Part shown: positions 1-64,000 of the stretch, one piece after another
Layout: the number at the start of each line of letters is the position of its first letter
Numbering within the stretch: the first letter of the stretch is position 1
From: an uncultured Flavobacteriales bacterium
GTDB taxonomy: Bacteria; Bacteroidota; Bacteroidia; Flavobacteriales_G; Salibacteraceae
Length of the DNA stretch: 64,000 nt
Reading direction: 5' to 3'
Assembly: GCA_937121175.1 (NCBI GenBank)
Contig: CAKZKD010000039.1
Span: forward strand, 1-64,000
Program-made: the position numbers and the translations under genes
The notes under the pieces: generated by a model
Database searches by the model: none
What the model was told of the DNA's origin: nothing
Seen by the model: the letters and a program-made list of their open reading frames with translations, nothing else

Positions 1-1
1 C

Positions 2-196
2 GAACTTTGCGAAGCAATGGGAGACTTTGATCAGTTTAAAAAATTAGAACCCGAGGATTACTACAAACATCCTGACGGCTTCATTATTTTTACCGAAAAG
101 TATCACCTAAAACGTGGATACTGCTGTAAAAACGCTTGTAAACACTGCCCATACGGTTTCAATAAAAAACGAAAACAAAATAAGAATGACGTTTAA
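2..196 (+). CDS. DUF5522-like small Cys-rich protein, 3' end only
   Basis: The reading frame is open from the left edge to a TAA at 194-196, so only the last 64 residues are present. The C-terminus carries the cluster RGYCCKNACKHCPYG, which is the signature I know from short DUF5522 proteins of Bacteroidota. The four clustered cysteines and a histidine suggest metal binding, but the function is unknown. Its stop lies inside the start region of urocanate hydratase (11-base overlap), so the two are probably co-transcribed. Confidence 0.75.
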   Translation, partial: ELCEAMGDFDQFKKLEPEDYYKHPDGFIIFTEKYHLKRGYCCKNACKHCPYGFNKKRKQNKNDV

Positions 197-2174
197 AGAA
201 GAAGTACTTCAAGGAATTCCAGACACTTTACCAAACACAAAACCTTACGATCCAGAAATTAATCACGCACCAAAGCGTAAAGAAATTCTTAGCCCAAAGG
301 AAGAAAAGTTGGCCCTAAAAAATGCGCTGCGTTATTTTCCAGCAAAACATCATTCAACACTACTACCTGAATTTAAGCAAGAGCTGAAAGACTTTGGTAG
401 AATATACATGTATCGCTTTCGCCCTGACTATAAAATTACTTCTAGGTCAATTGAAGAGTTTCCGCACCAATCCAAGCAAGCAGCAGGCATTATGCTCATG
501 CTTAGCAATAATTTAGACTATGCGGTAGCTCAACACCCCCATGAACTAATTACCTATGGTGGAAACGGTGCTGTTTTTCAAAACTGGGCCCAATATCTAT
601 TGACCATGCAGTATTTAGCTCAAATGACCGATGAGCAAACCCTTGCCATGTACTCTGGCCACCCAATGGGATTGTTTCCATCACATAAGGACGCACCAAG
701 AGTAGTGGTTACCAACGGAATGATGATTCCTAATTATTCGAAGCCAGATGACTGGGAAAAATTTAATGCTCTAGGAGTAACACAATACGGTCAAATGACC
801 GCGGGTTCTTTTATGTACATCGGCCCTCAAGGTATTGTGCATGGAACCACCATAACCGTGCTCAACGCAGGACGTATGATTTCTGAAAACGGCGAAGGTC
901 TTGAAGGAAAAATTTTCTTGACCGCCGGATTAGGTGGAATGAGCGGAGCCCAACCAAAAGCCGGTAATATTGCGGGCTGTATTACCATTTGTGCAGAGGT
1001 TAACGAAAAAGCTACGCATACCAGACATTCTCAAGGCTGGGTTGATGAAGTAATTGATAACCTAGATGACTTAATGAGTCGAGTAAGATTGGCCAAAGCA
1101 AATAAAGAAGTAGTTTCTATTGCTTACCAAGGTAACGTCGTTGAAGTATGGGAACGATTTGCTGAAGAAGGAATTAAAGTGGACTTAGGCTCAGACCAAA
1201 CATCGCTGCACAACCCTTGGGCTGGGGGATATTATCCAGTTGGTTTAAGCTTTGAAGAATCAAACAATATGATGGCAAACCATCCAGAGCAGTTTAAAGA
1301 ACACATTCAAGAGTCTCTTCGAAGACATGTTGCTGCCGTAAATAAATGTGTGTCAAATGGCACCTATTTCTTCGATTACGGAAATGCGTTCTTATTGGAA
1401 GCGAGCCGTGCTAAAGCTGATATTTTGAAAGAAGATGGTGATTTTAAATATCCGTCTTATGTGCAAGATATTATGGGTCCTATGTGTTTCGATTACGGAT
1501 TTGGCCCCTTTCGTTGGGTTTGCTCGAGTAATGACCCGAAAGATTTGGCAACGACAGACCGAATTGCTGCTGACGTTCTTACTGAAATTAAAGCACACTC
1601 GCCCGAAGAAATTCAACAGCAAATGGAAGACAATATCCGTTGGATAAAGGCCGCAGGAGAAAACAAAATGGTGGTCGGTTCGCAAGCGCGAATTTTATAC
1701 GCCGATGCCGAAGGACGAATGAAAATTGCAGAAGCATTCAACAAGGCAATTGCCTCTGGAGAAATTTCTGCTCCGATAATTTTAGGTCGTGATCATCACG
1801 ATGTATCTGGTACAGATTCTCCGTATCGTGAGACGAGCAACATATACGACGGCTCCCAGTTTACGGCCGACATGGCTGTCCAAAACTTTGTGGGTGACGG
1901 CTTTCGAGGTGCTACATGGATTTCGTTACACAACGGTGGCGGCGTAGGCTGGGGTGAAGTGATGAACGGTGGTTTTGGTATGTTACTGGATGGTTCGGAC
2001 GACTCTGACAGAAGACTAAAAATGATGTTGCATTGGGACGTAAACAATGGAATAGCGAGAAGAAGCTGGGCTAGAAACGAACCTGCAATTTTTGCCATTA
2101 AACGTGCAATGGAGCAAGAACCAAGGCTAAAGGTTACGTTACCGAATATTGTAGATGAAGGGTTACTGGATTAG
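186..2174 (+). CDS. hutU: Urocanate hydratase (urocanase)
   Basis: This is the second enzyme of histidine degradation. It adds water to urocanate to give 4-imidazolone-5-propionate, using bound NAD+ as an electrophile, in the cytoplasm. The family is recognised from YGGNGAVFQNW near residue 120 and GSFMYIGPQGIVHGTT near residue 225. I start it at ATG 186 (662 aa). The frame stays open up to 114, but that extension would lie wholly inside the DUF5522 frame. The protein is longer than the roughly 555-residue proteobacterial enzyme, as is usual for the Bacteroidota form. No other hut gene lies in the window. The next gene's GTG shares one base with this stop. Confidence 0.95.
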   Translation: MTFKEEVLQGIPDTLPNTKPYDPEINHAPKRKEILSPKEEKLALKNALRYFPAKHHSTLLPEFKQELKDFGRIYMYRFRPDYKITSRSIEEFPHQSKQAAGIMLMLSNNLDYAVAQHPHELITYGGNGAVFQNWAQYLLTMQYLAQMTDEQTLAMYSGHPMGLFPSHKDAPRVVVTNGMMIPNYSKPDDWEKFNALGVTQYGQMTAGSFMYIGPQGIVHGTTITVLNAGRMISENGEGLEGKIFLTAGLGGMSGAQPKAGNIAGCITICAEVNEKATHTRHSQGWVDEVIDNLDDLMSRVRLAKANKEVVSIAYQGNVVEVWERFAEEGIKVDLGSDQTSLHNPWAGGYYPVGLSFEESNNMMANHPEQFKEHIQESLRRHVAAVNKCVSNGTYFFDYGNAFLLEASRAKADILKEDGDFKYPSYVQDIMGPMCFDYGFGPFRWVCSSNDPKDLATTDRIAADVLTEIKAHSPEEIQQQMEDNIRWIKAAGENKMVVGSQARILYADAEGRMKIAEAFNKAIASGEISAPIILGRDHHDVSGTDSPYRETSNIYDGSQFTADMAVQNFVGDGFRGATWISLHNGGGVGWGEVMNGGFGMLLDGSDDSDRRLKMMLHWDVNNGIARRSWARNEPAIFAIKRAMEQEPRLKVTLPNIVDEGLLD

Positions 2175-2758
2175 TGAAACTTTCAATAGTTATAAAAGCT
2201 CTCGTTTTAGTATGTACCTACTACACCTTTGGTATGCTCCAGAGTTGCTGTAAAAAAATAAGACATCCGTTTTTTGACTATTCAGGAATCCTTATTATCA
2301 ATCAATCGGAACAAATTCAACATTCTGCATATGCTTCATTTTTAATAGGAATGTTGGAAGAAAAGCATACTGCAGAAGCTTCTATTAATATAAACTCCTA
2401 TGAGTTTTTCACCCCTCTTTTAGCTCTAAAATGTGAACAAGAAGGGCAATACCCAAAGTATCCGATAATAGAATTAAACATTTATCCAGATTCAATTTTT
2501 CATCAAGATTACAAACAAGGTGAATCAATAACTCCGCTGTTTGGAGTTTCTGTAGAATGGGATAAAGACCAGAATATTATTAAAACGAAATCTTTAGATT
2601 CTGCTCACGTAGAATTCTATGGTGGTGGTAATATTGAATTAGTCATTGCCGAGCGACCTGTATCGTTAAATAGGGCATATACATTTACTATTGAGATTGT
2701 AAAGGAAAATGGAGTTAGGCATGTTACAGAAACAGCTAAAGTGAAATGGATTCAATAG
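2174..2758 (+). CDS. Putative lipoprotein of unknown function
   Basis: This 194-residue protein has a hydrophobic N-terminus ending in a lipobox-like LQSC at about residues 22-25, followed by a second Cys. It is therefore probably exported and lipid-anchored. I recognise no domain; the rest looks like a mixed beta-strand secreted protein. It starts with GTG, whose G is the last base of the hutU stop, which implies translational coupling with hutU. The next gene follows after 10 bases. A role linked to histidine catabolism is not supported by anything in the sequence. Confidence 0.6.
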   Translation: MKLSIVIKALVLVCTYYTFGMLQSCCKKIRHPFFDYSGILIINQSEQIQHSAYASFLIGMLEEKHTAEASININSYEFFTPLLALKCEQEGQYPKYPIIELNIYPDSIFHQDYKQGESITPLFGVSVEWDKDQNIIKTKSLDSAHVEFYGGGNIELVIAERPVSLNRAYTFTIEIVKENGVRHVTETAKVKWIQ

Positions 2759-2768
2759 CGCAACTCTC

Positions 2769-3614
2769 TTGAAACGTCTCTTTATTTCGGACCTTGACGG
2801 AACACTGCTCAACTCAAAATGTAAGCTGACCGAATTCAGTAAAAATTCAATTAATGAACTCATTGAAAACGGATTGAACTTTACGATTGCAACAGCTCGT
2901 TCTCTAAATTCTGCTGCGCCTATTTTGGAAGGATTGAATTTGAAGCTACCCATGGTGCTTTACAACGGTGTTTTGGTCTATGACCCTGTGTCCAAGACTA
3001 ATTTACAAGAGAATTTCATTTCAACTTCGAACACAGCGCTCATTTTAGAGGAAATGGAAGCACAGAATGTCGAGCCAATTGTTTTTTCGCTATCCGACCA
3101 ATATGGAGCTTCAGCGTATTATCGAAACAAACAAAACACTCACATGGCAACCTATATAAATACTAGATTGTCGCAAAATGACCAACGATTTAAGCAAATA
3201 AAAACGTTTGAGGGCATTTCAAACGAGAATATCCTTACGGTAATTTGTATTGGAAATGCCCGTGAACTAGAGTCTCTAAAACACCAAATTGAATTGAAAG
3301 TAGATGTTGAAATTCATTTTGCAAAGGACGTGTATTACCCAGATGCGCATTGGTTAGAATTCACAGCTAAAAATTCAACAAAAAAATCTGGCGTACAGTT
3401 TTTGAAACAGCACCTAAAGGCCGAAAAAACAATTGTTTTTGGAGATAACCTGAACGACATTCCCATGTTTGAAGTTGCTGATGAAAAATACGCTACGGAA
3501 AATGGTCGAGAAGAGCTAAAGGCAGTTGCAACGGCAGTAATTGATAAAAATGACAACGATGCTGTTGCCAATTTTCTGCTCCAATGGAATACCAATAAGT
3601 TGACGAACACGTGA
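2769..3614 (+). CDS. HAD-superfamily (Cof/type IIB) phosphatase
   Basis: A cytoplasmic haloacid-dehalogenase-type hydrolase of 281 residues, normal for the Cof/YbiV group that dephosphorylates sugar phosphates, nucleotides or cofactors. Motif I is DLDGTLLNS at residues 8-16, with the nucleophile Asp and the acid/base Asp two residues later. Motif IV is FGDNLNDIPMF at about residues 220-230. The segment between is the size of a C2 cap. The start is a TTG directly before KRLFISDLDGT. No ATG lies upstream in frame, and this start places motif I normally. Substrate unknown. Confidence 0.85.
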   Translation: MKRLFISDLDGTLLNSKCKLTEFSKNSINELIENGLNFTIATARSLNSAAPILEGLNLKLPMVLYNGVLVYDPVSKTNLQENFISTSNTALILEEMEAQNVEPIVFSLSDQYGASAYYRNKQNTHMATYINTRLSQNDQRFKQIKTFEGISNENILTVICIGNARELESLKHQIELKVDVEIHFAKDVYYPDAHWLEFTAKNSTKKSGVQFLKQHLKAEKTIVFGDNLNDIPMFEVADEKYATENGREELKAVATAVIDKNDNDAVANFLLQWNTNKLTNT

Positions 3615-3650
3615 CAAATTAGCCGTCTAAAAAAGTCCATTTTTGCTTTT

Positions 3651-4454
3651 ATGAAAATGCACTTAAACTTATTTGTCTGCGCCGCAATACTTGCTTCTTT
3701 AATTGGCTGTTCGGACGAGCAAAAAGCTCCCGTTTCTGAAGAAAAATCACTTGAAATAGTTCAATCCTCTGATGATAGAGCTAAAATTGAAAAAGCACAT
3801 AATAAAGAAAACTTTACTGCATCTAAAGCTATTGAGTTTGAAATCGTTTTGTCCTTCGGGGGCAAAGAGCGGTTGAATGGAAAAATGACATTGGCGACCA
3901 ATTCTTCTGCTGGTAAAATTGAATACGCAACCGGCAAAACTTTACTGTACAACTCGAGTGGAATATTCCATTCGGATAGTATGGGAACAGATGGCAAATT
4001 GAAATTTGCTGCCTATACTTGGTCCTATTTCTTTTTGTTTCCTTACAAGCTTAGCGACCCTGGTACCAATTGGAAAAAAAAAACGCTACCTGTTTTAAGA
4101 GAGGGTCAACACAACGGTTACCAGCTCACCTTTGATTCCGGAATTGGTGAAGCACCAGACGATTGGTACAAAATTTACGCAAACTCAAAAAACAACTTAA
4201 TCGATGTTGCGGCTTACATCGTTACTGAAAACAAGTCAAAAGCGAAAGCGGAGGAAGACCCTCATGCCATTAAATACAGTGATTATAGAACTATTAATGA
4301 TGTTCCAATTGCTCATAATTGGTCATTTTGGGGCTGGACGCAAGACAGCGCTTTAACGGAGCAATTGGGTGAGGCTACTTTAAGTAATGTACAATTTGTT
4401 GATGTCGATAAAAGCTTCTTCGAACCCAGTAATGATTTAATCCAAATTCCGTAA
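3651..4454 (+). CDS. Lipoprotein, DUF6503-like
   Basis: A 267-residue protein with a type II signal peptide (lipobox LIGC at about residues 17-20) followed by a charged linker, hence a probable outer- or inner-membrane lipoprotein. The body includes a PYKLSDPGTNW segment and many short beta strands. It resembles periplasmic lipoproteins of the DUF6503 type that I know from Bacteroidota; that family assignment is from memory. It sits 6 bases upstream of trmL and 36 bases after the HAD gene, probably in one plus-strand transcription unit. Confidence 0.65.
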   Translation: MKMHLNLFVCAAILASLIGCSDEQKAPVSEEKSLEIVQSSDDRAKIEKAHNKENFTASKAIEFEIVLSFGGKERLNGKMTLATNSSAGKIEYATGKTLLYNSSGIFHSDSMGTDGKLKFAAYTWSYFFLFPYKLSDPGTNWKKKTLPVLREGQHNGYQLTFDSGIGEAPDDWYKIYANSKNNLIDVAAYIVTENKSKAKAEEDPHAIKYSDYRTINDVPIAHNWSFWGWTQDSALTEQLGEATLSNVQFVDVDKSFFEPSNDLIQIP

Positions 4455-4460
4455 GCAATT

Positions 4461-4928
4461 ATGCCCCTAAACATTGTTCTTTTAGAGCCTGAAATCCCAA
4501 ATAACACAGGGAACATAGGACGTCTAAGTTTAGCATCAGGAAGTAAACTACACCTCATTAAACCATTTGGTTTTGAATTGAGCGATTCACGCGTAAAGCG
4601 TTCTGGATTGGATTACTGGAAGCAAGTTGATTTGCACATTTATGAATCGTGGGAAGACTTTAATGCTAAAAACAGGAAAGCCCAACTTGTATTAATGAGC
4701 AGCCATGGTAAAAAAGATTTTTATTCTATCGAATTTACTGAAGACCTATTCGTCGTATTCGGCAAAGAATCCGTTGGTTTACCAAAAGAATTGATTGCAA
4801 ATCATGAAGACAAATGCTACAAAATCCCACTGTTTAGCGAGCATGTTCGAAGCCTAAACTTGGCAAACTCTGTTGGAATTGTGATTTATGAAGGAATTCG
4901 TCAGCTGAAAAAACAAGAACTATTATAG
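4461..4928 (+). CDS. trmL: tRNA (cytidine(34)-2'-O)-methyltransferase
   Basis: A SPOUT-class methyltransferase that 2'-O-methylates the wobble base of tRNA-Leu isoacceptors using AdoMet. At 155 residues it is the stand-alone catalytic length of TrmL/YibK. The N-terminal PEIPNNTGNIGR signature and the trefoil-knot AdoMet-binding motifs GKESVGLPKE (about 108-117) and RSLNLANSVGIVIYEG (about 130-145) are intact. It ends the plus-strand run. The 142 bases to pheT hold only an 8-bp palindrome at 5007-5027. Confidence 0.93.
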   Translation: MPLNIVLLEPEIPNNTGNIGRLSLASGSKLHLIKPFGFELSDSRVKRSGLDYWKQVDLHIYESWEDFNAKNRKAQLVLMSSHGKKDFYSIEFTEDLFVVFGKESVGLPKELIANHEDKCYKIPLFSEHVRSLNLANSVGIVIYEGIRQLKKQELL

Positions 4929-5070
4929 AGCATGACTTTTATGTTGTACTCGTGTATCTAAAATAATGGACATTTAAATACCTCGTGATTATCTAACATA
5001 CTTAAGATGCTGAAATAAATTCAGCATAAAAAATAGCATGATTACAAAAGAGACTAAGGCATTCTCAGCT

Positions 5071-7497
5071 CTAAATTTCTCCAGCCCGCAACTTAGCTCC
5101 TACTTGTTTTTGAAGCTGGTCGTAGATTTTCTTAATCGACTTATCTACTACTTTGTCGGTCAGGGTTTTTTCTGGGTCTAAGAACTCAAACCCCAAAGCA
5201 TAACTTTTGGTATTTGGCTCTAAGCCTTTGCCTTGATATACGTCGAAAATGGAAACTTCTTTCAAAAGATGGCGGTCTGCTTGCAAGGCCACATTTCTAA
5301 TTTCTTGAAAATCAATTTTTTCGTCCACCACCAAAGCCAGGTCTCTTCTTGTACCCGGAAACTTAGGAATGGACTTGTATTTCACTTCTTTAGTAGCAAG
5401 AACTTTTACCGCATTTTCCCAGTTCAATTCAAAATAAAACACTGCCTGTTTTACTCCAAATTCAGTACATAATTTATTTTTCACTAAACCTACTGAACCA
5501 AGATTCAATTTACCTGAAAACAAATCAATTCCATAACTGAAGTGATCTTTTTTAGTGGGTTTTGATTTTAAGGCCAACGGAGAAACCCCGAGCTTCAGTA
5601 GCAGGTTTTCGGCAATACCTTTGAGTTCGAAAAACTCTGCTTTTTGTTCATTGCTCTCCCAAGACGATTGGGTTTGGTTGCCCGTAAGGTAGGCAACTAG
5701 CCATTCTTTTTCCTCTCTTTTGTCCGTGTATTGATGGTACGTTTTCCCAAATTCATACACCTTCAGGTCAGCTTGACCCCTATTCTGGTTATAAGCAATT
5801 GTTTCTAACCCTTGAAATAACATATTGGCTCGTAAAACCGATAAATCGCTACTCAACGGATTCAAAATATTGATAACATCAGCATCTTCGCTGTAAAACT
5901 CTTTAGAAGTAAGGCTATTGTGAATCATTTCTGAGTAACCTAACGAGGTCAGATGATCGTACAATTTTCGGCGTAAAACTTCAACATTCACAGCTGGTGA
6001 GGCTTCAATGGAAATACCCATTCTCTCCGGAAAAGGAACGGCATTGTAGCCGTAAATTCTAAGTATTTCCTCTACAATATCTGCAGGGCGTAGTACATCA
6101 TTTCTGTAAGGAGGAACGTGCAATGTCATACCATTTACGTCCTGTTTCAAAACATTTATTTCCAGACTTTCAAGAATAGATTTGATGGTTTCGCGGTTGA
6201 TTTTTGTTCCAATAAGCCTATCGCAATATTCGAAATCGAATTCAATTTTTGCCCCTTCAATCTTGTTAGGATAAATATCCACCAATTCGGACGCTACTTC
6301 TCCTCCTGCTAATTCTTGAATCAATAAGGCTGCTCGCTTTGCTGCCAAAACGGTGATGTCTGGGTCTATTCCTCTTTCAAATCGAAAAGACGCATCAGTA
6401 TTCAATCCGTGACGCTTTGCTGTTTTACGCACCGAAACTGGATTAAAATAGGCCGATTCTAAAAATATTTCGGTCGTTGCAGCAGTTACTCCAGATTCAA
6501 TTCCACCAAAAACTCCTGCGATACACATTCCTTCTACTTCATTACAAATCATGAGGTCTTTGTCGGAAAGTTTGCGTTCTACTCCATCTAATGTTTCGAA
6601 TTGGGTTCCTTCTGGCAATTGCCGAACAATTACTTTGTCACCTTTAATTTTTGCAGCATCGAAAGCATGTAAAGGCTGACCCAATTCATGCAATACATAA
6701 TTGGTTACATCAACTACATTATTTATCGGACTTAGCCCAATTGCCTTCAATCGGTATTGCAGCCACTTGGGAGAATCATTAACTTTTAGATTACTGATTT
6801 TGACGCCAACATATCTTGGGCATGCCTCTGAATCTTTTACATCAATGGTTAGTTTAGAATTTCCCGTTTGAAAGGAATCCGTATTAGGTAACTTAAGGTC
6901 TCCGGAATCGATGTTTTTATGTTTCAAAACAGCAGCTAAATCCCGTGCCACACCATAATGACTCATCCCATCGGCTCTATTCGGGGTAAGGCCAATTTCA
7001 ATCGTATAATCCGATGAAAGGTTGAAAAAATCAGCTGCTAGAGTTCCCACTTTTGCAGAATCATCTAGAACCACAATTCCATCATGACCTTTTCCAAGTC
7101 CAATTTCATCCTCAGCGCAAATCATACCCTCGGATACTTCTCCGCGTATTTTTGATTTTTTGATTTCAAAAGACTCACCCTCAGTAGGAAATAGTTCTGC
7201 ACCAACAGTGGCTACAACTACCTTTTGACCTTGGGCAACATTAGGGGCTCCACATACAATTGGCAAGTTGGATGCCTCACCAATATTTACCTCGGTTACT
7301 TTTAATCGGTCGGCATTTGTATGCTGAACACATGAAACAACCTCACCAATAACCAATCCTTGAAGCCCACCTTTTACTTGGTCAAACTGCTCTACTCCCT
7401 CTACTTCTAATCCAGTATCGGTAAGCAATTCAGAAACACGTTCTGGTGTTAAGTCAAATTTGAGATAGTCCTTTAGCCAATTGTACGAAACCTTCAT
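5071..7497 (-). CDS. pheT: Phenylalanyl-tRNA synthetase beta subunit
   Basis: The beta chain of the alpha2beta2 enzyme that charges tRNA-Phe. I start it at ATG 7497 (MKVSYNWLKDYL), giving 808 residues, the usual length. The nine upstream in-frame residues are unlike the family. Visible in order are the N-terminal B1 region with the EMAP/OB-fold tRNA-binding domain (about 40-150), the B3/B4 editing domain, the B5 DNA-binding-like domain, the inactive synthetase core and the C-terminal ferredoxin-fold anticodon-binding domain (about 715-808). pheS is not adjacent, which is common in Bacteroidota. Confidence 0.96.
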   Translation of the reverse strand: MKVSYNWLKDYLKFDLTPERVSELLTDTGLEVEGVEQFDQVKGGLQGLVIGEVVSCVQHTNADRLKVTEVNIGEASNLPIVCGAPNVAQGQKVVVATVGAELFPTEGESFEIKKSKIRGEVSEGMICAEDEIGLGKGHDGIVVLDDSAKVGTLAADFFNLSSDYTIEIGLTPNRADGMSHYGVARDLAAVLKHKNIDSGDLKLPNTDSFQTGNSKLTIDVKDSEACPRYVGVKISNLKVNDSPKWLQYRLKAIGLSPINNVVDVTNYVLHELGQPLHAFDAAKIKGDKVIVRQLPEGTQFETLDGVERKLSDKDLMICNEVEGMCIAGVFGGIESGVTAATTEIFLESAYFNPVSVRKTAKRHGLNTDASFRFERGIDPDITVLAAKRAALLIQELAGGEVASELVDIYPNKIEGAKIEFDFEYCDRLIGTKINRETIKSILESLEINVLKQDVNGMTLHVPPYRNDVLRPADIVEEILRIYGYNAVPFPERMGISIEASPAVNVEVLRRKLYDHLTSLGYSEMIHNSLTSKEFYSEDADVINILNPLSSDLSVLRANMLFQGLETIAYNQNRGQADLKVYEFGKTYHQYTDKREEKEWLVAYLTGNQTQSSWESNEQKAEFFELKGIAENLLLKLGVSPLALKSKPTKKDHFSYGIDLFSGKLNLGSVGLVKNKLCTEFGVKQAVFYFELNWENAVKVLATKEVKYKSIPKFPGTRRDLALVVDEKIDFQEIRNVALQADRHLLKEVSIFDVYQGKGLEPNTKSYALGFEFLDPEKTLTDKVVDKSIKKIYDQLQKQVGAKLRAGEI

Positions 7498-7614
7498 AAT
7501 ATTCTTTGCTTTCTGAGGCGGCAAAAGTAATGAAATGACTGAGGATTAAGCGCGTTTTAATCCTTGCGGAGCCAAGAAATCCTTTAATTTAGTGCGCTCA
7601 TCAAATTTCATAAT

Positions 7615-8463
7615 ATGAACGCGAAAAGAGTATCATTTTCACTGGTTTTATTAGTCGTTTTTTCATTGTTTAGTTGTACTGAAGAAAAAACTGCGAAAAA
7701 AATAAAATTAGGTAATGAGCAATGGGCCGTAAGCCGTGCAATGAATTATCTGGGAAAAGTTGTACTCGAAAAAAATGGATTTGATGCAGAAATTGTGGAC
7801 GCTGACATTGAGAGTATTTACAACAACCTAAATTCAGGAAAAATTGATTTGTTCTTAGACACTTGGGTAGAAGGACACAGCGTTTATTTGTACGATTTTA
7901 AAGATGTTGAAGACATAGGCGCCATTTACAAGGGCTGTAAATTAGGTATTGCAGTTCCTTCATACTTTGATGTAGATTCTATCAGTGATTTACTAGCGGA
8001 TTCTGCTAGCTACAACAATTTATTTTATGGCGAAGACAAAGATGCTGGGGTTATGATTAGTGCTAGAACAGCAATGGGAATTTATGGCCTCAATCCCGAG
8101 ATTGTGTATATGCCTGAAGACCAGCTAGTAACGCAAATGGAACTCATGGTGAACCAAAAACAAAACTTCGTAGCTGCTGCCTGGATTCCACACTGGAAAA
8201 ACCTAAAATTTAATTTGAAATTTTTGGTGGATACAACGCATTCATTTATTGAAAACGACGAGATTCATAAATACGCACGCGCTGGTTTCCAAAAAGATTA
8301 TCCTGAAGCATCAGCTCTATTGTCTAAAATTACTTTTTCTGAAGACGAGATGTCAGCGTATCTTCTTGCTCTTGAGGGTGCTAATAAGCCTGCTGATATT
8401 GAAGCTCGAATAACCAAATGGATGGATGAAAACAAAGAGAAAACCGCTGCTTGGGTTAAGTAG
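7615..8463 (+). CDS. Glycine betaine/proline-type ABC substrate-binding lipoprotein
   Basis: A 282-residue OpuAC/ProX-type solute-binding protein with a lipobox (LFSC at about 18-21), so membrane anchored. The fold is recognised from the start of the mature region (KLGNEQWAVSRAM), the SGKIDLFLDTWVEG segment, and AAAWIPHW where ligand-binding aromatic residues are expected. Such proteins bind quaternary amines such as glycine betaine, choline or carnitine. No permease or ATPase gene is adjacent, so the partners must be elsewhere. Its last 8 bases overlap the convergent EamA gene. Confidence 0.85.
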   Translation: MNAKRVSFSLVLLVVFSLFSCTEEKTAKKIKLGNEQWAVSRAMNYLGKVVLEKNGFDAEIVDADIESIYNNLNSGKIDLFLDTWVEGHSVYLYDFKDVEDIGAIYKGCKLGIAVPSYFDVDSISDLLADSASYNNLFYGEDKDAGVMISARTAMGIYGLNPEIVYMPEDQLVTQMELMVNQKQNFVAAAWIPHWKNLKFNLKFLVDTTHSFIENDEIHKYARAGFQKDYPEASALLSKITFSEDEMSAYLLALEGANKPADIEARITKWMDENKEKTAAWVK

Positions 8464-9364
8464 TTTCTGCTTTTCTTTTCTTTCTTTTCTGTATTGATTT
8501 AAGTACCGCATTTCCTATTACGGTAGAAAAAATAATCAGAGCACCCAAGTAAAACCCAGGGGTCATTTGTTCGCTATCACCAAAGAATATTAATGCCAAA
8601 ATAATGGCATAAATGGGCTCCATGTTAATGCTAATGCTAACCGTAAAAGGAGACAATTCTTTCATTACCTGTACGCTAACTACAAAAGCAACAGCTGTGC
8701 ATATAACGCCCAATACAAGTAAATAAAAAACATCCAAAAGTTCTGGTGAGAAATCCGCAATTGTAGGGTTTTCATTTACCAGGGTGTATATTGAAATGCC
8801 AAGTACACCGCCAATCATTTCGTAAAATGTAATAACTCTGGCTTTATCATTTCGGATCAATAAACCGTTAATCGTACTGAAAAGTGCGGCTAAAAAAGCA
8901 GAGCACAGTGCCAATATAATTCCAAGAGAATATTGACTTTCAAAATTGAAAATCAAGGAGAGCCCAATGATTACAGCTAGGCCGAAAAGTAGTTCGTAAA
9001 GAATAATTTTTCGCTTAAAGAAAAGGGGTTCAAGCAATGCAACAAACAAAGACGCTGACGCCAATGTGGTTAAAACCACGGACACATTCGAAACTTTTAA
9101 GGCTTGAAAAAAGGTACTCCAATGCGCCCCAACAATAAATCCTACAAGAATAAAAAGCGCCATTTTTTTGAAGCCAATTCTCAACGTAGTCTTGGTAATG
9201 AAGGCATAGACCAATAAACCAAAGGCCGCAATCAACATTCTGTACCAAACAATGGAATAATAGGGAACCTCAATCAGTTTACCCAAAATTCCTGTAAAGC
9301 CCCAAACAAATACTGTAATGTGTAACGCTATTTGGTAACGATAGGCTCGAATAAAGTTAAGCAT
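8456..9364 (-). CDS. EamA/DMT-family transporter
   Basis: A 302-residue inner-membrane protein with about ten predicted transmembrane helices in two EamA repeats, typical of drug/metabolite exporters (RhaT/YdcZ-like). The first repeat starts ITVFVWGFTGILGKL; the second includes ELSPFTVSISINMEPIYAII, with the PxY-type motif frequent in these proteins. The C-terminus is a basic tail. The substrate cannot be told. It is the last gene of a short minus-strand set with the DUF502 and MmcQ genes (2-base gap and 8-base overlap). Confidence 0.88.
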   Translation of the reverse strand: MLNFIRAYRYQIALHITVFVWGFTGILGKLIEVPYYSIVWYRMLIAAFGLLVYAFITKTTLRIGFKKMALFILVGFIVGAHWSTFFQALKVSNVSVVLTTLASASLFVALLEPLFFKRKIILYELLFGLAVIIGLSLIFNFESQYSLGIILALCSAFLAALFSTINGLLIRNDKARVITFYEMIGGVLGISIYTLVNENPTIADFSPELLDVFYLLVLGVICTAVAFVVSVQVMKELSPFTVSISINMEPIYAIILALIFFGDSEQMTPGFYLGALIIFSTVIGNAVLKSIQKRKKRKAETT

Positions 9365-9366
9365 TT

Positions 9367-9945
9367 CTACTCTTTGTCGGATTGAGATTCGGCTACACCA
9401 CCGCTGAGAATGGTTTTCATCATTTCTGCGGACTTTACTTTTAAAGGTACAACATTCTTTTTAGGAACGATAAATATGTTGCCCGTAAATCCGTAACTGT
9501 GTGGTAAATACACCATAACTTTTTCCCCTTCAATTCCCCACGAATACAAATCGGATTGTGTAATAAACCCTGGCTTTTCTACATCTGGACTCAATTTTAC
9601 TAGAACTGGTTGCGAGAATTTTTTCTTTTTTCCTCCAACAATGGCTTCAGTAAAATCCATAATAGAGGTATAAATACTCTTAATTACCGGAGCTTTATCA
9701 AGGAGTCTTTTGAACCAATAATTTATTGGACGGGCAATTACCGTATTTCCTAAAAAGCCAATTAGAGTTATGGTTATAACCAAAATCAATAATCCAAGAC
9801 CCGGTATTTTAATATCGAAAGGAAACAAAGTCGGAAGTATGTCATCAATAAAGCCTAGTAAAGCAAAAATCACATAAAGGGTTACCGCTAATGGCACAGT
9901 GAATAAGACACCTTGAAGAAAATAAGTACCTAGTTTTTTAAACAT
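9367..9945 (-). CDS. DUF502 family membrane protein
   Basis: A 192-residue protein with two N-terminal transmembrane segments (about 8-30 and 48-70) and a soluble C-terminal domain. FLQGVLFTVPLAVTLYV and the PINYWFKRLL...IKSIYTS stretch are typical of DUF502, a family widespread in bacteria and without a settled function. Its start overlaps the end of the MmcQ-like gene by 8 bases and its stop lies 2 bases before the EamA start, consistent with a small operon. Confidence 0.85.
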   Translation of the reverse strand: MFKKLGTYFLQGVLFTVPLAVTLYVIFALLGFIDDILPTLFPFDIKIPGLGLLILVITITLIGFLGNTVIARPINYWFKRLLDKAPVIKSIYTSIMDFTEAIVGGKKKKFSQPVLVKLSPDVEKPGFITQSDLYSWGIEGEKVMVYLPHSYGFTGNIFIVPKKNVVPLKVKSAEMMKTILSGGVAESQSDKE

Positions 9946-10294
9946 TCAATTCTAATTTTTCTCTATCTGATTTTTTAAGGCTTTTTGCCACTAGGTTGTA
10001 TGAATGGTCTATTAATTCAAAAGCTAGCCGATCTGGCACATCAGCATAAGTGCGCACGGTATTCCAATGCTTTTTACTCATGTGGTAACCTGGAATAATT
10101 CCTTGGTAGGATTCCCTAAGTTCAATAGCTCGTTCGGGGTCGCATTTTAAATTAAACCCAGAATATTCTTCGACATTACACAAGGCAAACATTTTCCCAA
10201 GTACTTTAAACACTAGAACTTTGTCATCAAACGGAAAACTTTCGGTTACTCCTTTTTTAGCAATACAATATTCTCTGTAGGTTTCTATATCCAC
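9938..10294 (-). CDS. MmcQ/YjbR family protein
   Basis: A 118-residue cytoplasmic protein of the MmcQ/YjbR (CyaY-like fold, double-wing DNA-binding-like) family. Recognisable are the start MDIETYREYC, the GVTESFPFDDKVLVFKVLGKMFAL core, the NLKCDPE segment and the GYHMSKKHWNTV motif. Biochemical function is not established. First gene of a three-gene minus-strand unit, divergent from the histidine kinase at 10429. Confidence 0.87.
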   Translation of the reverse strand: MDIETYREYCIAKKGVTESFPFDDKVLVFKVLGKMFALCNVEEYSGFNLKCDPERAIELRESYQGIIPGYHMSKKHWNTVRTYADVPDRLAFELIDHSYNLVAKSLKKSDREKLELNV

Positions 10295-10428
10295 GCTGAA
10301 AAGTAAAATGTAAAAGTAGGCAAAGGGCTTCCAATAAAACCAGAATCTAAGACGAATAGAGGCATAAACATTGCTGGCAATTGCAATCTTAAACTTCTCT
10401 GTTTGATAAACTACTTTTGTAAACGCAC

Positions 10429-11886
10429 ATGATACTCGATAAACTTAGTCTTAGAAATCGTATTTACATTTCGTTAATTCTTGTGGTGGTTATTAGCTTT
10501 TTGATAATAGGAGCCGTAACCATTTGGTACACTCATATTGAAAATGAACGCTACCACAACCAAAGATTAACACGTAAAGAGAAAGCAATAACCGCAGCAC
10601 TCAATTATTATTTGGAAGACAAAGACGAGGATATTTACACTTTATACACTCGAGGTTTTCATCAAAAAATTGTTGAATTGGCAGATATTCATGGCTTAGA
10701 AGTAAACCTCTATGACCTAGAAGGGAAATGGATTGCCTCCTCGAACTTCGACTATTTTGACCAAGGCATTTTACCCGAAGTATTAAATGACCAACTACTA
10801 AAAACCATTCGAGATAATGGTGGCCACTTTGTATTGGATGAATATGTAAATGGGGAGGATTTGCTTTCTGCGTTTACCTTTTTAAAAGGCGCAGATGAGG
10901 AGCCAATGGCACTTGTTAGTGTACCCTATTTTACCAGCAACGAAATTCAGAAAGAAGAAACCGCGGAACTTCTTTACACCTTGCTCAATATATACTTGGT
11001 ACTCATGATTGGGGCTCTTGCTGTGGCATTTTTCCTTTCAAATTACATCACCCGCGGGCTTCAATCAATAACCCAAAAATTACGTACCTTAAGTCTAACT
11101 GAAGCTAATGAAGAAATTCAATGGGATAAGAATGATGAGATTGGAGAATTAATCCAGGAATACAATAGAAAAGTACGGGAATTAAAAAACAGTGCTGAAT
11201 TATTGGCTAAAAGTGAACGTGAGGATGCTTGGCGAGAAATGGCTAGACAAGTAGCACACGAGATTAAGAACCCTCTGACACCAATGAAATTATCAGTTCA
11301 GCAATTGGAGCGCAGTTGGAATGATGGAAAAGAAGATTTTGCGGTTCGAATGCAGCGGTTTCAGCATACCATGACGCAACAAATTGACACGCTATCTGAC
11401 ATTGCAACTGAATTCTCGAACTTTGCTAAACTCAATAAATCTACTCCTGAAAATTTAGATTTAGTGCAGGGTTTAATAAACTGTGTTGAGCTTTTTGATG
11501 GTGAAAAAATTGATATTGATATTGATTATCCACAAGAATCCGTTGTTGTTTATCTAGACAAATCACACTTGAATCGAATATTTAACAACCTGATTACTAA
11601 TGCCGTTGAAGCCGTTCCAGAAGATACAGAAGGGGCACTATTGATTAGTATTCAGAAAAATGAGAGTTCTGTAAAAGTATGCCTTAAAGACAATGGTACT
11701 GGAATAGAACCTGAGAAATTGGAGCGCATATTTGAGCCCAATTTTTCTACAAAATCTAGAGGAACCGGACTTGGGTTAGCCATGGTAAAAGGCATGGTTG
11801 AGGCCGCCAATGGAACTATTAAGGTTCAATCTGAGGTCAATATAGGTAGTGAGTTTATTGTTAACCTCCCAATCACTTCAACTTAG
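10429..11886 (+). CDS. NtrY-like membrane sensor histidine kinase (no adjacent regulator)
   Basis: A 485-residue sensor kinase. Two transmembrane helices (about 13-34 and 183-205) enclose an extracytoplasmic sensor region. A HAMP linker and coiled coil follow, then a dimerisation/phosphoacceptor motif AHEIKNPLTPMK with His277, and an HATPase domain with DNGTGIEPE and a GTGLGLAMVKG box. The motif AHEIKNPLTP is of the NtrY type. The usual response regulator (NtrX-like) is absent from the neighbourhood. A TACTTTTG at 10412-10419 matches the Bacteroidetes -7 element but lies very close to the ATG and lacks a well-placed -33. The 3' end overlaps the convergent lipoprotein gene by 4 bases. Confidence 0.9.
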   Translation: MILDKLSLRNRIYISLILVVVISFLIIGAVTIWYTHIENERYHNQRLTRKEKAITAALNYYLEDKDEDIYTLYTRGFHQKIVELADIHGLEVNLYDLEGKWIASSNFDYFDQGILPEVLNDQLLKTIRDNGGHFVLDEYVNGEDLLSAFTFLKGADEEPMALVSVPYFTSNEIQKEETAELLYTLLNIYLVLMIGALAVAFFLSNYITRGLQSITQKLRTLSLTEANEEIQWDKNDEIGELIQEYNRKVRELKNSAELLAKSEREDAWREMARQVAHEIKNPLTPMKLSVQQLERSWNDGKEDFAVRMQRFQHTMTQQIDTLSDIATEFSNFAKLNKSTPENLDLVQGLINCVELFDGEKIDIDIDYPQESVVVYLDKSHLNRIFNNLITNAVEAVPEDTEGALLISIQKNESSVKVCLKDNGTGIEPEKLERIFEPNFSTKSRGTGLGLAMVKGMVEAANGTIKVQSEVNIGSEFIVNLPITST

Positions 11887-12185
11887 CGTAATTCTACTTT
11901 GGTAATTTCAATGTCTGCATCGTATTCGTAATACATCATGCACACAATTTCTTCATCTGCCTTGCAAATTTTGGGCTCCTTATAGCTTGCTTTTACCAAA
12001 GACCCATCAGGTAGGTCTGCTACCAATTTAGAATTACAAATACGCAAATTAGTGTCTTCAATTTTAAGATAAGACCCCGTACAATTTTTTACGATTTCAC
12101 CTTTTACGCCAGAAACGCGTTCACAACTTGATAATATCGCTAAAGATATTAGTAGAGCAGTTGCTATGTAGAATGATGTTTTCAT
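11883..12185 (-). CDS. Small cysteine-rich lipoprotein, unknown function
   Basis: A 100-residue protein with a lipobox LSSC at about residues 18-21. The mature part has four further cysteines (in NCTG, RICN, KICK and IVCM) that could pair in the periplasm. No family is recognised. The stop overlaps the histidine kinase stop on the other strand by 4 bases. The upstream region ends at the hairpin terminator of the next minus-strand gene, so it is probably transcribed alone. Confidence 0.6.
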   Translation of the reverse strand: MKTSFYIATALLISLAILSSCERVSGVKGEIVKNCTGSYLKIEDTNLRICNSKLVADLPDGSLVKASYKEPKICKADEEIVCMMYYEYDADIEITKVELR

Positions 12186-12241
12186 TACTGTAATTTTTTG
12201 ATTTTCAACATAACAAAGAGAACGAAAATTTATTGCATAAA

Positions 12242-12270
12242 AAAGCCCTTCAAAAAAATTGAAGGGCTTT
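12242..12270 (-). terminator. Rho-independent terminator of the 1500-residue secreted protein gene
   Basis: A perfect 12-bp inverted repeat (AAAGCCCTTCAA / TTGAAGGGCTTT) with a 5-base loop begins 4 bases past the stop at 12275. Read on the minus strand, the stem is followed directly by a run of six T. Confidence 0.85.
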
Positions 12271-12274
12271 AGTT

Positions 12275-15200
12275 TTAAAAGTTATCTAAATCAATCGGTC
12301 TCATGACGGCCATCCATTTAAGTACGGTTTCTCCGATATCAGGAGCATCTACGTGAATAATGTACATGCCTGAAGCAATTGGCACTCGGGACTGATTTTT
12401 CAAATTCCACTCTAAGAAAGTAATGGTATCGTCATCTTTTTCAAGAGTTCGTACCAAAGTACCGTTAATGGTGTAAATTCTTACCGTAACCGTTTTTGGT
12501 AAATTGGTAATAATCATTCTATTATCCAGCTTACCCGTTTCGTACTTACTGTACGCATAATAAGGATTCGGTACTGCTTTGATGTTCTCCAAAGCATCTT
12601 TGGCCACATCTGCATTGTTGAATGTAGGCTCCATTCCTTTGGTTGAAAACTCGTAGAGGGGTAATCCACCATTTTCTTGCTCCACAAACAAACCATTGAC
12701 ATCACTACCCAAATCCCCATTCTTGTATTCGAAAGTGAAATCGAGATCCTCTTTCGATCTTGGGCTGTAGGTCATTCCTCTATAATACATGGTTGTATCT
12801 GGAACTGTATCATTCAAGGTTCCTTCCTTTATTAGACGAATTGGACCTGCGGTCACATAGTAATCTTTACCCACTTCTACTTTGTTATTTACAACCGGTG
12901 AACCAATTCCGAATGCTTTGTACTCTTGGTTAACCCGAAGGCGAATTGTAACATCAGTTGCTAGAAGCTCTTGATCTTCAACAAGTAGTGGATTCATAAC
13001 CCACATACCCGCTCTAAAAACATGAGTCGCTTGATTATGCAAATCAACATGTTCAGGATTGAACTGTGACAAATAACCCCTAACATCCCTGAGTTTTTCT
13101 TCCATCCATTTTCCTGCATCATACTTTGGCATTCTATTTTCCACATCATTGAAATCCAAATTATTTAGGGGGTCTAAAGGATTTGTAACGGTAAAATCGT
13201 CTGGTGTAATTACCTCATCCTCCACGGCATTATTTCTAAATACATAAATCAAGTGCTTTCCACCACCTCTATATTGTCGAAGGGGACCTTCGGTTTCTCT
13301 GCTAGTGGGGTTCCATAACATATCCCTTCCATTTTCTTCAATCAAATATGAATCTTCACCAAACGCCATGTTCAATCGCTCACCTGTTTCTACATCAATG
13401 GCGTATCCTGGAAACCAGCCCATTCCTTTTGAGGCAATATAATTTGGCGAATTGGAATCGTCTGAAGGAGCCGCATTCGTATCGGCAGGATTTCCATTTT
13501 TATCTACCGAAGGGGCATCTCTAAGCTGACCTCTTATAGCGTTGCCATCCGATTCTTCAATACTATCACGCATTTCTAGGACTGGGCATCTTGTCCAGTG
13601 TTCCTTGTTGTCTGTAATTACAATGTTCACCCCATGTAAATAGTTTAATTGGTTAACCGAGTCTATCGGAATATGCATTGTACGAACAACCGTTGGTGTA
13701 TCCCTATCCGTAAACCCTTCATCGTATAACCAAAGGTGTTGGAAATTAGGAGCAACTACCTGGTACTGAACACCAGCCTTTAAATATCCCGGAATAGGAC
13801 CTGATGGTGATTTCCATGCAGTTAACCTAAATGGTGCAATAATTCCGGCTTCAATTTGTTCAAATTTTTGTAAATCATCTAAGCCTTCTCCTTTCTTAAC
13901 AGTTCCGTTTTCTCCTCTATCCTGTTGAAAATAATTCCAATCATCATAATGATTTTCTTTCAACGCTGTTCTTGGCTCATCGGCTTGAGCACTGGTACCA
14001 CTTAATATCCAATTCAACTCGGTTAAACCATCAACATCCGAAACACCAGTTAACCATTGTTTACTGTTATCTGAAAAAGATATTGAAGAAGAAACGAAGC
14101 CATTATTCAAATCTCGCTCTTCCATTGTTCCAGCATTTCCAACCTGACCTATGGTAATTGAAATTCCTAGTTCTGCAACAACTTTCTCTGAACCTACTTT
14201 AATATTTGAAGAGGAGAACACTGTATCGCTCAAATCAGCACTCGTAATCATCCAATAAGCATCTGTTAGGTCGCCTCTAGTTTGTGAGTTGGTATCTTGT
14301 AACCAAATTCGATAATCATCACCCTTAATAGCCAATGGGTCAACTACTTTTACCGAAATTGGACCCGATCCCTTTTCGTATGTAAGGTTTTTCACAAAAT
14401 GTTCTTTAGAAGCAAGAATTTCGTTAATGCTTTCTTGGGTAATTCGAACATCATTTCCTCCATTTCCAATGCCTTCAACTCTAGTAATTTCAACGCCATC
14501 TCCATATTTAGCATTCAATACCGTACCACCATTTTGATTATCTATTTTGTGTGGAATTCCCTTAACGGCCACAATAGCTCCTGTAGCAGATTTTCTACTA
14601 CCGATAAACTTACGGTTTTGTGAATTAGGGTTAAAGCCATAGGCAATTGCTAAATAGTAGTACGCTCTATTGTTTACTAGTTCAGTTACTCCATCTGCGA
14701 ATGCATCCTGCTTTATTTGAAATGATGTCTCTATTCCTCTGTTCGCACCTTCCACTTTTATAGTGGGTACGTATGCTTCAATGTCATTATCAAAAGGGGT
14801 GTTGACAATTGTTGAAACCGTATCTCTAACATCAACTTGTGCAACCAACCTTGCTTTCGAAGGATCTTCTAAATCTCCAGTAGAAACCGAATTGTTCTTC
14901 AATTGATAAACCATATATCCCTGAAAGGTATAAGTCTTAAAGTCTTCAATCTCTTTTGCAGTTATTGGTCTGCCATCAATGGTGTCTGGAGCAATAATCG
15001 TTGGGTCTGACTCCATATACGCCTGATTAAAATTATTTGATAACAATGAGTTGTCTAGGTATATAATCAATTCGTTTTCTAACTCACGTATCGCTAGAGT
15101 TGGAGCATCTGGCCCACTAAGAATTCGAAAACAATTATCAAATAGCGCTTGTGTTTTATCGTCAGCTTTTTTCAATGCATTTATTGAGCTCAAGTTATTC

Positions 15201-16777
15201 CCATTGGTAGCTCTTGCCCAAACTACTCCAACCGTGATGTTGTTTACTGCTCCAGGCTCTAAGGTAAACGGACCCGCAGATTGCATAAACCGTCTGTCGT
15301 TCGCCGTATTTCCCGCAGTTACTTCAGTCCATGGTTCTTGAGGATTACCACCCGTTCCCCAACCCAATGGGTCGGTATCGTTTGGAAACATATAATCTGC
15401 CTCGACGGTCTGGTCAGCCTTAGCATCTCCTTGATGGCCTGTGCCCCCATAGAACATTCTACTTCCATCTCTCCAAACGCTTCTTAGGTAATTATAATAC
15501 TCAACGCCAGTAGTAGGATCTCCTCTTACGGTAACATCATTATTGTGGTATAAAAATTTCCGCATCCCAAAACGTTCATTGTCAATTACTCCATCGCTAT
15601 ACCCAATTCCGATTCCTTCATAGGGAATACCTAGATTTCGTTTCGCTTCTTCAATTTTTTTGGTAAGAGGATTGTCAACTCCATCATTGTCTTGGAAAGG
15701 ACCTTGAAAAAAATCTACACCAATTGCTGGCGGCAACGTTCCGTATCCAATTACTCCATTGCAATCCTCATCTACGTTATCGCCATTATAGCAATAACCT
15801 AAACCTCTTTGCACATCACAACCCACGAAATCATCTGTGCTACATCCTAAATCGGCATCTACCCATTGCCCAAAATAGGTGTCGGTTAATGTGAATGTAC
15901 TTCTATTGACTAGTTCATAATTATAGAAAGTCATGTTGTTAATCTCATCATTGGTTGCAAAAGCAAATGCCTGCGCTCTGATTTCCATGCCAATGGATGC
16001 CGCGCCCGTTTCGGTATGTACGTTTCCTTTATCGTTGAACACCCACCAAAGGTTTTGGTCACCAAATAGGTTCACAATACGCTCTTTACAATCACTCGAA
16101 TTATTTAAGTCATACGCCGGATAATCTCCTTGCGATGGATCGTAATCACCATCACCATCTCGGTCAACATAAGGTGCTAAATCATCTGCTTCGTTATAGG
16201 GCGCAAATGCTCTTCCTTTTGCTGGATAGTTTAATATGCTCGCAGGAATCGAGTACCCAGGATATTGTTCTGATTGAGAAGATGTACCGTTGGCAGCATC
16301 ATCTATTCCAGCCTCAAACCAACCCACAAATTCGCTTACTTCGGCACGAGTGGTAACAAAGTGCTTGTCATAAGCCACGCATGTGGCAGAAGTTATTTCT
16401 GCATCTACCAAACTTAGTGGGCCTGTCCAAAAGTCTTGACCACTCGACCTAAAACGCTGTGCAGCAACTTTTAATTGACCGGAAATATCTCTTCCTCCTA
16501 ACCACAAAGATCCAGCATACAATGCTGTGTGTCCGCTGTTTTTAGGGATTTCATACTGCGAATTAGAAAAATCCCACCACATGTCTCCACCTGTCTGAAT
16601 TAGGGCTCTTGTGTTATTGATATTTAATTCATCACTGTTGGTTGCAGGAGAACAACCTGCTGCAAGGCTGCCATTTGGCTTCTTTCCGCCCCTGCTTCCA
16701 CCTTTCTTATCAACATATGCTGACAGCATTACGGTTGAAAGCAGCATAGCAATTAATACGTTATATTTTTTCATCAC
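12275..16777 (-). CDS. Very large secreted protein with T9SS-type C-terminal domain
   Basis: A 1500-residue protein with a cleavable N-terminal signal (about 1-21) and a short Gly/Lys-rich linker. The N-terminal part has an MWWDF...YAGSLWLGGRDISG segment and a DRDGDGDYDPSQGDYPAY stretch that looks like a calcium-binding aspartate loop. The C-terminal 100 residues (VPNPYYAYSKYE through VRIYTINGTLVRTL to PIASGMYIIHVDAP) form a FlgD/T9SS-sorting-like Ig fold, suggesting secretion through the type IX system and surface attachment. I know similar proteins from gliding or surface-associated Bacteroidota, with no enzyme activity assigned. It lies 108 bases downstream of the LytTR regulator on the same strand and has its own terminator. 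Confidence 0.8.
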   Translation of the reverse strand: MMKKYNVLIAMLLSTVMLSAYVDKKGGSRGGKKPNGSLAAGCSPATNSDELNINNTRALIQTGGDMWWDFSNSQYEIPKNSGHTALYAGSLWLGGRDISGQLKVAAQRFRSSGQDFWTGPLSLVDAEITSATCVAYDKHFVTTRAEVSEFVGWFEAGIDDAANGTSSQSEQYPGYSIPASILNYPAKGRAFAPYNEADDLAPYVDRDGDGDYDPSQGDYPAYDLNNSSDCKERIVNLFGDQNLWWVFNDKGNVHTETGAASIGMEIRAQAFAFATNDEINNMTFYNYELVNRSTFTLTDTYFGQWVDADLGCSTDDFVGCDVQRGLGYCYNGDNVDEDCNGVIGYGTLPPAIGVDFFQGPFQDNDGVDNPLTKKIEEAKRNLGIPYEGIGIGYSDGVIDNERFGMRKFLYHNNDVTVRGDPTTGVEYYNYLRSVWRDGSRMFYGGTGHQGDAKADQTVEADYMFPNDTDPLGWGTGGNPQEPWTEVTAGNTANDRRFMQSAGPFTLEPGAVNNITVGVVWARATNGNNLSSINALKKADDKTQALFDNCFRILSGPDAPTLAIRELENELIIYLDNSLLSNNFNQAYMESDPTIIAPDTIDGRPITAKEIEDFKTYTFQGYMVYQLKNNSVSTGDLEDPSKARLVAQVDVRDTVSTIVNTPFDNDIEAYVPTIKVEGANRGIETSFQIKQDAFADGVTELVNNRAYYYLAIAYGFNPNSQNRKFIGSRKSATGAIVAVKGIPHKIDNQNGGTVLNAKYGDGVEITRVEGIGNGGNDVRITQESINEILASKEHFVKNLTYEKGSGPISVKVVDPLAIKGDDYRIWLQDTNSQTRGDLTDAYWMITSADLSDTVFSSSNIKVGSEKVVAELGISITIGQVGNAGTMEERDLNNGFVSSSISFSDNSKQWLTGVSDVDGLTELNWILSGTSAQADEPRTALKENHYDDWNYFQQDRGENGTVKKGEGLDDLQKFEQIEAGIIAPFRLTAWKSPSGPIPGYLKAGVQYQVVAPNFQHLWLYDEGFTDRDTPTVVRTMHIPIDSVNQLNYLHGVNIVITDNKEHWTRCPVLEMRDSIEESDGNAIRGQLRDAPSVDKNGNPADTNAAPSDDSNSPNYIASKGMGWFPGYAIDVETGERLNMAFGEDSYLIEENGRDMLWNPTSRETEGPLRQYRGGGKHLIYVFRNNAVEDEVITPDDFTVTNPLDPLNNLDFNDVENRMPKYDAGKWMEEKLRDVRGYLSQFNPEHVDLHNQATHVFRAGMWVMNPLLVEDQELLATDVTIRLRVNQEYKAFGIGSPVVNNKVEVGKDYYVTAGPIRLIKEGTLNDTVPDTTMYYRGMTYSPRSKEDLDFTFEYKNGDLGSDVNGLFVEQENGGLPLYEFSTKGMEPTFNNADVAKDALENIKAVPNPYYAYSKYETGKLDNRMIITNLPKTVTVRIYTINGTLVRTLEKDDDTITFLEWNLKNQSRVPIASGMYIIHVDAPDIGETVLKWMAVMRPIDLDNF

Positions 16778-16885
16778 AATTAGTTTTAGACTGTAAATGT
16801 CCTTATAAATTTAAGTCTCTAATCGCTGAAAATGGCGTACGTAACGGTTTAGGAGGTAAACGGAGGCAGGTACTTATTAAACGGT

Positions 16886-17641
16886 CTAGCCTTTATTTTC
16901 GGTAAGCGCTTCCATAAAAGCCGTCTTTTTTCTTCGTGAAACATCAACATGAGTTCCGTCGCTCATTTCGATAGTTCCCCCATCGGTTTTCAAAAACTTA
17001 TGAATGTGATTTAGGTTCACCAAATGACCGCGATGGACTCTAAAAAAGCCATCACCATCTAACATATTTTCATATTCGCCAAGTGTTTTAGAGGCAAGGA
17101 TTTTCTTACCCGTGTTGAGGAATATTCGAGTGTAGTTTCCATCGGATTCACAGCGAATAATATCGTTGATCGCAATAAATGTGATGCCGTTACTATCTGG
17201 TATAGCGATTTTCTTATCCTGAGAATCTGATTTTAAATTCTCGATAAGGTTATCGTAATTTTCTGTTGGCGGCGTTTTCTGTGTGTGTACGTGCTTTTTG
17301 ATTGCCTTTTTTAAGTCTTCAATATCAACTGGTTTCAGTAAATAGTCCAATGCAGAAAATTTTATGGCCTTGAGCGCATAATGGTCATAAGCAGTTACAA
17401 AAACGATATTAAAGTTAATTGGTTTCATTCGCTCAAGTAATTCAAAACCAGAGCCAAACGGCATTTCAATGTCAAGGAAGACCAATTCTGGAGTGTATTT
17501 TTTAATCTTTTCCATTGCGGAAGCAATAGAATCGGATTTGGCGACAATTTTTACACCATCAACATACTTTTCTAAAAGGTTACTCAACGATTCTCTTGCA
17601 CCTTCTTCGTCATCTACAATCATTACTCTTACATCACTCAT
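16886..17641 (-). CDS. LytTR-family response regulator
   Basis: A 251-residue regulator. The receiver domain (1-120) has the acidic pair at Asp10-Asp11, the phosphoacceptor Asp57 in VFLDIEMPFG, and Lys in the LLKPVD motif near residue 105. The LytTR DNA-binding domain (about 145-248) includes the RVHRGHLVNLNHI segment. Its ATG lies 2 bases after the stop of the kinase gene upstream, so the pair is co-translated and very probably cognate. Target genes are unknown; the downstream 1500-residue secreted protein is the nearest candidate. Confidence 0.93.
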   Translation of the reverse strand: MSDVRVMIVDDEEGARESLSNLLEKYVDGVKIVAKSDSIASAMEKIKKYTPELVFLDIEMPFGSGFELLERMKPINFNIVFVTAYDHYALKAIKFSALDYLLKPVDIEDLKKAIKKHVHTQKTPPTENYDNLIENLKSDSQDKKIAIPDSNGITFIAINDIIRCESDGNYTRIFLNTGKKILASKTLGEYENMLDGDGFFRVHRGHLVNLNHIHKFLKTDGGTIEMSDGTHVDVSRRKKTAFMEALTENKG

Positions 17642-17643
17642 AT

Positions 17644-19812
17644 CTAATCTCGGTTTAGTGGTACATAAATTTTAACTCTGGTTCCTGTTTCACCTTCTTT
17701 ATCCGGATATATATCCTCGATTGAAACACTTAAATCACTGTCATTTACTTTATTTATAATTTGCAGGCGGTCTTCTGTAATAGACATGCCTTGTGACTTG
17801 TGATACTTGGTTTGTGTGCTTCTGATTTCTGTAGCTTTCTTCCTTCCAACTCCATTATCCTCAACACAACACACCAAAAACTCATTCTCTTCAAATAGGT
17901 TAATGATAATTTGACCTTTCTCCTGTTTGTGCGCAATACCATGTAAGACAGCGTTCTCCAAATAAGGTTGAACCAGCATGCTTGGCATCTCGTCATACTC
18001 TGGGTCAATACTAGGGTCTATTACTATTTCGTATTCAAACTTGTCTTTGAATCTAAGTTTCTCTAAATCGAGATACAGGCTAATGGCTTTTATTTCGTCT
18101 GAAATACTGATGAATTTCTTTTTGCTATTATCTAAAATTACACGCATCAGTTTGGCAAATTTGCTCAAGTATTTAAGTGCTTCTTCAGAATTATTGCCTG
18201 AAATAAAATGTTGGATTGAGCTTAGGGTATTGAATATAAAATGAGGGTTCATTTGAGCCCTAAGCGCCATTAGTTCCAGGTTAGCAATTCGTTTACTTAT
18301 TTCCGATTTCTCGCGCTCTTTACTTCTAATTGATCGAGAGTACAACCACAAAATTGTCACTCCAATTATTACAATTAAAAGTCCCACTACAAATTGAAAC
18401 CAAAACGTTTGATAAAAATGGGGCAGAATTTCGATTTGCATTTGTGCTGGCTCGGCACTCCAAATTCCTGATTTACTCATAGCTTCTACCGAGAATAAAT
18501 AATTTCCAGGAGGTAACATGGTGTATTGAATAAAACTAGAACTGGTATAAACCCATTCTTTATCAACTCCATCTAACTTGTAACGATATTGAAAAAGTCC
18601 CGGGTTTCCAGGCAAGGAACCGGCAAAGGATAAACGAATAAAATTCTTTTCCGCCTCTAATTGATAGCCATCTAAAAGAGTAGTATCTCGATTATTAATC
18701 TTAATGCTCGAAATGTAAATTTTAGGTGCTATTGTATCAACTTGGGCAAATGTGTTCAAGTTATTTTCTGGTGAAATGTTATCTATTCTAATGGCTTGAA
18801 CAGATCGATTAGAATCCTTTGTGTGGGTATTTATTACAGGCGAAACATACGTTATATTCGAGTTTAGGCTGTATTGATACAGTCCAGAATTTGCGGTTGC
18901 CAGCCAAAGATTATTATCCGAATCTTCGAACATCGCTGTCACGCTTTTGTTGGATAAGTACTCAATCCTATTTCTTGAAGAAATATCGCCAGTTGGGAAA
19001 CATATAACCCCTCCCTGATTCAGCCCAATCCAGATTTTTTGTTCACTATCTTCGAACAAACATTCCACTTTTTTTTCTGTAAAAAGTCGCGCAATTATCC
19101 CTTTCTTATCAAAGTTAACTACCTCAGCTCCAGCACTAAACAGATATGAACTATTGATGAGCTTCGAGAATTTACTTTTATTAAATTCAGAATTTCCGCT
19201 TAAGGATATTTCTAATTCTAAATCTGAAAAATACACCCGCAATTGGTTCGACTTTCCTGTTACCGGACTCACACTTCCTGCAATAAACTGATTTTCAGCT
19301 AATTGTTTTACAAAATAGTTGAAATCTCCACGAATATTGTGTTTTATGATTTGCCTAGAATCGGTTTGAACTTCAATTAAACCACCGCCTATCACATTCG
19401 AAATCCAAATATTATTACTTTCATCCGGCCTAGCCTGATTCACAATTTTTCCCAACATGGTTTCCTGCAATTGCGCATTTAGCGCCACGGGTGTCAGCTT
19501 GTAATCATCAAGCAGAAATAATTTACCATCAGTTGAATAACAGCCCAGGATGTTTTCAGATTTAAAAAAACCAACTATCACAGATTGCTTTAAGACATCA
19601 TTCATCGGGTGAAGCTGAAAACTCAACCCTTCCAAAGTCACTAGTCCTTTTGTCGTTGCCACCCAAATTCTGCCACTTTTATCTTGGTTGAGGTCAAAAA
19701 CTTCGGAGCTTGATAAGCCTTCTGATTTTCCATAATGATTAAACAAAGCCTCTTGCCCAATTACGGGAATTACGATGATCGAAATCAATAAAATGGAAAG
19801 TAGATTTTTCAT
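17644..19812 (-). CDS. Propeller/Y_Y_Y-domain sensor histidine kinase (LytS-like)
   Basis: A 722-residue kinase with a signal peptide, a periplasmic region of beta-propeller repeats (DKSGRIWVATTKGLV, DSEQKIWIGLNQGGV and DSDNNLWLATANSGLY are the clear blades), a Y_Y_Y domain (about 370-460), one transmembrane helix (about 470-490), a LytS-type His kinase motif AQMNPHFIFNTLSSIQHF around residue 520, and an HATPase domain with VEDNGVGRK. The propeller is shorter than in most Bacteroidota members, with few blades recognisable. It shares an operon with the LytTR regulator. The ligand is unknown; in this architecture it is often a carbohydrate or envelope signal. Confidence 0.9.
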   Translation of the reverse strand: MKNLLSILLISIIVIPVIGQEALFNHYGKSEGLSSSEVFDLNQDKSGRIWVATTKGLVTLEGLSFQLHPMNDVLKQSVIVGFFKSENILGCYSTDGKLFLLDDYKLTPVALNAQLQETMLGKIVNQARPDESNNIWISNVIGGGLIEVQTDSRQIIKHNIRGDFNYFVKQLAENQFIAGSVSPVTGKSNQLRVYFSDLELEISLSGNSEFNKSKFSKLINSSYLFSAGAEVVNFDKKGIIARLFTEKKVECLFEDSEQKIWIGLNQGGVICFPTGDISSRNRIEYLSNKSVTAMFEDSDNNLWLATANSGLYQYSLNSNITYVSPVINTHTKDSNRSVQAIRIDNISPENNLNTFAQVDTIAPKIYISSIKINNRDTTLLDGYQLEAEKNFIRLSFAGSLPGNPGLFQYRYKLDGVDKEWVYTSSSFIQYTMLPPGNYLFSVEAMSKSGIWSAEPAQMQIEILPHFYQTFWFQFVVGLLIVIIGVTILWLYSRSIRSKEREKSEISKRIANLELMALRAQMNPHFIFNTLSSIQHFISGNNSEEALKYLSKFAKLMRVILDNSKKKFISISDEIKAISLYLDLEKLRFKDKFEYEIVIDPSIDPEYDEMPSMLVQPYLENAVLHGIAHKQEKGQIIINLFEENEFLVCCVEDNGVGRKKATEIRSTQTKYHKSQGMSITEDRLQIINKVNDSDLSVSIEDIYPDKEGETGTRVKIYVPLNRD

Positions 19813-19915
19813 TCAGAATTTGAAAGTATTACAAAACGAATCGCTAGTCGGATGATAAGCGGTCTTTTTTCGTTTTGAATAAATAATCGGTTCGTAAATG
19901 GAAATAAGTGGGAAA

Positions 19916-19984
19916 CTACTTCGACCGTTTAAACACGGGCACAGTGCTACAGGGCTCTACGTACATGGATGACTTAACTACTGG
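19916..19984 (-). pseudogene. Decayed copy of the 3' end of the DUF2480 gene
   Basis: Reading the minus strand from 19984 to the TAG at 19916-19918 gives PVVKSSMYVEPCSTVPVFK plus three residues. The intact DUF2480 gene at 23008 ends PVAKSIMYGEPCSTVPVYK plus three residues: 15 of the last 22 residues match and both end at a stop. No start or upstream homology remains. The first bases overlap the 3' end of the LTA-synthase-like gene in another frame. It marks one edge of the two-gene insert discussed in the findings. Confidence 0.8.
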
Positions 19985-22038
19985 AGCTGTAAATTCTCAA
20001 GTGTTGAGTCTGAAGAAAACCAAATCTTGTCGTTCCTGCAAACAAATTCATTGAGGTATAAATAGCTCTGCATAACGTCTTTGGCCTTTTTACTTGCCGC
20101 TTCTTTACATAATTCGAGCTTCATACAGGAGTCTAATTGATAAACTTCACCACCCCAAATAACCTGGTTTTCGTATATAAAATTTGGGTATTGCATGGAG
20201 TAAAGGTTTAACGGGGTAAATGATTTCGTTTCAAAAGACTTTCCTGTGTCCAACCCACTTCCAATCCATGGTTTTTCAACCGGAAGTTTAATATTAAAGT
20301 TTCCTTGCAATAGCGCAAGAAGGGTTGGCAAAACATCCAACTGAGAATTGAGGCTTTTAAATTCTGATGATGCAGTAAACAATTCAGAATATATTAGTAA
20401 AGGTATTCTATAAACATCCAATGGATTTTTATTTACCCCAACATCTAATGCATGATCGCCAAGGATTATGAAAATTGTATTATCAAAATCATCACGCTTT
20501 TGATATTTTTCAAAGAATCCTTTCAAAGCATCATCTGCGTAAAAGATTGTGGCTAATATTTTAGAATAAATATCTTGGGCTTTTTGCCGCTCTGAATTTC
20601 CAAGTAATTCAAGCCTACCTTTTTGATAATCCGAACTATAATACACACTATCGGCTAGGTTATATGGACTATGAATACTAAGGGTTTGATATAAACTCAA
20701 ATATGGAGAATTATCCCCAAGGGAATCTAATTTAGAAAGTGAAAAATTAAAAAGGTCAACATCACTGTAACCCCAAACCATTGCGTCGTTTGTACTTTTC
20801 TTTCTGGTGAATATTTTGCTTTGATGAATGCTTTTTTCCCCATAAATATTATCTACCCCCAACTGCTCAAGGTACAATGCCGTATTATCAAAATCCTTCC
20901 ATCCACCATAGAAATAGTTCGTCAAATATCCATTAGACTTTAATAATTCAATAAGAGAGAGTTGATGAGGATATCGATTTTTACTTGGTAAATTTAAGTC
21001 CATATTTAAAAATCCCCTCTTACCAACCCCTGCTGGAGAGGAGGCTAACAAGCTCGGAATCACTCCATAAGATTTTTCGGCAATCGAAATAAAGTTTGAC
21101 CAGTACAAACTTTTTTCTATTAGGCTATCTGTGAATGGCATAAGACCTTTCACTGATGATTCTGATCCAGTGAAGGAAGACGAAAGACTTTCCGTTATGA
21201 CAATTACTACATTAGGCTTATCTTCTTGCTTATTACAATATTTTCCTAGGACATTTTTATATGGTTCGCTATGAACCAGAGGGAAATTAATGTCGAAAAA
21301 GGAAAACCCTTTTTGGGATTGTTGAATTTTTATTAAATGTTGTGCCTTTTCAAAACTTGACAATGCATCATTAGGTTGGAACCCTGTTTTTATACTTTTA
21401 ATATAGAATACTGGCTTAGAGTTTCCAAGTTGAAAATCAAATATGGAATCAAAATATTTAAGCTCCTTAAATTGGTTAGAGAAATTACCCCACGCAATTA
21501 TCAGAATAAGAAAATACGGTGTCCCAACATAATTAACGAATTTAATTGGCAATTTACATTTTCTAAGAATGGTCCAAATACCAGCACTCAATAACGTTAG
21601 AAATAGTATCAATTCGAGAACACGATTAGATGAAATCTCAGCCATTACAACAAAAACAAGCTCGTCAATACCCAATTCGAAGACACTTTGTACTAGCAAC
21701 ACTTTTGTAATTAAAAAATAAATCGTATCAACTAGTAAGAAAAGGTAAAAAACAAGGCCCGTTAACTGAAGTAAAATTTGGCTGCCCTTTCTGGATACCA
21801 GAGAAACCAATAGGTATGGAAATAATACAATTGAGGAGGATAGACATAACCACAAACTATCATAATTAACACTGCGTTCAATGAAATGGGTCCATTTGAC
21901 ATCCTCTGCCTGAAGAGAGAAATAGCTATACTCCACGAATCGAAGCAGAATCTGTAACAGTAGAATTCGAGAAACGAATAGGATGAAAAATTCCAAATCC
22001 GGTTTAAATCGAGCTAAAGTCTTTGAAAGATACACCAC
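19978..22038 (-). CDS. LTA-synthase-like membrane sulfatase-fold phosphotransferase
   Basis: A 686-residue protein with about five N-terminal transmembrane helices (up to residue 190), a linker, and an extracytoplasmic alkaline-phosphatase/sulfatase domain from about residue 275. Metal and active-site motifs visible are VIVITESLS with Glu283, AEKSYGVIPSLL around Ser323, and LGDHALD with Asp528-His529. In lipoteichoic-acid synthases the nucleophile at the position of Ser323 is Thr; here Ser seems to replace it. The likely activity is transfer of a glycerol-phosphate or phosphoethanolamine group to an envelope glycan or lipid, or hydrolysis. The GDPD lipoprotein directly upstream (9-base gap) suggests phosphoglycerol chemistry. 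Confidence 0.8.
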   Translation of the reverse strand: MVYLSKTLARFKPDLEFFILFVSRILLLQILLRFVEYSYFSLQAEDVKWTHFIERSVNYDSLWLCLSSSIVLFPYLLVSLVSRKGSQILLQLTGLVFYLFLLVDTIYFLITKVLLVQSVFELGIDELVFVVMAEISSNRVLELILFLTLLSAGIWTILRKCKLPIKFVNYVGTPYFLILIIAWGNFSNQFKELKYFDSIFDFQLGNSKPVFYIKSIKTGFQPNDALSSFEKAQHLIKIQQSQKGFSFFDINFPLVHSEPYKNVLGKYCNKQEDKPNVVIVITESLSSSFTGSESSVKGLMPFTDSLIEKSLYWSNFISIAEKSYGVIPSLLASSPAGVGKRGFLNMDLNLPSKNRYPHQLSLIELLKSNGYLTNYFYGGWKDFDNTALYLEQLGVDNIYGEKSIHQSKIFTRKKSTNDAMVWGYSDVDLFNFSLSKLDSLGDNSPYLSLYQTLSIHSPYNLADSVYYSSDYQKGRLELLGNSERQKAQDIYSKILATIFYADDALKGFFEKYQKRDDFDNTIFIILGDHALDVGVNKNPLDVYRIPLLIYSELFTASSEFKSLNSQLDVLPTLLALLQGNFNIKLPVEKPWIGSGLDTGKSFETKSFTPLNLYSMQYPNFIYENQVIWGGEVYQLDSCMKLELCKEAASKKAKDVMQSYLYLNEFVCRNDKIWFSSDSTLENLQLQ

Positions 22039-22047
22039 TGATTTACG

Positions 22048-22917
22048 TTAATTATGGTTAGTTACGAATTCCGTAATGAATTTGGCATTCAGTTCATCTG
22101 TTTGAATGAAATCCGGATTCATTTTAAATGCCTTAATAAGAGTACCGGAGTCGTTAGGTGTCCACAATTGTATTTGAAGGCCTTGTGTGCGTGCAGCCCG
22201 GATGGTTACCTCTGATAGCTCTGGGTCAGAAATGTTGTGTGAAACTCCGTCATATCCCTTGTCTATCGTTTTTTTAATTCGTTTTGAGAATTGATCATAT
22301 CCTAGAAGAAAGCATTTAATCCTTTTGTCTCGAAACTTTATTTGATCTAATACATTTTGGTAGTCGGTTTCGACGAGTACATAATTCTGTAAGCCATATT
22401 TTTGAGTGAGCGAAACAATAGAATCTGCCAGGTTAGTCAAATAAGTATGATTGGCATTTTTCATTGGAAAACAAGTCTTATCAAAATAGCCCTTCACATC
22501 AATTGATATGGTCTTATCCAACCTGTTTGCCTGTAGATACTCAAATATTTGTTCTAGTTTGGTTAAAGGATGAAACTTCGAGTTGAAAGTACTTTTTTCA
22601 ATAAAGGAATCGGTAGCTGTAGGAATGCAAAAAGTGTCTCCAAGGTATTGGTACATTCCATCATGAAATAGCCAAACGGTTCCCTCTGCACTTTGCTGTA
22701 CATCTACTTCTACTCCATCGAAATGTTCAAATCCTTGAATAATTGTTGGTAAGGTATTTTCACGAAGAGGAAAAACACTTTTAGTTTCAAAACTTCCACC
22801 TCGATGACCAAGAAATTTAGTTATCACTGCCGAATCAGTAGAATCTGAAGGAATATCACATTGGACCATTAATAATGAAACCAAGATAAAACCAATCACT
22901 GCCGAATTCAACTTCAT
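22048..22917 (-). CDS. Glycerophosphodiester phosphodiesterase family lipoprotein
   Basis: A GDPD-like TIM-barrel protein of 289 residues. I start it at ATG 22917, which gives a clean lipoprotein signal ending VQC at about residue 20; the ORF extends five codons further. Catalytic motifs are LGHRGG, then VEVDVQQSAEG and LFHDGM, the His, Glu/Asp and His set of the family. A late IQTDELN motif is also typical. It would cleave glycerophosphodiesters in the periplasm. Operon with the LTA-synthase-like gene; both may act on phosphoglycerol-containing envelope material. Confidence 0.85.
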   Translation of the reverse strand: MKLNSAVIGFILVSLLMVQCDIPSDSTDSAVITKFLGHRGGSFETKSVFPLRENTLPTIIQGFEHFDGVEVDVQQSAEGTVWLFHDGMYQYLGDTFCIPTATDSFIEKSTFNSKFHPLTKLEQIFEYLQANRLDKTISIDVKGYFDKTCFPMKNANHTYLTNLADSIVSLTQKYGLQNYVLVETDYQNVLDQIKFRDKRIKCFLLGYDQFSKRIKKTIDKGYDGVSHNISDPELSEVTIRAARTQGLQIQLWTPNDSGTLIKAFKMNPDFIQTDELNAKFITEFVTNHN

Positions 22918-23007
22918 TCTGATACAATACATATATAGCCAACCGTCATGACCAGCAAATAAACATAATAGAATTGATTCAGGAAAAGGAAAATAATTTC
23001 CAATAAT

Positions 23008-23523
23008 TTAGTTCGGTTTTTTGTAAACAGGCACAGTACTGCAGGGCTCTCCGTACATAATTGATTTAGCCACGGGTTGTAATTTATTAGTCATTGCCAC
23101 CCACGCAGATTCGGAAACGGGCTTATCACCGCAGCCTTTAATGACAATTCTTTTGTCAGTGTAATCCTCTTGGTTTAGTACTTCGATTGACTTGACAAGT
23201 AAAGCTTGTTCAACTTCGTTTTTTGTACCAAAATGAATGGAAACTGCAAATTCTTGCAAGGCTGAAGTTAACAGCATGTATGCCCAACTTGGTACTATGG
23301 CATCTGCTGAACAAATAAGTCCAACGTGCTTGCCTTCATACTCAGTCCAATCGTTTCCTTTTATAAAGTCACGAAAATCTTTTTCCTTAAGTGCGATTCC
23401 TTGCCATAAATTTTGAGCAATATCGTATTCTACAATTTCTTCTGAAGGGAAAAAATCAGCCATATCTAGCTGAATAAGACCTGACTTAGCAACTCGATTT
23501 ATTATTTCTCCTTCAGCCGCCAT
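23008..23523 (-). CDS. DUF2480 family protein (SUF operon tail gene)
   Basis: A 171-residue cytoplasmic protein. I start it at ATG 23523 (MAAEGEIINRVAKSGL), where TAATG joins it to the stop of the DUF59 gene; an 18-residue extension runs into that gene. The family is conserved at the end of SUF operons in Bacteroidota and has no proven function. GCGDKPV near residue 130 and the EPCSTVPVYK end are conserved-looking, and the four Cys residues (LICSAD, KGCGD, EPCST) fit a role with Fe-S proteins, though this is inference. A decayed copy of its 3' end lies 3.1 kb downstream. Confidence 0.85.
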   Translation of the reverse strand: MAAEGEIINRVAKSGLIQLDMADFFPSEEIVEYDIAQNLWQGIALKEKDFRDFIKGNDWTEYEGKHVGLICSADAIVPSWAYMLLTSALQEFAVSIHFGTKNEVEQALLVKSIEVLNQEDYTDKRIVIKGCGDKPVSESAWVAMTNKLQPVAKSIMYGEPCSTVPVYKKPN

Positions 23524-23834
23524 TACATAAAACCCAATTCCAATTGTGCCTCTTCCGACATCATATCTTTTTCCCAAGCTGGTTCAAAGGTGATGGTAAC
23601 CTTAGCATCGCTGACGATTTGAATGCCTTTGATTTTTTCTTCCACCTCGGCTGGTAAACTCTCCGCAACCGGACAACTTGGAGAAGTAAGGGTCATTAAA
23701 ACATCAACCTGTGAAGTATCGCTCACCGCAATGTCATATATCAAACCTAGCTCATATATATCGACTGGAATCTCTGGGTCGTAAACGGTTTTTAGAACCT
23801 CGATAACTGTATTTTCAATTATTTTTTTGTCCAT
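23523..23834 (-). CDS. MIP18/DUF59 family Fe-S assembly protein (SufT-like)
   Basis: A 103-residue DUF59 (PaaD/YitW/SufT-like) protein. The fold is evident from VYDPEIPVDIYELGLIYDI, the DVLMTLTSPSCPVAESLP segment with the conserved Cys, and VTITFEPAWEKDMMSEEAQLELG. Members help mature Fe-S clusters on target proteins. It sits one base downstream of sufE and overlaps the DUF2480 start by one base, so it is clearly part of the SUF operon. Confidence 0.9.
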   Translation of the reverse strand: MDKKIIENTVIEVLKTVYDPEIPVDIYELGLIYDIAVSDTSQVDVLMTLTSPSCPVAESLPAEVEEKIKGIQIVSDAKVTITFEPAWEKDMMSEEAQLELGFM

Positions 23835-23835
23835 C

Positions 23836-24258
23836 TTAAATTGCTTTTGCCAAGTAAGCTAAGGCGTATGTTTTTATTTTTTTAATCATCGAAACTAGTC
23901 CATTTGAACGGGTTGGTGATAAGTGTTCTTTCAATCCAATTTTTTCAACGAAGTAAAGGTCTGCTTTTAGTATTTCATCTGCAGTTGCGTTACTGAGCAC
24001 TCGAACCACCATTCCAACAATACCTTTGGTAATGATGGCGTCTGAATCGGCTTGAAAGTGTAACTGCTCACCTTCTTTTGACGGTATTAGCCAAACTCTA
24101 CTTTGACAGCCTTGAACTATGTAATCATCTGATTTCAAGTCATCGGAAATGCCTTCAACATCTTTCCCCAGGTCTATGATGTACTCGTACTTTTCCATCC
24201 AGTCGTCGAACATGGAGAATTCCTCAATCAGCTCATCTTGTCTTTCTTTTATAGTCAT
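23836..24258 (-). CDS. sufE: Cysteine desulfuration protein SufE
   Basis: A 140-residue sulfur acceptor that takes the persulfide from SufS Cys and hands it to SufB. The key residue is Cys51 in VQGCQSRVW. The rest (IVGMVVRVLSNATADEIL, LSPTRSNGLVSMI) is normal for SufE. It is separated from sufS by an inserted GxxExxY gene and repeat sequence, and is followed after one base by the DUF59 gene. Confidence 0.95.
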   Translation of the reverse strand: MTIKERQDELIEEFSMFDDWMEKYEYIIDLGKDVEGISDDLKSDDYIVQGCQSRVWLIPSKEGEQLHFQADSDAIITKGIVGMVVRVLSNATADEILKADLYFVEKIGLKEHLSPTRSNGLVSMIKKIKTYALAYLAKAI

Positions 24259-24267
24259 TTTGTTTCT

Positions 24268-24312
24268 CCCGCAGATTACACAAATTTCGCAGATTTAACC
24301 ACAGATTTTTAT
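24268..24312. repeat. Small gcagatt-rich interspersed repeat, copy 1
   Basis: Imperfect direct copies of CGCAGATT/CACAGATT spaced 10-17 bases apart, starting CCCGCAGATT, in the gap between sufE and the GxxExxY gene. It runs into the GxxExxY stop codon. The same kind of sequence occurs at 24703, 24778, 28125 and 28728. Confidence 0.7.
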
Positions 24313-24692
24313 TCTATGAGACCATTAACATTTCTGTAAATCCCTTCTTTGATGTTGTCTTCATTAAAATTCACAAGTATTCCAAGTTTCAAGTCGGTTA
24401 GTTTTAAATAGGTCAATAATTGCTTGTGGTGAACTTTCATTAATTTTTCGACTGATTTTAATTCAATAATTACTTTATTTTCTACCAGCAAGTCTAATCT
24501 AAAGCCTAAATCCACCCGTGTTTCTTTGTAATCGACAGGTAAGTTTACTTCCTTTCTGACATCTAATCCTCGGTCAATTAGCTCAATCATTAAAGCAACT
24601 TGATAAACCGATTCAAACAGTCCTGGACCCAGTTCATTATACACGTCGAAGATTGCTCCTCTTATTTCGTATGATATTTCGTTCTCTGTCAT
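24309..24692 (-). CDS. GxxExxY protein inside the SUF operon
   Basis: A 127-residue protein started at ATG 24692 (MTENEISYEIRGAIFDVYN). The first 18 residues of the longer frame are encoded by repeat sequence and are dropped. The signature is ELGPGLFESVYQ (GxxExxY). LGFRLDLLVENKVIIELKS looks like a PD-(D/E)xK nuclease-type core (D...E.K). The family is common in Bacteroidota, often multi-copy, and of unknown function. It has no known Fe-S role and is flanked on both sides by small repeats, so it looks like an insertion between sufS and sufE rather than a SUF gene. Confidence 0.87.
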   Translation of the reverse strand: MTENEISYEIRGAIFDVYNELGPGLFESVYQVALMIELIDRGLDVRKEVNLPVDYKETRVDLGFRLDLLVENKVIIELKSVEKLMKVHHKQLLTYLKLTDLKLGILVNFNEDNIKEGIYRNVNGLIE

Positions 24693-24702
24693 AGATACCT
24701 CT

Positions 24703-24737
24703 GGCAGATTATACTGATTTCGCTGATTTTTTACTCG
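24703..24737. repeat. gcagatt-type repeat, copy 2
   Basis: Just upstream of the GxxExxY start. Contains GGCAGATT, ACTGATTT and GCTGATTT units at about 10-base intervals, a degenerate form of copy 1. Confidence 0.55.
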
Positions 24738-24777
24738 CAAGTTCAAACCAACTTATGACATGAATTACGTATGACCA

Positions 24778-24810
24778 AAAAAATCTGCGGTTATTTGCGT
24801 TATTAGCGGG
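24778..24810. repeat. gcagatt-type repeat, copy 3 (inverted)
   Basis: Carries AAATCTGCGG and TTATTTGCGTTATTAGCGGG, the reverse orientation of copy 1, directly before the sufS stop. Copies 1 and 3 thus form an inverted pair around the GxxExxY gene. Confidence 0.6.
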
Positions 24811-24815
24811 CATAA

Positions 24816-26033
24816 CTATCCAAACATCTTTTTAACTCGTAAAATCCCATCGTACAACTTATCAATTTCTTCTTTCGTATTGTAAAAAGCAAAGGATGCT
24901 CTCACTGTTCCAGGAATTCCAAATCGAGTCATAATTGGTTCCGTACAGTGATGTCCAGTTCGCACAGCTATACCCAATTTATCTAATATTGTTCCTGTAT
25001 CATATGGGTGAATTCCCTCTAGTAGAAAAGATATTACTGATGCTTTGTTCTTGGCAGTACCATAGATTTTCGAACCTTCAATTTGACTCAGTTTTTCAGT
25101 TCCGTATTCCAATAATTCTTGCTCGTATTCGGCAATTACATCCAAACCAATTGCGGTTACGTAATCGATTGCAGATTTAAGGCCTAAAACACCTGCAATA
25201 TTTGGAGTGCCAGCTTCAAACTTGAAGGGCAATTCATTATAGGTTGTTTTTTCGAAAGAGACCGACTTTATCATGTCTCCACCACCTTGGTATGGAGGCA
25301 ATTTATTCAACCAATCTTCTTTTCCGTACAAAACACCTATGCCCGTTGGACCAAATAATTTATGACCTGACAATGCATAAAACTCACAATCTAAATCTTG
25401 GACGTTTACACCCATATGCGGTGTAGCTTGCGCTCCATCTAATAACACAGGGATATTTTTACTGTGGGCAGCGTGAATTACTTCTTCTACAGGGTTTATG
25501 GTTCCCAATGCATTGGATACGTGATTAACTGCAACCAATTTTGTCCTATCCGAAAGTAGATTGTGGAATTCTTCCATTATCCACTCACCTTGGTCATTGA
25601 TTGGAATAACTTTTAGTTTAGCACCTGTACCTTCACAAGCCATTTGCCATGGAACAATGTTCGAATGGTGTTCTAATTCGGAAATTAGTACCTCATCGCC
25701 TTCTTTAAGTATTGACCTAAATCCATTTGCTACCAAGTTTATTCCGTCGGTTGTCCCTTTGGTAAAAATAATTTCGTGGTCGTGGGTTGCGTTTAAATGT
25801 GCTTGAACGGTTTTTCTTGCTGCCTCATATTCTTCAGTAGCTGCAGCAGACAACGAATGTACACCTCGGTGAATATTGGAGTGTTCGTTTGCGTAATAAT
25901 TCGCAATTCTGTCTATTACTACTTTGGGCTTTTGGGTTGAAGCAGCATTGTCGAAATAAACCAAAGGCTTGCCGTTTACTTCTTGGTGAAGAACGGGGAA
26001 ATCTTTTCTTATTTTTTCTATGTTAATTTTCAT
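24816..26033 (-). CDS. sufS: Cysteine desulfurase SufS
   Basis: A 405-residue PLP enzyme that takes sulfur from L-cysteine for Fe-S cluster assembly. The PLP lysine is Lys225 in SGHKLFGPTG, after the LLDGAQATPHM motif with its cofactor-binding Asp. The persulfide Cys is in RTGHHCTEP about 45 residues from the C-terminus. VYFDNAASTQKP at the N-terminus is the group II signature. Gene order relative to sufD is conserved, but a palindromic repeat element (26041-26116) separates them. Confidence 0.96.
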   Translation of the reverse strand: MKINIEKIRKDFPVLHQEVNGKPLVYFDNAASTQKPKVVIDRIANYYANEHSNIHRGVHSLSAAATEEYEAARKTVQAHLNATHDHEIIFTKGTTDGINLVANGFRSILKEGDEVLISELEHHSNIVPWQMACEGTGAKLKVIPINDQGEWIMEEFHNLLSDRTKLVAVNHVSNALGTINPVEEVIHAAHSKNIPVLLDGAQATPHMGVNVQDLDCEFYALSGHKLFGPTGIGVLYGKEDWLNKLPPYQGGGDMIKSVSFEKTTYNELPFKFEAGTPNIAGVLGLKSAIDYVTAIGLDVIAEYEQELLEYGTEKLSQIEGSKIYGTAKNKASVISFLLEGIHPYDTGTILDKLGIAVRTGHHCTEPIMTRFGIPGTVRASFAFYNTKEEIDKLYDGILRVKKMFG

Positions 26034-26040
26034 TTTCTAT

Positions 26041-26116
26041 CGTCATTCCCGCGTAGGCGGGAATCTGTTTATTTATGGCTTTAGATTCCCAACTCGCTCT
26101 GCTCTTGGGAATGACG
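26041..26116. repeat. Palindromic intergenic element (gtcattccc type)
   Basis: Terminal inverted repeats CGTCATTCCC (26041-26050) and GGGAATGACG (26107-26116), with nested pairs CCCGC/GCGGG (26048-26061) and GGGAATCT/AGATTCCC (26059-26090). It fills the sufD-sufS gap and looks like a REP/MITE-like element without coding capacity. Confidence 0.75.
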
Positions 26117-26123
26117 GGTAGCA

Positions 26124-27350
26124 CTACACCTTAAATTTTTCGTCAACCAAATCTTCAACGTGCGTTCTAAAAGCGTCCAGCTTAATTTCGTCCAACACGT
26201 CAAAAACAAATGCACGAATCAACATTTTTCGAGCGCTCGATTCGCTAACTCCACGAGTTTGTAAATAGAACATTGCTTCTTCGTCTAGCTGCCCAGTTGT
26301 AGAACCGTGCGAGCATAAAACGTCATCAGCATATATCTCCAATTCGGGTTTAGAGTTTACTGTAGCTTCATCGCTCAACAATATATTTTGATTACTCTGA
26401 AAACCATTAATCTTCTGAGCATCAGGCTGAACCATAACCTTACCGTTAAAAACCGCAGTGGCTTTGTCGTCAATAATTCCCTTGTAGTTTTCACTTGAAC
26501 TACAATTCGGAGCAATATGGTCAACGTAGGTGTGGTTATCAAAATGTTCGGTTCCCGAAGCTAGATAAACACCGTTCAATTTCGTTTCGCAATTCTGACC
26601 TTGTACAGCAATGTTCAGGTTGTTTCTAAGAATCTTTCCTTCTAAACAAATGGTATGAATTGCAAAACGGCTGTCTCTTTTTTGTTGAACAGCAGTCGTA
26701 TTAATCAAGTAATTCTGGTCACCACCTTGTTGTAATTGGTGTACATTCAATTCGGCATTTTCGCCCACCTTCATTTCAGAAACTACGTTCCAAAAGTTGT
26801 TTTCATTTCCAATATTCTGAAAATTGAAAATAAACTGAGCTGAAGCACTTTGTGCCACATCAATTTTAATTCTTGGTTGTGCTTGCAAGCCATTATTTGA
26901 GTTTACAAAATTCAACTGAATCGGTTTGTCGATAATGGTACCTTCAGCAATTTTGATTTTTACACCAGATGTAAAATAAGCGGTATTCAAAGCTGCAAAA
27001 AACTCATGTTGGTATTCAACCATGGAACCTCTTACTTCCTCAATCGGTTTTATTTCAATTCCTTTTGGCAAATCACCAATCAAGTCGCCAAAAAATCCAT
27101 TAACGCAATTGATTACCAATGAGTTTTCATCTATCGAGGGAACAGAAACATCTGAATTAGCTTCTTCAATAGAAAACTCGCCGTTCTGGATTTTCGTTAA
27201 TCGGGTGTACTTCCAGTACTCGTCTCGAGTAGAAGGAAAATCAAGATTCTGCAAAGCAATTTGAGCCGCAATACTTTCGCCAGATAGTCCTTCTGAAACC
27301 CTGAATTGCTCCAAGAACAATTCTTTTTTATCGTTTACAGCTACAGACAT
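26124..27350 (-). CDS. sufD: Fe-S cluster assembly protein SufD
   Basis: A 408-residue beta-helix subunit of the SufBC2D scaffold. Family features are the N-terminal FPSTRDEYWKYTRL motif, the HFDNHTYVDHIAPNCSSSENYKGI core and the CSHGSTTGQLDEEAMFYLQTRG segment with the conserved His near the C-terminus. The ATG shares one base with the sufC stop (TAATG), so the two are translationally coupled. Confidence 0.95.
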   Translation of the reverse strand: MSVAVNDKKELFLEQFRVSEGLSGESIAAQIALQNLDFPSTRDEYWKYTRLTKIQNGEFSIEEANSDVSVPSIDENSLVINCVNGFFGDLIGDLPKGIEIKPIEEVRGSMVEYQHEFFAALNTAYFTSGVKIKIAEGTIIDKPIQLNFVNSNNGLQAQPRIKIDVAQSASAQFIFNFQNIGNENNFWNVVSEMKVGENAELNVHQLQQGGDQNYLINTTAVQQKRDSRFAIHTICLEGKILRNNLNIAVQGQNCETKLNGVYLASGTEHFDNHTYVDHIAPNCSSSENYKGIIDDKATAVFNGKVMVQPDAQKINGFQSNQNILLSDEATVNSKPELEIYADDVLCSHGSTTGQLDEEAMFYLQTRGVSESSARKMLIRAFVFDVLDEIKLDAFRTHVEDLVDEKFKV

Positions 27351-28108
27351 TACGCAAGTTCTTTATCTCCTTTAGTCAACCAATCGTAACCTTTTTCTTC
27401 TAACTCCAGCGCTAGTTCCTTACCTCCAGTTTTTACAATTTTTCCTTGATACAAAACATGCACATAATCTGGAACTATGTAATCTAGTAATCGCTGGTAG
27501 TGCGTTATTACCACAGTTGCATTTTCTTTAGTCTTTAGACGATTTACACCGTTGGCAACAATTCTTAGGGCATCAATATCCAATCCTGAATCGGTTTCAT
27601 CAAGAATGGCCAATTTAGGCTCAAGCATGGCCATCTGGAATATCTCATTACGTTTCTTTTCACCGCCGGAGAACCCTTCGTTTACAGAACGGCTAGCCAG
27701 GTTGTCTTTTAACTCTACCAACTCTTTTTTCTCTTTTACCCTTTTCAAGAATTCTTTAGCAGCCATTTTCTCTTCGCCCTTGTAAGCTCTGACTTCGTTG
27801 ATTGCTGTTTTCAAGAAATTGATATTGCTAACTCCCGGGATTTCAATTGGATATTGAAACGCAAGAAACAAACCTTCAGCTGCTCTTTCTTCCGGAGCAA
27901 GGTCTAACATATCTTTTCCATCAAAATCGACAGTGCCACCATCGACTTGATAATCTTCTCGTCCAGCTAAAACTGAAGCTAATGTACTTTTCCCTGAACC
28001 ATTTGGTCCCATAATAGCGTGCACTTCTCCGGCTTTTACTTCTAGATTTAAGCCTTTAAGGATTTCTTTTCCTTCTACGCTTGCTTTAAGGTCTTTTATT
28101 GATAGCAT
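27350..28108 (-). CDS. sufC: Fe-S assembly ATPase SufC
   Basis: A 252-residue ABC-type ATPase that drives conformational change in SufBCD. Walker A GPNGSGKST is at about 35-43, with the Q-loop in FLAFQYPIEIPGV. The signature NEGFSGGEKKRNEI, Walker B LAILDETDSGLDIDAL and the H-loop VITHYQRLL follow. All match SufC rather than a transporter ATPase, including the SGGEKKRNE signature. Confidence 0.97.
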   Translation of the reverse strand: MLSIKDLKASVEGKEILKGLNLEVKAGEVHAIMGPNGSGKSTLASVLAGREDYQVDGGTVDFDGKDMLDLAPEERAAEGLFLAFQYPIEIPGVSNINFLKTAINEVRAYKGEEKMAAKEFLKRVKEKKELVELKDNLASRSVNEGFSGGEKKRNEIFQMAMLEPKLAILDETDSGLDIDALRIVANGVNRLKTKENATVVITHYQRLLDYIVPDYVHVLYQGKIVKTGGKELALELEEKGYDWLTKGDKELA

Positions 28109-28124
28109 TTGTTTCTTTTTAACT

Positions 28125-28171
28125 CCCGCGGATTGCGCAAATAGCGCTGATTTTACCGCAGATTTTTTATT
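28125..28171. repeat. gcagatt-type repeat, copy 4
   Basis: CCCGCGGATTGCGC, AGCGCTGATTTT and ACCGCAGATTTTTTA units in the gap between the unknown gene and sufC. Same composition and orientation as copy 1. Confidence 0.65.
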
Positions 28172-28190
28172 GTCTTTTTCCCTGTAATAC

Positions 28191-28718
28191 CTACTTACTT
28201 GAGAATTGTTCGTCTTTGTTTTTAAATAAAATATTGAAGGTAGTTAAGCTGCCGTAACTTCTTGTAATGTACTGCTGCAAATGCACTTTGTCTTCGTCTG
28301 ATAATTTATCGTGACTGTTTATGTTTTGTTCTAAAACTCTTAATCTATCGCGCACCATCACAATTTTGTGAAAGAACTGCTCAATGGGTATTTCTTTAGA
28401 TTGCAAATCTGAGTTACCTGGGTTTAAAACCATAGTGCCGCCTTCCCATTTATCTCCCAATTCAACTACTTCTGATAGTCCGTTGAATTCTTCCAACACG
28501 TTTTTTAGCAATCCAACAATATCGTCTACTGATTTGCCATCAACTGTTGGTGCTTCTCCGTCGCCTTCTTCAAGGATTTCAAACTCATCATTTAGACGGG
28601 AGAAATCCATTTTGCCTGAGCGTTCGAATATTACCGTAAACCCTGAGATTCCACTTTCAGTGATAACTCCTTCGCCATATCGCTCGTGGTCTATTTTTGT
28701 TCCTGTTTTAATATCCAT
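28191..28718 (-). CDS. Uncharacterised protein between sufB and sufC
   Basis: A 175-residue soluble protein. The first 50 residues (TKIDHERYGEGVITE...TVIFERSGKMDF) resemble the small SH3/Tudor-like beta barrel found at the C-terminus of UvrD/PcrA helicases. The remainder is helical and includes EQFFHKIVMVRDRLRVLEQ, with coiled-coil character. It has no cysteines, so it is not itself a cluster ligand. Position inside the SUF operon, flanked by repeats on both sides, leaves open whether it belongs to the pathway or was inserted. No function assigned. Confidence 0.65.
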   Translation of the reverse strand: MDIKTGTKIDHERYGEGVITESGISGFTVIFERSGKMDFSRLNDEFEILEEGDGEAPTVDGKSVDDIVGLLKNVLEEFNGLSEVVELGDKWEGGTMVLNPGNSDLQSKEIPIEQFFHKIVMVRDRLRVLEQNINSHDKLSDEDKVHLQQYITRSYGSLTTFNILFKNKDEQFSSK

Positions 28719-28727
28719 AATTTACTT

Positions 28728-28768
28728 CCCGCAGATATCGCTGATTACGCAGATTAAATCCGCAGATT
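28728..28768. repeat. gcagatt-type repeat, copy 5
   Basis: CCCGCAGATATCGCTGATTACGC followed by AGATT and CCGCAGATT, the best preserved copy, in the gap downstream of sufB. Confidence 0.7.
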
Positions 28769-28832
28769 GTGTTAGGTATATGGTGAAAATTCAACATTCA
28801 AAACTTAAATTTATAATTCGAGCGCAGCGACA

Positions 28833-30290
28833 TTATCCTACTGAACCTTCTAATGAAATATCCAATAATTTCTGAGCTTCAACCGCAAATTCCATTGGCA
28901 ATTGATTCAACACATCTTTACAATATCCATTTACAATTAACCCTATTGCTTTTTCAGTATCAATTCCTCTTTGATTACAGTAAAAAATTTGGTCTTCTCC
29001 AATTTTAGAGGTTGTTGCTTCGTGCTCAACTTTCGCCGATTTATTTGACGCTTCAATATATGGGAACGTATGTGCCCCACATGTATCTCCCAATAACAGA
29101 GAATCGCATTGCGAGAAATTACGTGCATTCGTAGCCGACTTATTAATCTTCACCAAACCACGATACGAGTTATTGCTTTTTCCAGCAGAAATTCCTTTCG
29201 AAATGATTGTCGATTTGGTGTTTTTACCAATGTGAATCATTTTAGTACCCGTGTCGGCTTGCTGATAATTGTTTGTTACCGCAACACTGTAGAATTCACC
29301 AACAGAATTATCGCCTTTAAGCACGCAACTTGGGTATTTCCAGGTAACGGCAGAACCTGTTTCTACTTGGGTCCAAGAAATTTTTGAGTGGGCGCCTTCG
29401 CACAAACCACGCTTAGTAACAAAGTTGTAAATACCTCCAACACCTTCAGCGTTTCCTGGATACCAGTTCTGAACGGTTGAGTATTTAACTTCAGCACCTT
29501 TATGAGCCACAATTTCCACAACTGCTGCATGCAACTGATTTTCATCGCGCATAGGTGCTGTGCAACCTTCAAGGTAACTTACGTAACTATCTTCATCAGC
29601 AATAATCAAAGTTCTTTCGAATTGCCCTGTATTTGCTTCGTTAATTCTGAAGTAGGTTGAAAGTTCCATCGGGCAACGCACTCCTTTTGGAATGTAACAA
29701 AACGAACCGTCCGTAAATACCGCAGAATTTAAGGCAGCGTAGTAGTTGTCATTTAGCGGAACTACTGAGGCCATATACTCCTGTACCAAGCCTGGGTGAT
29801 TTTTAACCGCCTCAGAAAACGAACAGAAAATGATTCCTTTTTCAGCCAAGGTTTCTTTGAAGGTAGTAGCCACAGAAACGGAGTCCATTACTATGTCAAC
29901 TGCAACGTTAGACAGTCGCTTTTGCTCTTCTATAGAAATTCCAAGTTTGTTGAAGGTATCCAACAACTCTGGGTCAACTTCGTCAAGACTATCTAGTTTT
30001 TTCTTTGGTTTTGGTGCTGCGTAAAAATGCAGGTCTTGCAAATCGGGCTTTGGGTATTCTACATGAGCCCAGTCAGGCTCTTCAAGAGAGAAAAACTTTT
30101 CTAAAGCTTTCAGTCTAAAGTCTAACAACCATTGTGGTTCGTTCTTTTTTGCTGAGATAAAACGAATGATATCCTCGTTCAGGCCTTTTGGAGCCATGTC
30201 AGATTCAATGTTCGTTGTAAAACCGTATTTGTATTCTGACTTTATGTGTTCGTCAAGCGCTACGTCTTGCTGTGCTAGCTTATCTGCCAT
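28833..30290 (-). CDS. sufB: Fe-S cluster assembly protein SufB
   Basis: A 485-residue scaffold subunit on which the nascent cluster forms. Characteristic blocks are [40 protein letters not shown], the sulfur-accepting Cys in NFSQCDSLL (about residue 400), and [20 protein letters not shown], where the Glu/His cluster ligands are expected. Length and order are standard. It lies between the A-type carrier gene (with an intervening hairpin element) and the unknown 28191 gene. Confidence 0.97.
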
Positions 30291-30317
30291 AACTAGTATT
30301 TAGTATTGGTTATTAAA

Positions 30318-30412
30318 CCCTCCCCGTTCGCCGTGCGAACACCCCTCCCAAAGGAGGGGACTTCCTTCCCTTTCGGGAAGGTGTCACGCAAAAGCGTGAC
30401 GGAAGGGGTAAT
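30318..30412. repeat. Four-hairpin intergenic element
   Basis: Four perfect stem-loops stand in a row: GTTCGC/GCGAAC (30326-30340), CCCCTCC/GGAGGGG (30342-30359), CCTTCCC/GGGAAGG (30364-30381) and GTCACGC/GCGTGAC (30383-30400). Loops are 3-4 bases. It is GC-rich against an AT-rich background and fills the gap between the A-type carrier gene and sufB. I have seen very similar cassettes scattered in flavobacterial genomes. Confidence 0.85.
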
Positions 30413-30428
30413 TGTATTTAAAATCATT

Positions 30429-30755
30429 TTATATCGAGAAACTTTCACCACAACCGCAAGTACGCGAAGCATTCGGATTATTAAAAGCAAAACCTTTTCC
30501 ATTTAAGCCTCCGCTGTACTCTAATACAGTTCCTGCTAAATACAAAAAGCTTTTTTTGCTAACAGCAATCTTAATCCCTTGGTCTTCAAAGATTTTATCG
30601 TCTTCTTTGGTTTCAGTTTCAAAGTCCATTTGGTAAGTAAGGCCAGAGCAACCTCCGCCTTCTACGCCAACGCGAATAACGGCATCTTGAGGTATTTTAT
30701 CCTCTGACATTAACCGTTGTACTTCTTCTTTTGCTTCCGCTGATACTTTTATCAT
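30429..30755 (-). CDS. HesB/IscA-type Fe-S carrier, first gene of the SUF operon
   Basis: A 108-residue A-type carrier. I start it at ATG 30755 (MIKVSAEAKEEVQRLM); the 15-residue extension upstream is not family-like and would overlap the promoter leader. The three conserved cysteines are present in GGGCSGLTY and RTCGCGESF. It accepts clusters from SufBCD and delivers them to apoproteins (SufA/IscA role). It heads the minus-strand operon, with a promoter and palindromic operator 40-70 bases upstream. Confidence 0.94.
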   Translation of the reverse strand: MIKVSAEAKEEVQRLMSEDKIPQDAVIRVGVEGGGCSGLTYQMDFETETKEDDKIFEDQGIKIAVSKKSFLYLAGTVLEYSGGLNGKGFAFNNPNASRTCGCGESFSI

Positions 30756-30797
30756 AGTTCTAAAACAATTAGGCAAACCCCTTGGTTCGCGAGAGTG

Positions 30798-30825
30798 CAA
30801 AGTTATTTAGATTAGTTCTAAATAA
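30798..30825 (-). promoter_or_regulatory. SUF operon promoter (-7 element) with abutting 23-bp palindrome
   Basis: Minus-strand TAACTTTG at 30798-30805 matches the Bacteroidetes -7 consensus TAnnTTTG and would start transcription about 35 bases before the A-type carrier ATG. Overlapping its upstream edge is a perfect palindrome with arms TTATTTAGA (30803-30811) and TCTAAATAA (30817-30825) around a 5-base spacer, in the place for a repressor between -33 and -7. A second perfect palindrome, TACCTA/TAGGTA, lies at 30847-30862. The -33 box itself is not clear. Confidence 0.6.
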
Positions 30826-30961
30826 AAAGAAAATAGGTTAATTATATACCTACTATTAGGTAGATGACAAATAGCGAATAGTAAACATCCAACATCGGAG
30901 TCCAACATTTTTACCTCGATATAAATGATTCTTTATTTTCGAAACCACAAAACCCAAAGTC

Positions 30962-32455
30962 ATGAAAAAAATAATACTCCTAGTTGTAATCATTACAGGC
31001 TTTTCTACTATTTCAATAAGCCAGCCAATAAATTTAGATAGTTTAAACCAAATTTGGAATGACCAGGCTCAACCTGATTCTAATCGGTTTAGTTCTATGA
31101 GATTGCTTATTGGTTATGGATTTTTAAAGTCAGACCCTGATACTGCTGTTCAACTTTCTAAAAAATTTTTTGAAGAAACAAAAAAGGTACAGAATAAAAA
31201 ATATATGGGCGCTGCATTAAATTTTCAAGCACTAGCGTTTGGAAGCCTCGGCAAGCACAACGAGTCGCTAGAATCCTACTCATTAAGTCTGGCTTTATAC
31301 AAAGAGCTTGATTTAAAAATTGGTATTGCCAACGTGCTCGGAAATATGGGAAATGTATACTTAAGGCTAGGTAATTCCGAAGAAGCGATTAATCATCAGG
31401 CCCAAAGTTTGAAAATCAAAAAAGAAATTGGTTCCCTCTCTGGTGTCGCTGCAACGCTGTTAAATATTGGAAACATATATGATTCTCAAGGTGACACCTC
31501 AAAAGCATTGAGTTATTACTTACAAAGCAAGGAACAGTATAAAAGTATTGGAGATTCATCAGGTGTAGCAAGGGCCCTTAGCAATGTTGGTAGTATCTAC
31601 GACAAACAGGCTCATCCATTAAAAGCCCTGACAGTATACGCTAGAAGTTTGAACATATATAACCGCAATAACCAATTATACAACAAGGCCAAACTGCTTA
31701 ATAACATTGGTGCTTCGTACCTTCAACTAAACCAATATTCTGAATCATTAAATTTTTTCAATCAAGCTTTAAAAATGAATCAAGAACTTGGAAATCAAGT
31801 AGCTGCCGCACAAAATATGGTGAGCATTGGTTGGCTTTATCAATACCAAAATAAATATCCGCTGGCTATTGAATTTGGTGAACAAAGTTTAACCATAGCC
31901 CTGAGAAGCGGAGATAAGGATATCACATACAAGGCTGCTAATCTTTTAGCAAGAGTTTTAAAGGATTTGAATAAGGGTATGAAGGCTCTAGAAATGTACG
32001 AATTAGAAATTCAAATGAGGGATAGTATAAAAAGTGAAGAAGCTAAGAAGGGAATTTTAAAAATGGAAGTGGAGCATGAGTTTGAAAAACAACAAATCAT
32101 TGCAAAACAAGAAGCCGAAGAACTGGTAAGAATAGAAGCCGAAAAAGTATCTCGTAGAAACACGCTTCAATACTCTGGAATTGGCCTTGGCATTTTTGCT
32201 TTGTTTGGATTGGTGTTTTTGTTTGGAAGAATCCAACTCCCAAACTGGGCAGTTGAACTTTCGGTGTTTTTGCCTTTCTTGATTTTATTTGAGTTCCTGC
32301 TGGTAATCACCGACCCTTATTTGGATGGGTGGAGCGGCGGAGAGCCGCTAATAAAATTGGGGTTAAATGTGCTTATGGCTGGAGCAATATTTCCGCTGCA
32401 TAGTTTCTTTGAAAGATATTTGAAGAGACGACTATTTAAGGATATTGGAACTTGA
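30962..32455 (+). CDS. Membrane-anchored TPR protein (paralog A)
   Basis: A 497-residue protein with a signal peptide, at least five tetratricopeptide repeats (about residues 75-320, for example ALNFQALAFGSLGKHNESLESY), a charged coiled coil (about 340-395) and a C-terminal module of three transmembrane helices (about 402-485: LGIFALFGLVFLFGR, then VFLPFLILFEFLLVI, then LGLNVLMAGAIFPLHSF) ending in a basic ERYLKRRLF tail. In Bacteroidota such periplasmic TPR arrays usually feed a kinase, LuxR or SpoIIE domain; here no output domain follows. The gene at 33351 is a paralog, and decayed copies lie between. Confidence 0.8.
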   Translation: MKKIILLVVIITGFSTISISQPINLDSLNQIWNDQAQPDSNRFSSMRLLIGYGFLKSDPDTAVQLSKKFFEETKKVQNKKYMGAALNFQALAFGSLGKHNESLESYSLSLALYKELDLKIGIANVLGNMGNVYLRLGNSEEAINHQAQSLKIKKEIGSLSGVAATLLNIGNIYDSQGDTSKALSYYLQSKEQYKSIGDSSGVARALSNVGSIYDKQAHPLKALTVYARSLNIYNRNNQLYNKAKLLNNIGASYLQLNQYSESLNFFNQALKMNQELGNQVAAAQNMVSIGWLYQYQNKYPLAIEFGEQSLTIALRSGDKDITYKAANLLARVLKDLNKGMKALEMYELEIQMRDSIKSEEAKKGILKMEVEHEFEKQQIIAKQEAEELVRIEAEKVSRRNTLQYSGIGLGIFALFGLVFLFGRIQLPNWAVELSVFLPFLILFEFLLVITDPYLDGWSGGEPLIKLGLNVLMAGAIFPLHSFFERYLKRRLFKDIGT

Positions 32456-32522
32456 GAAACGAACTACTTTTAATAGTTAAGACTTAAAGCTTAGCCTGTT
32501 ATATTCGGGCAAAATTTCACAA

Positions 32523-33014
32523 ATGAAGCGTGCTATAATTCTACTTCTTATCATCTCAACTGGAGCCGTGTATGGTCAAAAATGTAAGTACAAGGTCAAT
32601 CAAGAAGATCCAATGACTGGAGTAAAAAAACTTATGACGGAGTTTATTATTGATAACTGTAGATTTAATATGCTGCGATCTGGTGATAAATTTGAGTTTA
32701 AAGCAACCTACTATCTTGATAATGAGCGTAATGTTATTATTCCAAAGGGTAGAGAGCTTTCACTTAGATTGAGTGATGGAACTCTTATAAAACTCCTTTC
32801 ATCAAAGGACGCTCCTCCAGTTTCTAAAGCTGTTGGTGGTAGTGTTAGCACCCATTACATAGTTATGTATAATGTTGACAAAGCAACCATGGAAAAAATC
32901 AAAGAACAAGGAATAGTTGCAGCGAGTACTCAGTTGGATTCGGAATGGGTAAGAAAAGTAAAAGAGAAGCAAACAGAAAAATCAAAGAACGCCGCTCGTT
33001 GTCTCTTGCTCTGA
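32523..33014 (+). CDS. Secreted protein of unknown function
   Basis: A 163-residue protein with a cleavable signal (MKRAIILLLIISTGAVYGQ) and two cysteines soon after it. The middle resembles a small beta domain (EFIIDNCRFNMLRSGDKFEFKATYYLDNERNVIIPKG). The C-terminus is lysine-rich and ends ARCLLL. No family recognised. It stands between two TPR-membrane paralogs and just before the decayed copies, so it may have been co-opted or inserted into that array. Confidence 0.55.
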   Translation: MKRAIILLLIISTGAVYGQKCKYKVNQEDPMTGVKKLMTEFIIDNCRFNMLRSGDKFEFKATYYLDNERNVIIPKGRELSLRLSDGTLIKLLSSKDAPPVSKAVGGSVSTHYIVMYNVDKATMEKIKEQGIVAASTQLDSEWVRKVKEKQTEKSKNAARCLLL

Positions 33015-33034
33015 TTATAGCCCAAAAATCCATT

Positions 33035-33215
33035 ATTTGCCTTTCTTGATTTTATCTGAGTTTGTGTTAGTTTTATTCGACCTTATGTAGATGGTTGGGG
33101 TGGCTCAGCCACTAATTAAACTTGGAATAAATGTGCTTATGGCAGCCTTAATCTTCCCTGCTCATTCGTTTCTCGAAAGATTTTAAAGGGTCGTTTATTC
33201 AAAAGGACAGATTAG
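33035..33215 (+). pseudogene. Decayed C-terminus of a third TPR-membrane paralog
   Basis: The sequence carries the membrane module of the flanking paralogs in broken frames: LPFLILSEFVLVL, then PYVDGWGGSA, a frame change, then LIKLGINVLMAALIFPAHSFLERF and KGRLFKRTD before a stop. It aligns at the DNA level with 32260-32450 of paralog A. Small frame-shifting differences and loss of everything N-terminal show that it is a remnant. Confidence 0.85.
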
Positions 33216-33228
33216 GTCTTTGGCATAG

Positions 33229-33316
33229 TCCCGCTCATAGCTCCGCAGGAGCTACGCCGTAATTGCACAGTCTCTTTGAACGCTTCCTAAAACAGCGCCT
33301 TTTTAAAAGCGCCTAG
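33229..33316 (+). pseudogene. Decayed C-terminus of a fourth TPR-membrane paralog
   Basis: The last codons read HSLFERFLKQRLFKSA and stop at 33314-33316, matching the family tail (HSFFERYLKRRLFK in paralog A). Upstream, CCGCTCATAG matches the family just before the same site, but 25 bases holding a perfect palindrome (TAGCTCC/GGAGCTA, 33238-33254) interrupt it, flanked by CATAG and CACAG. Confidence 0.75.
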
Positions 33317-33350
33317 CATTTTCTACCTTGCATGACTTAAACCCAAAGTC

Positions 33351-34826
33351 ATGAAAAAGCTCTTTTCTCTTTTCGCACTGTTGCTTAATATGAGCTCATT
33401 TGCTTCTACCAAGTCAGATAGTCTTAATCGAGTTTGGAACGACGAAAATCAAATAGATTCGATTCGTTGCGCAGCGCTATACGATTTGATATGGGAGGAT
33501 TTTTTGTACAATGACCCCGATACTGCTTTTAAATTATCGAGGGAACTCTATTTTTTTTCTCAAAAGAAAAGACTTCCAGAATGGGAGTATGAAGCCGTGC
33601 ATGCTCAAGGGCTATGTTGCTTCTATACAGACCAATATAGGAAAGCGCTAAACTATTATCGTCGGTATTTAGATTATCATCTTGAAAATCGTAATGCGGC
33701 CAAAGTCGCAGGGGCATTCCATAGCATAGCACTTACGTATGTTAATATTGGTGATCTGGTCTTGGGATTAGAGAATTATAGGAAAAGCCTTAAATTAAAG
33801 CAAGAATTAAATGATTTTTCTGGGCAGAGCAAAACCTTAAATAATATTGGAAATATCTATTATGAATTAGAAGATTTTGATAAGGCCCTTGATTACTACA
33901 AACGTGCTTATGAACTCAAAAAGAAAACAAATAATAAAAGAGCAATTGGTAATTCACTAAATAACATTGGACTAATGTTACATGAATTAGGAAACCTGGA
34001 TAGTGCCCTTTTTTATTATAAAAAGAGCCTAGAATTCTATAACGAAGTCGATTATGTCTCTGGCCAAATAATCATTTACACTAATGTGGGGGCACTCTAC
34101 GAAGAAACGGGAAGGCTAGATAGCGCCCTCCTTAATTTTAAAATCTGTTTACATCAGTCATTGGAAATAAACAGTTTATTGGATGCTGCGAACTCCTCTT
34201 CAAATATTGCAGGTGTTCTTTTGGCCAAAAATCAATTGGATTCGGCATTATTCTATTCTTTGCAAGGTTTGAGATTCGCAAGAGAAATACAGTCAATTAA
34301 TTATATGGAACAGGCCACTAAGGTCAGCTATGAAATTTACAAGCAGAAGGGAGACGGGTTAAAGGCATTGGAAATGCACGAAGAGTACATACTTATGCGA
34401 GATAGCATTAAGTCTGCTGAAGCAAAACGAGGTATTGTAGAAATGGAAATTAAACATGAAATAGAAAAAGAAGATTTGGAAGATGAGCAACATGAAAAAG
34501 AAGCTGAGTTAGCTGCTTTAGAAAAAGAAGAAAGGCGTAATTCTTTGGAATATTCGGCAATTACGATGGGTCTTTTCTTGCTTTTTGCATTGGTGTTTTT
34601 GTTTGGTCGTTTCAAACTTCCAAATTGGGCAGTAGAATTTTCGGTTTTCCTCCCATTTCTTATTCTATTTGAATTTGTTCTAGTTCTTACCGATCCTTAT
34701 ATTGAGGCCTTTGCTAATAATGACCCAATAATAAAACTGGTTGTCAATGCCTGTATCGCCGGATTAATTTTTCCAGCGCATAGTTTTTTTGAACGCATAT
34801 TAAAGCGAGAGGTTTTTCATCGTTAG
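33351..34826 (+). CDS. Membrane-anchored TPR protein (paralog B)
   Basis: A 491-residue paralog of the 30962 gene with the same plan: signal peptide, TPR repeats (about 75-320, for example SKTLNNIGNIYYELEDFDKALDYY and NSLNNIGLMLHELGNLDSALFYY), a strongly charged Glu/Lys coiled coil (about 360-395) and three transmembrane segments ending ERILKREVFHR. The N-terminal KSDSLNRVWNDENQIDSIR matches the DSLNQIWNDQAQPDSNR of paralog A. No catalytic output domain. The SpoIIE-type phosphatase downstream lies on the opposite strand. Confidence 0.8.
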   Translation: MKKLFSLFALLLNMSSFASTKSDSLNRVWNDENQIDSIRCAALYDLIWEDFLYNDPDTAFKLSRELYFFSQKKRLPEWEYEAVHAQGLCCFYTDQYRKALNYYRRYLDYHLENRNAAKVAGAFHSIALTYVNIGDLVLGLENYRKSLKLKQELNDFSGQSKTLNNIGNIYYELEDFDKALDYYKRAYELKKKTNNKRAIGNSLNNIGLMLHELGNLDSALFYYKKSLEFYNEVDYVSGQIIIYTNVGALYEETGRLDSALLNFKICLHQSLEINSLLDAANSSSNIAGVLLAKNQLDSALFYSLQGLRFAREIQSINYMEQATKVSYEIYKQKGDGLKALEMHEEYILMRDSIKSAEAKRGIVEMEIKHEIEKEDLEDEQHEKEAELAALEKEERRNSLEYSAITMGLFLLFALVFLFGRFKLPNWAVEFSVFLPFLILFEFVLVLTDPYIEAFANNDPIIKLVVNACIAGLIFPAHSFFERILKREVFHR

Positions 34827-34872
34827 TTGATTTGTTTTGTTAGTTGGATTTGCACCAGCTAATCAAACATTG

Positions 34873-36291
34873 TTAAATCATTACACCAATTACACAAACG
34901 TCATCGACTTGCTCTAGGTCGTCTCGCCATTTTTCAAAAACCTCATCCAAGATTTTTTGTTGGTTTGTATTCGGTTCATTGAGCACTCCGGATAGTAATT
35001 TTTTAAATGGGCCGTATTTGAATTTTCTGCAATCGTCTCCACCAAACTGGTCAGCAAATCCATCAGAAAAAATAAAAATATGTTCCCCCTTTTGTGTTTG
35101 AACAGTTGTGCTTGAAAAAGGATGTTCGCTTACATATTTACCGACCGGTTGGCGGTCACCTTTGTACTCCTGCAAAATGTGAGTTTTGGTGTATATGTCT
35201 TTTGATCCAGTAACCTCCCCCTCCTTTAAATACCTAAAATGATACATTGGACTTTTGGCTCCAGAGAACTGAACCTCCTTTGTCTCGTTATTTAATCGGC
35301 AAAGTGCTATGTCCATGCCGTCTTGGACCTCACCATCACCTTTTGACAACGTGGAAACTACTATCTCCCTTACTAAATCCAAAATTTTATTGGTTTCAGT
35401 TATTTTAAGTTCAACAATAGCTCTATTAATTGCCGCGGAACAAACCATGCTAACCATTGCTCCAGGAACTCCGTGTCCTGTGCAATCTGCCGCCGCAAAA
35501 TAGGTGTACTTATTTGAATTATGCACCCAATAAAAATCACCGGCGACTATGTCTTTTGGCTTGTATAAAATGACTGGGTTTCCTAAATATTCTGCAAAGC
35601 TTTTTTGTGATGGTAAAATGGCTGTCTGAATTCTCTTGGCATAAGTAATCGAGTCCAGAATTTCCTTATTTTTTTCTTCGACAATCTGCTTCTGTCTAGC
35701 AATTTGTTTGTTAGAACGCTCTAATTTTAATCGCGAAATGATATTCGATTTGGTAAGTCGGTATCGCACGTCAACCAAAAAAATAAAGATGATGGAAACC
35801 ATAAATGTAAGGAAGCCTCCGTTGGACAAAATTTCCTCCAGAGAAAGCTCGCTAAACAAGTAAAAAAAGAGGATGTTGATTGGTAAACTCAGATAGATAA
35901 CCTTGAATGACCAATGCCTTCTCCACAATAACATCATCCCACCTCCAATAAGCAATGCGATGTACGAAAATGTATGCTTTTGAAGTTCCGCAGCATCCAT
36001 AATACTCCACATGTACGCATTCTGAATGCTAATGAGCATAAATGGAATAAAAGCCAACAACTCAGCTATCATATTCCACCTTGGTCGCATGAATATGAGA
36101 AAGGCGGTAATAACAGAAATGGAAAGTCGAATCACGAAATACTGAAACCATGTTTCTGGATTATTCACATAGTCAACTCCGCTAAAAAGCAAATTGAACA
36201 CAACAGCTACCCAACAAATAATGAGATGATAGCGCAAGACATCTTTGTCCATTGCTTCTTCCCATTTTACCGATATTTCTTTTTTAGCCAT
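34873..36291 (-). CDS. Membrane SpoIIE-type PP2C phosphatase
   Basis: A 472-residue signalling phosphatase. Six or so N-terminal transmembrane helices (about 20-185) lead through a coiled coil to a SpoIIE domain (about 235-472). Metal-binding and catalytic motifs are KPKDIVAGDFYWV, ADCTGHGVPGAMVSM, QDGMDIALCRL, FSDGFADQFGG and the final DDVCVIGVMI. Such enzymes dephosphorylate anti-sigma-factor antagonists or similar Ser/Thr-phosphorylated partners. The substrate is unknown. Most Bacteroidota relatives carry TPRs in the same chain; here TPR-membrane proteins are separate genes next door. Confidence 0.88.
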   Translation of the reverse strand: MAKKEISVKWEEAMDKDVLRYHLIICWVAVVFNLLFSGVDYVNNPETWFQYFVIRLSISVITAFLIFMRPRWNMIAELLAFIPFMLISIQNAYMWSIMDAAELQKHTFSYIALLIGGGMMLLWRRHWSFKVIYLSLPINILFFYLFSELSLEEILSNGGFLTFMVSIIFIFLVDVRYRLTKSNIISRLKLERSNKQIARQKQIVEEKNKEILDSITYAKRIQTAILPSQKSFAEYLGNPVILYKPKDIVAGDFYWVHNSNKYTYFAAADCTGHGVPGAMVSMVCSAAINRAIVELKITETNKILDLVREIVVSTLSKGDGEVQDGMDIALCRLNNETKEVQFSGAKSPMYHFRYLKEGEVTGSKDIYTKTHILQEYKGDRQPVGKYVSEHPFSSTTVQTQKGEHIFIFSDGFADQFGGDDCRKFKYGPFKKLLSGVLNEPNTNQQKILDEVFEKWRDDLEQVDDVCVIGVMI

Positions 36292-36420
36292 TTATTTCGC
36301 TCTTTCAAAGCAATTCCTTTCACAATGATACAATCCCTAATACAATAAGTTGAAGAAACTTTTGTATTAAGAATGAAAGCTATTTTCCACAAATAATAAT
36401 TGGATGAAATGACTAGTCTA

Positions 36421-37350
36421 TTACTTCGCAGTAATAATTTTGGTCGCATTAGCAGCTAATTTCTGAAGCTCTTTAATCGTGACTTTTTTTGCCTCTTTTT
36501 CAATAGCTAAAATCGCTCCCACAGCAACTGATAACTTGGTAACTTTAGGCTTGTAAGTCCTTAACGGATAAGTCAGGTTTACCTGGTACGATTCTAAATC
36601 AAAAGCCATTAAGGCCCAATTCATTTTTTTATCCGACCAAACAATATTCAATACCATTTCAGTAGCCGAACCGAGTTCAATTTTTGTGTGAATTTCTTCG
36701 CGCGAAACCAATTTAAAGGGATTTGGATACGCTGCTTTTATTTCACTTTCACTTATCAAAACTTGGTCTTTGGGGAGTAGTAAAACTTTCTCCGTTCCTG
36801 CCGTCGCAGAAGCAACAGATTCGTTGAATTTCTTCATACTTTTTGAACTCATTTCTTGCGGTGCCATTTCTTTTATTTGGCTTTGAGCATTTTTTAAAAA
36901 CAACATCAATTCCACATCACTATTGACACAACTTGGAAATCCCATTTTGTACAAGAACCGTTTATCAACGTCTTTCCCAGACCTAAAATTCGCATCTTCA
37001 GATAAATGCAAACTCACCACGTACGATTTTATCGAAACCATTTTTCCTTGAACCGTCTTTACCTCATTTCTAAATCCCGCACTTAAAATCACCCATTTTC
37101 CGTTTGGGTTTGCAGCTATCGTTTGGTCGATTTCTGATGCAGATTTTACTTTAACATCCGTGTTGAATTTCCAATTTTCTGCCACAGCTTCTTGCAGGTT
37201 ATCGAAACACAAAAAACCATCAGACTCTACCAGTACCGGCCGAGATGTAGCCTCAAAAGCCTTAGCGCAAAGTGGTTTATAAAATTGAGCTTGCGAATTT
37301 GCTTGAATTGTAATAAAAAATATCGACAAAAATAAATGTAGGTTTCTCAT
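36421..37350 (-). CDS. Secreted protein of unknown function
   Basis: A 309-residue protein with a signal peptide (about 1-19, cleaved near SQA). Two central cysteine-containing segments (FLCFDN and PSCVNSDVEL) and a helical lysine-rich C-terminus are visible. No family is recognised. It is alone on its strand between the SpoIIE-type phosphatase and the divergent thiL, with 163 bases to the thiL promoter region. Confidence 0.55.
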   Translation of the reverse strand: MRNLHLFLSIFFITIQANSQAQFYKPLCAKAFEATSRPVLVESDGFLCFDNLQEAVAENWKFNTDVKVKSASEIDQTIAANPNGKWVILSAGFRNEVKTVQGKMVSIKSYVVSLHLSEDANFRSGKDVDKRFLYKMGFPSCVNSDVELMLFLKNAQSQIKEMAPQEMSSKSMKKFNESVASATAGTEKVLLLPKDQVLISESEIKAAYPNPFKLVSREEIHTKIELGSATEMVLNIVWSDKKMNWALMAFDLESYQVNLTYPLRTYKPKVTKLSVAVGAILAIEKEAKKVTIKELQKLAANATKIITAK

Positions 37351-37469
37351 AATCTGAAAGTTAACGGTTACTTAGAACAAAACGCATCCAAAACGGAATT
37401 GGTTACATGAAAGTACGACAAGAACTCCAATTTCAACGTCATAAAACCTTGAATTACTAAGCGGTTTTG

Positions 37470-37503
37470 TTGACTCATTTAATGAAAGCTTCTACTACTT
37501 TTG
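37470..37503 (+). promoter_or_regulatory. Predicted thiL promoter
   Basis: TTG at 37470-37472 and TACTTTTG at 37496-37503 match the Bacteroidetes -33 and -7 elements (TTG, TAnnTTTG) with a 23-base spacer, close to the usual range. The ATG of thiL follows 20 bases after the -7 box. Confidence 0.55.
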
Positions 37504-37522
37504 CACCGCGAAATTGAACAAT

Positions 37523-38563
37523 ATGCTAGAAGAAAACACGGAAAGAACAGAGCTTGAAAAGTTAGGTGAATTTGGACTTATTGAACACTTAACTTCAGGA
37601 ATTGAAACTAAGCAGCCTACCACCAAAATTGGAATTGGCGATGATGCCGCCGTTTTGGATATTGGCGACAAATACCTGCTAATATCAACGGACATGTTAA
37701 TGGAAGGCGTTCATTTTGATTTAAGTTATGCTCCTTTAAAACACTTGGGGTATAAATCTGTAGTGGTAAATCTTTCGGATATATATGCAATGAATGGAAC
37801 AGCTACTCAAATCACAATTTCGATGGCGGTAAGCAACCGTTTTTCGGTAGAAGCCGTTGATGCCTTTTACGAAGGAGCGAAACTAGCTGCTGATATCTAC
37901 GGAGTTGATATTATTGGAGGTGATACTACCTCGTCTTTATCAGGCTTTGGAATTTCGGTTACGGCAATTGGTGAAGTTGAAAAAGACAAATTGGCCACCC
38001 GAAGCGGTGCTAAAGAAAACGACTTGATTTGCGTTACTGGCGACCTTGGTTCTGCTTATATCGGATTGCAATTGTTAGAGCGCGAAAAAGCAATTTTTAA
38101 GGAAGATGACAAAATCCAACCCGATTTTTCGGGAAAGGACTACCTGCTGGAAAAACAATTAAAACCAGAAGCAAAAAAAGGACTACGAAGAATGTTGGAC
38201 AATGCAGGTATTACTCCCACCGCAATGATTGATGTTTCAGATGGTTTAGCTTCCGAACTCATGCACTTGGGTAAAATGTCGGATGCTGGAATGGCCATTT
38301 ACGAAGATAAACTCCCTATTGACCCACTAACGATTTCTACTGCCGAAGAATTAGGATTAGACTCTTCTATCTCGGCACTTAACGGCGGAGAAGATTACGA
38401 GATTCTTTTTACGGTAAGTCAAGCTGATTTTGAAAAAGTAAAAGCTATTGAAGGTGTTTCCATAATTGGACATGTTACCGACAAGGCTGCTGGCTATGTT
38501 ATGGTCAGCAAGGGTGAAAACGTAATACAACTTTCTGCCCAGGGGTGGAATGCTTTTAAATAA
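37523..38563 (+). CDS. thiL: Thiamine-monophosphate kinase
   Basis: ThiL phosphorylates thiamine monophosphate to the active cofactor thiamine diphosphate with ATP. I use ATG 37523 (346 aa) rather than the in-frame TTG three codons earlier. Family motifs are GDDAAVLDIGDKYLLISTDML near the N-terminus, ADIYGVDIIGGDTTSS (about 130) with the metal-binding Asp residues, IDVSDGLASELMHLG (about 235) and NGGEDYEILFT (about 285). Other thiamine genes are not nearby. Confidence 0.95.
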   Translation: MLEENTERTELEKLGEFGLIEHLTSGIETKQPTTKIGIGDDAAVLDIGDKYLLISTDMLMEGVHFDLSYAPLKHLGYKSVVVNLSDIYAMNGTATQITISMAVSNRFSVEAVDAFYEGAKLAADIYGVDIIGGDTTSSLSGFGISVTAIGEVEKDKLATRSGAKENDLICVTGDLGSAYIGLQLLEREKAIFKEDDKIQPDFSGKDYLLEKQLKPEAKKGLRRMLDNAGITPTAMIDVSDGLASELMHLGKMSDAGMAIYEDKLPIDPLTISTAEELGLDSSISALNGGEDYEILFTVSQADFEKVKAIEGVSIIGHVTDKAAGYVMVSKGENVIQLSAQGWNAFK

Positions 38564-38569
38564 TAAATC

Positions 38570-38632
38570 AATTCTCAATGTGTCAATTTTCAATGTTCAA
38601 TTGGAAACTGATCAATTGAAAATTAGAAATTG
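38570..38632. repeat. AT-rich imperfect palindrome upstream of marC
   Basis: CAATTCTCAATG and CAATTTTCAATG are tandem near-copies, followed by CAATTG and the inverted CAATTGAAAATTAGAAATTG. The whole 63 bases can fold on itself. It fills the gap between thiL and marC. Confidence 0.5.
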
Positions 38633-38638
38633 ATAAAA

Positions 38639-39238
38639 ATGAACATTCAAGAAATTTTATCCGTTACGCTAATCTTATTTTCCGTGATTGACATTGTTGG
38701 TTCGATTCCCATCGTAATCGATTTACGCAAAAAAGAAGGACATATCGAATCGTTGAAAGCCACCGTAGTTTCAGGAGTATTAATGATTGTATTCCTTTAC
38801 GTTGGGGCTAGTATCCTTAGCCTTTTTGGACTCGACCAACACTCGTTTGCCATTGCTGGAGCTATTATCATGTTTTTTATTGCAGTTGAAATGATTTTAG
38901 GCATCACCCTTTTTCGTTCAGACCCTACCTCGAAGGGAATTGGTTCTATTGTTCCTCTTGCTTTTCCGTTAATCGCTGGCGCAGGAACACTTACCACGAT
39001 TTTATCGTTGCGAGCTGTGTATTTACCTACCAATATTCTCATTGGAATTATTGTTAACCTGGTAATCATTTACATCGTACTTAAGTCAACCAATTTCTTA
39101 GAACGTAAGCTAGGCCCGGGTGGTTTTTTGGTACTTCGAAGAGTTTTTGGGATCATACTTTTAGCAATTTCAGTAAAGATTTTTAAAGAAAATATTCTGC
39201 TTACCTTCCAAGAATTTGTTAAAGGACTAACCTTGTAA
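38639..39238 (+). CDS. MarC/NAAT-family membrane protein
   Basis: A 199-residue inner-membrane protein with six predicted helices, the MarC (UPF0056) length. Family features are VTLILFSVIDIVGSIPI at the N-terminus, GAIIMFFIAVEMILGI and the conserved IVPLAFPLIAGAGTLTTI. Members were once linked to multiple antibiotic resistance; transport function is not proven. I start at ATG 38639 and drop three codons encoded by the upstream repeat. Confidence 0.9.
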   Translation: MNIQEILSVTLILFSVIDIVGSIPIVIDLRKKEGHIESLKATVVSGVLMIVFLYVGASILSLFGLDQHSFAIAGAIIMFFIAVEMILGITLFRSDPTSKGIGSIVPLAFPLIAGAGTLTTILSLRAVYLPTNILIGIIVNLVIIYIVLKSTNFLERKLGPGGFLVLRRVFGIILLAISVKIFKENILLTFQEFVKGLTL

Positions 39239-39287
39239 CCTACTAGATTTAATTACTTTAGAGGCCTAAAACAAATTAAATCTAATT

Positions 39288-40310
39288 ATGAAAGTACTTA
39301 AAATTATTATCGGAATTGTGGTGGTCGTTGCAGTTCTAGGCGTTGGCTATTTAGCCATGCTGCCTGCAAACTACAAAGTGGAACGAAGCACAGAAATCAA
39401 TGCTCCACAAGAATTGGTTGCTGAACATTTGGCAAAATTCTCTGAATGGGAAAACTGGAGTCCATGGAAAGCCAAAGATCCAGATGCTGCGTACACCTAC
39501 GAAGGTGAAGACGGTGCAGTTGGTTCAAAAATGAGTTGGGTAACCAGTTTAGAACCAGACAATGAAAACCAAATTGGCGAAGGTGGAATGGAAATTACGG
39601 AATCGTCTGCAACATCGGTAAAATACAAACTGTGGTTTGTAAAACCTTGGGAAATGACTTCTATGGGTGGTTTTAACTTGTCTGAAGAAGGTGGAGTTAC
39701 GAAAATTACTTGGTATGATACTGGCGATTTACCATTTATGGCAAGGCCAATGGGAAAAATGATGGATGAAATGATTGGTCCAGATTTCGATGAAGGTTTA
39801 GCAAAATTAAAAGCCCATGTTGAAGAGCATGCCGCCAACATGAAAACCGATTACATAGTTGAAGAAGTAGAGGTGGAATCCGCTCCTTATTATTCCATTA
39901 CTGATAGTGTAATTGTGGAAGAAATTGGAAATTCTACCCGAAAAATGATGACTACACTTATGACATTTGCCGGTTCAAACGGAATCGAAATTGCTGGAGC
40001 ACCTTTTACTATGTATCATTCTTGGGATGGAAAATCTACCAAAATGCAGTGTGCAATTGCGGTAGCAGACAATTCGAAAGAAGGTTCTGATGGAATTTCT
40101 TCGGGAACTACTTATGCTGGAAAAACACTTAGAACTGTTAAAGTTGGTAGCTACAAAAATGGAGAAGAGCCTCATAATGCAATTGCAGATTTCGCAGAAA
40201 AAAACGGAATTGAAATCGCAGGAATGCCTTGGGAGGTTTATATCGCTGGTCCAGCAAATGAGCCAGACACAACCAAATGGGTAACCGAAATTTATTACCC
40301 TATTAACTAA
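39288..40310 (+). CDS. SRPBCC plus GyrI-like effector-binding fusion protein
   Basis: A 340-residue protein with an N-terminal transmembrane anchor (about 5-27), a START/SRPBCC ligand-binding domain (about 30-180, including RSTEINAPQELVAEHLAKFSEW and WSPW), then a GyrI-like small-molecule-binding domain (about 195-340, ending PWEVYIAGP...WVTEIYYPIN). The fusion is common in Bacteroidota and is thought to bind hydrophobic ligands; the ligand is unknown. It is followed by a strong terminator. Confidence 0.85.
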   Translation: MKVLKIIIGIVVVVAVLGVGYLAMLPANYKVERSTEINAPQELVAEHLAKFSEWENWSPWKAKDPDAAYTYEGEDGAVGSKMSWVTSLEPDNENQIGEGGMEITESSATSVKYKLWFVKPWEMTSMGGFNLSEEGGVTKITWYDTGDLPFMARPMGKMMDEMIGPDFDEGLAKLKAHVEEHAANMKTDYIVEEVEVESAPYYSITDSVIVEEIGNSTRKMMTTLMTFAGSNGIEIAGAPFTMYHSWDGKSTKMQCAIAVADNSKEGSDGISSGTTYAGKTLRTVKVGSYKNGEEPHNAIADFAEKNGIEIAGMPWEVYIAGPANEPDTTKWVTEIYYPIN

Positions 40311-40327
40311 TTAATTTTTTTTAAAAG

Positions 40328-40361
40328 AAAGCCCGTATTTTGAGTAATACGGGCTTTTTTT
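40328..40361 (+). terminator. Rho-independent terminator after the SRPBCC/GyrI-like gene
   Basis: A perfect 12-bp stem AAAGCCCGTATT/AATACGGGCTTT with a 6-base loop is followed by four more T. It ends only 5 bases before the GTG chosen for the next gene, so the two units are packed edge to edge. Confidence 0.88.
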
Positions 40362-40366
40362 GTGCC

Positions 40367-41305
40367 GTGAATATTCCGTCGCCCATACAAAAACTAGAAA
40401 GTGATTTACTTTCCGAAAAGCAAATTGACCTGTGGGTTAAGCGAGACGACCTTATCCACGAAACTATTTCTGGAAATAAATGGCGGAAACTAAAATGGAA
40501 CATTGAAAAAGCCAAAAACAATAAAAAATCAATCCTCCTCACCTTTGGGGGTGCATTTTCTAATCACATTGCCGCAACTGCTCATGCTTGCAAACAAGCT
40601 GGAATAAAATCTATTGGAGTTATTCGCGGAGAGCGAATTGAGCCATTAAACCCTACTCTACTAAAAGCACAAGAAGACGGAATGCAACTACATTTCGTTT
40701 CTCGGGAGGATTATGGCCGCAAAAAAGACGACGATTTCGTGCTTGGCCTCCGAAATAAATTTGGAAACTTTCATTTGGTACCTGAAGGAGGTGCTAATTA
40801 CTATGGGGTAATGGGTTGTATGGAAATACTGAAGGAAGTTGACCTTAATCTTGATTTCATTGCAACTTCTGCCGGAACTGGAACTACTGCCGCCGGGTTA
40901 CTTATGACAGCCAAAGCAAATCAACAGGTTCTGGTGTTTTCTGGACTCAAAGGAGGTGATTTTTTGAGCACTGATATTAAACACCTTATCAATTACACCA
41001 CCTTTAGTGCTGAACATACAGAAGAAGTTCTGGAACACCTAAGTTTAAATTCCGACTTTCATTTTGGTGGTTTTGCCAAAATAACTCCTGAACTGGTATC
41101 CTTTGCCAATGCGTTTTATACTCAATTCAAGATACCGCTTGACCTTATTTACACGGCTAAACTATTTTTCGGCTTGTTCGATTTAATTCGCAAAGACAAA
41201 TTCAATCCCAACACCAAAATTATGGCACTGCACACCGGTGGGCTACAAGGCAATTCTGGTTTCGAAAAGAAGCTAAAGAAATTAGGAATTCAGTTGAACT
41301 ATTGA
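40367..41305 (+). CDS. ACC deaminase / D-cysteine desulfhydrase family PLP enzyme
   Basis: A 312-residue fold-type II PLP enzyme. The Schiff-base lysine is in ETISGNKWRKLKWN (about 45-58), followed by LTFGGAFSNHIAATAHAC and the phosphate-binding TSAGTGTTAAGLL (about 175). These match the 1-aminocyclopropane-1-carboxylate deaminase/D-cysteine desulfhydrase group; the exact substrate cannot be read off. I start at GTG 40367, because the TTG further upstream (40340) lies inside the terminator hairpin and adds non-family residues. The start is uncertain by a few codons. Confidence 0.88.
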   Translation: MNIPSPIQKLESDLLSEKQIDLWVKRDDLIHETISGNKWRKLKWNIEKAKNNKKSILLTFGGAFSNHIAATAHACKQAGIKSIGVIRGERIEPLNPTLLKAQEDGMQLHFVSREDYGRKKDDDFVLGLRNKFGNFHLVPEGGANYYGVMGCMEILKEVDLNLDFIATSAGTGTTAAGLLMTAKANQQVLVFSGLKGGDFLSTDIKHLINYTTFSAEHTEEVLEHLSLNSDFHFGGFAKITPELVSFANAFYTQFKIPLDLIYTAKLFFGLFDLIRKDKFNPNTKIMALHTGGLQGNSGFEKKLKKLGIQLNY

Positions 41306-41339
41306 GCCGTATTGATTTTCTTTGGCTAAAAGATAAATA

Positions 41340-42884
41340 GTGGCCATCAACAAGTCAAAAATTTTAAAATTAGCACTCTTCGCAACCGGACTTTCTGGTA
41401 TTGTAGCAGAGTACATCCAATCTACCTTGGCTACTTATTTTTTGGGCGATTCCATTTTTCAATGGACTATGATTCTCTCTTCTATGCTCTTTGCAATGGG
41501 AGTTGGCAGTAGAATTAGTGCCCGTTTTAAAGACCAAATCCTCGAAAAATTTCTGTGGGCCGAATTCTCTTTGTCCTTACTAACTTCTTGCGCTGCTCTG
41601 ACCACCTATGTAGCTATGGGCTATTCGGCTTATGTAGCGGTTTTTATTTATGCTTTTGCCTTGCTCATCGGACTATTGATTGGTATGGAAATACCACTGG
41701 TTACCCGCGTAAATGAAGAAAATGAAGAACTGAGAACCAACATTGCCGGTGTAATGGAAAACGACTACTACGGCAGTTTACTGGGTGGTATTTTCTTCGT
41801 TTTTGTGGGCTTGCCTTACTTGGGCTTAACCTATACGCCCTTTGTTCTAGGTGCAACTAACCTGAGTGTTGCACTTTTTTTACTCTGGAAAACCAAAAAA
41901 TCCATTACGCCCAATCACTTAAAAGCATTTTACGTAGTTATTCCTAGCCTCATTGTTTTGCTCTCGTTTTTGGCCATTAATGCAGAACAAATTGTGTTAC
42001 ATGGAGAACAAAAACGATACGGCGATAAAGTGATTTTTTCGGAGCAAACGCGCTATCAAAAAATAACGATTACACAGTACAAAGAACACTATTGGCTCTA
42101 TCTGAACGGTAGCAAACAACTGAGCACCTTCGACGAATGGCTTTACCACGAACCATTGGTTCATCCTGCAATGCAACTCACCAAAACACCAAAAAATGTA
42201 TTGATATTAGGTGCAGGAGACGGCTGTGCAATTCGCGAAGTGGTAAAATATCCAGAAGTAGAAAAGGTGACACTAGTAGATATTGACCCAGAAATGACCA
42301 ACATTGGAAAAACCAATTCCATATTTATTTCCATGAACGACAGCGCATATTATCACCAAAAAGTAGAGGTAATTAATCAAGACGCTTTTCAATATCTAGA
42401 AGAAGAACAGCAATTTTTTGACGTGGTAATATTGGATTTCCCAGACCCAAAAAGCATTGATTTGAACCGTGTTTATACTAAAGAATTTTATCAATTGTGC
42501 TACAATGCGCTTCGGCCAAATGGTGTAATTGTAACCCAAGCAGTGAGTCCGTACTACACTGCGGCTGCCTACAAATCAATTGAAAAAACAGTTCAAGCAG
42601 CTGGTTTTAATGTATTGCCCATTCACAATCATGTGTATTCGTTTGGCGAATGGGGCTGGGTAATTGGTTCAAAAAAATTGAGTACCGAAGAAATGAAAAG
42701 CATTTTGACGAAATCTCCTTTCAGAAACGATATTGAGGTTCAATGGATAAACCAAGAGAGCATGCAACTCATGACATCTTTTGGCAAAGAGCTATTTATA
42801 AAAGATTCTGTTGAAGTAAATACCGTGCACAACCCGGTTCTGTATCGTTATTACTTAGACGGTGCGTGGGCAAAATATCTGTAG
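41340..42884 (+). CDS. Membrane-bound spermidine synthase-like aminopropyltransferase (paralog 1)
   Basis: A 514-residue protein with about seven N-terminal transmembrane helices (to about residue 215) fused to a spermidine-synthase domain. The catalytic domain keeps YHEPLVHPAM, the AdoMet-binding LILGAGDGCAIRE, LVDIDPEMT and the catalytic Asp in VVILDFPDPKSIDLNRVYTKEFY. It should transfer aminopropyl groups from decarboxylated AdoMet at the membrane. The start is GTG 41340. It heads a three-gene plus-strand operon (one base to the next gene). A paralog (45463-46998) points toward it from the opposite operon. Confidence 0.9.
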   Translation: MAINKSKILKLALFATGLSGIVAEYIQSTLATYFLGDSIFQWTMILSSMLFAMGVGSRISARFKDQILEKFLWAEFSLSLLTSCAALTTYVAMGYSAYVAVFIYAFALLIGLLIGMEIPLVTRVNEENEELRTNIAGVMENDYYGSLLGGIFFVFVGLPYLGLTYTPFVLGATNLSVALFLLWKTKKSITPNHLKAFYVVIPSLIVLLSFLAINAEQIVLHGEQKRYGDKVIFSEQTRYQKITITQYKEHYWLYLNGSKQLSTFDEWLYHEPLVHPAMQLTKTPKNVLILGAGDGCAIREVVKYPEVEKVTLVDIDPEMTNIGKTNSIFISMNDSAYYHQKVEVINQDAFQYLEEEQQFFDVVILDFPDPKSIDLNRVYTKEFYQLCYNALRPNGVIVTQAVSPYYTAAAYKSIEKTVQAAGFNVLPIHNHVYSFGEWGWVIGSKKLSTEEMKSILTKSPFRNDIEVQWINQESMQLMTSFGKELFIKDSVEVNTVHNPVLYRYYLDGAWAKYL

Positions 42885-42885
42885 C

Positions 42886-43941
42886 ATGTGGTTGTTTGGT
42901 AAACACACGGATATTGCGTTTTTATTTGTTCCAGTCTGGCTCACATGGATTATTGCATTTCTGATTCCAACGGAAACCCTCAATGCTGAAATCCCGCTTT
43001 GGTTTTGGGTAGTTTTCGTTCTTCTAATTGATGTCGGCCATGTTTGGAGTACCTTATTCAGAACCTACCTCGAAAAACAAGAAAATAGATTGCACCAACG
43101 CATTTTAGGCCTCGCCCCAATTGTAAGTTTTGTAATGCTTTTTTTATTCGCTTTCGAGTCTATCACTTGGTTTTGGCGCATAATGGCCTACCTGGCGTTA
43201 TTTCATTTTGTAAAACAGCAATACGGTTTTTTTGCGCTATACAGTTACAAGGCGTGCATACCCAAATTAAAACGGATATTGAACGACAAATTCATATTGT
43301 ACCTCAGCATGCTTTTTCCGATTCTATATTGGCACTTCCACCAACGGGAATTTGCTTGGTTTATGCAAGGCGATTTTTTCAATTTCCAATTGTTTCCTGA
43401 TTTAGTTTGGAATCTTATGGTAGCAGTTTATTGGCTACTCATCTTAGCTTGGGTTGTGGAAGATATTTGGCTTGCGAAGAAGCACGAATATGCGATTTCC
43501 GTTGGACGGATATTGTGGTTGCTAAGTACAGCAGTTAATTGGTATTTGGGCATTGTGTTTTTTAATTCTGACCTAGTTTTTACCATGACTAATGTGGTTG
43601 CGCATGGCATTCCTTACGTAGTTTTAGTGGTAATGTATCAGCAGACCAAACGTAAGCAAAGTAAAAAAGCAGCCTACACTCAGCTAGCTAGTGTAATTGT
43701 AGGTGGAGCGATTTTGCTTGGTTTTGTAGAGGAATATTTATGGGATTTTTTGATTAATCACGATAAAATTGCATTATTTATATCTGCATTTGAATATCCA
43801 GAATTAAGCCCTGCCGTACAAGCGTTTTGTATAGCATTACTAGCTTTACCGCAGGTAGTACATTATGTTCTAGACGGTTTTATTTGGAAAATGAACGCTA
43901 AAAATCCGCATTTAAAAACATTATTTAAAACCAATGGATAG
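42886..43941 (+). CDS. Polytopic membrane protein with conserved-looking histidines, unknown
   Basis: A 351-residue protein with about nine or ten transmembrane helices. I start it at ATG 42886, one base after the synthase stop; the longer frame overlaps it. Helix-edge histidines occur in DVGHVWSTLFRTYLE, LFHFVKQQYGF, VAHGIPYVV and VVHYVLDGFIWK, a pattern that recalls membrane di-iron or haem enzymes, but no named family is recognised. Its 3' end overlaps the FAD protein gene by 8 bases, so it works with an aminopropyltransferase and a flavoprotein in one operon. Confidence 0.65.
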   Translation: MWLFGKHTDIAFLFVPVWLTWIIAFLIPTETLNAEIPLWFWVVFVLLIDVGHVWSTLFRTYLEKQENRLHQRILGLAPIVSFVMLFLFAFESITWFWRIMAYLALFHFVKQQYGFFALYSYKACIPKLKRILNDKFILYLSMLFPILYWHFHQREFAWFMQGDFFNFQLFPDLVWNLMVAVYWLLILAWVVEDIWLAKKHEYAISVGRILWLLSTAVNWYLGIVFFNSDLVFTMTNVVAHGIPYVVLVVMYQQTKRKQSKKAAYTQLASVIVGGAILLGFVEEYLWDFLINHDKIALFISAFEYPELSPAVQAFCIALLALPQVVHYVLDGFIWKMNAKNPHLKTLFKTNG

Positions 43942-45442
43942 GCGGACATTTCTAAAAATTGGAGGAGCGTTTTTTGTACTTAGCTCTAGCTGCGATTTTA
44001 AAGACAAAACGCCTCAGAATAAACTATTGAGCTACGGAATTACGCTGGATTCGAACCGAAAAATTGGCCACATTGCTCGAAAAGCAATACTAAAACCGGT
44101 AGTAAAACAACTAAAGACTGACATGCTAATTGTTGGTGGAGGAATTGCTGGACTTGCCGCTGCTTGTTCGCTAAAAGGAAGAGCTTTTACCTTGTGCGAA
44201 ATGAATGAAACTCTTGGCGGAACTTCAGGAGCAGTTAACATAAACGGAACGCTATTTGGCCAAGGCGCTCATTACGATTTATCTTATCCAGAATATTATG
44301 GAAAAGAGGCTTTAGAGCTACTCAAAAAACTAAACGTAATTGAGTGGAGCGCGTCAAATAAGCGTTGGGATTTTGTAGATAAACAATACCTTATTAACCC
44401 AAATAAAGAAGAGCAATGCTATGCTGGAGGCAGCTTTTTACCTTCGGTTCTGCCTCCTGGCGAACTCAAAACGAATATGTTGGATTTGTTGCGGCCATAC
44501 ATTGGTAAAACCAAACTTCCTACCACTGAAGTTTCACCAGAATTGCATCACTTGGATAAAATATCGTTCTACGATTATCTTAAGAAATACCTGCCAATTA
44601 CCGACGAGTTTATTGCCTCTATTGACTACCAAATGTTAGACGATTATGGTGGAACGAGCATGGAGGTTTCGGCACTTGCAGGAATTCACTATTACACTTC
44701 ACGCCCTTATTTTAGTCAACCCGAACCAGAGCTTTTTTCACCTCCAGAAGGCAACTATTATTTTATCCGTAAAATGGAAAAGACGCTTACTGCCCAATCC
44801 ATAAAAACGGGGCATTTAATTACGGGAATCGAGAATAAAGGAGACCATTGGGTCACCCAAGCATGGGATGTAAAGGCAGAAAAGAAAATTGAATTTAAAA
44901 GCAATAACATCATTTATGCAGGCCAAAAGCACTTGTTGAAATACTTGTATCCTGCAGCTCATGAACAGTTTGAAGACACCAACTATGCTCCTTGGGTAGT
45001 TGTGAATATTGAGCTAACGGAGTCGTTAGGCAACAATCATTATTGGCAGAACGATTACTTATCTGCAAATAGTCAGTTTTTGGGTTTTGTAGATTCAGGC
45101 GCTCAGAAAAACGCGAATGGAAATGTGCTCACCGCCTATTATTGTTACCCGGGTATATATCACCACATGGTAGAGGAAATTGAAAATAACCCGAGACAAA
45201 TTGTACAAGAAACCATTGGTTATTTATCGAAATATTACCAAACTGAAATTGAATCTAAAGTAAAGCACGCTTATGTGAAATTACTTGGACATGCAATGCC
45301 AGTTCCCACACCGGGGTTTATTACCAAACCAAAACCTACAGAAAAAAGTACCCTAACTTTTGCCGGAGTTGATACCGGTAGATTGCCATTAATGTTGGAT
45401 GCCTTAGACTCTGGCATTCAAGCAGCAAAGCTGTCTATTTAG
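43934..45442 (+). CDS. FAD-dependent amine-oxidase-like lipoprotein
   Basis: A 502-residue flavoprotein. The N-terminus MDRRTFLKIGGAFFVLSSSC carries a Tat-like RRTFLK followed by a lipobox Cys20, so it is probably exported folded with FAD and lipid-anchored. The dinucleotide-binding fold is LIVGGGIAGLAAACSLKG (about 65-83) with ETLGGTSG. The C-terminal LTFAGVDTGRLPLMLDALDSGIQAA is the FAD-contact segment of amine-oxidase-type enzymes. Placement after an aminopropyltransferase suggests polyamine or modified-amine oxidation; this is inference. The end lies 20 bases from the convergent operon. Confidence 0.8.
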   Translation: MDRRTFLKIGGAFFVLSSSCDFKDKTPQNKLLSYGITLDSNRKIGHIARKAILKPVVKQLKTDMLIVGGGIAGLAAACSLKGRAFTLCEMNETLGGTSGAVNINGTLFGQGAHYDLSYPEYYGKEALELLKKLNVIEWSASNKRWDFVDKQYLINPNKEEQCYAGGSFLPSVLPPGELKTNMLDLLRPYIGKTKLPTTEVSPELHHLDKISFYDYLKKYLPITDEFIASIDYQMLDDYGGTSMEVSALAGIHYYTSRPYFSQPEPELFSPPEGNYYFIRKMEKTLTAQSIKTGHLITGIENKGDHWVTQAWDVKAEKKIEFKSNNIIYAGQKHLLKYLYPAAHEQFEDTNYAPWVVVNIELTESLGNNHYWQNDYLSANSQFLGFVDSGAQKNANGNVLTAYYCYPGIYHHMVEEIENNPRQIVQETIGYLSKYYQTEIESKVKHAYVKLLGHAMPVPTPGFITKPKPTEKSTLTFAGVDTGRLPLMLDALDSGIQAAKLSI

Positions 45443-45462
45443 TCTCTTGGATTAGTTAGTGT

Positions 45463-46998
45463 CTAGAAATTATTCCAATCGCCATTCAATTGATACTGGT
45501 ATAAAACGGGATTATTTAACGTGTTGATTTCTATTCTTGAAGTATCGCTCGTAGGCTTTCCAAAATGCAACATCATGTGCATAGCTTCTTGGTTTAGCCA
45601 CCGGGTTCTTATTGAATTAAAATCTTGTTTTTTTAGATACTTTTTAAGCTGCTGTACACTTCCTTTTTTCGTGCCGATTACCCAAGACCATTCTCCCATT
45701 GAGAGCACATGGTTGTGCAACGGCAATACATTAAAACCTGAGCTTTGCATGGTTTTTTTAATACACTCAAAAGCCTTTGTAGCCAAATACGGATTTCCAG
45801 ATTGGGTAATCATAGCCCCATTGGGTCGCAAATGCAAGCGCACCATTTGATAGAATTCTTGGGTGTATAATTTATTCAAATCAACACCTTTTGCGTCAGG
45901 CAAATCGACAACAATGAGGTCATACAATTGCTCCGATTTTTGCAAAAAGGTAAACCCATCTGCGTTTATTACTTGTACTTTTTCATTGCTTAGTGAACTA
46001 CCATTTGCTTTTACAAATGGAGGATATTTAGCGCCTAAATTGGTCATTTCTGGGTCTAAATCCACCAAAGTAATGGACTCTACATCAGGATATTTGAGTA
46101 GCTCCTTTACGTTAAAACCATCGCCACCACCAATTACCAAAACTTGTTTTGGGTGCTTTACCAAAGCAACTACTGGGTGTATCATTGGTTCGTGATAGAG
46201 GTACTCGTCCAACGTGGTCATTTGTAAATTACCGTTGATGTACAACCAATGCTCATTTAGCCAAGTTGTAACTACCAATTTTTGATACTTAGATTCTACA
46301 ACATGCACAATCTTATCCTTAAACCGGCTTTGCTCTCCATACAGTTTTATGTTATCCGACTGAATAAATCCAACAGAAAGTAATACTATGACCGCAGCCA
46401 CAACGCCGAAAAATTGTGTCTTAATGGCTTTGATTTGCTTCCAAAAGACAAATACAACCGCAAACGCAGCCAATAAATTGAAGGCGCCAAATACAAAAGC
46501 AGCATTTTTAATTCCTAATACCGGCAAGGCAAAAAACGCAAAAGCAAGTCCTCCAATCAAACTACCGATATAGTCATAGGACATGATACTGCTGATGTTT
46601 CTGCTCAGCTTTTCGTAGGGCTCATTTAGTCGAGTAACCAATGGTATTTCGAATCCTATTGCACAACCAACTGCTGCCGAACAGCCATAAACCAACAAAT
46701 GAATGTATTGTGTTTGACCAGCTAATCCGTAAATGATTAATGGTGCTAAGCATATCATAAGACTTAGCGCTATTTCTACCGATAGAAATACAAATAATAG
46801 ATTTTTGTTGACGCGAGCGCTCAATCGACTTCCAACGCCCATGGAAAATAGCATGATAGAAAGCACCAATGTCCATTGAACAATAGTATCTCCAATAAAA
46901 TAAGAAGCTAAAGTTGAGAATATGAATTCGGCCACAAGACCCGAAACACCTGTAGCAAAAATGGCTGCCTTAAGAAATACCGAGTGCTTGTTGGTCAC
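45463..46998 (-). CDS. Membrane-bound spermidine synthase-like aminopropyltransferase (paralog 2)
   Basis: A 511-residue paralog of 41340: about seven transmembrane helices followed by a spermidine-synthase domain with YHEPMIHPVV, LVIGGGDGFNVKE, LVDLDPEMT and IVVDLPDAKGVDLNKLYTQEFY. The last motif reads DLPDAK where paralog 1 has DFPDPK, but the catalytic Asp is kept. The start is GTG 46998, directly after the DUF350 stop (no gap). It is the last gene of the PspA-speD operon and so probably uses the decarboxylated AdoMet made by SpeD. Confidence 0.9.
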   Translation of the reverse strand: MTNKHSVFLKAAIFATGVSGLVAEFIFSTLASYFIGDTIVQWTLVLSIMLFSMGVGSRLSARVNKNLLFVFLSVEIALSLMICLAPLIIYGLAGQTQYIHLLVYGCSAAVGCAIGFEIPLVTRLNEPYEKLSRNISSIMSYDYIGSLIGGLAFAFFALPVLGIKNAAFVFGAFNLLAAFAVVFVFWKQIKAIKTQFFGVVAAVIVLLSVGFIQSDNIKLYGEQSRFKDKIVHVVESKYQKLVVTTWLNEHWLYINGNLQMTTLDEYLYHEPMIHPVVALVKHPKQVLVIGGGDGFNVKELLKYPDVESITLVDLDPEMTNLGAKYPPFVKANGSSLSNEKVQVINADGFTFLQKSEQLYDLIVVDLPDAKGVDLNKLYTQEFYQMVRLHLRPNGAMITQSGNPYLATKAFECIKKTMQSSGFNVLPLHNHVLSMGEWSWVIGTKKGSVQQLKKYLKKQDFNSIRTRWLNQEAMHMMLHFGKPTSDTSRIEINTLNNPVLYQYQLNGDWNNF

Positions 46999-47871
46999 CT
47001 ATCCAAAACTGAGACAAATGAGCACAGAGCCGCCAATATAGCCGAAAGCTTCAATAATTGCCGCGCCAACATTTGGAGTTTCTTGGTTTACAATTTCGTC
47101 TGTAAGATTTCTTCCTGGCAATAAAATTTTGTCGGTCATGAAACGCGCTGCCGGCAATAGCAACAGACCCAAGCCTGTTTCAATTCCAAGGTTTTCGGCA
47201 ACACCAATCCAGTTTTCCGCATGCATTTCGGTTCCATGACGCACCAAATTCGCTAGGGCTATAATGGCGCCAGCATAGCCGATTCCAGCAGCGACATTGT
47301 TCTTTACTATCTCTTCGTGAATATTATAAGAAGTCATTTTATTGTAAACGAATTCTACCAATAACAACACTACTTGAGCTACTAACCACAGAACAATTAT
47401 CTCTAAAAACCCATCCGGATTTTCTACCAAAACACCGTGAATTATTAACCCGTTAGCAATGCAAATTGCAGCTTCAATAACTCCCGTTCCAACGTTTTGG
47501 TCTTGAATAATTTCCTTACGCAAATCAAAAGACCTCAGAACCAATTTATCCGATATAAATATGGACAGATTGAGTAGCAAAATGGACAGCAAACCGTAAA
47601 TAAAAATGGAAATTAGGTTGTCTAAAATGTGTCCAAAATCGTCACCAACATACAAAGACCAAATGGCAATAAGCAAACCTACATAGTAACCTGTATTGGC
47701 TATTGCAAAGGCTAGGTTATCTTTCTCCACCAGCTCGTGGTCAACGTTTATTCCTCGGTTTATGAGTTTGTAAATGTATCTGCCGATAAAGAACAAGGCA
47801 AAACTGGCCACCAAATAAATTATGGAGGTTATAATACTATCTAAAGTTGCGAGCATATTCATAATCAACAC
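46999..47871 (-). CDS. Double DUF350 membrane protein (YjfL-like)
   Basis: A 290-residue protein of two DUF350 units in tandem, about eight helices in all. Each unit carries the family pattern: DNLAFAIANTGYYVGLLIAIW then IIQDQNVGTGVIEAAICIANGLII, and NNVAAGIGYAGAIIALANLV then IVNQETPNVGAAIIEAFGYIGGS. E. coli YjfL is a single-unit relative beside a PspA paralog. Function is unknown. Two more in-frame Met codons at 47862 and 47856 could be the true start. Gap to the upstream lipoprotein gene is 3 bases. Confidence 0.87.
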   Translation of the reverse strand: MLIMNMLATLDSIITSIIYLVASFALFFIGRYIYKLINRGINVDHELVEKDNLAFAIANTGYYVGLLIAIWSLYVGDDFGHILDNLISIFIYGLLSILLLNLSIFISDKLVLRSFDLRKEIIQDQNVGTGVIEAAICIANGLIIHGVLVENPDGFLEIIVLWLVAQVVLLLVEFVYNKMTSYNIHEEIVKNNVAAGIGYAGAIIALANLVRHGTEMHAENWIGVAENLGIETGLGLLLLPAARFMTDKILLPGRNLTDEIVNQETPNVGAAIIEAFGYIGGSVLICLSFG

Positions 47872-47874
47872 TAT

Positions 47875-48591
47875 TTATTTACCAAATCCTGAGCCTCTAC
47901 TTCCAAATCCTGAACGTCCTCTACTAGACGACCACCCTGACTTTGAAGCGCGTCTTTTAAAGAAATCTGGACGTGACTTTCGGGTCGCAGCGGAGTTTGT
48001 ACCATACTTAGAAGAGCCATTGGTTCTAGGGCCATAATATCCCGACCTACCGTAGTGGTTGTCTCTATAAGTTCTGTAATCGCTTCGGTAAACAGGCCTA
48101 TTCATAAAACCAAACATGTGCGACATAAACATGTACTGGCCATAAAATGCCCAGAAAGACGACCCATTGTGCGTGCGCCATTCCCCGTATTTCTTGTCTC
48201 CCACATATTGATAACCAGCAGGAGCTGCATTTTTTTCGAGCTTACCGTCTTTTTTGTACACCAAGATCATTCCCAGGTTATTCTCGTTTTTTGTAAAGAA
48301 ATCTTCACCCACCTCAAACCATTCACTGGTCGATTCTTCTGGTTTCCCTTCTTCATCTTCCAAAATGACTTTATACTTGTGTTTGTAGGTCTTAAAGAAG
48401 TTTCCTTCTAGATCCATATCCTCAAGAATTATGGCAAAATTTTGTTTGCTCGAAAACTCAACAATGTAATTGTCAACAGGAGATTTTTTGAATTCTTTTC
48501 CTCCACAGCTCGAAAGCAAAAGGCCAAAAACAAACAAAGACAGCCAAGCAAATGGTGTCTTTGAAAAATTGATATTTAGTACTGATTTCAT
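47875..48591 (-). CDS. Conserved-type lipoprotein with Arg/Ser/Gly-rich tail
   Basis: A 238-residue lipoprotein (lipobox LSSC at about residues 26-29). The globular part includes FAIILEDMDLEGNFFKTYKHKYKV and WFEVGEDFFTKNENNLGM. An aromatic WAFYGQYMFMSHMFGF stretch and a low-complexity Tyr/Arg and then Ser/Gly/Arg tail follow. I recall similar lipoproteins in DUF350/DUF4178/spermidine-synthase clusters, but no function. The basic tail could bind acidic lipid or LPS. Tightly spaced in the operon (4 bases after DUF4178). Confidence 0.7.
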   Translation of the reverse strand: MKSVLNINFSKTPFAWLSLFVFGLLLSSCGGKEFKKSPVDNYIVEFSSKQNFAIILEDMDLEGNFFKTYKHKYKVILEDEEGKPEESTSEWFEVGEDFFTKNENNLGMILVYKKDGKLEKNAAPAGYQYVGDKKYGEWRTHNGSSFWAFYGQYMFMSHMFGFMNRPVYRSDYRTYRDNHYGRSGYYGPRTNGSSKYGTNSAATRKSRPDFFKRRASKSGWSSSRGRSGFGSRGSGFGK

Positions 48592-48595
48592 AAGT

Positions 48596-49123
48596 TTACT
48601 TTGGCAGGATATTGGAAAATTCGAACTCTTTTACATAAGACCCTTTCGCTGCGGAAAACTCCTCTTCGCCCCATCGGTCTATCGAAATAAAATCTTGTTC
48701 GTTCTCATATACCCAATTCACAAATTTGGACCAATTTTCTTCATCATCATCATTTTCGCCACAATATCCTTGACCCGAACTTTTTCTGTGATAGGTTTTG
48801 TTCTCAAAAACCAATTGCTGAGGAGCATCATCTGCGCTTACAATTTGAGAGGCCAGTTTTGGGTCTATCGCATTCATCTCGAGTTTTTTCGAAACCATAC
48901 AAATCAATTCATCGTTATCTTCAACAGACAAATAGCATTTTTCGTCTCCCGAATCCAGTAAGTATTCAATCGACTCAAAGTTATTTCCCCAGTCGTAGTG
49001 ATATACCTTTTTTACTTCCCAAGTTTTCAAAAAATACTCTACCATAAACCCTAGGTTCATTTCGGCAACTGTATAATCGACTTTGGACTCTTTCTTCTTT
49101 CCAAAGAAATCGAATAATCCCAT
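48596..49123 (-). CDS. DUF4178 protein
   Basis: A 175-residue soluble protein. The DUF4178 core is visible as LGFMVEYFLKTWEVKKVYHYDWG, EYLLDSGDEKCYLSVEDNDEL and LVFENKTYHRKSSGQGYCG, a small beta-barrel-like domain. The N-terminal MGLFDFFGKKKESK is amphipathic and basic, as expected for membrane association. The family recurs beside PspA, DUF350 and spermidine synthase genes. Molecular role unknown. Three bases after speD. Confidence 0.85.
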   Translation of the reverse strand: MGLFDFFGKKKESKVDYTVAEMNLGFMVEYFLKTWEVKKVYHYDWGNNFESIEYLLDSGDEKCYLSVEDNDELICMVSKKLEMNAIDPKLASQIVSADDAPQQLVFENKTYHRKSSGQGYCGENDDDEENWSKFVNWVYENEQDFISIDRWGEEEFSAAKGSYVKEFEFSNILPK

Positions 49124-49126
49124 TTC

Positions 49127-49498
49127 TTAATTGTTTTTAGTTTCAATATTCACTTCCGTTCCACGGCTAACTTTCCTCGAACTTACACGCTGAGCATTCA
49201 ATCCATTTTTCAATACCTCATGAGCAGCGCTGTAGTCCATTTTTTCGTTACATGTAAAAAAATCTACCGCCGCATAATTGTGTTCTGGCCAAGTATGAAT
49301 GGCCAAATGACTTTCGGCAACTACCACCACACCAGTAACCCCTTGAGGAGAAAATTTATGAAAAACCGATTTAATAATTGTTGCGGAGGCTTTATTTGCC
49401 GCTTCTAGCATCAAATTCTCCAGTTTAGTTTTATCGTCAAGTATAACTGAAGAACAGTCGTAAAGCTCGATAATAATGTGTAAGCCAAGTCCTTCCAA
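49127..49498 (-). CDS. speD: S-adenosylmethionine decarboxylase proenzyme
   Basis: A 123-residue class 1B AdoMet decarboxylase that makes the aminopropyl donor for polyamine synthesis. The precursor self-cleaves before Ser63 in VVAESHLAIHTWPE to form the pyruvoyl cofactor; that serine, His68 and the later FFTCNE cysteine are all present. Length is normal. It lies between the 53-residue membrane protein (2 bases) and DUF4178 (3 bases), tying dcAdoMet supply directly to the two membrane aminopropyltransferases of this locus. Confidence 0.95.
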   Translation of the reverse strand: MEGLGLHIIIELYDCSSVILDDKTKLENLMLEAANKASATIIKSVFHKFSPQGVTGVVVVAESHLAIHTWPEHNYAAVDFFTCNEKMDYSAAHEVLKNGLNAQRVSSRKVSRGTEVNIETKNN

Positions 49499-49500
49499 GA

Positions 49501-49662
49501 TTAAATACTCCCCTTCTGAAATTTCCGGTACAACCAGAAGCCTACTAAAAATAGTATGATTGGAGTGCTAAAGTACCAAACCAGTTTGACTACCGAAATC
49601 AGAACGGTAATCAAACCGATTAGGAAAATAATCTCAATTATTGTAGCAATAGAAATTCTCAT
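49501..49662 (-). CDS. 53-residue two-transmembrane protein between pspA and speD
   Basis: ATG at 49660-49662 opens a 53-codon frame ending TAA at 49501-49503. The protein begins MRISIATIIEIIFLIG and has two hydrophobic stretches (about 5-25 and 28-45) and a basic end YRKFQKGSI. The spacing is exact for a gene: 3 bases after the pspA stop and 2 before the speD start. It may be a small membrane partner of PspA, as PspB or PspC are in enterobacteria, although no sequence similarity is claimed. Confidence 0.75.
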   Translation of the reverse strand: MRISIATIIEIIFLIGLITVLISVVKLVWYFSTPIILFLVGFWLYRKFQKGSI

Positions 49663-49665
49663 CGC

Positions 49666-50382
49666 TTATGCGTTTCCACCTTTAGCAGCCGCCATTTTAG
49701 CTTTTAATGCAGCTAGTTTATCATCAGCACCAACACTAGTATCGCCAATTGCGCTATCAATTTCATCGTCTAATGAACGGCTTTCGTTTGCAATGTCTCC
49801 ATACGCTTCGGCGAGTGCTTCTTCTTGATTCACCTTATCTTTCATACGCTCAAGCATGGAAATGGTATCCGATGAATCGATTGCAGCCATCTGCTTATTC
49901 AAGTTTTTGGTAGAACTAGCTACTTTTACTCGAGCCTTTAGCGTTTTCAATTCATTTTCCCAAGAGCTAATTTTAGAGCGAATTTTTTTAATGTTAGCAT
50001 CCAATTTGGCAACGTCGCTATCGAATTTAGCCTGCTCTTTTTTCGAACGCTCCACATGACTGTCGCATTCCGCTTTTTTAGTTAATGCTTCACCAGCTAA
50101 CCTGTCCGCTTCGCCAGCATCCATTTGACCAGCTTCTGCTCTTTGCAAAAGCATCATTGCTTTTTTCTCATAATCAGCAGCACGGTCTTCTTGTTCTTTA
50201 ATTTCATTTTTTGCCCGAATAGCCATAGCCTTTACTTCAGCCAATGCTTTTAAGGATTTTTCAAGGTCAGACTTCATGTCTCTAATACCTTGTTCGGTCA
50301 TTTTTATTGGGTCTTCCAATTTATCGATTACCGAATTTGTTTCTGCTTTACCTAGCGTAAATAATCTTTTGAATAAGCTCAT
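49666..50382 (-). CDS. pspA: PspA/IM30 family membrane-stress protein
   Basis: A 238-residue, mostly coiled-coil protein. The N-terminal amphipathic helix MSLFKRLFTLGKAETNSVIDKLEDP is followed by MTEQGIRDMKSDLEKSLKALAEVKA, which is diagnostic for PspA/IM30/Vipp1. Central heptad-rich helices run to about 185, and an Ala/Lys-rich C-terminus follows. It resembles the YjfJ branch, given the YjfI-, YjfL- and DUF4178-type neighbours. ESCRT-III-like proteins of this family bind and stabilise damaged inner membrane. Confidence 0.92.
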   Translation of the reverse strand: MSLFKRLFTLGKAETNSVIDKLEDPIKMTEQGIRDMKSDLEKSLKALAEVKAMAIRAKNEIKEQEDRAADYEKKAMMLLQRAEAGQMDAGEADRLAGEALTKKAECDSHVERSKKEQAKFDSDVAKLDANIKKIRSKISSWENELKTLKARVKVASSTKNLNKQMAAIDSSDTISMLERMKDKVNQEEALAEAYGDIANESRSLDDEIDSAIGDTSVGADDKLAALKAKMAAAKGGNA

Positions 50383-50394
50383 AATGTGTTGTTT

Positions 50395-50799
50395 TTAAAG
50401 TTTAGAAAATTTGATTAATTCGTCAGAATATTCTGACAGCAACAGACTCAAAGAATTCAATGAACCCTCTAGTTCGTTTAAGTCTAAATTGGCGATTTGT
50501 AAGGTGTCTCTGAAAATTACTTTTTTACCCGACTCATCTAACACAAATGCTCCGTGTATAATGTCTCGGTTTTTTTGAAGCAAACTTTGAAATACCTCTG
50601 AAGAACCATTGTCTATTTGAATGAGGTATTGTTCAATAATTAATATGGGGTCTGCACAACCTACCACGCAATTTTTAATTCCTGAAGATTCGTCTTCGAT
50701 TACCAATAACTGGTCTTCTTCGTTTGTACCTGTAATGGTATAACCCAGGTCTAAAACGTAATCTTTGATTTTATTAAAATGATTTTCCATAACTGACAC
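50395..50799 (-). CDS. YjfI/YbjN-like protein, upstream partner of pspA
   Basis: A 134-residue acidic protein resembling DUF2170/YjfI and the YbjN/Tir-chaperone fold (VGCADPILIIEQYLIQID, a helix NRDIIHGAFVLDESGKKVIFRDTL, and a C-terminal amphipathic helix). In E. coli, yjfI precedes the pspA paralog yjfJ in the same way. The start may be GTG 50799, whose first base is the last base of the upstream TAG (TAGTG), or ATG 50790. Twelve bases separate it from pspA. Family call is moderate. Confidence 0.7.
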   Translation of the reverse strand: MSVMENHFNKIKDYVLDLGYTITGTNEEDQLLVIEDESSGIKNCVVGCADPILIIEQYLIQIDNGSSEVFQSLLQKNRDIIHGAFVLDESGKKVIFRDTLQIANLDLNELEGSLNSLSLLLSEYSDELIKFSKL

Positions 50800-50882
50800 T
50801 ATTTAAGGAGCTTTAAATTATTCCATTCAAAATTAAAATTCTGCTCCGTTTGCGCCTTAGGAAATGCCAGTTCTTTAGCCAT
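50799..50882 (-). CDS. Possible 27-residue leader ORF of the pspA-speD operon
   Basis: ATG at 50880-50882 opens a 27-codon frame (MAKELAFPKAQTEQNFNFEW and seven more residues, ending KLLK) that stops at TAG 50799-50801. An AAGGAGG Shine-Dalgarno sequence, unusually strong for Bacteroidota, lies about 9 bases upstream. The TAG overlaps the GTG of the YjfI-like gene by one base. It may be a small protein or a leader that couples translation. The peptide is not membrane-like and no homolog is recognised. Confidence 0.45.
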   Translation of the reverse strand: MAKELAFPKAQTEQNFNFEWNNLKLLK

Positions 50883-50948
50883 TTTTAAGGTCCTCCTTTT
50901 TATTATTCATTTTTTGTGTTTTTAATTTCATGAAGCTAAAGTACTAAT

Positions 50949-51008
50949 ATTTTTAGCAATGCTATATTTTTTAGCAAATATTTTGAAAAGTGATAATTTT
51001 TTTAGTAA
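50949..51008. promoter_or_regulatory. Repeated ttttagcaa boxes between the pspA operon and the XRE gene
   Basis: TTTTAGCAA occurs at 50951-50959 and 50969-50977, with a near copy TTTTAGTAA at 51000-51008. The first box sits in a palindrome TAGCA-A-TGCTA (50954-50964). This lies in the 153-base space between divergent genes, where an XRE repressor would bind. The spacing of 18 and 31 bases is not fully regular. Confidence 0.45.
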
Positions 51009-51035
51009 TTCGCCTTTGAACTAAAAGATAGTGAA

Positions 51036-51749
51036 ATGTCCAAAATAGGCTCAAACATTAGGAAGATTCGAACTGTAAAGGGAATTAGTCAAAGCCAGTT
51101 TGCTGAATTGTTTTCTCTTAACCGAGCTCGAATAGGTGCGTATGAGGAAGGAAGAGCAGAACCGAAGATTGATGTTGTTATAGAAATTGCTAAATATTTT
51201 AGCATACCGTTAAACGATATTTTCGTGAAAGACCTCACCGTAAACCAATTGGCACATTTTGATTTGATTCAATCTTCGCCAAACGATGAAGGAAAAAAGC
51301 AACCTAATTTCAATCAACTCTACTTTTTGAGCGCGGCTCAAGTGCTAAATAAAAACTTATTGGAAAAGGCAATGGAAACGCCAGAAGACTTATACCGGTT
51401 TTCTTTTCCGGGCGCAACCAACGGAGGAAACCTATGGATTGAGTTATCAGGAGTAAAATTAATTTGTGGTGAGCAATTGCATCCCTTCGGTGTAATTGTA
51501 TCAAACAAAGAGGCGCTTAAATCAAACTCTACTGTTTTGGCAATAACCAAAGACCAAATTTATTTGGGAAATTATATCAGTGGAAAGAGTAACCTACGCA
51601 TGAATATTGGTGGAACAGAACAAGAAATCACCAAAGTCAACTATTCGTTTTCGGTGAAGTTATTGGTACAAAAATCGGTTGCTTCTAGTTTGTCTTTAGA
51701 CCAACGATTGGCCCAAATTGAAGCTAGAATCTCGAAAATAGAAGGTTAG
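51036..51749 (+). CDS. XRE-family transcriptional regulator, divergent from the pspA operon
   Basis: A 237-residue regulator. The N-terminal Cro/CI helix-turn-helix is SNIRKIRTVKGISQSQFAELFSLNRARIGAYEEGRAEPKIDVVIEIA in outline (residues 5-55). The C-terminal 120 residues (NLWIELSGVKLICGEQLHPFGVIV to YLGNYIS) look like a degenerate LexA/S24-type domain without an evident Ser-Lys dyad, so it may sense a ligand rather than self-cleave. A terminal coiled coil (LDQRLAQIEARISKIE) suggests dimers. Position makes it the likely local regulator. Confidence 0.85.
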   Translation: MSKIGSNIRKIRTVKGISQSQFAELFSLNRARIGAYEEGRAEPKIDVVIEIAKYFSIPLNDIFVKDLTVNQLAHFDLIQSSPNDEGKKQPNFNQLYFLSAAQVLNKNLLEKAMETPEDLYRFSFPGATNGGNLWIELSGVKLICGEQLHPFGVIVSNKEALKSNSTVLAITKDQIYLGNYISGKSNLRMNIGGTEQEITKVNYSFSVKLLVQKSVASSLSLDQRLAQIEARISKIEG

Positions 51750-51882
51750 GTTTTCGCTATCCGATTAAATTGGTCAGTTTCGGTGGATAAATTACCACTA
51801 CTGGCAAAATACTTTATTTTCGATACACTCCGCCAAGAGCGGAGCACCCAATCTGACAGTATTTTTTCTCCCATTATTAAGA

Positions 51883-52473
51883 TCAGGTTAAGTTACGCTT
51901 CATAAAACCAAATGCGCCTCCACATAGCCCACCGCAAATGTGACCAAACTGAGATATGTTATCCGCAGTAAAACTATTAACAACCTCATTTCCAATGAAA
52001 ACAATGCTAACTAAGATGAACGTCAGCGGTATTTCTTTTCGTTTCATATTCACTAATGAGGAAAGCACTATGAACATAAACACAATTCCACTTGCGCCAA
52101 CGATAACATTCTGAAAAAGTAAGTTGTTTAGCAAGCCAGTGACCAACGCAGTGCAGCCTGTCATGAAAAGTAATTCTTTGGCTCCATATTTTTCTTCTAA
52201 AAGAGGGCCAAGCATGAGTAAATAGATGGAATTTGCCGCCAAATGTGACCAATCAGCGTGGCAAAATATGTACGTAAAAAATCGGTAACTGTCTAGTAAC
52301 GAAAAATTTGGGTACAGCGCAAACGCTTGATTAATCCAACCGGCAGTGATGTAATTGAACACAACAAACCCTAATGAAATGAATGTAAAAGTTAGCGTAA
52401 GCGGAGCATTGTAAGTCACTTTCCACTTTCCGCTTTTGCTCGTCAACAGTTGTTCTTTTCCGATGCCCTCCAT
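51883..52473 (-). CDS. Rhomboid family intramembrane serine protease
   Basis: A 196-residue, six-helix membrane protease. The catalytic Ser128 is in IVGASGIVFMF and His178 in FGHICGGLCGGAFGF, the expected dyad. HADWSHLAANSIYLL (about 72-86) is the second conserved block. It would cleave transmembrane substrates in the inner membrane. The substrate is unknown. It stands alone on the minus strand; the 133 bases between it and the XRE gene hold no clear signal. Confidence 0.93.
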   Translation of the reverse strand: MEGIGKEQLLTSKSGKWKVTYNAPLTLTFTFISLGFVVFNYITAGWINQAFALYPNFSLLDSYRFFTYIFCHADWSHLAANSIYLLMLGPLLEEKYGAKELLFMTGCTALVTGLLNNLLFQNVIVGASGIVFMFIVLSSLVNMKRKEIPLTFILVSIVFIGNEVVNSFTADNISQFGHICGGLCGGAFGFMKRNLT

Positions 52474-52531
52474 ACAATTACAAAAGTAGTGCTAACCAAC
52501 ACTTTAGTGTTTGCAATACGATTGGGGAATT

Positions 52532-52562
52532 CAAATGCCCAAATACCACGTTTTTACATTTG
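52532..52562 (+). promoter_or_regulatory. Predicted promoter of the glucosaminidase gene
   Basis: TTG at 52532-52534 and TACATTTG at 52555-52562 match the -33 and -7 elements of Bacteroidetes with a 20-base spacer. Transcription would begin near 52569, 30 bases before the TTG start chosen for the gene. Confidence 0.6.
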
Positions 52563-52598
52563 TGCGTTAGGCACGAAATTGGTCTGATTGCAATTGTT

Positions 52599-53579
52599 TT
52601 GAAATTACTTAAACTTATAGTCTTATTGTTCTGCACTAGTTTTTTGATAGTGCCAATAACTGCTCAAACCCGCCAAACTCCAAAACAATACAAGGAAAAA
52701 TTTGACCAAGACGCCGTTGCTGAAATGATTAAAAGTGGTGTTCCGGCCAGTATTACCCTTGCACAAGGAATGCTCGAAAGCGATTACGGAAATTCTGCAC
52801 TTGCCAAAAAAGCACGCAATCATTTTGGCATCAAATGCCACTCTAGCTGGACTGGGGGTAAATATTATATGGACGATGACGCAAAAGACGAATGCTTTCG
52901 GGTGTATCCTTCGGTGTATGATTCGTATGTTGACCACTCTGATTTTCTGCACCGGAATCGTCGCTACGCTTTTCTATTTGACCTCAAACAAACCGACTAC
53001 AAAGGCTGGGCAAAAGGCCTCAAAAAAGCCGGTTACGCCACGAACCCAAAGTACCCCGACTTACTGATTCGAATCATTGAAGAAAACGAATTGTACCGCT
53101 ACGATAAAATGAGCAAAGGAGACCTAAAATCGCTTGGAGCCAGCTCAAAAGGTACTGTTGGAAATCCAACTAACCCATTAACTACTCCTCCTAAAAAAGG
53201 AATGCAAACCTCTGCCCCTGCTGCTTCGTCGAATTCGGGAACGACTATTACGCTCTCTAAAAACAACATCAAATTTGTAAAAAGTCAGGCGGGAGATACG
53301 CCTGATAAAATTGCTAAACGGTACAATTTGGGAAGATGGCAAATCTGCAAATACAACAACCTAAAACGTCGAACTAAACTTTCGACAGGTACCATAATTT
53401 ATCTTCAACCTAAACGAAGTAAGTTTCGAGGAAAGCAAAAATTTCATTCCGTAAAAAAAGGAGACACCCTTTGGAAAATCAGTCAGATGTACGGTGTAAA
53501 ATTGACTGCCTTGAGGCGGAAAAACAACTTAGAAAAAGGACAAGTGATTAAGGTAGGGCAAAAGATTAAGTTGAAATAA
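52599..53579 (+). CDS. LysM-containing peptidoglycan N-acetylglucosaminidase
   Basis: A 326-residue exported cell-wall hydrolase. I start it at TTG 52599 because this gives a clean signal peptide (MKLLKLIVLLFCTSFLIVPI, cleaved near TAQ); the longer frame starts inside the promoter. The GH73-type glucosaminidase domain (about 25-165) has GVPASITLAQGMLESDYGNS with the catalytic Glu and NHFGIKCH. Two LysM-like repeats follow a Pro/Thr/Ser linker (about 225-275 and 280-326, with HSVKKGDTLWKISQMYGV the clearer). It remodels peptidoglycan in the periplasm. The stop overlaps the convergent dehydrogenase by 14 bases. Confidence 0.9.
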   Translation: MKLLKLIVLLFCTSFLIVPITAQTRQTPKQYKEKFDQDAVAEMIKSGVPASITLAQGMLESDYGNSALAKKARNHFGIKCHSSWTGGKYYMDDDAKDECFRVYPSVYDSYVDHSDFLHRNRRYAFLFDLKQTDYKGWAKGLKKAGYATNPKYPDLLIRIIEENELYRYDKMSKGDLKSLGASSKGTVGNPTNPLTTPPKKGMQTSAPAASSNSGTTITLSKNNIKFVKSQAGDTPDKIAKRYNLGRWQICKYNNLKRRTKLSTGTIIYLQPKRSKFRGKQKFHSVKKGDTLWKISQMYGVKLTALRRKNNLEKGQVIKVGQKIKLK

Positions 53580-54531
53580 AAGAGTAGAAGTTAGCTCTTA
53601 TTTTCTCCAACAAAAACAACGACAACTTCTCGTAACTTTCAACTGTCCAACCTGCTACATGAGGTGATAAAATAACGTTAGTTGACTTCACCAAATATTG
53701 CATAGTCGAAGACATGTTGTTCTGAAAATCGTTTTCGAAGGCACTGCTTTCATATTCCAACACATCCAAACAAGCTCCAGAAAGTTGGTCGGATTTAAGA
53801 CCCTTAATCAATGCTTCCGTTTCCACCACGTTGCCTCTTGCGGTGTTGATGATATATGGTTTTACATGGCACACTTCCACAAAATCGGCGTTCAAATAAT
53901 AGTGTGTTTCTTCGGTTAACGGAACATGAAAACTAATCACATTGGCCTTAGCTTGGATTTCCTCCAAGCTTACTTCTTTTACCCATTCGTTTCCAAATCC
54001 AGATGTGTATTTATCGTAGGCCAATACTGTGCATTCAAACCCTCTTAGTCTTTGTGCAAAAGCTTGTCCCATGTTCCCAAAACCGATAATTCCGACGGTT
54101 TTTCCTTTCAGTTCAATTCCACGATTGCCTTCTCTGTCCCAAATACCTTTGCGTACTTGGGCATCTGCCTGATTCAGTTTTTGAAATAAGCTCAATAGCA
54201 TGCCTAAAGCTTGCTCACCCACCGCGTCTCGGTTACCTTCTGGTGAATTGAAGACTTTTATGCCTTTAGACTCGGCATAATCGACATCAATGTTTTCTAG
54301 TCCAGCACCAGAGCGAGCTATGAATTTGAGGTTAGTTGATAAGTCAATGACTCCCCTGTTCATAGGGAATTTTGAACGGATAACTACTCCGTGATATTCT
54401 CCAATTTTGGATTTAATTTGATCCACAGTATCCTCAACACACCAGTCGCAATGCCAGCTGTCTTTTTCCAATCCATTCTTCAGAGCAGAATGAACGGAAT
54501 CGATGAATAAGACTTTTCCTTTTTGGGACAT
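53566..54531 (-). CDS. D-2-hydroxyacid dehydrogenase (SerA-like)
   Basis: A 321-residue NAD-dependent dehydrogenase of the D-isomer-specific 2-hydroxyacid family. The nucleotide-binding fold is VGIIGFGNMGQAFAQRL (about 147-163). The catalytic Arg is in INTARGNVV, a Glu follows in LDVLEYE, and the His is in LSPHVAGWTVESYEK. The ARSGAGLENID segment is typical of phosphoglycerate dehydrogenase-like members, but there is no C-terminal ACT domain, so the substrate is uncertain. A TATCTTTG at 54536-54543 on the minus strand is very close to the ATG. Confidence 0.88.
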   Translation of the reverse strand: MSQKGKVLFIDSVHSALKNGLEKDSWHCDWCVEDTVDQIKSKIGEYHGVVIRSKFPMNRGVIDLSTNLKFIARSGAGLENIDVDYAESKGIKVFNSPEGNRDAVGEQALGMLLSLFQKLNQADAQVRKGIWDREGNRGIELKGKTVGIIGFGNMGQAFAQRLRGFECTVLAYDKYTSGFGNEWVKEVSLEEIQAKANVISFHVPLTEETHYYLNADFVEVCHVKPYIINTARGNVVETEALIKGLKSDQLSGACLDVLEYESSAFENDFQNNMSSTMQYLVKSTNVILSPHVAGWTVESYEKLSLFLLEKIRANFYSFIST

Positions 54532-54644
54532 GTAGCAAAGATAAGGAAGGGTAAAGTTGAGAAGGGCTTTGTTCTCGATACAATTTTATTCCGATCGGTA
54601 TCAAAAGAAAACCACTGTCCAATGCTTTGCACGACAACCAAACT

Positions 54645-54774
54645 GTCATTCCACAACAATAGATGAGACGCTTGAAGTATGAAAGCGATTACTTTAAAAC
54701 GAGATTCTGAATAGCTGTTTCACACCAAATCCTGAAGTATCAGGATTTGGGTTCAGCTACGCTTCCAGAATGAC
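54645..54774. repeat. Intergenic inverted-repeat element (gtcattcc type)
   Basis: GTCATTCC at 54645-54652 and its partner GAATGACG ending at 54775 bound the element, as in the 26041 element. Inside, CCAAATCCTGA (54725-54735) and TCAGGATTTGG (54740-54750) form a perfect 11-bp stem with a 4-base loop. It occupies most of the 276-base gap between the dehydrogenase and recG, which holds no other visible gene. Confidence 0.6.
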
Positions 54775-54807
54775 GTGTAAATAGAAAGTGTATAAAGAAT
54801 AAATAAC

Positions 54808-56907
54808 CTAAGATATCCTGCTCCAATTTGGGCGCTCTTTCAAAAATCTTCGGAACTGAAGGTTTATTCCACTGTGTTCTGGCAAGGCTAAATTAGGGTC
54901 AGTATTCAACACCTTTATCGCCTCTTCGCGAGCGGCTACCAGTATTTGATTGTCCTTAGCCAAGTCTGCAATCTTTAAATCTAAAAGACCGCTTTGCTGA
55001 GTTCCCATTAAATCTCCTGGACCGCGCAATCGCAAATCCTCTTCTGCGATTTCGAAACCATCATTAGTCCGCACCATAATTTCCATACGCTTTTTGCCTT
55101 CATTAGACAGTTTGTTGCCTGTCATGAGAATGCAATAACTCTGCTCGGCTCCACGACCAACTCTACCCCGCAATTGATGCAATTGAGATAGTCCAAAACG
55201 CTCGGCACTTTCAATTATCATAACGCTGGCATTTGGCACGTTCACTCCTACTTCAATAACCGTGGTAGCTACCAAAATTTGTGCTTCGCCTTTTACAAAT
55301 CGGTTCATCTCGTAATCCTTATCTGCTGGTTTCATTTTACCATGGACAATGGCAACTTGGTATTCCGGATTTGGAAAAGCGCGTACAATGGACTCGTAAC
55401 CATCCATTAGGTCCTTATAATCCAATTGTTCCGATTCATTAATAAGCGGATACACCAAATAAATTTGTCGTCCTTTAGCTATTTCCTTTTTCATGGAACC
55501 AAATACCGCCAAACGACCGGCATCCGTCTTATGAATGGTTTTAATGGCTTTTCGTCCCGGCGGCAATTCGTCAATTACAGAAACGTCCAAATCACCATAC
55601 AGAGTCATGGCCAATGTTCTAGGAATAGGAGTTGCAGTCATTACCAACATGTGGGGGGGACTCGTGTTCTTTGCCCATAATTTTGCGCGCTGAGCTACTC
55701 CAAATCGGTGCTGTTCATCAATTATTGCCAATCCCATATTTTTGAATACCACACGGTCTTCTAAAATAGCATGAGTACCTACAATTATTTCCAATTCGCC
55801 TTCGACCAAATCCTGCAAAAGCTCCTTTCTTTCTTTAGTTTTCGTGTTGCCGGTCAATAACTTGACACGCACTGGCATTCCAACCAGAAGTTCTTTGAGT
55901 CCTTCGTAATGCTGTTGTGAAAGTATGGCGGTGGGTGCCAATAAAGCCACCTGAAAGCCATTGTCAATGGCCATGAGCGCGGACATCAGAGCCACTATAG
56001 TTTTGCCACTGCCCACATCACCCTGAAGCAATCGATTCATTTGAGAACCCGAGCGCAAGTCGCTTCTAATTTCCTTTAGCACTCTTTTCTGAGCTCCCGT
56101 GAGTTCAAAAGGTAAATTGTGCTTGAAAAAACCATTGAACTTCTCTCCTATTTGGTCAAATACAAAACCTTTAGCCTTGGCCTTGTTGGCCATTTGTGTG
56201 CGAATCAGTTGCAGTTGAATAAAGAAAAACTCTTCAAACTTTAGGCGAAATCTCGCCTTTTGCAACAACTCTGGACTCTCTGGAAAATGAACTTCTTTGA
56301 ATGCTTTTCTTCGCGAAATAAGGTGCCACCTTTTCAGTTGTTCTTCCGATAATATTTCTGGAATTTCCTTAAAAACATCAATGAGTAAGGTCTTTTGCAA
56401 ACGTTCAATTCCCTTGCTGTTCATACCCCGTCCACTGAGCTTTTCTGTAGTAGAATAAACCGGTTGGAGTTTTGCGTTGAGCATTTGCTCTTCGGCATTA
56501 AACTCCGCCAAGTCGGGGTGCGGCATGTTTATTCTTCCGTTAAAGAAGTTGGGCTTTCCAAAAACAACGTATTCGGTGTTGGGTTTTAAGGTTGGTTTAA
56601 TGAATCGAATGCCCTTGAACCAAATTAAATCTATGGTTCCGCTATTGTCAATAAACTCTGCCACCATGCGTTGTTTGGGTGAACGGCCAGCAATTTCAAC
56701 TTTACCTAGCTTTCCTTTTACCTGAATCAGCGCATCTTCTGGGGTAATTTCATTGCACTTGTGGTACTTGGTTTTGTCAACGTAGCGGAATGGAAAATAC
56801 TCCAACAGCCCCCGATAGTTTGAAATACCCAATTCTTTATTGAGCAGCTCGGCCCTTTTTGGGCCAACTCCTTTAAGAAATTCAACGGATGTATCGAGTA
56901 GGGACAA
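54808..56907 (-). CDS. recG: ATP-dependent DNA helicase RecG
   Basis: A 699-residue branch-migration helicase that reverses stalled forks and processes Holliday junctions. The N-terminal wedge domain with an OB fold (about 1-210) is followed by helicase motifs: Walker A LLQGDVGSGKTIVAL (about 295), DEQHRFGVAQR, the TATPIPRTLAM motif, ATTVIEVGVNVPNA, and QLHQLRGRVGRGAEQSYC. The start is TTG 56907 (MSLLDTSVEFLKGVGP), as this gives the normal N-terminus. Confidence 0.97.
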   Translation of the reverse strand: MSLLDTSVEFLKGVGPKRAELLNKELGISNYRGLLEYFPFRYVDKTKYHKCNEITPEDALIQVKGKLGKVEIAGRSPKQRMVAEFIDNSGTIDLIWFKGIRFIKPTLKPNTEYVVFGKPNFFNGRINMPHPDLAEFNAEEQMLNAKLQPVYSTTEKLSGRGMNSKGIERLQKTLLIDVFKEIPEILSEEQLKRWHLISRRKAFKEVHFPESPELLQKARFRLKFEEFFFIQLQLIRTQMANKAKAKGFVFDQIGEKFNGFFKHNLPFELTGAQKRVLKEIRSDLRSGSQMNRLLQGDVGSGKTIVALMSALMAIDNGFQVALLAPTAILSQQHYEGLKELLVGMPVRVKLLTGNTKTKERKELLQDLVEGELEIIVGTHAILEDRVVFKNMGLAIIDEQHRFGVAQRAKLWAKNTSPPHMLVMTATPIPRTLAMTLYGDLDVSVIDELPPGRKAIKTIHKTDAGRLAVFGSMKKEIAKGRQIYLVYPLINESEQLDYKDLMDGYESIVRAFPNPEYQVAIVHGKMKPADKDYEMNRFVKGEAQILVATTVIEVGVNVPNASVMIIESAERFGLSQLHQLRGRVGRGAEQSYCILMTGNKLSNEGKKRMEIMVRTNDGFEIAEEDLRLRGPGDLMGTQQSGLLDLKIADLAKDNQILVAAREEAIKVLNTDPNLALPEHSGINLQFRRFLKERPNWSRIS

Positions 56908-56953
56908 GTACTTCTTTTGCTACAAATTTAATGGAGCAATGGACGGAAAATAA

Positions 56954-56984
56954 AAAGGGCGGCTAAAGAAATTAACCGCTCTTT
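56954..56984 (-). terminator. Terminator after the 1480-residue T9SS protein gene
   Basis: Stem arms 56954-56966 and 56972-56984 (AAAGGGCGGCTAA against TTAACCGCTCTTT, two G-T pairs) with a 5-base loop. On the minus strand a TTTTTATTTT tract follows. It lies 24 bases past the stop at 57009 and between that gene and recG. Confidence 0.7.
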
Positions 56985-57008
56985 ATTAAGCTATTAGCAT
57001 AAGGTAAT

Positions 57009-60000
57009 TTACTTTATTACTACTCTATAAGTTGCTATTTCCTGAGTATTATCTAATTTAAATAGGTAAATACCAGCGGGAAATTGACTGACATTTATTT
57101 GCGCCTCAATTTTCCCAGTAATATTCTCAAAATAAAAATGTTCCAGCATTTGACCACTTAACGAGTGAATTTCCAGGTCTAAAGAATTTACTTTTAAGTC
57201 TGACACAATGAGGTTAAGTATATCTGAAGTAGGATTGGGAAACAAACTGGCGTTTAATAAATTCGTTTGCTCAAAAACACCCGCACAAATTCCAGGAGTA
57301 AAGGTTGCAGTTGAAGTGCAATAAGATTTGAATGCCTTTACGGTGTATGTCCCTTTTTTGTTTGGGGTTATTTTAGTTGAAATTTCTCCTGTGCTCCATA
57401 AATAGGAGACCCTATTTGAAGAAGAAGAAACTTCCAATTCAACTTTTTCATCATTACAAAAATCTCCATTGCTGGTAATATTTGCAGAAACGCCTTGTTC
57501 AACCTCAACTAGTGTATCAAAATAAGAATAACAGATTGTTGAGTCTGTAGATGGGAACCCTGGCACAGCTTCTCGAAAACCAATCCCTAATTGGTAACTA
57601 AGTGGATAAACTCCAGGATTTAAACTGCACATTTCTTTTTCAAATTTAGTTTTAAATGGCATCCAAGTTCCGCCATCCCATCCGGTACTTCCATTTCTTG
57701 TTACTACATTCCTCCAACCTGTATTTGACTGATTTATCGTTATGTCATCTGTGTAGGTTGAAGGGTCAGTATCGCTGATTTTATAACTAGGGTACTTTGC
57801 GGCTCTTACACGGAATTTTTGTGTACGTTCCGATTGAGGTACGTTTGAAGAATCGCAGATTCCTGCAACATTAAAACAAAAATCTTCTGATAAAATTTTC
57901 ACTTCTGGGCTAGAGTGAACACGAATGGATATAAATTCTCTTGCTCCACAAAAACCATCATTCTTAACCTCTAACTGCAACAATACTGAGCCTGCAGTGC
58001 CTACAGTTGAGTCAATATTGATAAGTCTTGGGTCAAAAATTCCTTTTGATGAATCTAACATAGCTAATCGATTTTTTGGATATGCAGAACTTAAAATTCT
58101 CCAAGTGGGATTGGCGCCTGCAACCATTAGCGTATCCGGCCCGGAATTAGCACAGAAATTTCTTTTATAATAATTAGCACCATTACTCCTGATACCGAGA
58201 TATGTGTAATTCCACGATTCAATTACTGGGATTTTAATAATTGTGTCCGTTATACAATTTGAGCCCACCCTGTGCCTTACTCTTACCGTATCTGGAATTT
58301 GAAGTGTTGGCGAAAACCGTGTTCCATCCACATAATATTTTGTAGTTGTACCAACTGTTTTGCTAGTTACGCCAAATCCTGAAAAAATACCATTAGGACT
58401 TAACCCAACTAGCTCGTGTTTACCTATATCTGCATGTTTTCCGCAAATAAATTCAAGGGGTTGAATACCACCAATTGGTTTGGGAAGTACGTCAATCGAA
58501 ATCGAATCAGCGGATGCACAAGAATTACCTGTTATCTCATACTTCACTTTAAAGTTTCCGGAGCCAGACTTATTTCTATCCCAAAGGCCAAGCTTATTAT
58601 CTACAATACCAGCTCCACTCCATTTACCTCCTGGTGTTGCAACGCTGTACGGTGTGGCAGCAGTCAATTGAACAGGAGCACCAGGATTACAAATTGCTGG
58701 TATTGGTGATATTGTCGTATTATATTTTTGAATCAGGTTTATGGTTTGAAAAAGCTCTCGATAACATTTTCCGGCTGTATCCCTAACTTCAACTTTATAC
58801 GTTCTTGCAGATGATGACGCAACCACTAAATCAACGGAATCGACGTTTGTTGGTGAAATGAATCCTGAGGCTTTTGAAGAAGGAATCTGTGACCAGTTAA
58901 AAATAAAATTTTCGTTTTTTACACTTGAACAGAAACCGATTTTTGTTGTGGGATGTACACTATACGCTGTTCCCAAGTTTATATCAGAGCACGCAGTTTT
59001 TCCATTAAAGTTTACCCATCGCCTGTGAAAAGCACTTCTGTAGTCATAAAATATTTTTGGTGATACACCGTCCACACTATCAACAGAAAAACAGACCTGA
59101 ACAATTAAATTTGAATCTCCGGTCCACGCATAGTTCGAATCAAAATGATGCACATTCCAACCATTCACAAGTTTATATTGCGAAGCATAATAAACTACTT
59201 GTGTTGGAATCTGAAAGGAAGAGCTACTTGCACATCCTATTTTGATTGTAAAATCCTTGTAGGTATTGTTCGCAGGTGGAATCCACCCCACTTTGAAACC
59301 CAATGAGTTTATCAAACCGGGTTCTACCCCAATTGATTTCAAATCCGCTACAGTATATATAAATGTATGTTTTGAGCTTTTGTTTCTTGAATCATACATA
59401 GTACCGAAAGTTGGAATACTGTCCGATAATAAACTTCCAGAACCTAGTTCTTTTGTAGCTGACACCCCAAAACATTGTGTAGTTGATGTACCACAATTGC
59501 CATAATCAACTTGCCCCTTATCTAACTTTAAGGTAACGGTATCTCCTAAACATATGTTCGTATCTAAATCAAGAAGTTTCATATTAGTTGGAAAGGGCTG
59601 GGACATGAGCACACTTACATAACCTTCTTCCACGCATCCTCCATTTGAAGTCACAGTGACATCAAACCGCTGACTATCGTTGAGAGAAAGTAATCTGGGT
59701 GCTCGAGCAGTATCGGAGCTTAAGTACTGCGATGCCGACCATTGGTAAGAATATGGACCATGATTTTGCGAAGTTTGAACTGAAATTTGATTCGTTGCCG
59801 GGTTACAAATGACACTATCAACTACATTAAGTACAGTAAAACTATCGGTTGCGAACACAGTCAAAGTATCAACAGATTTACACCCATTAATACTATTTCC
59901 GCAAACATCTTTTAATGCTTGGCCCGTTACTTCGAGCCGTGTTGTCTGAGATGGAACAAACCTTACAAACTTATTCGTATCGAATCCTGTGTTGGTATCT

Positions 60001-61451
60001 GGAAACCAGTTTGCCCCAGCGACAATAGGGTCGCCAGAAATACTTCTCCAAGAGAATTGGGTGCCACCTGCAGCAGATATGGAAACAGTATCACCTATAC
60101 AAGAGTATAGGTCTTTTCCAGCATCCATAGCCGATAATATCCTTAAACGGGTAACTCTGGCGCCTGACCCAACATATTCATTGGTTGAATTAGGGCAGCG
60201 GTCGTCTGTAAATCGTGTTGTGAAATTTTTGTATTCCGAATTAAGCACAACAGAACGCCAAGTATAACGGACAATAATTCGATTTTTTTGTCCAGCGTTT
60301 ACTATTTGATACGTGGCTCCAGGAAGCACATCAGAAATATTCGTTTTTATATGAATTGAATCTATCGTGTTGGTATCTGCGATTGTTTCATCCCACGATA
60401 TTGTCTCTCCAGCACAAACGGTTATTCTGTTGTTCAGATCAACTGAGGCGTTTCCTTGAATGTTGCTTACTCCCCCAATAATTCGTGGTGCAGTATTGAT
60501 ACAGGTCTTAGAATTAAACTGAATTTCTCTTTGCGTTTTAGCTTTTAGAACACCTGTACATCTATCGTACTCTTCTACCCAAAATGCTACAGCTTTGACA
60601 CCTGTTGTTGCCGGCGTTCCAGTAATTAGCCCTGTTTCAGCATCTATTGCAATTCCGGCCAACGGCTGTTGAGCGCTATAACCGGTATTGTATGTTACAC
60701 AATTGGAGGTATCTGACATTGCACAGGTCAATTTAAAAGATAGGCTATCACCATCATGATCATGAGCACCTGCCGCATAACTAAATTGTTGACCAATACA
60801 TACATTTGAAACGGGCTTTACTTCATCAAAAAATTCTGGACTTGAATTTCGTGGAAAACTAGCCGTGTTTACTAATGTATGCACATACATGCCAGCTGAG
60901 CTTACATTACTACCACTGGTGTTTCTGCAGCAATTTGGCGAAAAGCCAATTCGATACAAGGCGCAAGGCGGTAACGTAACAACTCCAGAATACTTAATTC
61001 TAATGTACGCCTTGTTTCTTGCGAAAGGAAATTGTCCTCTACAAGCGGAGTTTTGTCCGTTCTTTGGGTCTAAAACATGGTTGCATAGGTCTGATACCTC
61101 TTCAGAAACTAATGACGTTCCACTGACAATATTTTCAATACCAGAATACGGCCCACCATATTTAGTTGGAGTTGGCGCTAAATAAGGTTGATGATTTAAT
61201 ACAGCATATTGCCAAATGTTGCTGCCACCCGATAAACATAAGTATGAAATGGTCGCTGTAACCTGATTGAAACTTGCTCCGGAACAATCGCTTACGGCCA
61301 TAACTTCAATTAAGTATTTGTTATTCCCTAGCGACTCGTATTTAATTCCTGCTCCAGCTAAATGAGAGGCAACAGAATTAGATGCTATACAACCGATTGC
61401 AAGTAGGAGCAGAGCAAGCTTTCTAATCTGCAGTTTTGAACTATTTTTCAT
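57009..61451 (-). CDS. Giant secreted T9SS cargo protein (tandem paralog 1)
   Basis: A 1480-residue surface or secreted protein. A signal peptide (about 1-28) is followed by the SHLAGAGIKYESLGNNKYLIEV motif typical of a family of Bacteroidota surface proteins. Several Ig/PKD-like repeats with many Cys residues come next. The C-terminal 75 residues from LFPNPTSDILNLIV to IYLFKLDNTQEIATYRVVIK are a standard type A T9SS sorting domain. The region from about residue 650 to the end is homologous to the next gene (for example PGGKWSGAGI and YEITGNSCASADSI). Likely role is adhesion or surface structure; no enzyme motif seen. Confidence 0.88.
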   Translation of the reverse strand: MKNSSKLQIRKLALLLLAIGCIASNSVASHLAGAGIKYESLGNNKYLIEVMAVSDCSGASFNQVTATISYLCLSGGSNIWQYAVLNHQPYLAPTPTKYGGPYSGIENIVSGTSLVSEEVSDLCNHVLDPKNGQNSACRGQFPFARNKAYIRIKYSGVVTLPPCALYRIGFSPNCCRNTSGSNVSSAGMYVHTLVNTASFPRNSSPEFFDEVKPVSNVCIGQQFSYAAGAHDHDGDSLSFKLTCAMSDTSNCVTYNTGYSAQQPLAGIAIDAETGLITGTPATTGVKAVAFWVEEYDRCTGVLKAKTQREIQFNSKTCINTAPRIIGGVSNIQGNASVDLNNRITVCAGETISWDETIADTNTIDSIHIKTNISDVLPGATYQIVNAGQKNRIIVRYTWRSVVLNSEYKNFTTRFTDDRCPNSTNEYVGSGARVTRLRILSAMDAGKDLYSCIGDTVSISAAGGTQFSWRSISGDPIVAGANWFPDTNTGFDTNKFVRFVPSQTTRLEVTGQALKDVCGNSINGCKSVDTLTVFATDSFTVLNVVDSVICNPATNQISVQTSQNHGPYSYQWSASQYLSSDTARAPRLLSLNDSQRFDVTVTSNGGCVEEGYVSVLMSQPFPTNMKLLDLDTNICLGDTVTLKLDKGQVDYGNCGTSTTQCFGVSATKELGSGSLLSDSIPTFGTMYDSRNKSSKHTFIYTVADLKSIGVEPGLINSLGFKVGWIPPANNTYKDFTIKIGCASSSSFQIPTQVVYYASQYKLVNGWNVHHFDSNYAWTGDSNLIVQVCFSVDSVDGVSPKIFYDYRSAFHRRWVNFNGKTACSDINLGTAYSVHPTTKIGFCSSVKNENFIFNWSQIPSSKASGFISPTNVDSVDLVVASSSARTYKVEVRDTAGKCYRELFQTINLIQKYNTTISPIPAICNPGAPVQLTAATPYSVATPGGKWSGAGIVDNKLGLWDRNKSGSGNFKVKYEITGNSCASADSISIDVLPKPIGGIQPLEFICGKHADIGKHELVGLSPNGIFSGFGVTSKTVGTTTKYYVDGTRFSPTLQIPDTVRVRHRVGSNCITDTIIKIPVIESWNYTYLGIRSNGANYYKRNFCANSGPDTLMVAGANPTWRILSSAYPKNRLAMLDSSKGIFDPRLINIDSTVGTAGSVLLQLEVKNDGFCGAREFISIRVHSSPEVKILSEDFCFNVAGICDSSNVPQSERTQKFRVRAAKYPSYKISDTDPSTYTDDITINQSNTGWRNVVTRNGSTGWDGGTWMPFKTKFEKEMCSLNPGVYPLSYQLGIGFREAVPGFPSTDSTICYSYFDTLVEVEQGVSANITSNGDFCNDEKVELEVSSSSNRVSYLWSTGEISTKITPNKKGTYTVKAFKSYCTSTATFTPGICAGVFEQTNLLNASLFPNPTSDILNLIVSDLKVNSLDLEIHSLSGQMLEHFYFENITGKIEAQINVSQFPAGIYLFKLDNTQEIATYRVVIK

Positions 61452-61530
61452 CTGTTTGTAGTTTTATTGGTTCGAACTTCTAGTTTGATTTATTGACTAC
61501 AATATTAACTAGAATAAAATTACTTTTTGG

Positions 61531-64000
61531 TTATTCTATAACTACTCTGTAAGAATTCACCTGTTTCTCACTCTCCAACCTGAATAAATAGACCCCAGGC
61601 TTCAATCGCGAAACATCAACCTGATTCGTCTTCGAAGTTTGGAGCTCAACTTTATCCATTAGTTGACCACTCACTGTATGTATGGTCAACGATACTTCTG
61701 AAACAATTGAATTTAAATCTATGGTAATTTTATTGCGAGCGGGGTTGGGATACACTGATGCGCTAAATTGGAGATTCTCTTCTTCTAAGTTAGCACAATT
61801 TGAAATAGATATGGAATCTGTGGCGCTGCAGGACACATCTTGCATAGTCACAGAATAAACCCCTGCCACATTTACACTTATACTATCTCCAAAAGCACCA
61901 GTACTCCATAAATAGGTGTAGTCAGGGTTTACTGGAGCACTTTGAATATTTACGGAGCTACCATTGCACAAATCACCAATTGACGAAAGACTTAAACCAA
62001 GTTGATCAGTGATGTTAATTTCGGCCACTGCATGCGAGTAACAAAGCGTATCTGAAATCTGATTTCTTCCTCTATACTGGAGTGCCAATTGATACTCTAG
62101 GGGGTACTTCCCTTTCTGCAAAGTACAAAATGGATATTCACATTTGTAAGGAGTTATCATCCACGGATTTCCATCCCACTTCGTAAAAACGTCAGACTCA
62201 ACAAGTGTATTCCACCCTGTTTGAGATTTATCCGCGGTAATCACATCAACAAAGGTTGACGAATCACTATTATCAATGATTTGATTTGGAAACTTAGCTA
62301 TGCGAACCTTTATCAGTCGTTTCCTTTGAGCGGGCGCAATTCCAGAAGCAGGGCAATCACCGGGATTCGAAAAACAAAAATCTTCCGCCAAAATTTGCAC
62401 TTCTGGTGGTTTAATAACAGCAATAAAATGAGTGCCCTTTGCACCACAAAACCCATTGTTTTCAACTACCAATTTTACGATTCCACCCTGACCACCATTT
62501 ATTAGTCTTGGGTCAAATACACCTATGGTTGAATCTAGAATAGCAATGTTATTTCCTAAAGTATCATCAATACTCCAAACCCCATTTGCGCCTTCAACTA
62601 CCAGTGTATCTGGAACATTTGAGGTTGCACAAAAATTACGGGTGTTGTAGATTGCACCATTTGCTTTTATTCCTCGATAACTTGTATCCCATTGTGCAAT
62701 TATGGGTACCATGAAAGTAGTATCTCCAAAACAACCATTGAATACGGAATGTCTGATATGAGCCGTATCCGGAACATTTAATTGAGGATTAAATTTAGTT
62801 CCGTCGATGAAGTAGTTTACCATTGAGCCGTTGAGAACCGAATCAACTCCATAGCCAGAAAAAACACCGGTGTTAACCCCACTCACCAATTCATGTTCTG
62901 GCACATTAGTTAGTGCAACGCATGCTTCGCTGATTGTTTGTACGCTGAGATCAGGCTTTCCAATTATTTTTATTGTAATCGAATCTTTCGAAGCACATGA
63001 ATTTCCAGTAATTTCATAGACAATTACATGATTCCCAGGCCCAGAAACCTTAGGGTTAAACCAACCTAGTGAATCGTTGATAATTCCATTTCCTGTCCAT
63101 TTTCCTCCGGGTCGGATAATATTATAACGAGTGCCCGATTTCAAATACAAAATACCGCTATCAACACACAGAGGTGATACAGAGTCTATCGTGGTATTAT
63201 ATTTCGAAACTAGATTTATTTTTTGGCTAAGTTCTTGGCGGCATAATCCTGAAGTATCGGTAATGCTTACTATAAATTCCTGTGCTGATGCAGTATCAAC
63301 ATACAAATCTATTGTTTGGCTTGTATCATCTCCAAATAAACGCATTGGAGCTGATGCAGGAACAGCAGACCACTTGTACTTAAAATTGGCTTCATCTAAT
63401 CCATAGCACTGAGTAAATACGGTTTTGGGTAGCATATAAAACACTGGTGAATTAGCGCTTTTTTCGGTGCACGCCGGTTTAGGTAAAGAGTTATTCTTAT
63501 ATTGCAGCGCCGCTCCGTAAGATTTTGAATCAAAGGACATTACACTGTTGAACGGTGTTGAATTTCTTCCATTATCAAAACAAACATCTATAATTAAATT
63601 CGACACCCCATCCCAGATGTATGGCTTGTGAAAAACGAATGAATTGATACCAGTACTTGTAAACGTCCTTGTGGAACTATAAACTGGAATCAATCCTTCG
63701 ACAAAAACTCCGTTTGAAAGCGAATTAGTATTTGTACAGGTCATACTAATATTGAAGTTATCGTATGGTACATTACCACGGTTTGCAACGACCTCAAACC
63801 CTATTGAGTTAATAGGCCCTCCTGTCATTCCAAGAGATTTCAGGTCAACGGCTCGATAAAGGAACTGGAGCTTTTTTGCCCTATCCCTGCTACCAAAAAT
63901 TACAGGTTCAGAAGTTGAATTGGCCGTATTCTGAATGTTACCATTCCCAATAAAAAACGAACTATCTACACTCCTACAAGTATCTTCAATAAGTCCACAT
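61531..64000 (-). CDS. Giant secreted T9SS cargo protein (tandem paralog 2), 5' end missing
   Basis: The frame is open from the right edge (last complete codon begins at 63999) to a stop at 61531; the first internal Met at 63828 is not the true start. At least 822 residues are present. It aligns throughout with the C-terminal half of the 57009 protein: RDRAKKLQFLYRAVDLKSLG against SKHTFIYTVADLKSIG, PGGKWTGNGI, YEITGNSCASKDSI. It also ends in a type A T9SS domain (SVYPNPARNKITIDL to GVYLFRLESEKQVNSYRVVIE). It was produced by tandem duplication; 79 bases separate the two genes. Confidence 0.88.
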   Translation of the reverse strand, partial: CGLIEDTCRSVDSSFFIGNGNIQNTANSTSEPVIFGSRDRAKKLQFLYRAVDLKSLGMTGGPINSIGFEVVANRGNVPYDNFNISMTCTNTNSLSNGVFVEGLIPVYSSTRTFTSTGINSFVFHKPYIWDGVSNLIIDVCFDNGRNSTPFNSVMSFDSKSYGAALQYKNNSLPKPACTEKSANSPVFYMLPKTVFTQCYGLDEANFKYKWSAVPASAPMRLFGDDTSQTIDLYVDTASAQEFIVSITDTSGLCRQELSQKINLVSKYNTTIDSVSPLCVDSGILYLKSGTRYNIIRPGGKWTGNGIINDSLGWFNPKVSGPGNHVIVYEITGNSCASKDSITIKIIGKPDLSVQTISEACVALTNVPEHELVSGVNTGVFSGYGVDSVLNGSMVNYFIDGTKFNPQLNVPDTAHIRHSVFNGCFGDTTFMVPIIAQWDTSYRGIKANGAIYNTRNFCATSNVPDTLVVEGANGVWSIDDTLGNNIAILDSTIGVFDPRLINGGQGGIVKLVVENNGFCGAKGTHFIAVIKPPEVQILAEDFCFSNPGDCPASGIAPAQRKRLIKVRIAKFPNQIIDNSDSSTFVDVITADKSQTGWNTLVESDVFTKWDGNPWMITPYKCEYPFCTLQKGKYPLEYQLALQYRGRNQISDTLCYSHAVAEINITDQLGLSLSSIGDLCNGSSVNIQSAPVNPDYTYLWSTGAFGDSISVNVAGVYSVTMQDVSCSATDSISISNCANLEEENLQFSASVYPNPARNKITIDLNSIVSEVSLTIHTVSGQLMDKVELQTSKTNQVDVSRLKPGVYLFRLESEKQVNSYRVVIE

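What the first reader, a model, noticed from the sequence alone, without database searches (positions are those of the whole stretch)
41340..51749. Two-operon membrane locus joining PspA, AdoMet decarboxylase, two membrane spermidine synthases, DUF350, DUF4178 and a flavin amine oxidase
Seen: a plus operon (membrane aminopropyltransferase, polytopic membrane protein, FAD lipoprotein) converges on a tightly packed minus operon (27-codon ORF, YjfI-like, PspA, 53-residue membrane protein, SpeD, DUF4178, lipoprotein, double DUF350, second membrane aminopropyltransferase), with a divergent XRE gene. Known: E. coli yjfIJKLMC has a comparable set (YjfI, PspA paralog, DUF350, a polyamine-ligase-like enzyme), and PspA/DUF350/DUF4178/spermidine-synthase neighbourhoods have been noted in comparative genomics; I cannot check how fully. 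Inference: dcAdoMet from SpeD feeds aminopropylation at the membrane of a lipid, lipoprotein or peptide, which the flavoprotein may oxidise, as part of a PspA-type envelope stress response.
Basis: partly seen in the sequence, partly recalled or inferred. Interest (0 to 1): 0.85.

Follow-up and report, generated by a model that had tools for sequence, protein, structure and literature searches.

The report
Membrane aminopropyltransferase operon with lysine-tailed lipoprotein
A widespread but uncharacterised bacterial operon seems to add polyamine units to the very last lysine of a small exported protein made next door, which would be a new kind of protein modification at the cell envelope and can be tested directly by mass spectrometry.

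Summary
The core is already published (Ravi 2024, PMC11237479; Li 2019): CesT/Tir-PspA, 7TM-spermidine-synthase fusion, DUF350, DUF4178, lipoprotein and SpeD, with an unknown aminopropyl acceptor.

What is new here:
(1) In about 50 aminopropyltransferase (APT) loci that carry the DUF350/DUF4178 module (Bacteroidota, Alpha-, Beta- and Gammaproteobacteria, Gemmatimonadota), one small exported protein ends in a C-terminal Lys. It usually lies between DUF4178 and DUF350, and the proteins are largely unrelated in sequence. In this window it is the lipoprotein ending RGSGFGK. No other operon protein has a fixed last residue.
(2) Sister operons with the YgiC/YjfC spermidine ligase carry related lipoproteins that mostly end Gly-Gly; none of 13 ends in Lys.
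(3) The APT keeps all catalytic residues and has 7 TM helices. Charge distribution puts its catalytic domain outside the cytoplasm.
(4) The Tat-exported flavoprotein and a polytopic protein with no PDB fold match recur with APTs in distant families.

Best explanation (confidence 0.5): extracytoplasmic aminopropylation of the lipoprotein's C-terminal lysine. The acceptor, the product and the flavoprotein's role are inferred, not shown.

The parts
41340..42884 (+). APT1: 7-TM MFS-like domain fused to a spermidine-synthase-type aminopropyltransferase
   Evidence: PF01564 5e-41, NF002956 548 bits; AF2 C-domain matches SpeE structures, Foldseek E 3e-15; catalytic residues invariant in 58 homologues
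42862..43941 (+). MP359: polytopic membrane protein, no known family
   Evidence: no Pfam, NCBIfam or PDB hit; AF2 pLDDT 81 without PDB fold match; recurs beside APT and FADox in distant loci; invariant His60,115,158,248,334
43934..45442 (+). FADox: amine-oxidase-like flavoprotein with twin-arginine (Tat) signal and lipobox-like Cys
   Evidence: PF13450 3e-7, PF01593 6e-4; M[DN]RR start conserved in 16 homologues; putrescine oxidase 3rha E=0.005
45463..46998 (-). APT2: second 7-TM aminopropyltransferase, a separate clade from APT1
   Evidence: PF01564 1e-37; tree: APT1 clade of 11 and APT2 clade of 10, each 100/100
46999..47871 (-). DUF350 (YjfL-like) duplicated membrane protein
   Evidence: PF03994 2e-50, two stretches
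47875..48591 (-). LP238: lipoprotein (lipobox LLSSC) with Arg/Gly/Ser-rich tail ending RGSGFGK; candidate aminopropyl acceptor
   Evidence: last residues Gly237-Lys238 invariant in 18 aligned homologues down to 30% identity; 23/23 homologues end in K; distant kin of DUF1190 (hhalign E 4e-6, prob 87)
47878..47880 (-). codon of the invariant C-terminal Lys (proposed modification site)
48596..49123 (-). DUF4178 protein
   Evidence: PF13785 4e-20
49127..49498 (-). SpeD: class 1b AdoMet decarboxylase (ESHLAIHTWPE processing motif); the only one in the genome
   Evidence: PF02675 1e-41, TIGR03330 over cut-off
49501..49662 (-). 53-residue membrane protein, found only in the closest relatives
   Evidence: matches only in L031-L034 among the search for related loci set
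49666..50382 (-). PspA/IM30 family protein
   Evidence: PF04012 4e-46
50395..50799 (-). YjfI-like protein of the CesT/Tir chaperone fold
   Evidence: PF22550 CesT_Tir_1 8e-56
50800..50883 (-). 27-codon ORF; not supported as a gene
   Evidence: no counterpart upstream of yjfI in the nearest relatives
51036..51749 (+). divergent XRE-type regulator
   Evidence: HTH_3 9e-11; kept at this place in the closest relatives

Best explanation
The locus encodes a membrane-bound protein-modification system. SpeD makes decarboxylated AdoMet in the cytoplasm. The membrane aminopropyltransferases APT1 and APT2 pass its aminopropyl group to the epsilon-amine of the C-terminal lysine of the co-encoded lipoprotein (ending RGSGFGK), giving a polyamine-like cationic tail; two enzymes could add two units. 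The catalytic domains are predicted to face the periplasm, so the 7-TM half (or MP359 or DUF350) would have to bring dcAdoMet across the membrane. The Tat-exported flavoprotein, with MP359, would oxidise or trim the tail. PspA with its CesT/Tir partner, DUF350 and DUF4178 would couple tail and membrane state. The sister YjfC/YgiC operons would reach a similar result by joining spermidine to a C-terminal glycine of a related lipoprotein. Shown by sequence: gene content and linkage, intact catalytic residues, 7-TM topology by charge, C-terminal rule. Inferred: the acceptor, the product, dcAdoMet export, the flavoprotein's role and the physiological role.
For: C-terminal Lys: LP238-type proteins end in K in 23/23 homologues, with Gly-Lys invariant at 30-73% identity. 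Sequence-unrelated small membrane or lipoproteins at the matching place also end in K: Novosphingobium GPSHK; Tritonibacter NRVK, Ensifer ESGK, Gemmatirosa RHGK; Burkholderia GSHK; type B Bacteroidota mostly FYHK/YYHK; L123 GGK; L124 SFGK. In L114 and L130 the tail is fused to DUF4178 and still ends in K. Background: 16.5% K-ending ORFs in the Bacteroidota loci, 5.9% in the plasmid and E. coli loci. Other operon proteins have variable last residues. Natural negatives: L133 and L139 have APT and SpeD but no DUF350/DUF4178 and no such protein. Contrast: DUF1190-type lipoproteins beside YjfC-type ligases end GG in 9 of 13 and K in none. APT: Q240, Q260, D265, Y269, H270, D316, D348, D366, D369 and Q400 conserved in 58/58, D294 in 56/58, matching E. 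coli SpeE. Topology: cytoplasmic-side loops each sum 2.0-2.6 K+R, opposite-side loops 0.0-0.09, odd number of TM peaks. FADox carries RR signals. Genome: one SpeD, no SpeE outside this locus apart from one marginal match, no speA or nspC over cut-off, no deoxyhypusine-synthase family.
Against: No direct evidence of modification. C-terminal Lys could serve another purpose, such as peptidoglycan attachment as in Lpp. A periplasmic enzyme using dcAdoMet would be unusual and needs an unidentified export step; if the TM count is wrong the domain is cytoplasmic. The sequences are related, so counts are not independent events. C-terminal K is common in Bacteroidota. The L124 candidate was found by a search restricted to K endings. 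The GG rule in the ligase operons has four exceptions of 13.
Confidence: 0.5

Rival explanations
1. The APTs aminopropylate an amine-bearing membrane lipid (for example phosphatidylethanolamine or an aminolipid), and the lipoprotein is a sensor or chaperone.
For: All partners are membrane-linked; the APT is a membrane enzyme with a changed acceptor pocket; Flavobacteriales make amino lipids (own knowledge).
Against: Does not explain why a small exported protein with an invariant C-terminal Lys recurs in unrelated forms, nor the Gly-Gly counterpart next to the peptide-spermidine ligases.
Confidence: 0.15
2. The C-terminal lysine tethers the lipoprotein to peptidoglycan in the manner of Braun's lipoprotein, and the APT acts on something else or caps this lysine to block the tether.
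For: C-terminal Lys of an exported lipoprotein is exactly the Lpp design (own knowledge); the proteins are lipoproteins or single-pass membrane proteins.
Against: The Lys-tailed protein follows the APT operon and was not found in the APT loci without the module (L133, L139); no L,D-transpeptidase was recognised among the genes mapped; the sister ligase operons end in Gly-Gly, not Lys.
Confidence: 0.12
3. Ordinary polyamine synthesis: membrane-tethered spermidine synthases making spermidine from putrescine.
For: NCBIfam calls both proteins polyamine aminopropyltransferase (NF002956); catalytic residues conserved.
Against: Li et al. 2019 (abstract, own knowledge; cited in PMC11237479) report that such fusions do not complement a SpdSyn mutant and that spermidine is absent; no putrescine route over cut-off for speA here, though a diamine decarboxylase or uptake is not excluded; would not need seven linked membrane genes.
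Confidence: 0.12
4. Same acceptor (C-terminal Lys), but the catalytic domain is cytoplasmic and the pre-lipoprotein is modified before export.
For: dcAdoMet is made in the cytoplasm; the sister ligase YjfC is a soluble ATP-dependent enzyme; K+R 2.3 just after TM7.
Against: Charge distribution and odd TM count; the FAD partner is Tat-exported.
Confidence: 0.11

Closest known systems
CesT/Tir-PspA operon with 7TM-spermidine synthase fusion, DUF350, DUF4178, Ctha_1186 lipoprotein (Ravi et al. 2024, PMC11237479, second group)
   Same: YjfI-like, PspA, APT fusion, DUF350, DUF4178 and lipoprotein are all present
   Different: Here SpeD lies inside the operon, there are two APT paralogues, and a converging APT-MP359-FADox operon; the C-terminal Lys rule and the extracytoplasmic topology are not in that paper's main text
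AdoMetDC + MFS-SpdSyn fusion clusters with DUF350 (Li, Kurihara, Kim, Liang, Michael 2019, Biochem J 476:2579)
   Same: SpeD with a membrane aminopropyltransferase and DUF350; non-putrescine acceptor proposed
   Different: Acceptor left unidentified there, to my knowledge (paper not held); here a specific candidate residue is named
E. coli yjfIJKLMC and ygiBC (peptide-spermidine ligases, Pederick et al. 2023, Biochemistry 62:899)
   Same: YjfI, PspA, DUF350, a related lipoprotein and a polyamine-transfer enzyme; an ion channel in some relatives of both
   Different: ATP-grasp ligase instead of APT; lipoprotein ends Gly-Gly instead of Lys; DUF2491 in place of DUF4178 (no detectable homology)
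Silaffins of diatoms (PMC3820600)
   Same: Protein lysines carrying aminopropyl units (two units in silaffin-3)
   Different: Eukaryotic, internal lysines, N-methylated, silica related; no homology claimed

Membership tests
Ravi 2024 group-2 PSP/spermidine-synthase operon | CesT/Tir (YjfI-like) gene next to PspA | tested here: met
   PF22550 8e-56 and PF04012 4e-46 at 49666-50799
Ravi 2024 group-2 PSP/spermidine-synthase operon | 7TM domain fused to spermine/spermidine synthase | tested here: met
   PF01564 in both; 7 hydropathy peaks in 58 homologues
Ravi 2024 group-2 PSP/spermidine-synthase operon | DUF350, DUF4178 and lipoprotein in the same operon | tested here: met
   the lipoprotein's identity with the Ctha_1186 domain itself was not tested
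Canonical soluble spermidine synthase (SpeE) | catalytic Asp pair and dcAdoMet-binding residues | tested here: met
   alignment with E. coli SpeE
Canonical soluble spermidine synthase (SpeE) | soluble stand-alone enzyme | tested here: not met
   7 TM helices at the N-terminus
Canonical soluble spermidine synthase (SpeE) | uses putrescine | not testable with these tools
   needs assay; Li 2019 reports no complementation (own knowledge)
Class 1b AdoMet decarboxylase | TIGR03330-level similarity and pyruvoyl processing motif | tested here: met
   142.7 bits against cut-off 75.65; ESHLAIHTWPE in the translation
YjfC/YgiC peptide-spermidine ligase system | ATP-grasp ligase gene | tested here: not met
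   none among the ORFs of 39000-54000
DUF1190 lipoprotein (Pfam) | score over Pfam cut-off | tested here: not met
   13.6 bits against 22; only remote profile similarity
Flavin amine/polyamine oxidase | FAD Rossmann motif and amine oxidase domain | tested here: inconclusive
   PF13450 over cut-off, PF01593 19.6 against 19.8 bits; 3rha E=0.005

The most novel reading that the evidence does not exclude
A new post-translational modification: N6-aminopropylation (one or two units) of the C-terminal lysine of exported lipoproteins, carried out on the outer face of the inner membrane by transporter-fused aminopropyltransferases that use exported dcAdoMet, with a 'Lys tail = aminopropyltransferase, Gly-Gly tail = spermidine ligase' code shared by two parallel envelope systems.
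Probability: 0.4. Interest if true: 0.88.

Novelty: new variant of a known kind. Interest (0 to 1): 0.72.

Why it matters
The acceptor of the spermidine-synthase fusions and, as far as I know, the physiological substrate of E. coli YgiC/YjfC are open questions. The C-terminal rule names a concrete residue in a concrete protein for both, so one mass-spectrometry experiment each could answer them. If true, it would be a bacterial enzyme system for attaching aminopropyl units to protein lysine (so far known to me from diatom silaffins, whose enzymes are not settled), and a direct link between polyamine chemistry, envelope lipoproteins and PspA-type membrane maintenance.

Tried and rejected
27-codon ORF as a peptide substrate or leader: not conserved in nearest relatives. 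DUF2491 (YjfK) as a DUF4178 homologue: hhalign probability 0.2. MP359 fold identity: AF2 model has no PDB fold match (best E 0.74), so its chemistry stays open. DUF1190 family in Bacteroidota: 0 of 296 genomes. LP238 on plasmids by tblastn: none. Li 2019 paper is not held. Searches for reports of aminopropylated lipoprotein C-termini found none in the held library. Deoxyhypusine/homospermidine and speA/nspC routes in the genome: no match over cut-offs, not an exhaustive polyamine inventory. The small-protein ORFs were found by eye from listings of short hydrophobic ORFs near the APT, unfiltered for the last residue except in L124, L133 and L139.
Full report
Observation. Two proteins, the 359-residue polytopic protein and the 53-residue membrane protein, belong to no Pfam family. 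The E. coli comparison is right: yjfI, yjfJ (PspA), yjfK (DUF2491), yjfL (DUF350), yjfM (DUF1190) and yjfC (annotated peptide-spermidine ligase) form a run of genes. The 27-codon ORF is not conserved in the closest relatives.

What was known. Ravi et al. 2024 (PMC11237479) describe a CesT/Tir-PspA operon with a spermidine-synthase domain fused to a 7TM domain, DUF350, a novel lipoprotein and DUF4178, and a parallel operon with a GspS-like ATP-grasp ligase, DUF350, DUF1190 and a potassium channel. They cite Li et al. 2019 for 'aminopropylation of other substrates'. From my own knowledge of its abstract (paper not held), Li et al. found the fusions unable to replace spermidine synthase. Pederick et al. 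2023 (cited in PMC12270671 and PMC10948618) showed that YgiC and YjfC are peptide-spermidine ligases; to my knowledge the physiological substrate is unknown. So the neighbourhood is not new, but the acceptor is an open question.

Conservation. A search with the 359-aa protein gave 19 loci. In many Flavobacteriales the whole two-operon arrangement is kept, in the closest with the flanking genes as well. In Crocinitomicaceae and close kin there is a single operon DUF4178-lipoprotein-DUF350-APT-MP359-FADox-SpeD. A phylum sample found full-length APT fusions in 29 of 395 Bacteroidota genomes; three further matches were short. They fall in two architectures: type A, with the 230-260 aa lipoprotein and often PspA/YjfI; and type B, mostly SpeD-DUF4178-small protein-DUF350-APT-FADox-MP359, without detected PspA and sometimes with an SPFH protein. 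FADox and MP359 therefore belong to the system, while PspA is optional. Plasmid-borne clusters of Proteobacteria and Gemmatimonadota show the same logic. A tree of 58 APTs puts the window's APT1 in a clade next to the Crocinitomix enzyme and APT2 in a separate clade. Both clades occur together in all ten genomes that have APT2, so this locus combines two paralogous branches.

The C-terminal lysine. Aligning the lipoprotein showed an invariant C-terminus: Gly237-Lys238 are identical in 18 sequences that share as little as 30% identity overall. All 23 homologues counted end in Lys, whereas the last residues of APT, MP359, FADox, DUF350, DUF4178, SpeD, PspA and YjfI vary. In loci that lack this lipoprotein, a different small exported protein is present, most often between DUF4178 and DUF350, and it too ends in Lys: Novosphingobium (48 aa, GPSHK); Tritonibacter, Ensifer and Gemmatirosa; Burkholderia (lipobox plus Gly/Ser tail, GSHK, next to speD); type B Bacteroidota (FYHK/YYHK endings); L123 and L124. 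In L114 and L130 the tail is fused to the end of the DUF4178 protein and keeps the Lys. By my count this is 51 of 51 module-bearing loci with an intact region. L133 and L139, which have an APT and a divergent speD but none of the module genes, have no such protein. Lys is the last residue in 16.5% of long ORFs of these Bacteroidota loci and 5.9% of those of the plasmid and E. coli loci. Six of six plasmid clusters would be expected at about 4e-8 if they were independent. They are not fully independent, so this is a guide only.

The parallel with the ligase operons. The lipoproteins next to YjfC/YgiC-type ligases end differently: YgiB SMGG, YjfM HWGG, and GG in Salmonella, Rhizobium, Pseudomonas, Sulfitobacter, Acinetobacter, Deinococcus and Paracoccus, with four exceptions (Vibrio WGS, Azospirillum SGS, Asticcacaulis CCG, Sphingomonas IHA). 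None ends in Lys. Profile comparison links this family to the window's lipoprotein (hhalign E 4e-6, probability 87). A peptide-spermidine ligase needs a free C-terminal carboxylate, and glycine is what the related glutathionylspermidine synthetase uses (own knowledge). An aminopropyltransferase needs an amine on a short alkyl chain, which a C-terminal lysine offers. The two tails thus match the two chemistries. This is the main inference of the report.

The enzyme. The AF2 model of APT1 has a TM bundle followed by a spermidine-synthase fold. The residues that bind dcAdoMet and the two catalytic-site aspartates (D366, D369) are kept in all 58 homologues and align with E. coli SpeE. The SpeE 'LDG' Asp is Asn in 57 of 58, and the segment after the second Asp differs, which fits a changed acceptor. 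Seven hydrophobic peaks, with K+R of 2.0-2.6 in every loop on one side and about zero in the other loops, predict N-in and catalytic domain out. DSSP merges TM5 and TM6 in the model, but even a re-entrant hairpin there would leave the parity unchanged; only a single long helix would flip it, and that would place a Lys-rich loop outside. The flavoprotein has a conserved twin-arginine start. The window lipoprotein has a lipobox. The partners therefore meet in the periplasm, which would require dcAdoMet export, an unproven step.

Supply. The genome has one SpeD, in this locus, and no other spermidine synthase besides the two fusions and one marginal hit. No speA or nspC homologue is over cut-off and there is no deoxyhypusine-synthase family member. 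This agrees with a polyamine-independent role for SpeD, without proving it.

Mechanism and confidence. I give 0.5 to aminopropylation of the C-terminal lysine as the APT's main task, with 0.4 for the full version including an extracytoplasmic reaction. Rivals are lipid aminopropylation, an Lpp-like peptidoglycan tether, ordinary spermidine synthesis, and modification before export. The functions of MP359 (no PDB fold match) and FADox are open; removal or oxidation of the aminopropyl tail is the simplest guess.

Verdict. The locus is a real, conserved, two-operon variant of a published type. The new content is a specific, testable acceptor rule that spans two parallel envelope systems.

Noticed in passing
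L033 16227-17093, L034 9814-10680, L036, L038, L048, L019 (between DUF4178 and SpeD): Relatives carry a voltage-gated-type K+ channel gene (TVGYGDVYP filter) at this place; the window lacks it. An ion channel also sits in the Rhizobium YjfC operon (L069 745-1800).
   Followed up: partly
L041, L042 (Flexithrix dorotheae), L046: MP359 homologues also occur without APT, SpeD or FADox nearby (in L041 and L042 beside a 176-179-aa lipoprotein-like protein), so MP359 has a role outside the aminopropyl system.
   Followed up: no
L065 3583-4578, L124, L137: In some loci an SPFH (band-7/flotillin-like) protein stands near the module in loci without PspA.
   Followed up: partly
L064 (Burkholderia cenocepacia): APT-FADox are divergent from DUF350, DUF4178, a tiny Lys-tailed lipoprotein and speD; speD overlaps the lipoprotein region.
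   Followed up: partly
L067 and L022: Long (510 aa) lipoproteins whose last 100 residues resemble LP238 and end SSGK or GKGK; L067 also has a toxic-anion-resistance (TelA-like) gene in the operon.
   Followed up: no
window 40340-41305 and 51883-52473: A PLP-dependent deaminase-like gene and a rhomboid protease flank the locus and keep this place in the two closest relatives (L031, L032).
   Followed up: no
G000 contig 24, 1308-1559 (L030): A third, weak PF01564 match (23.7 bits) lies in a 269-aa frame elsewhere in the genome.
   Followed up: no
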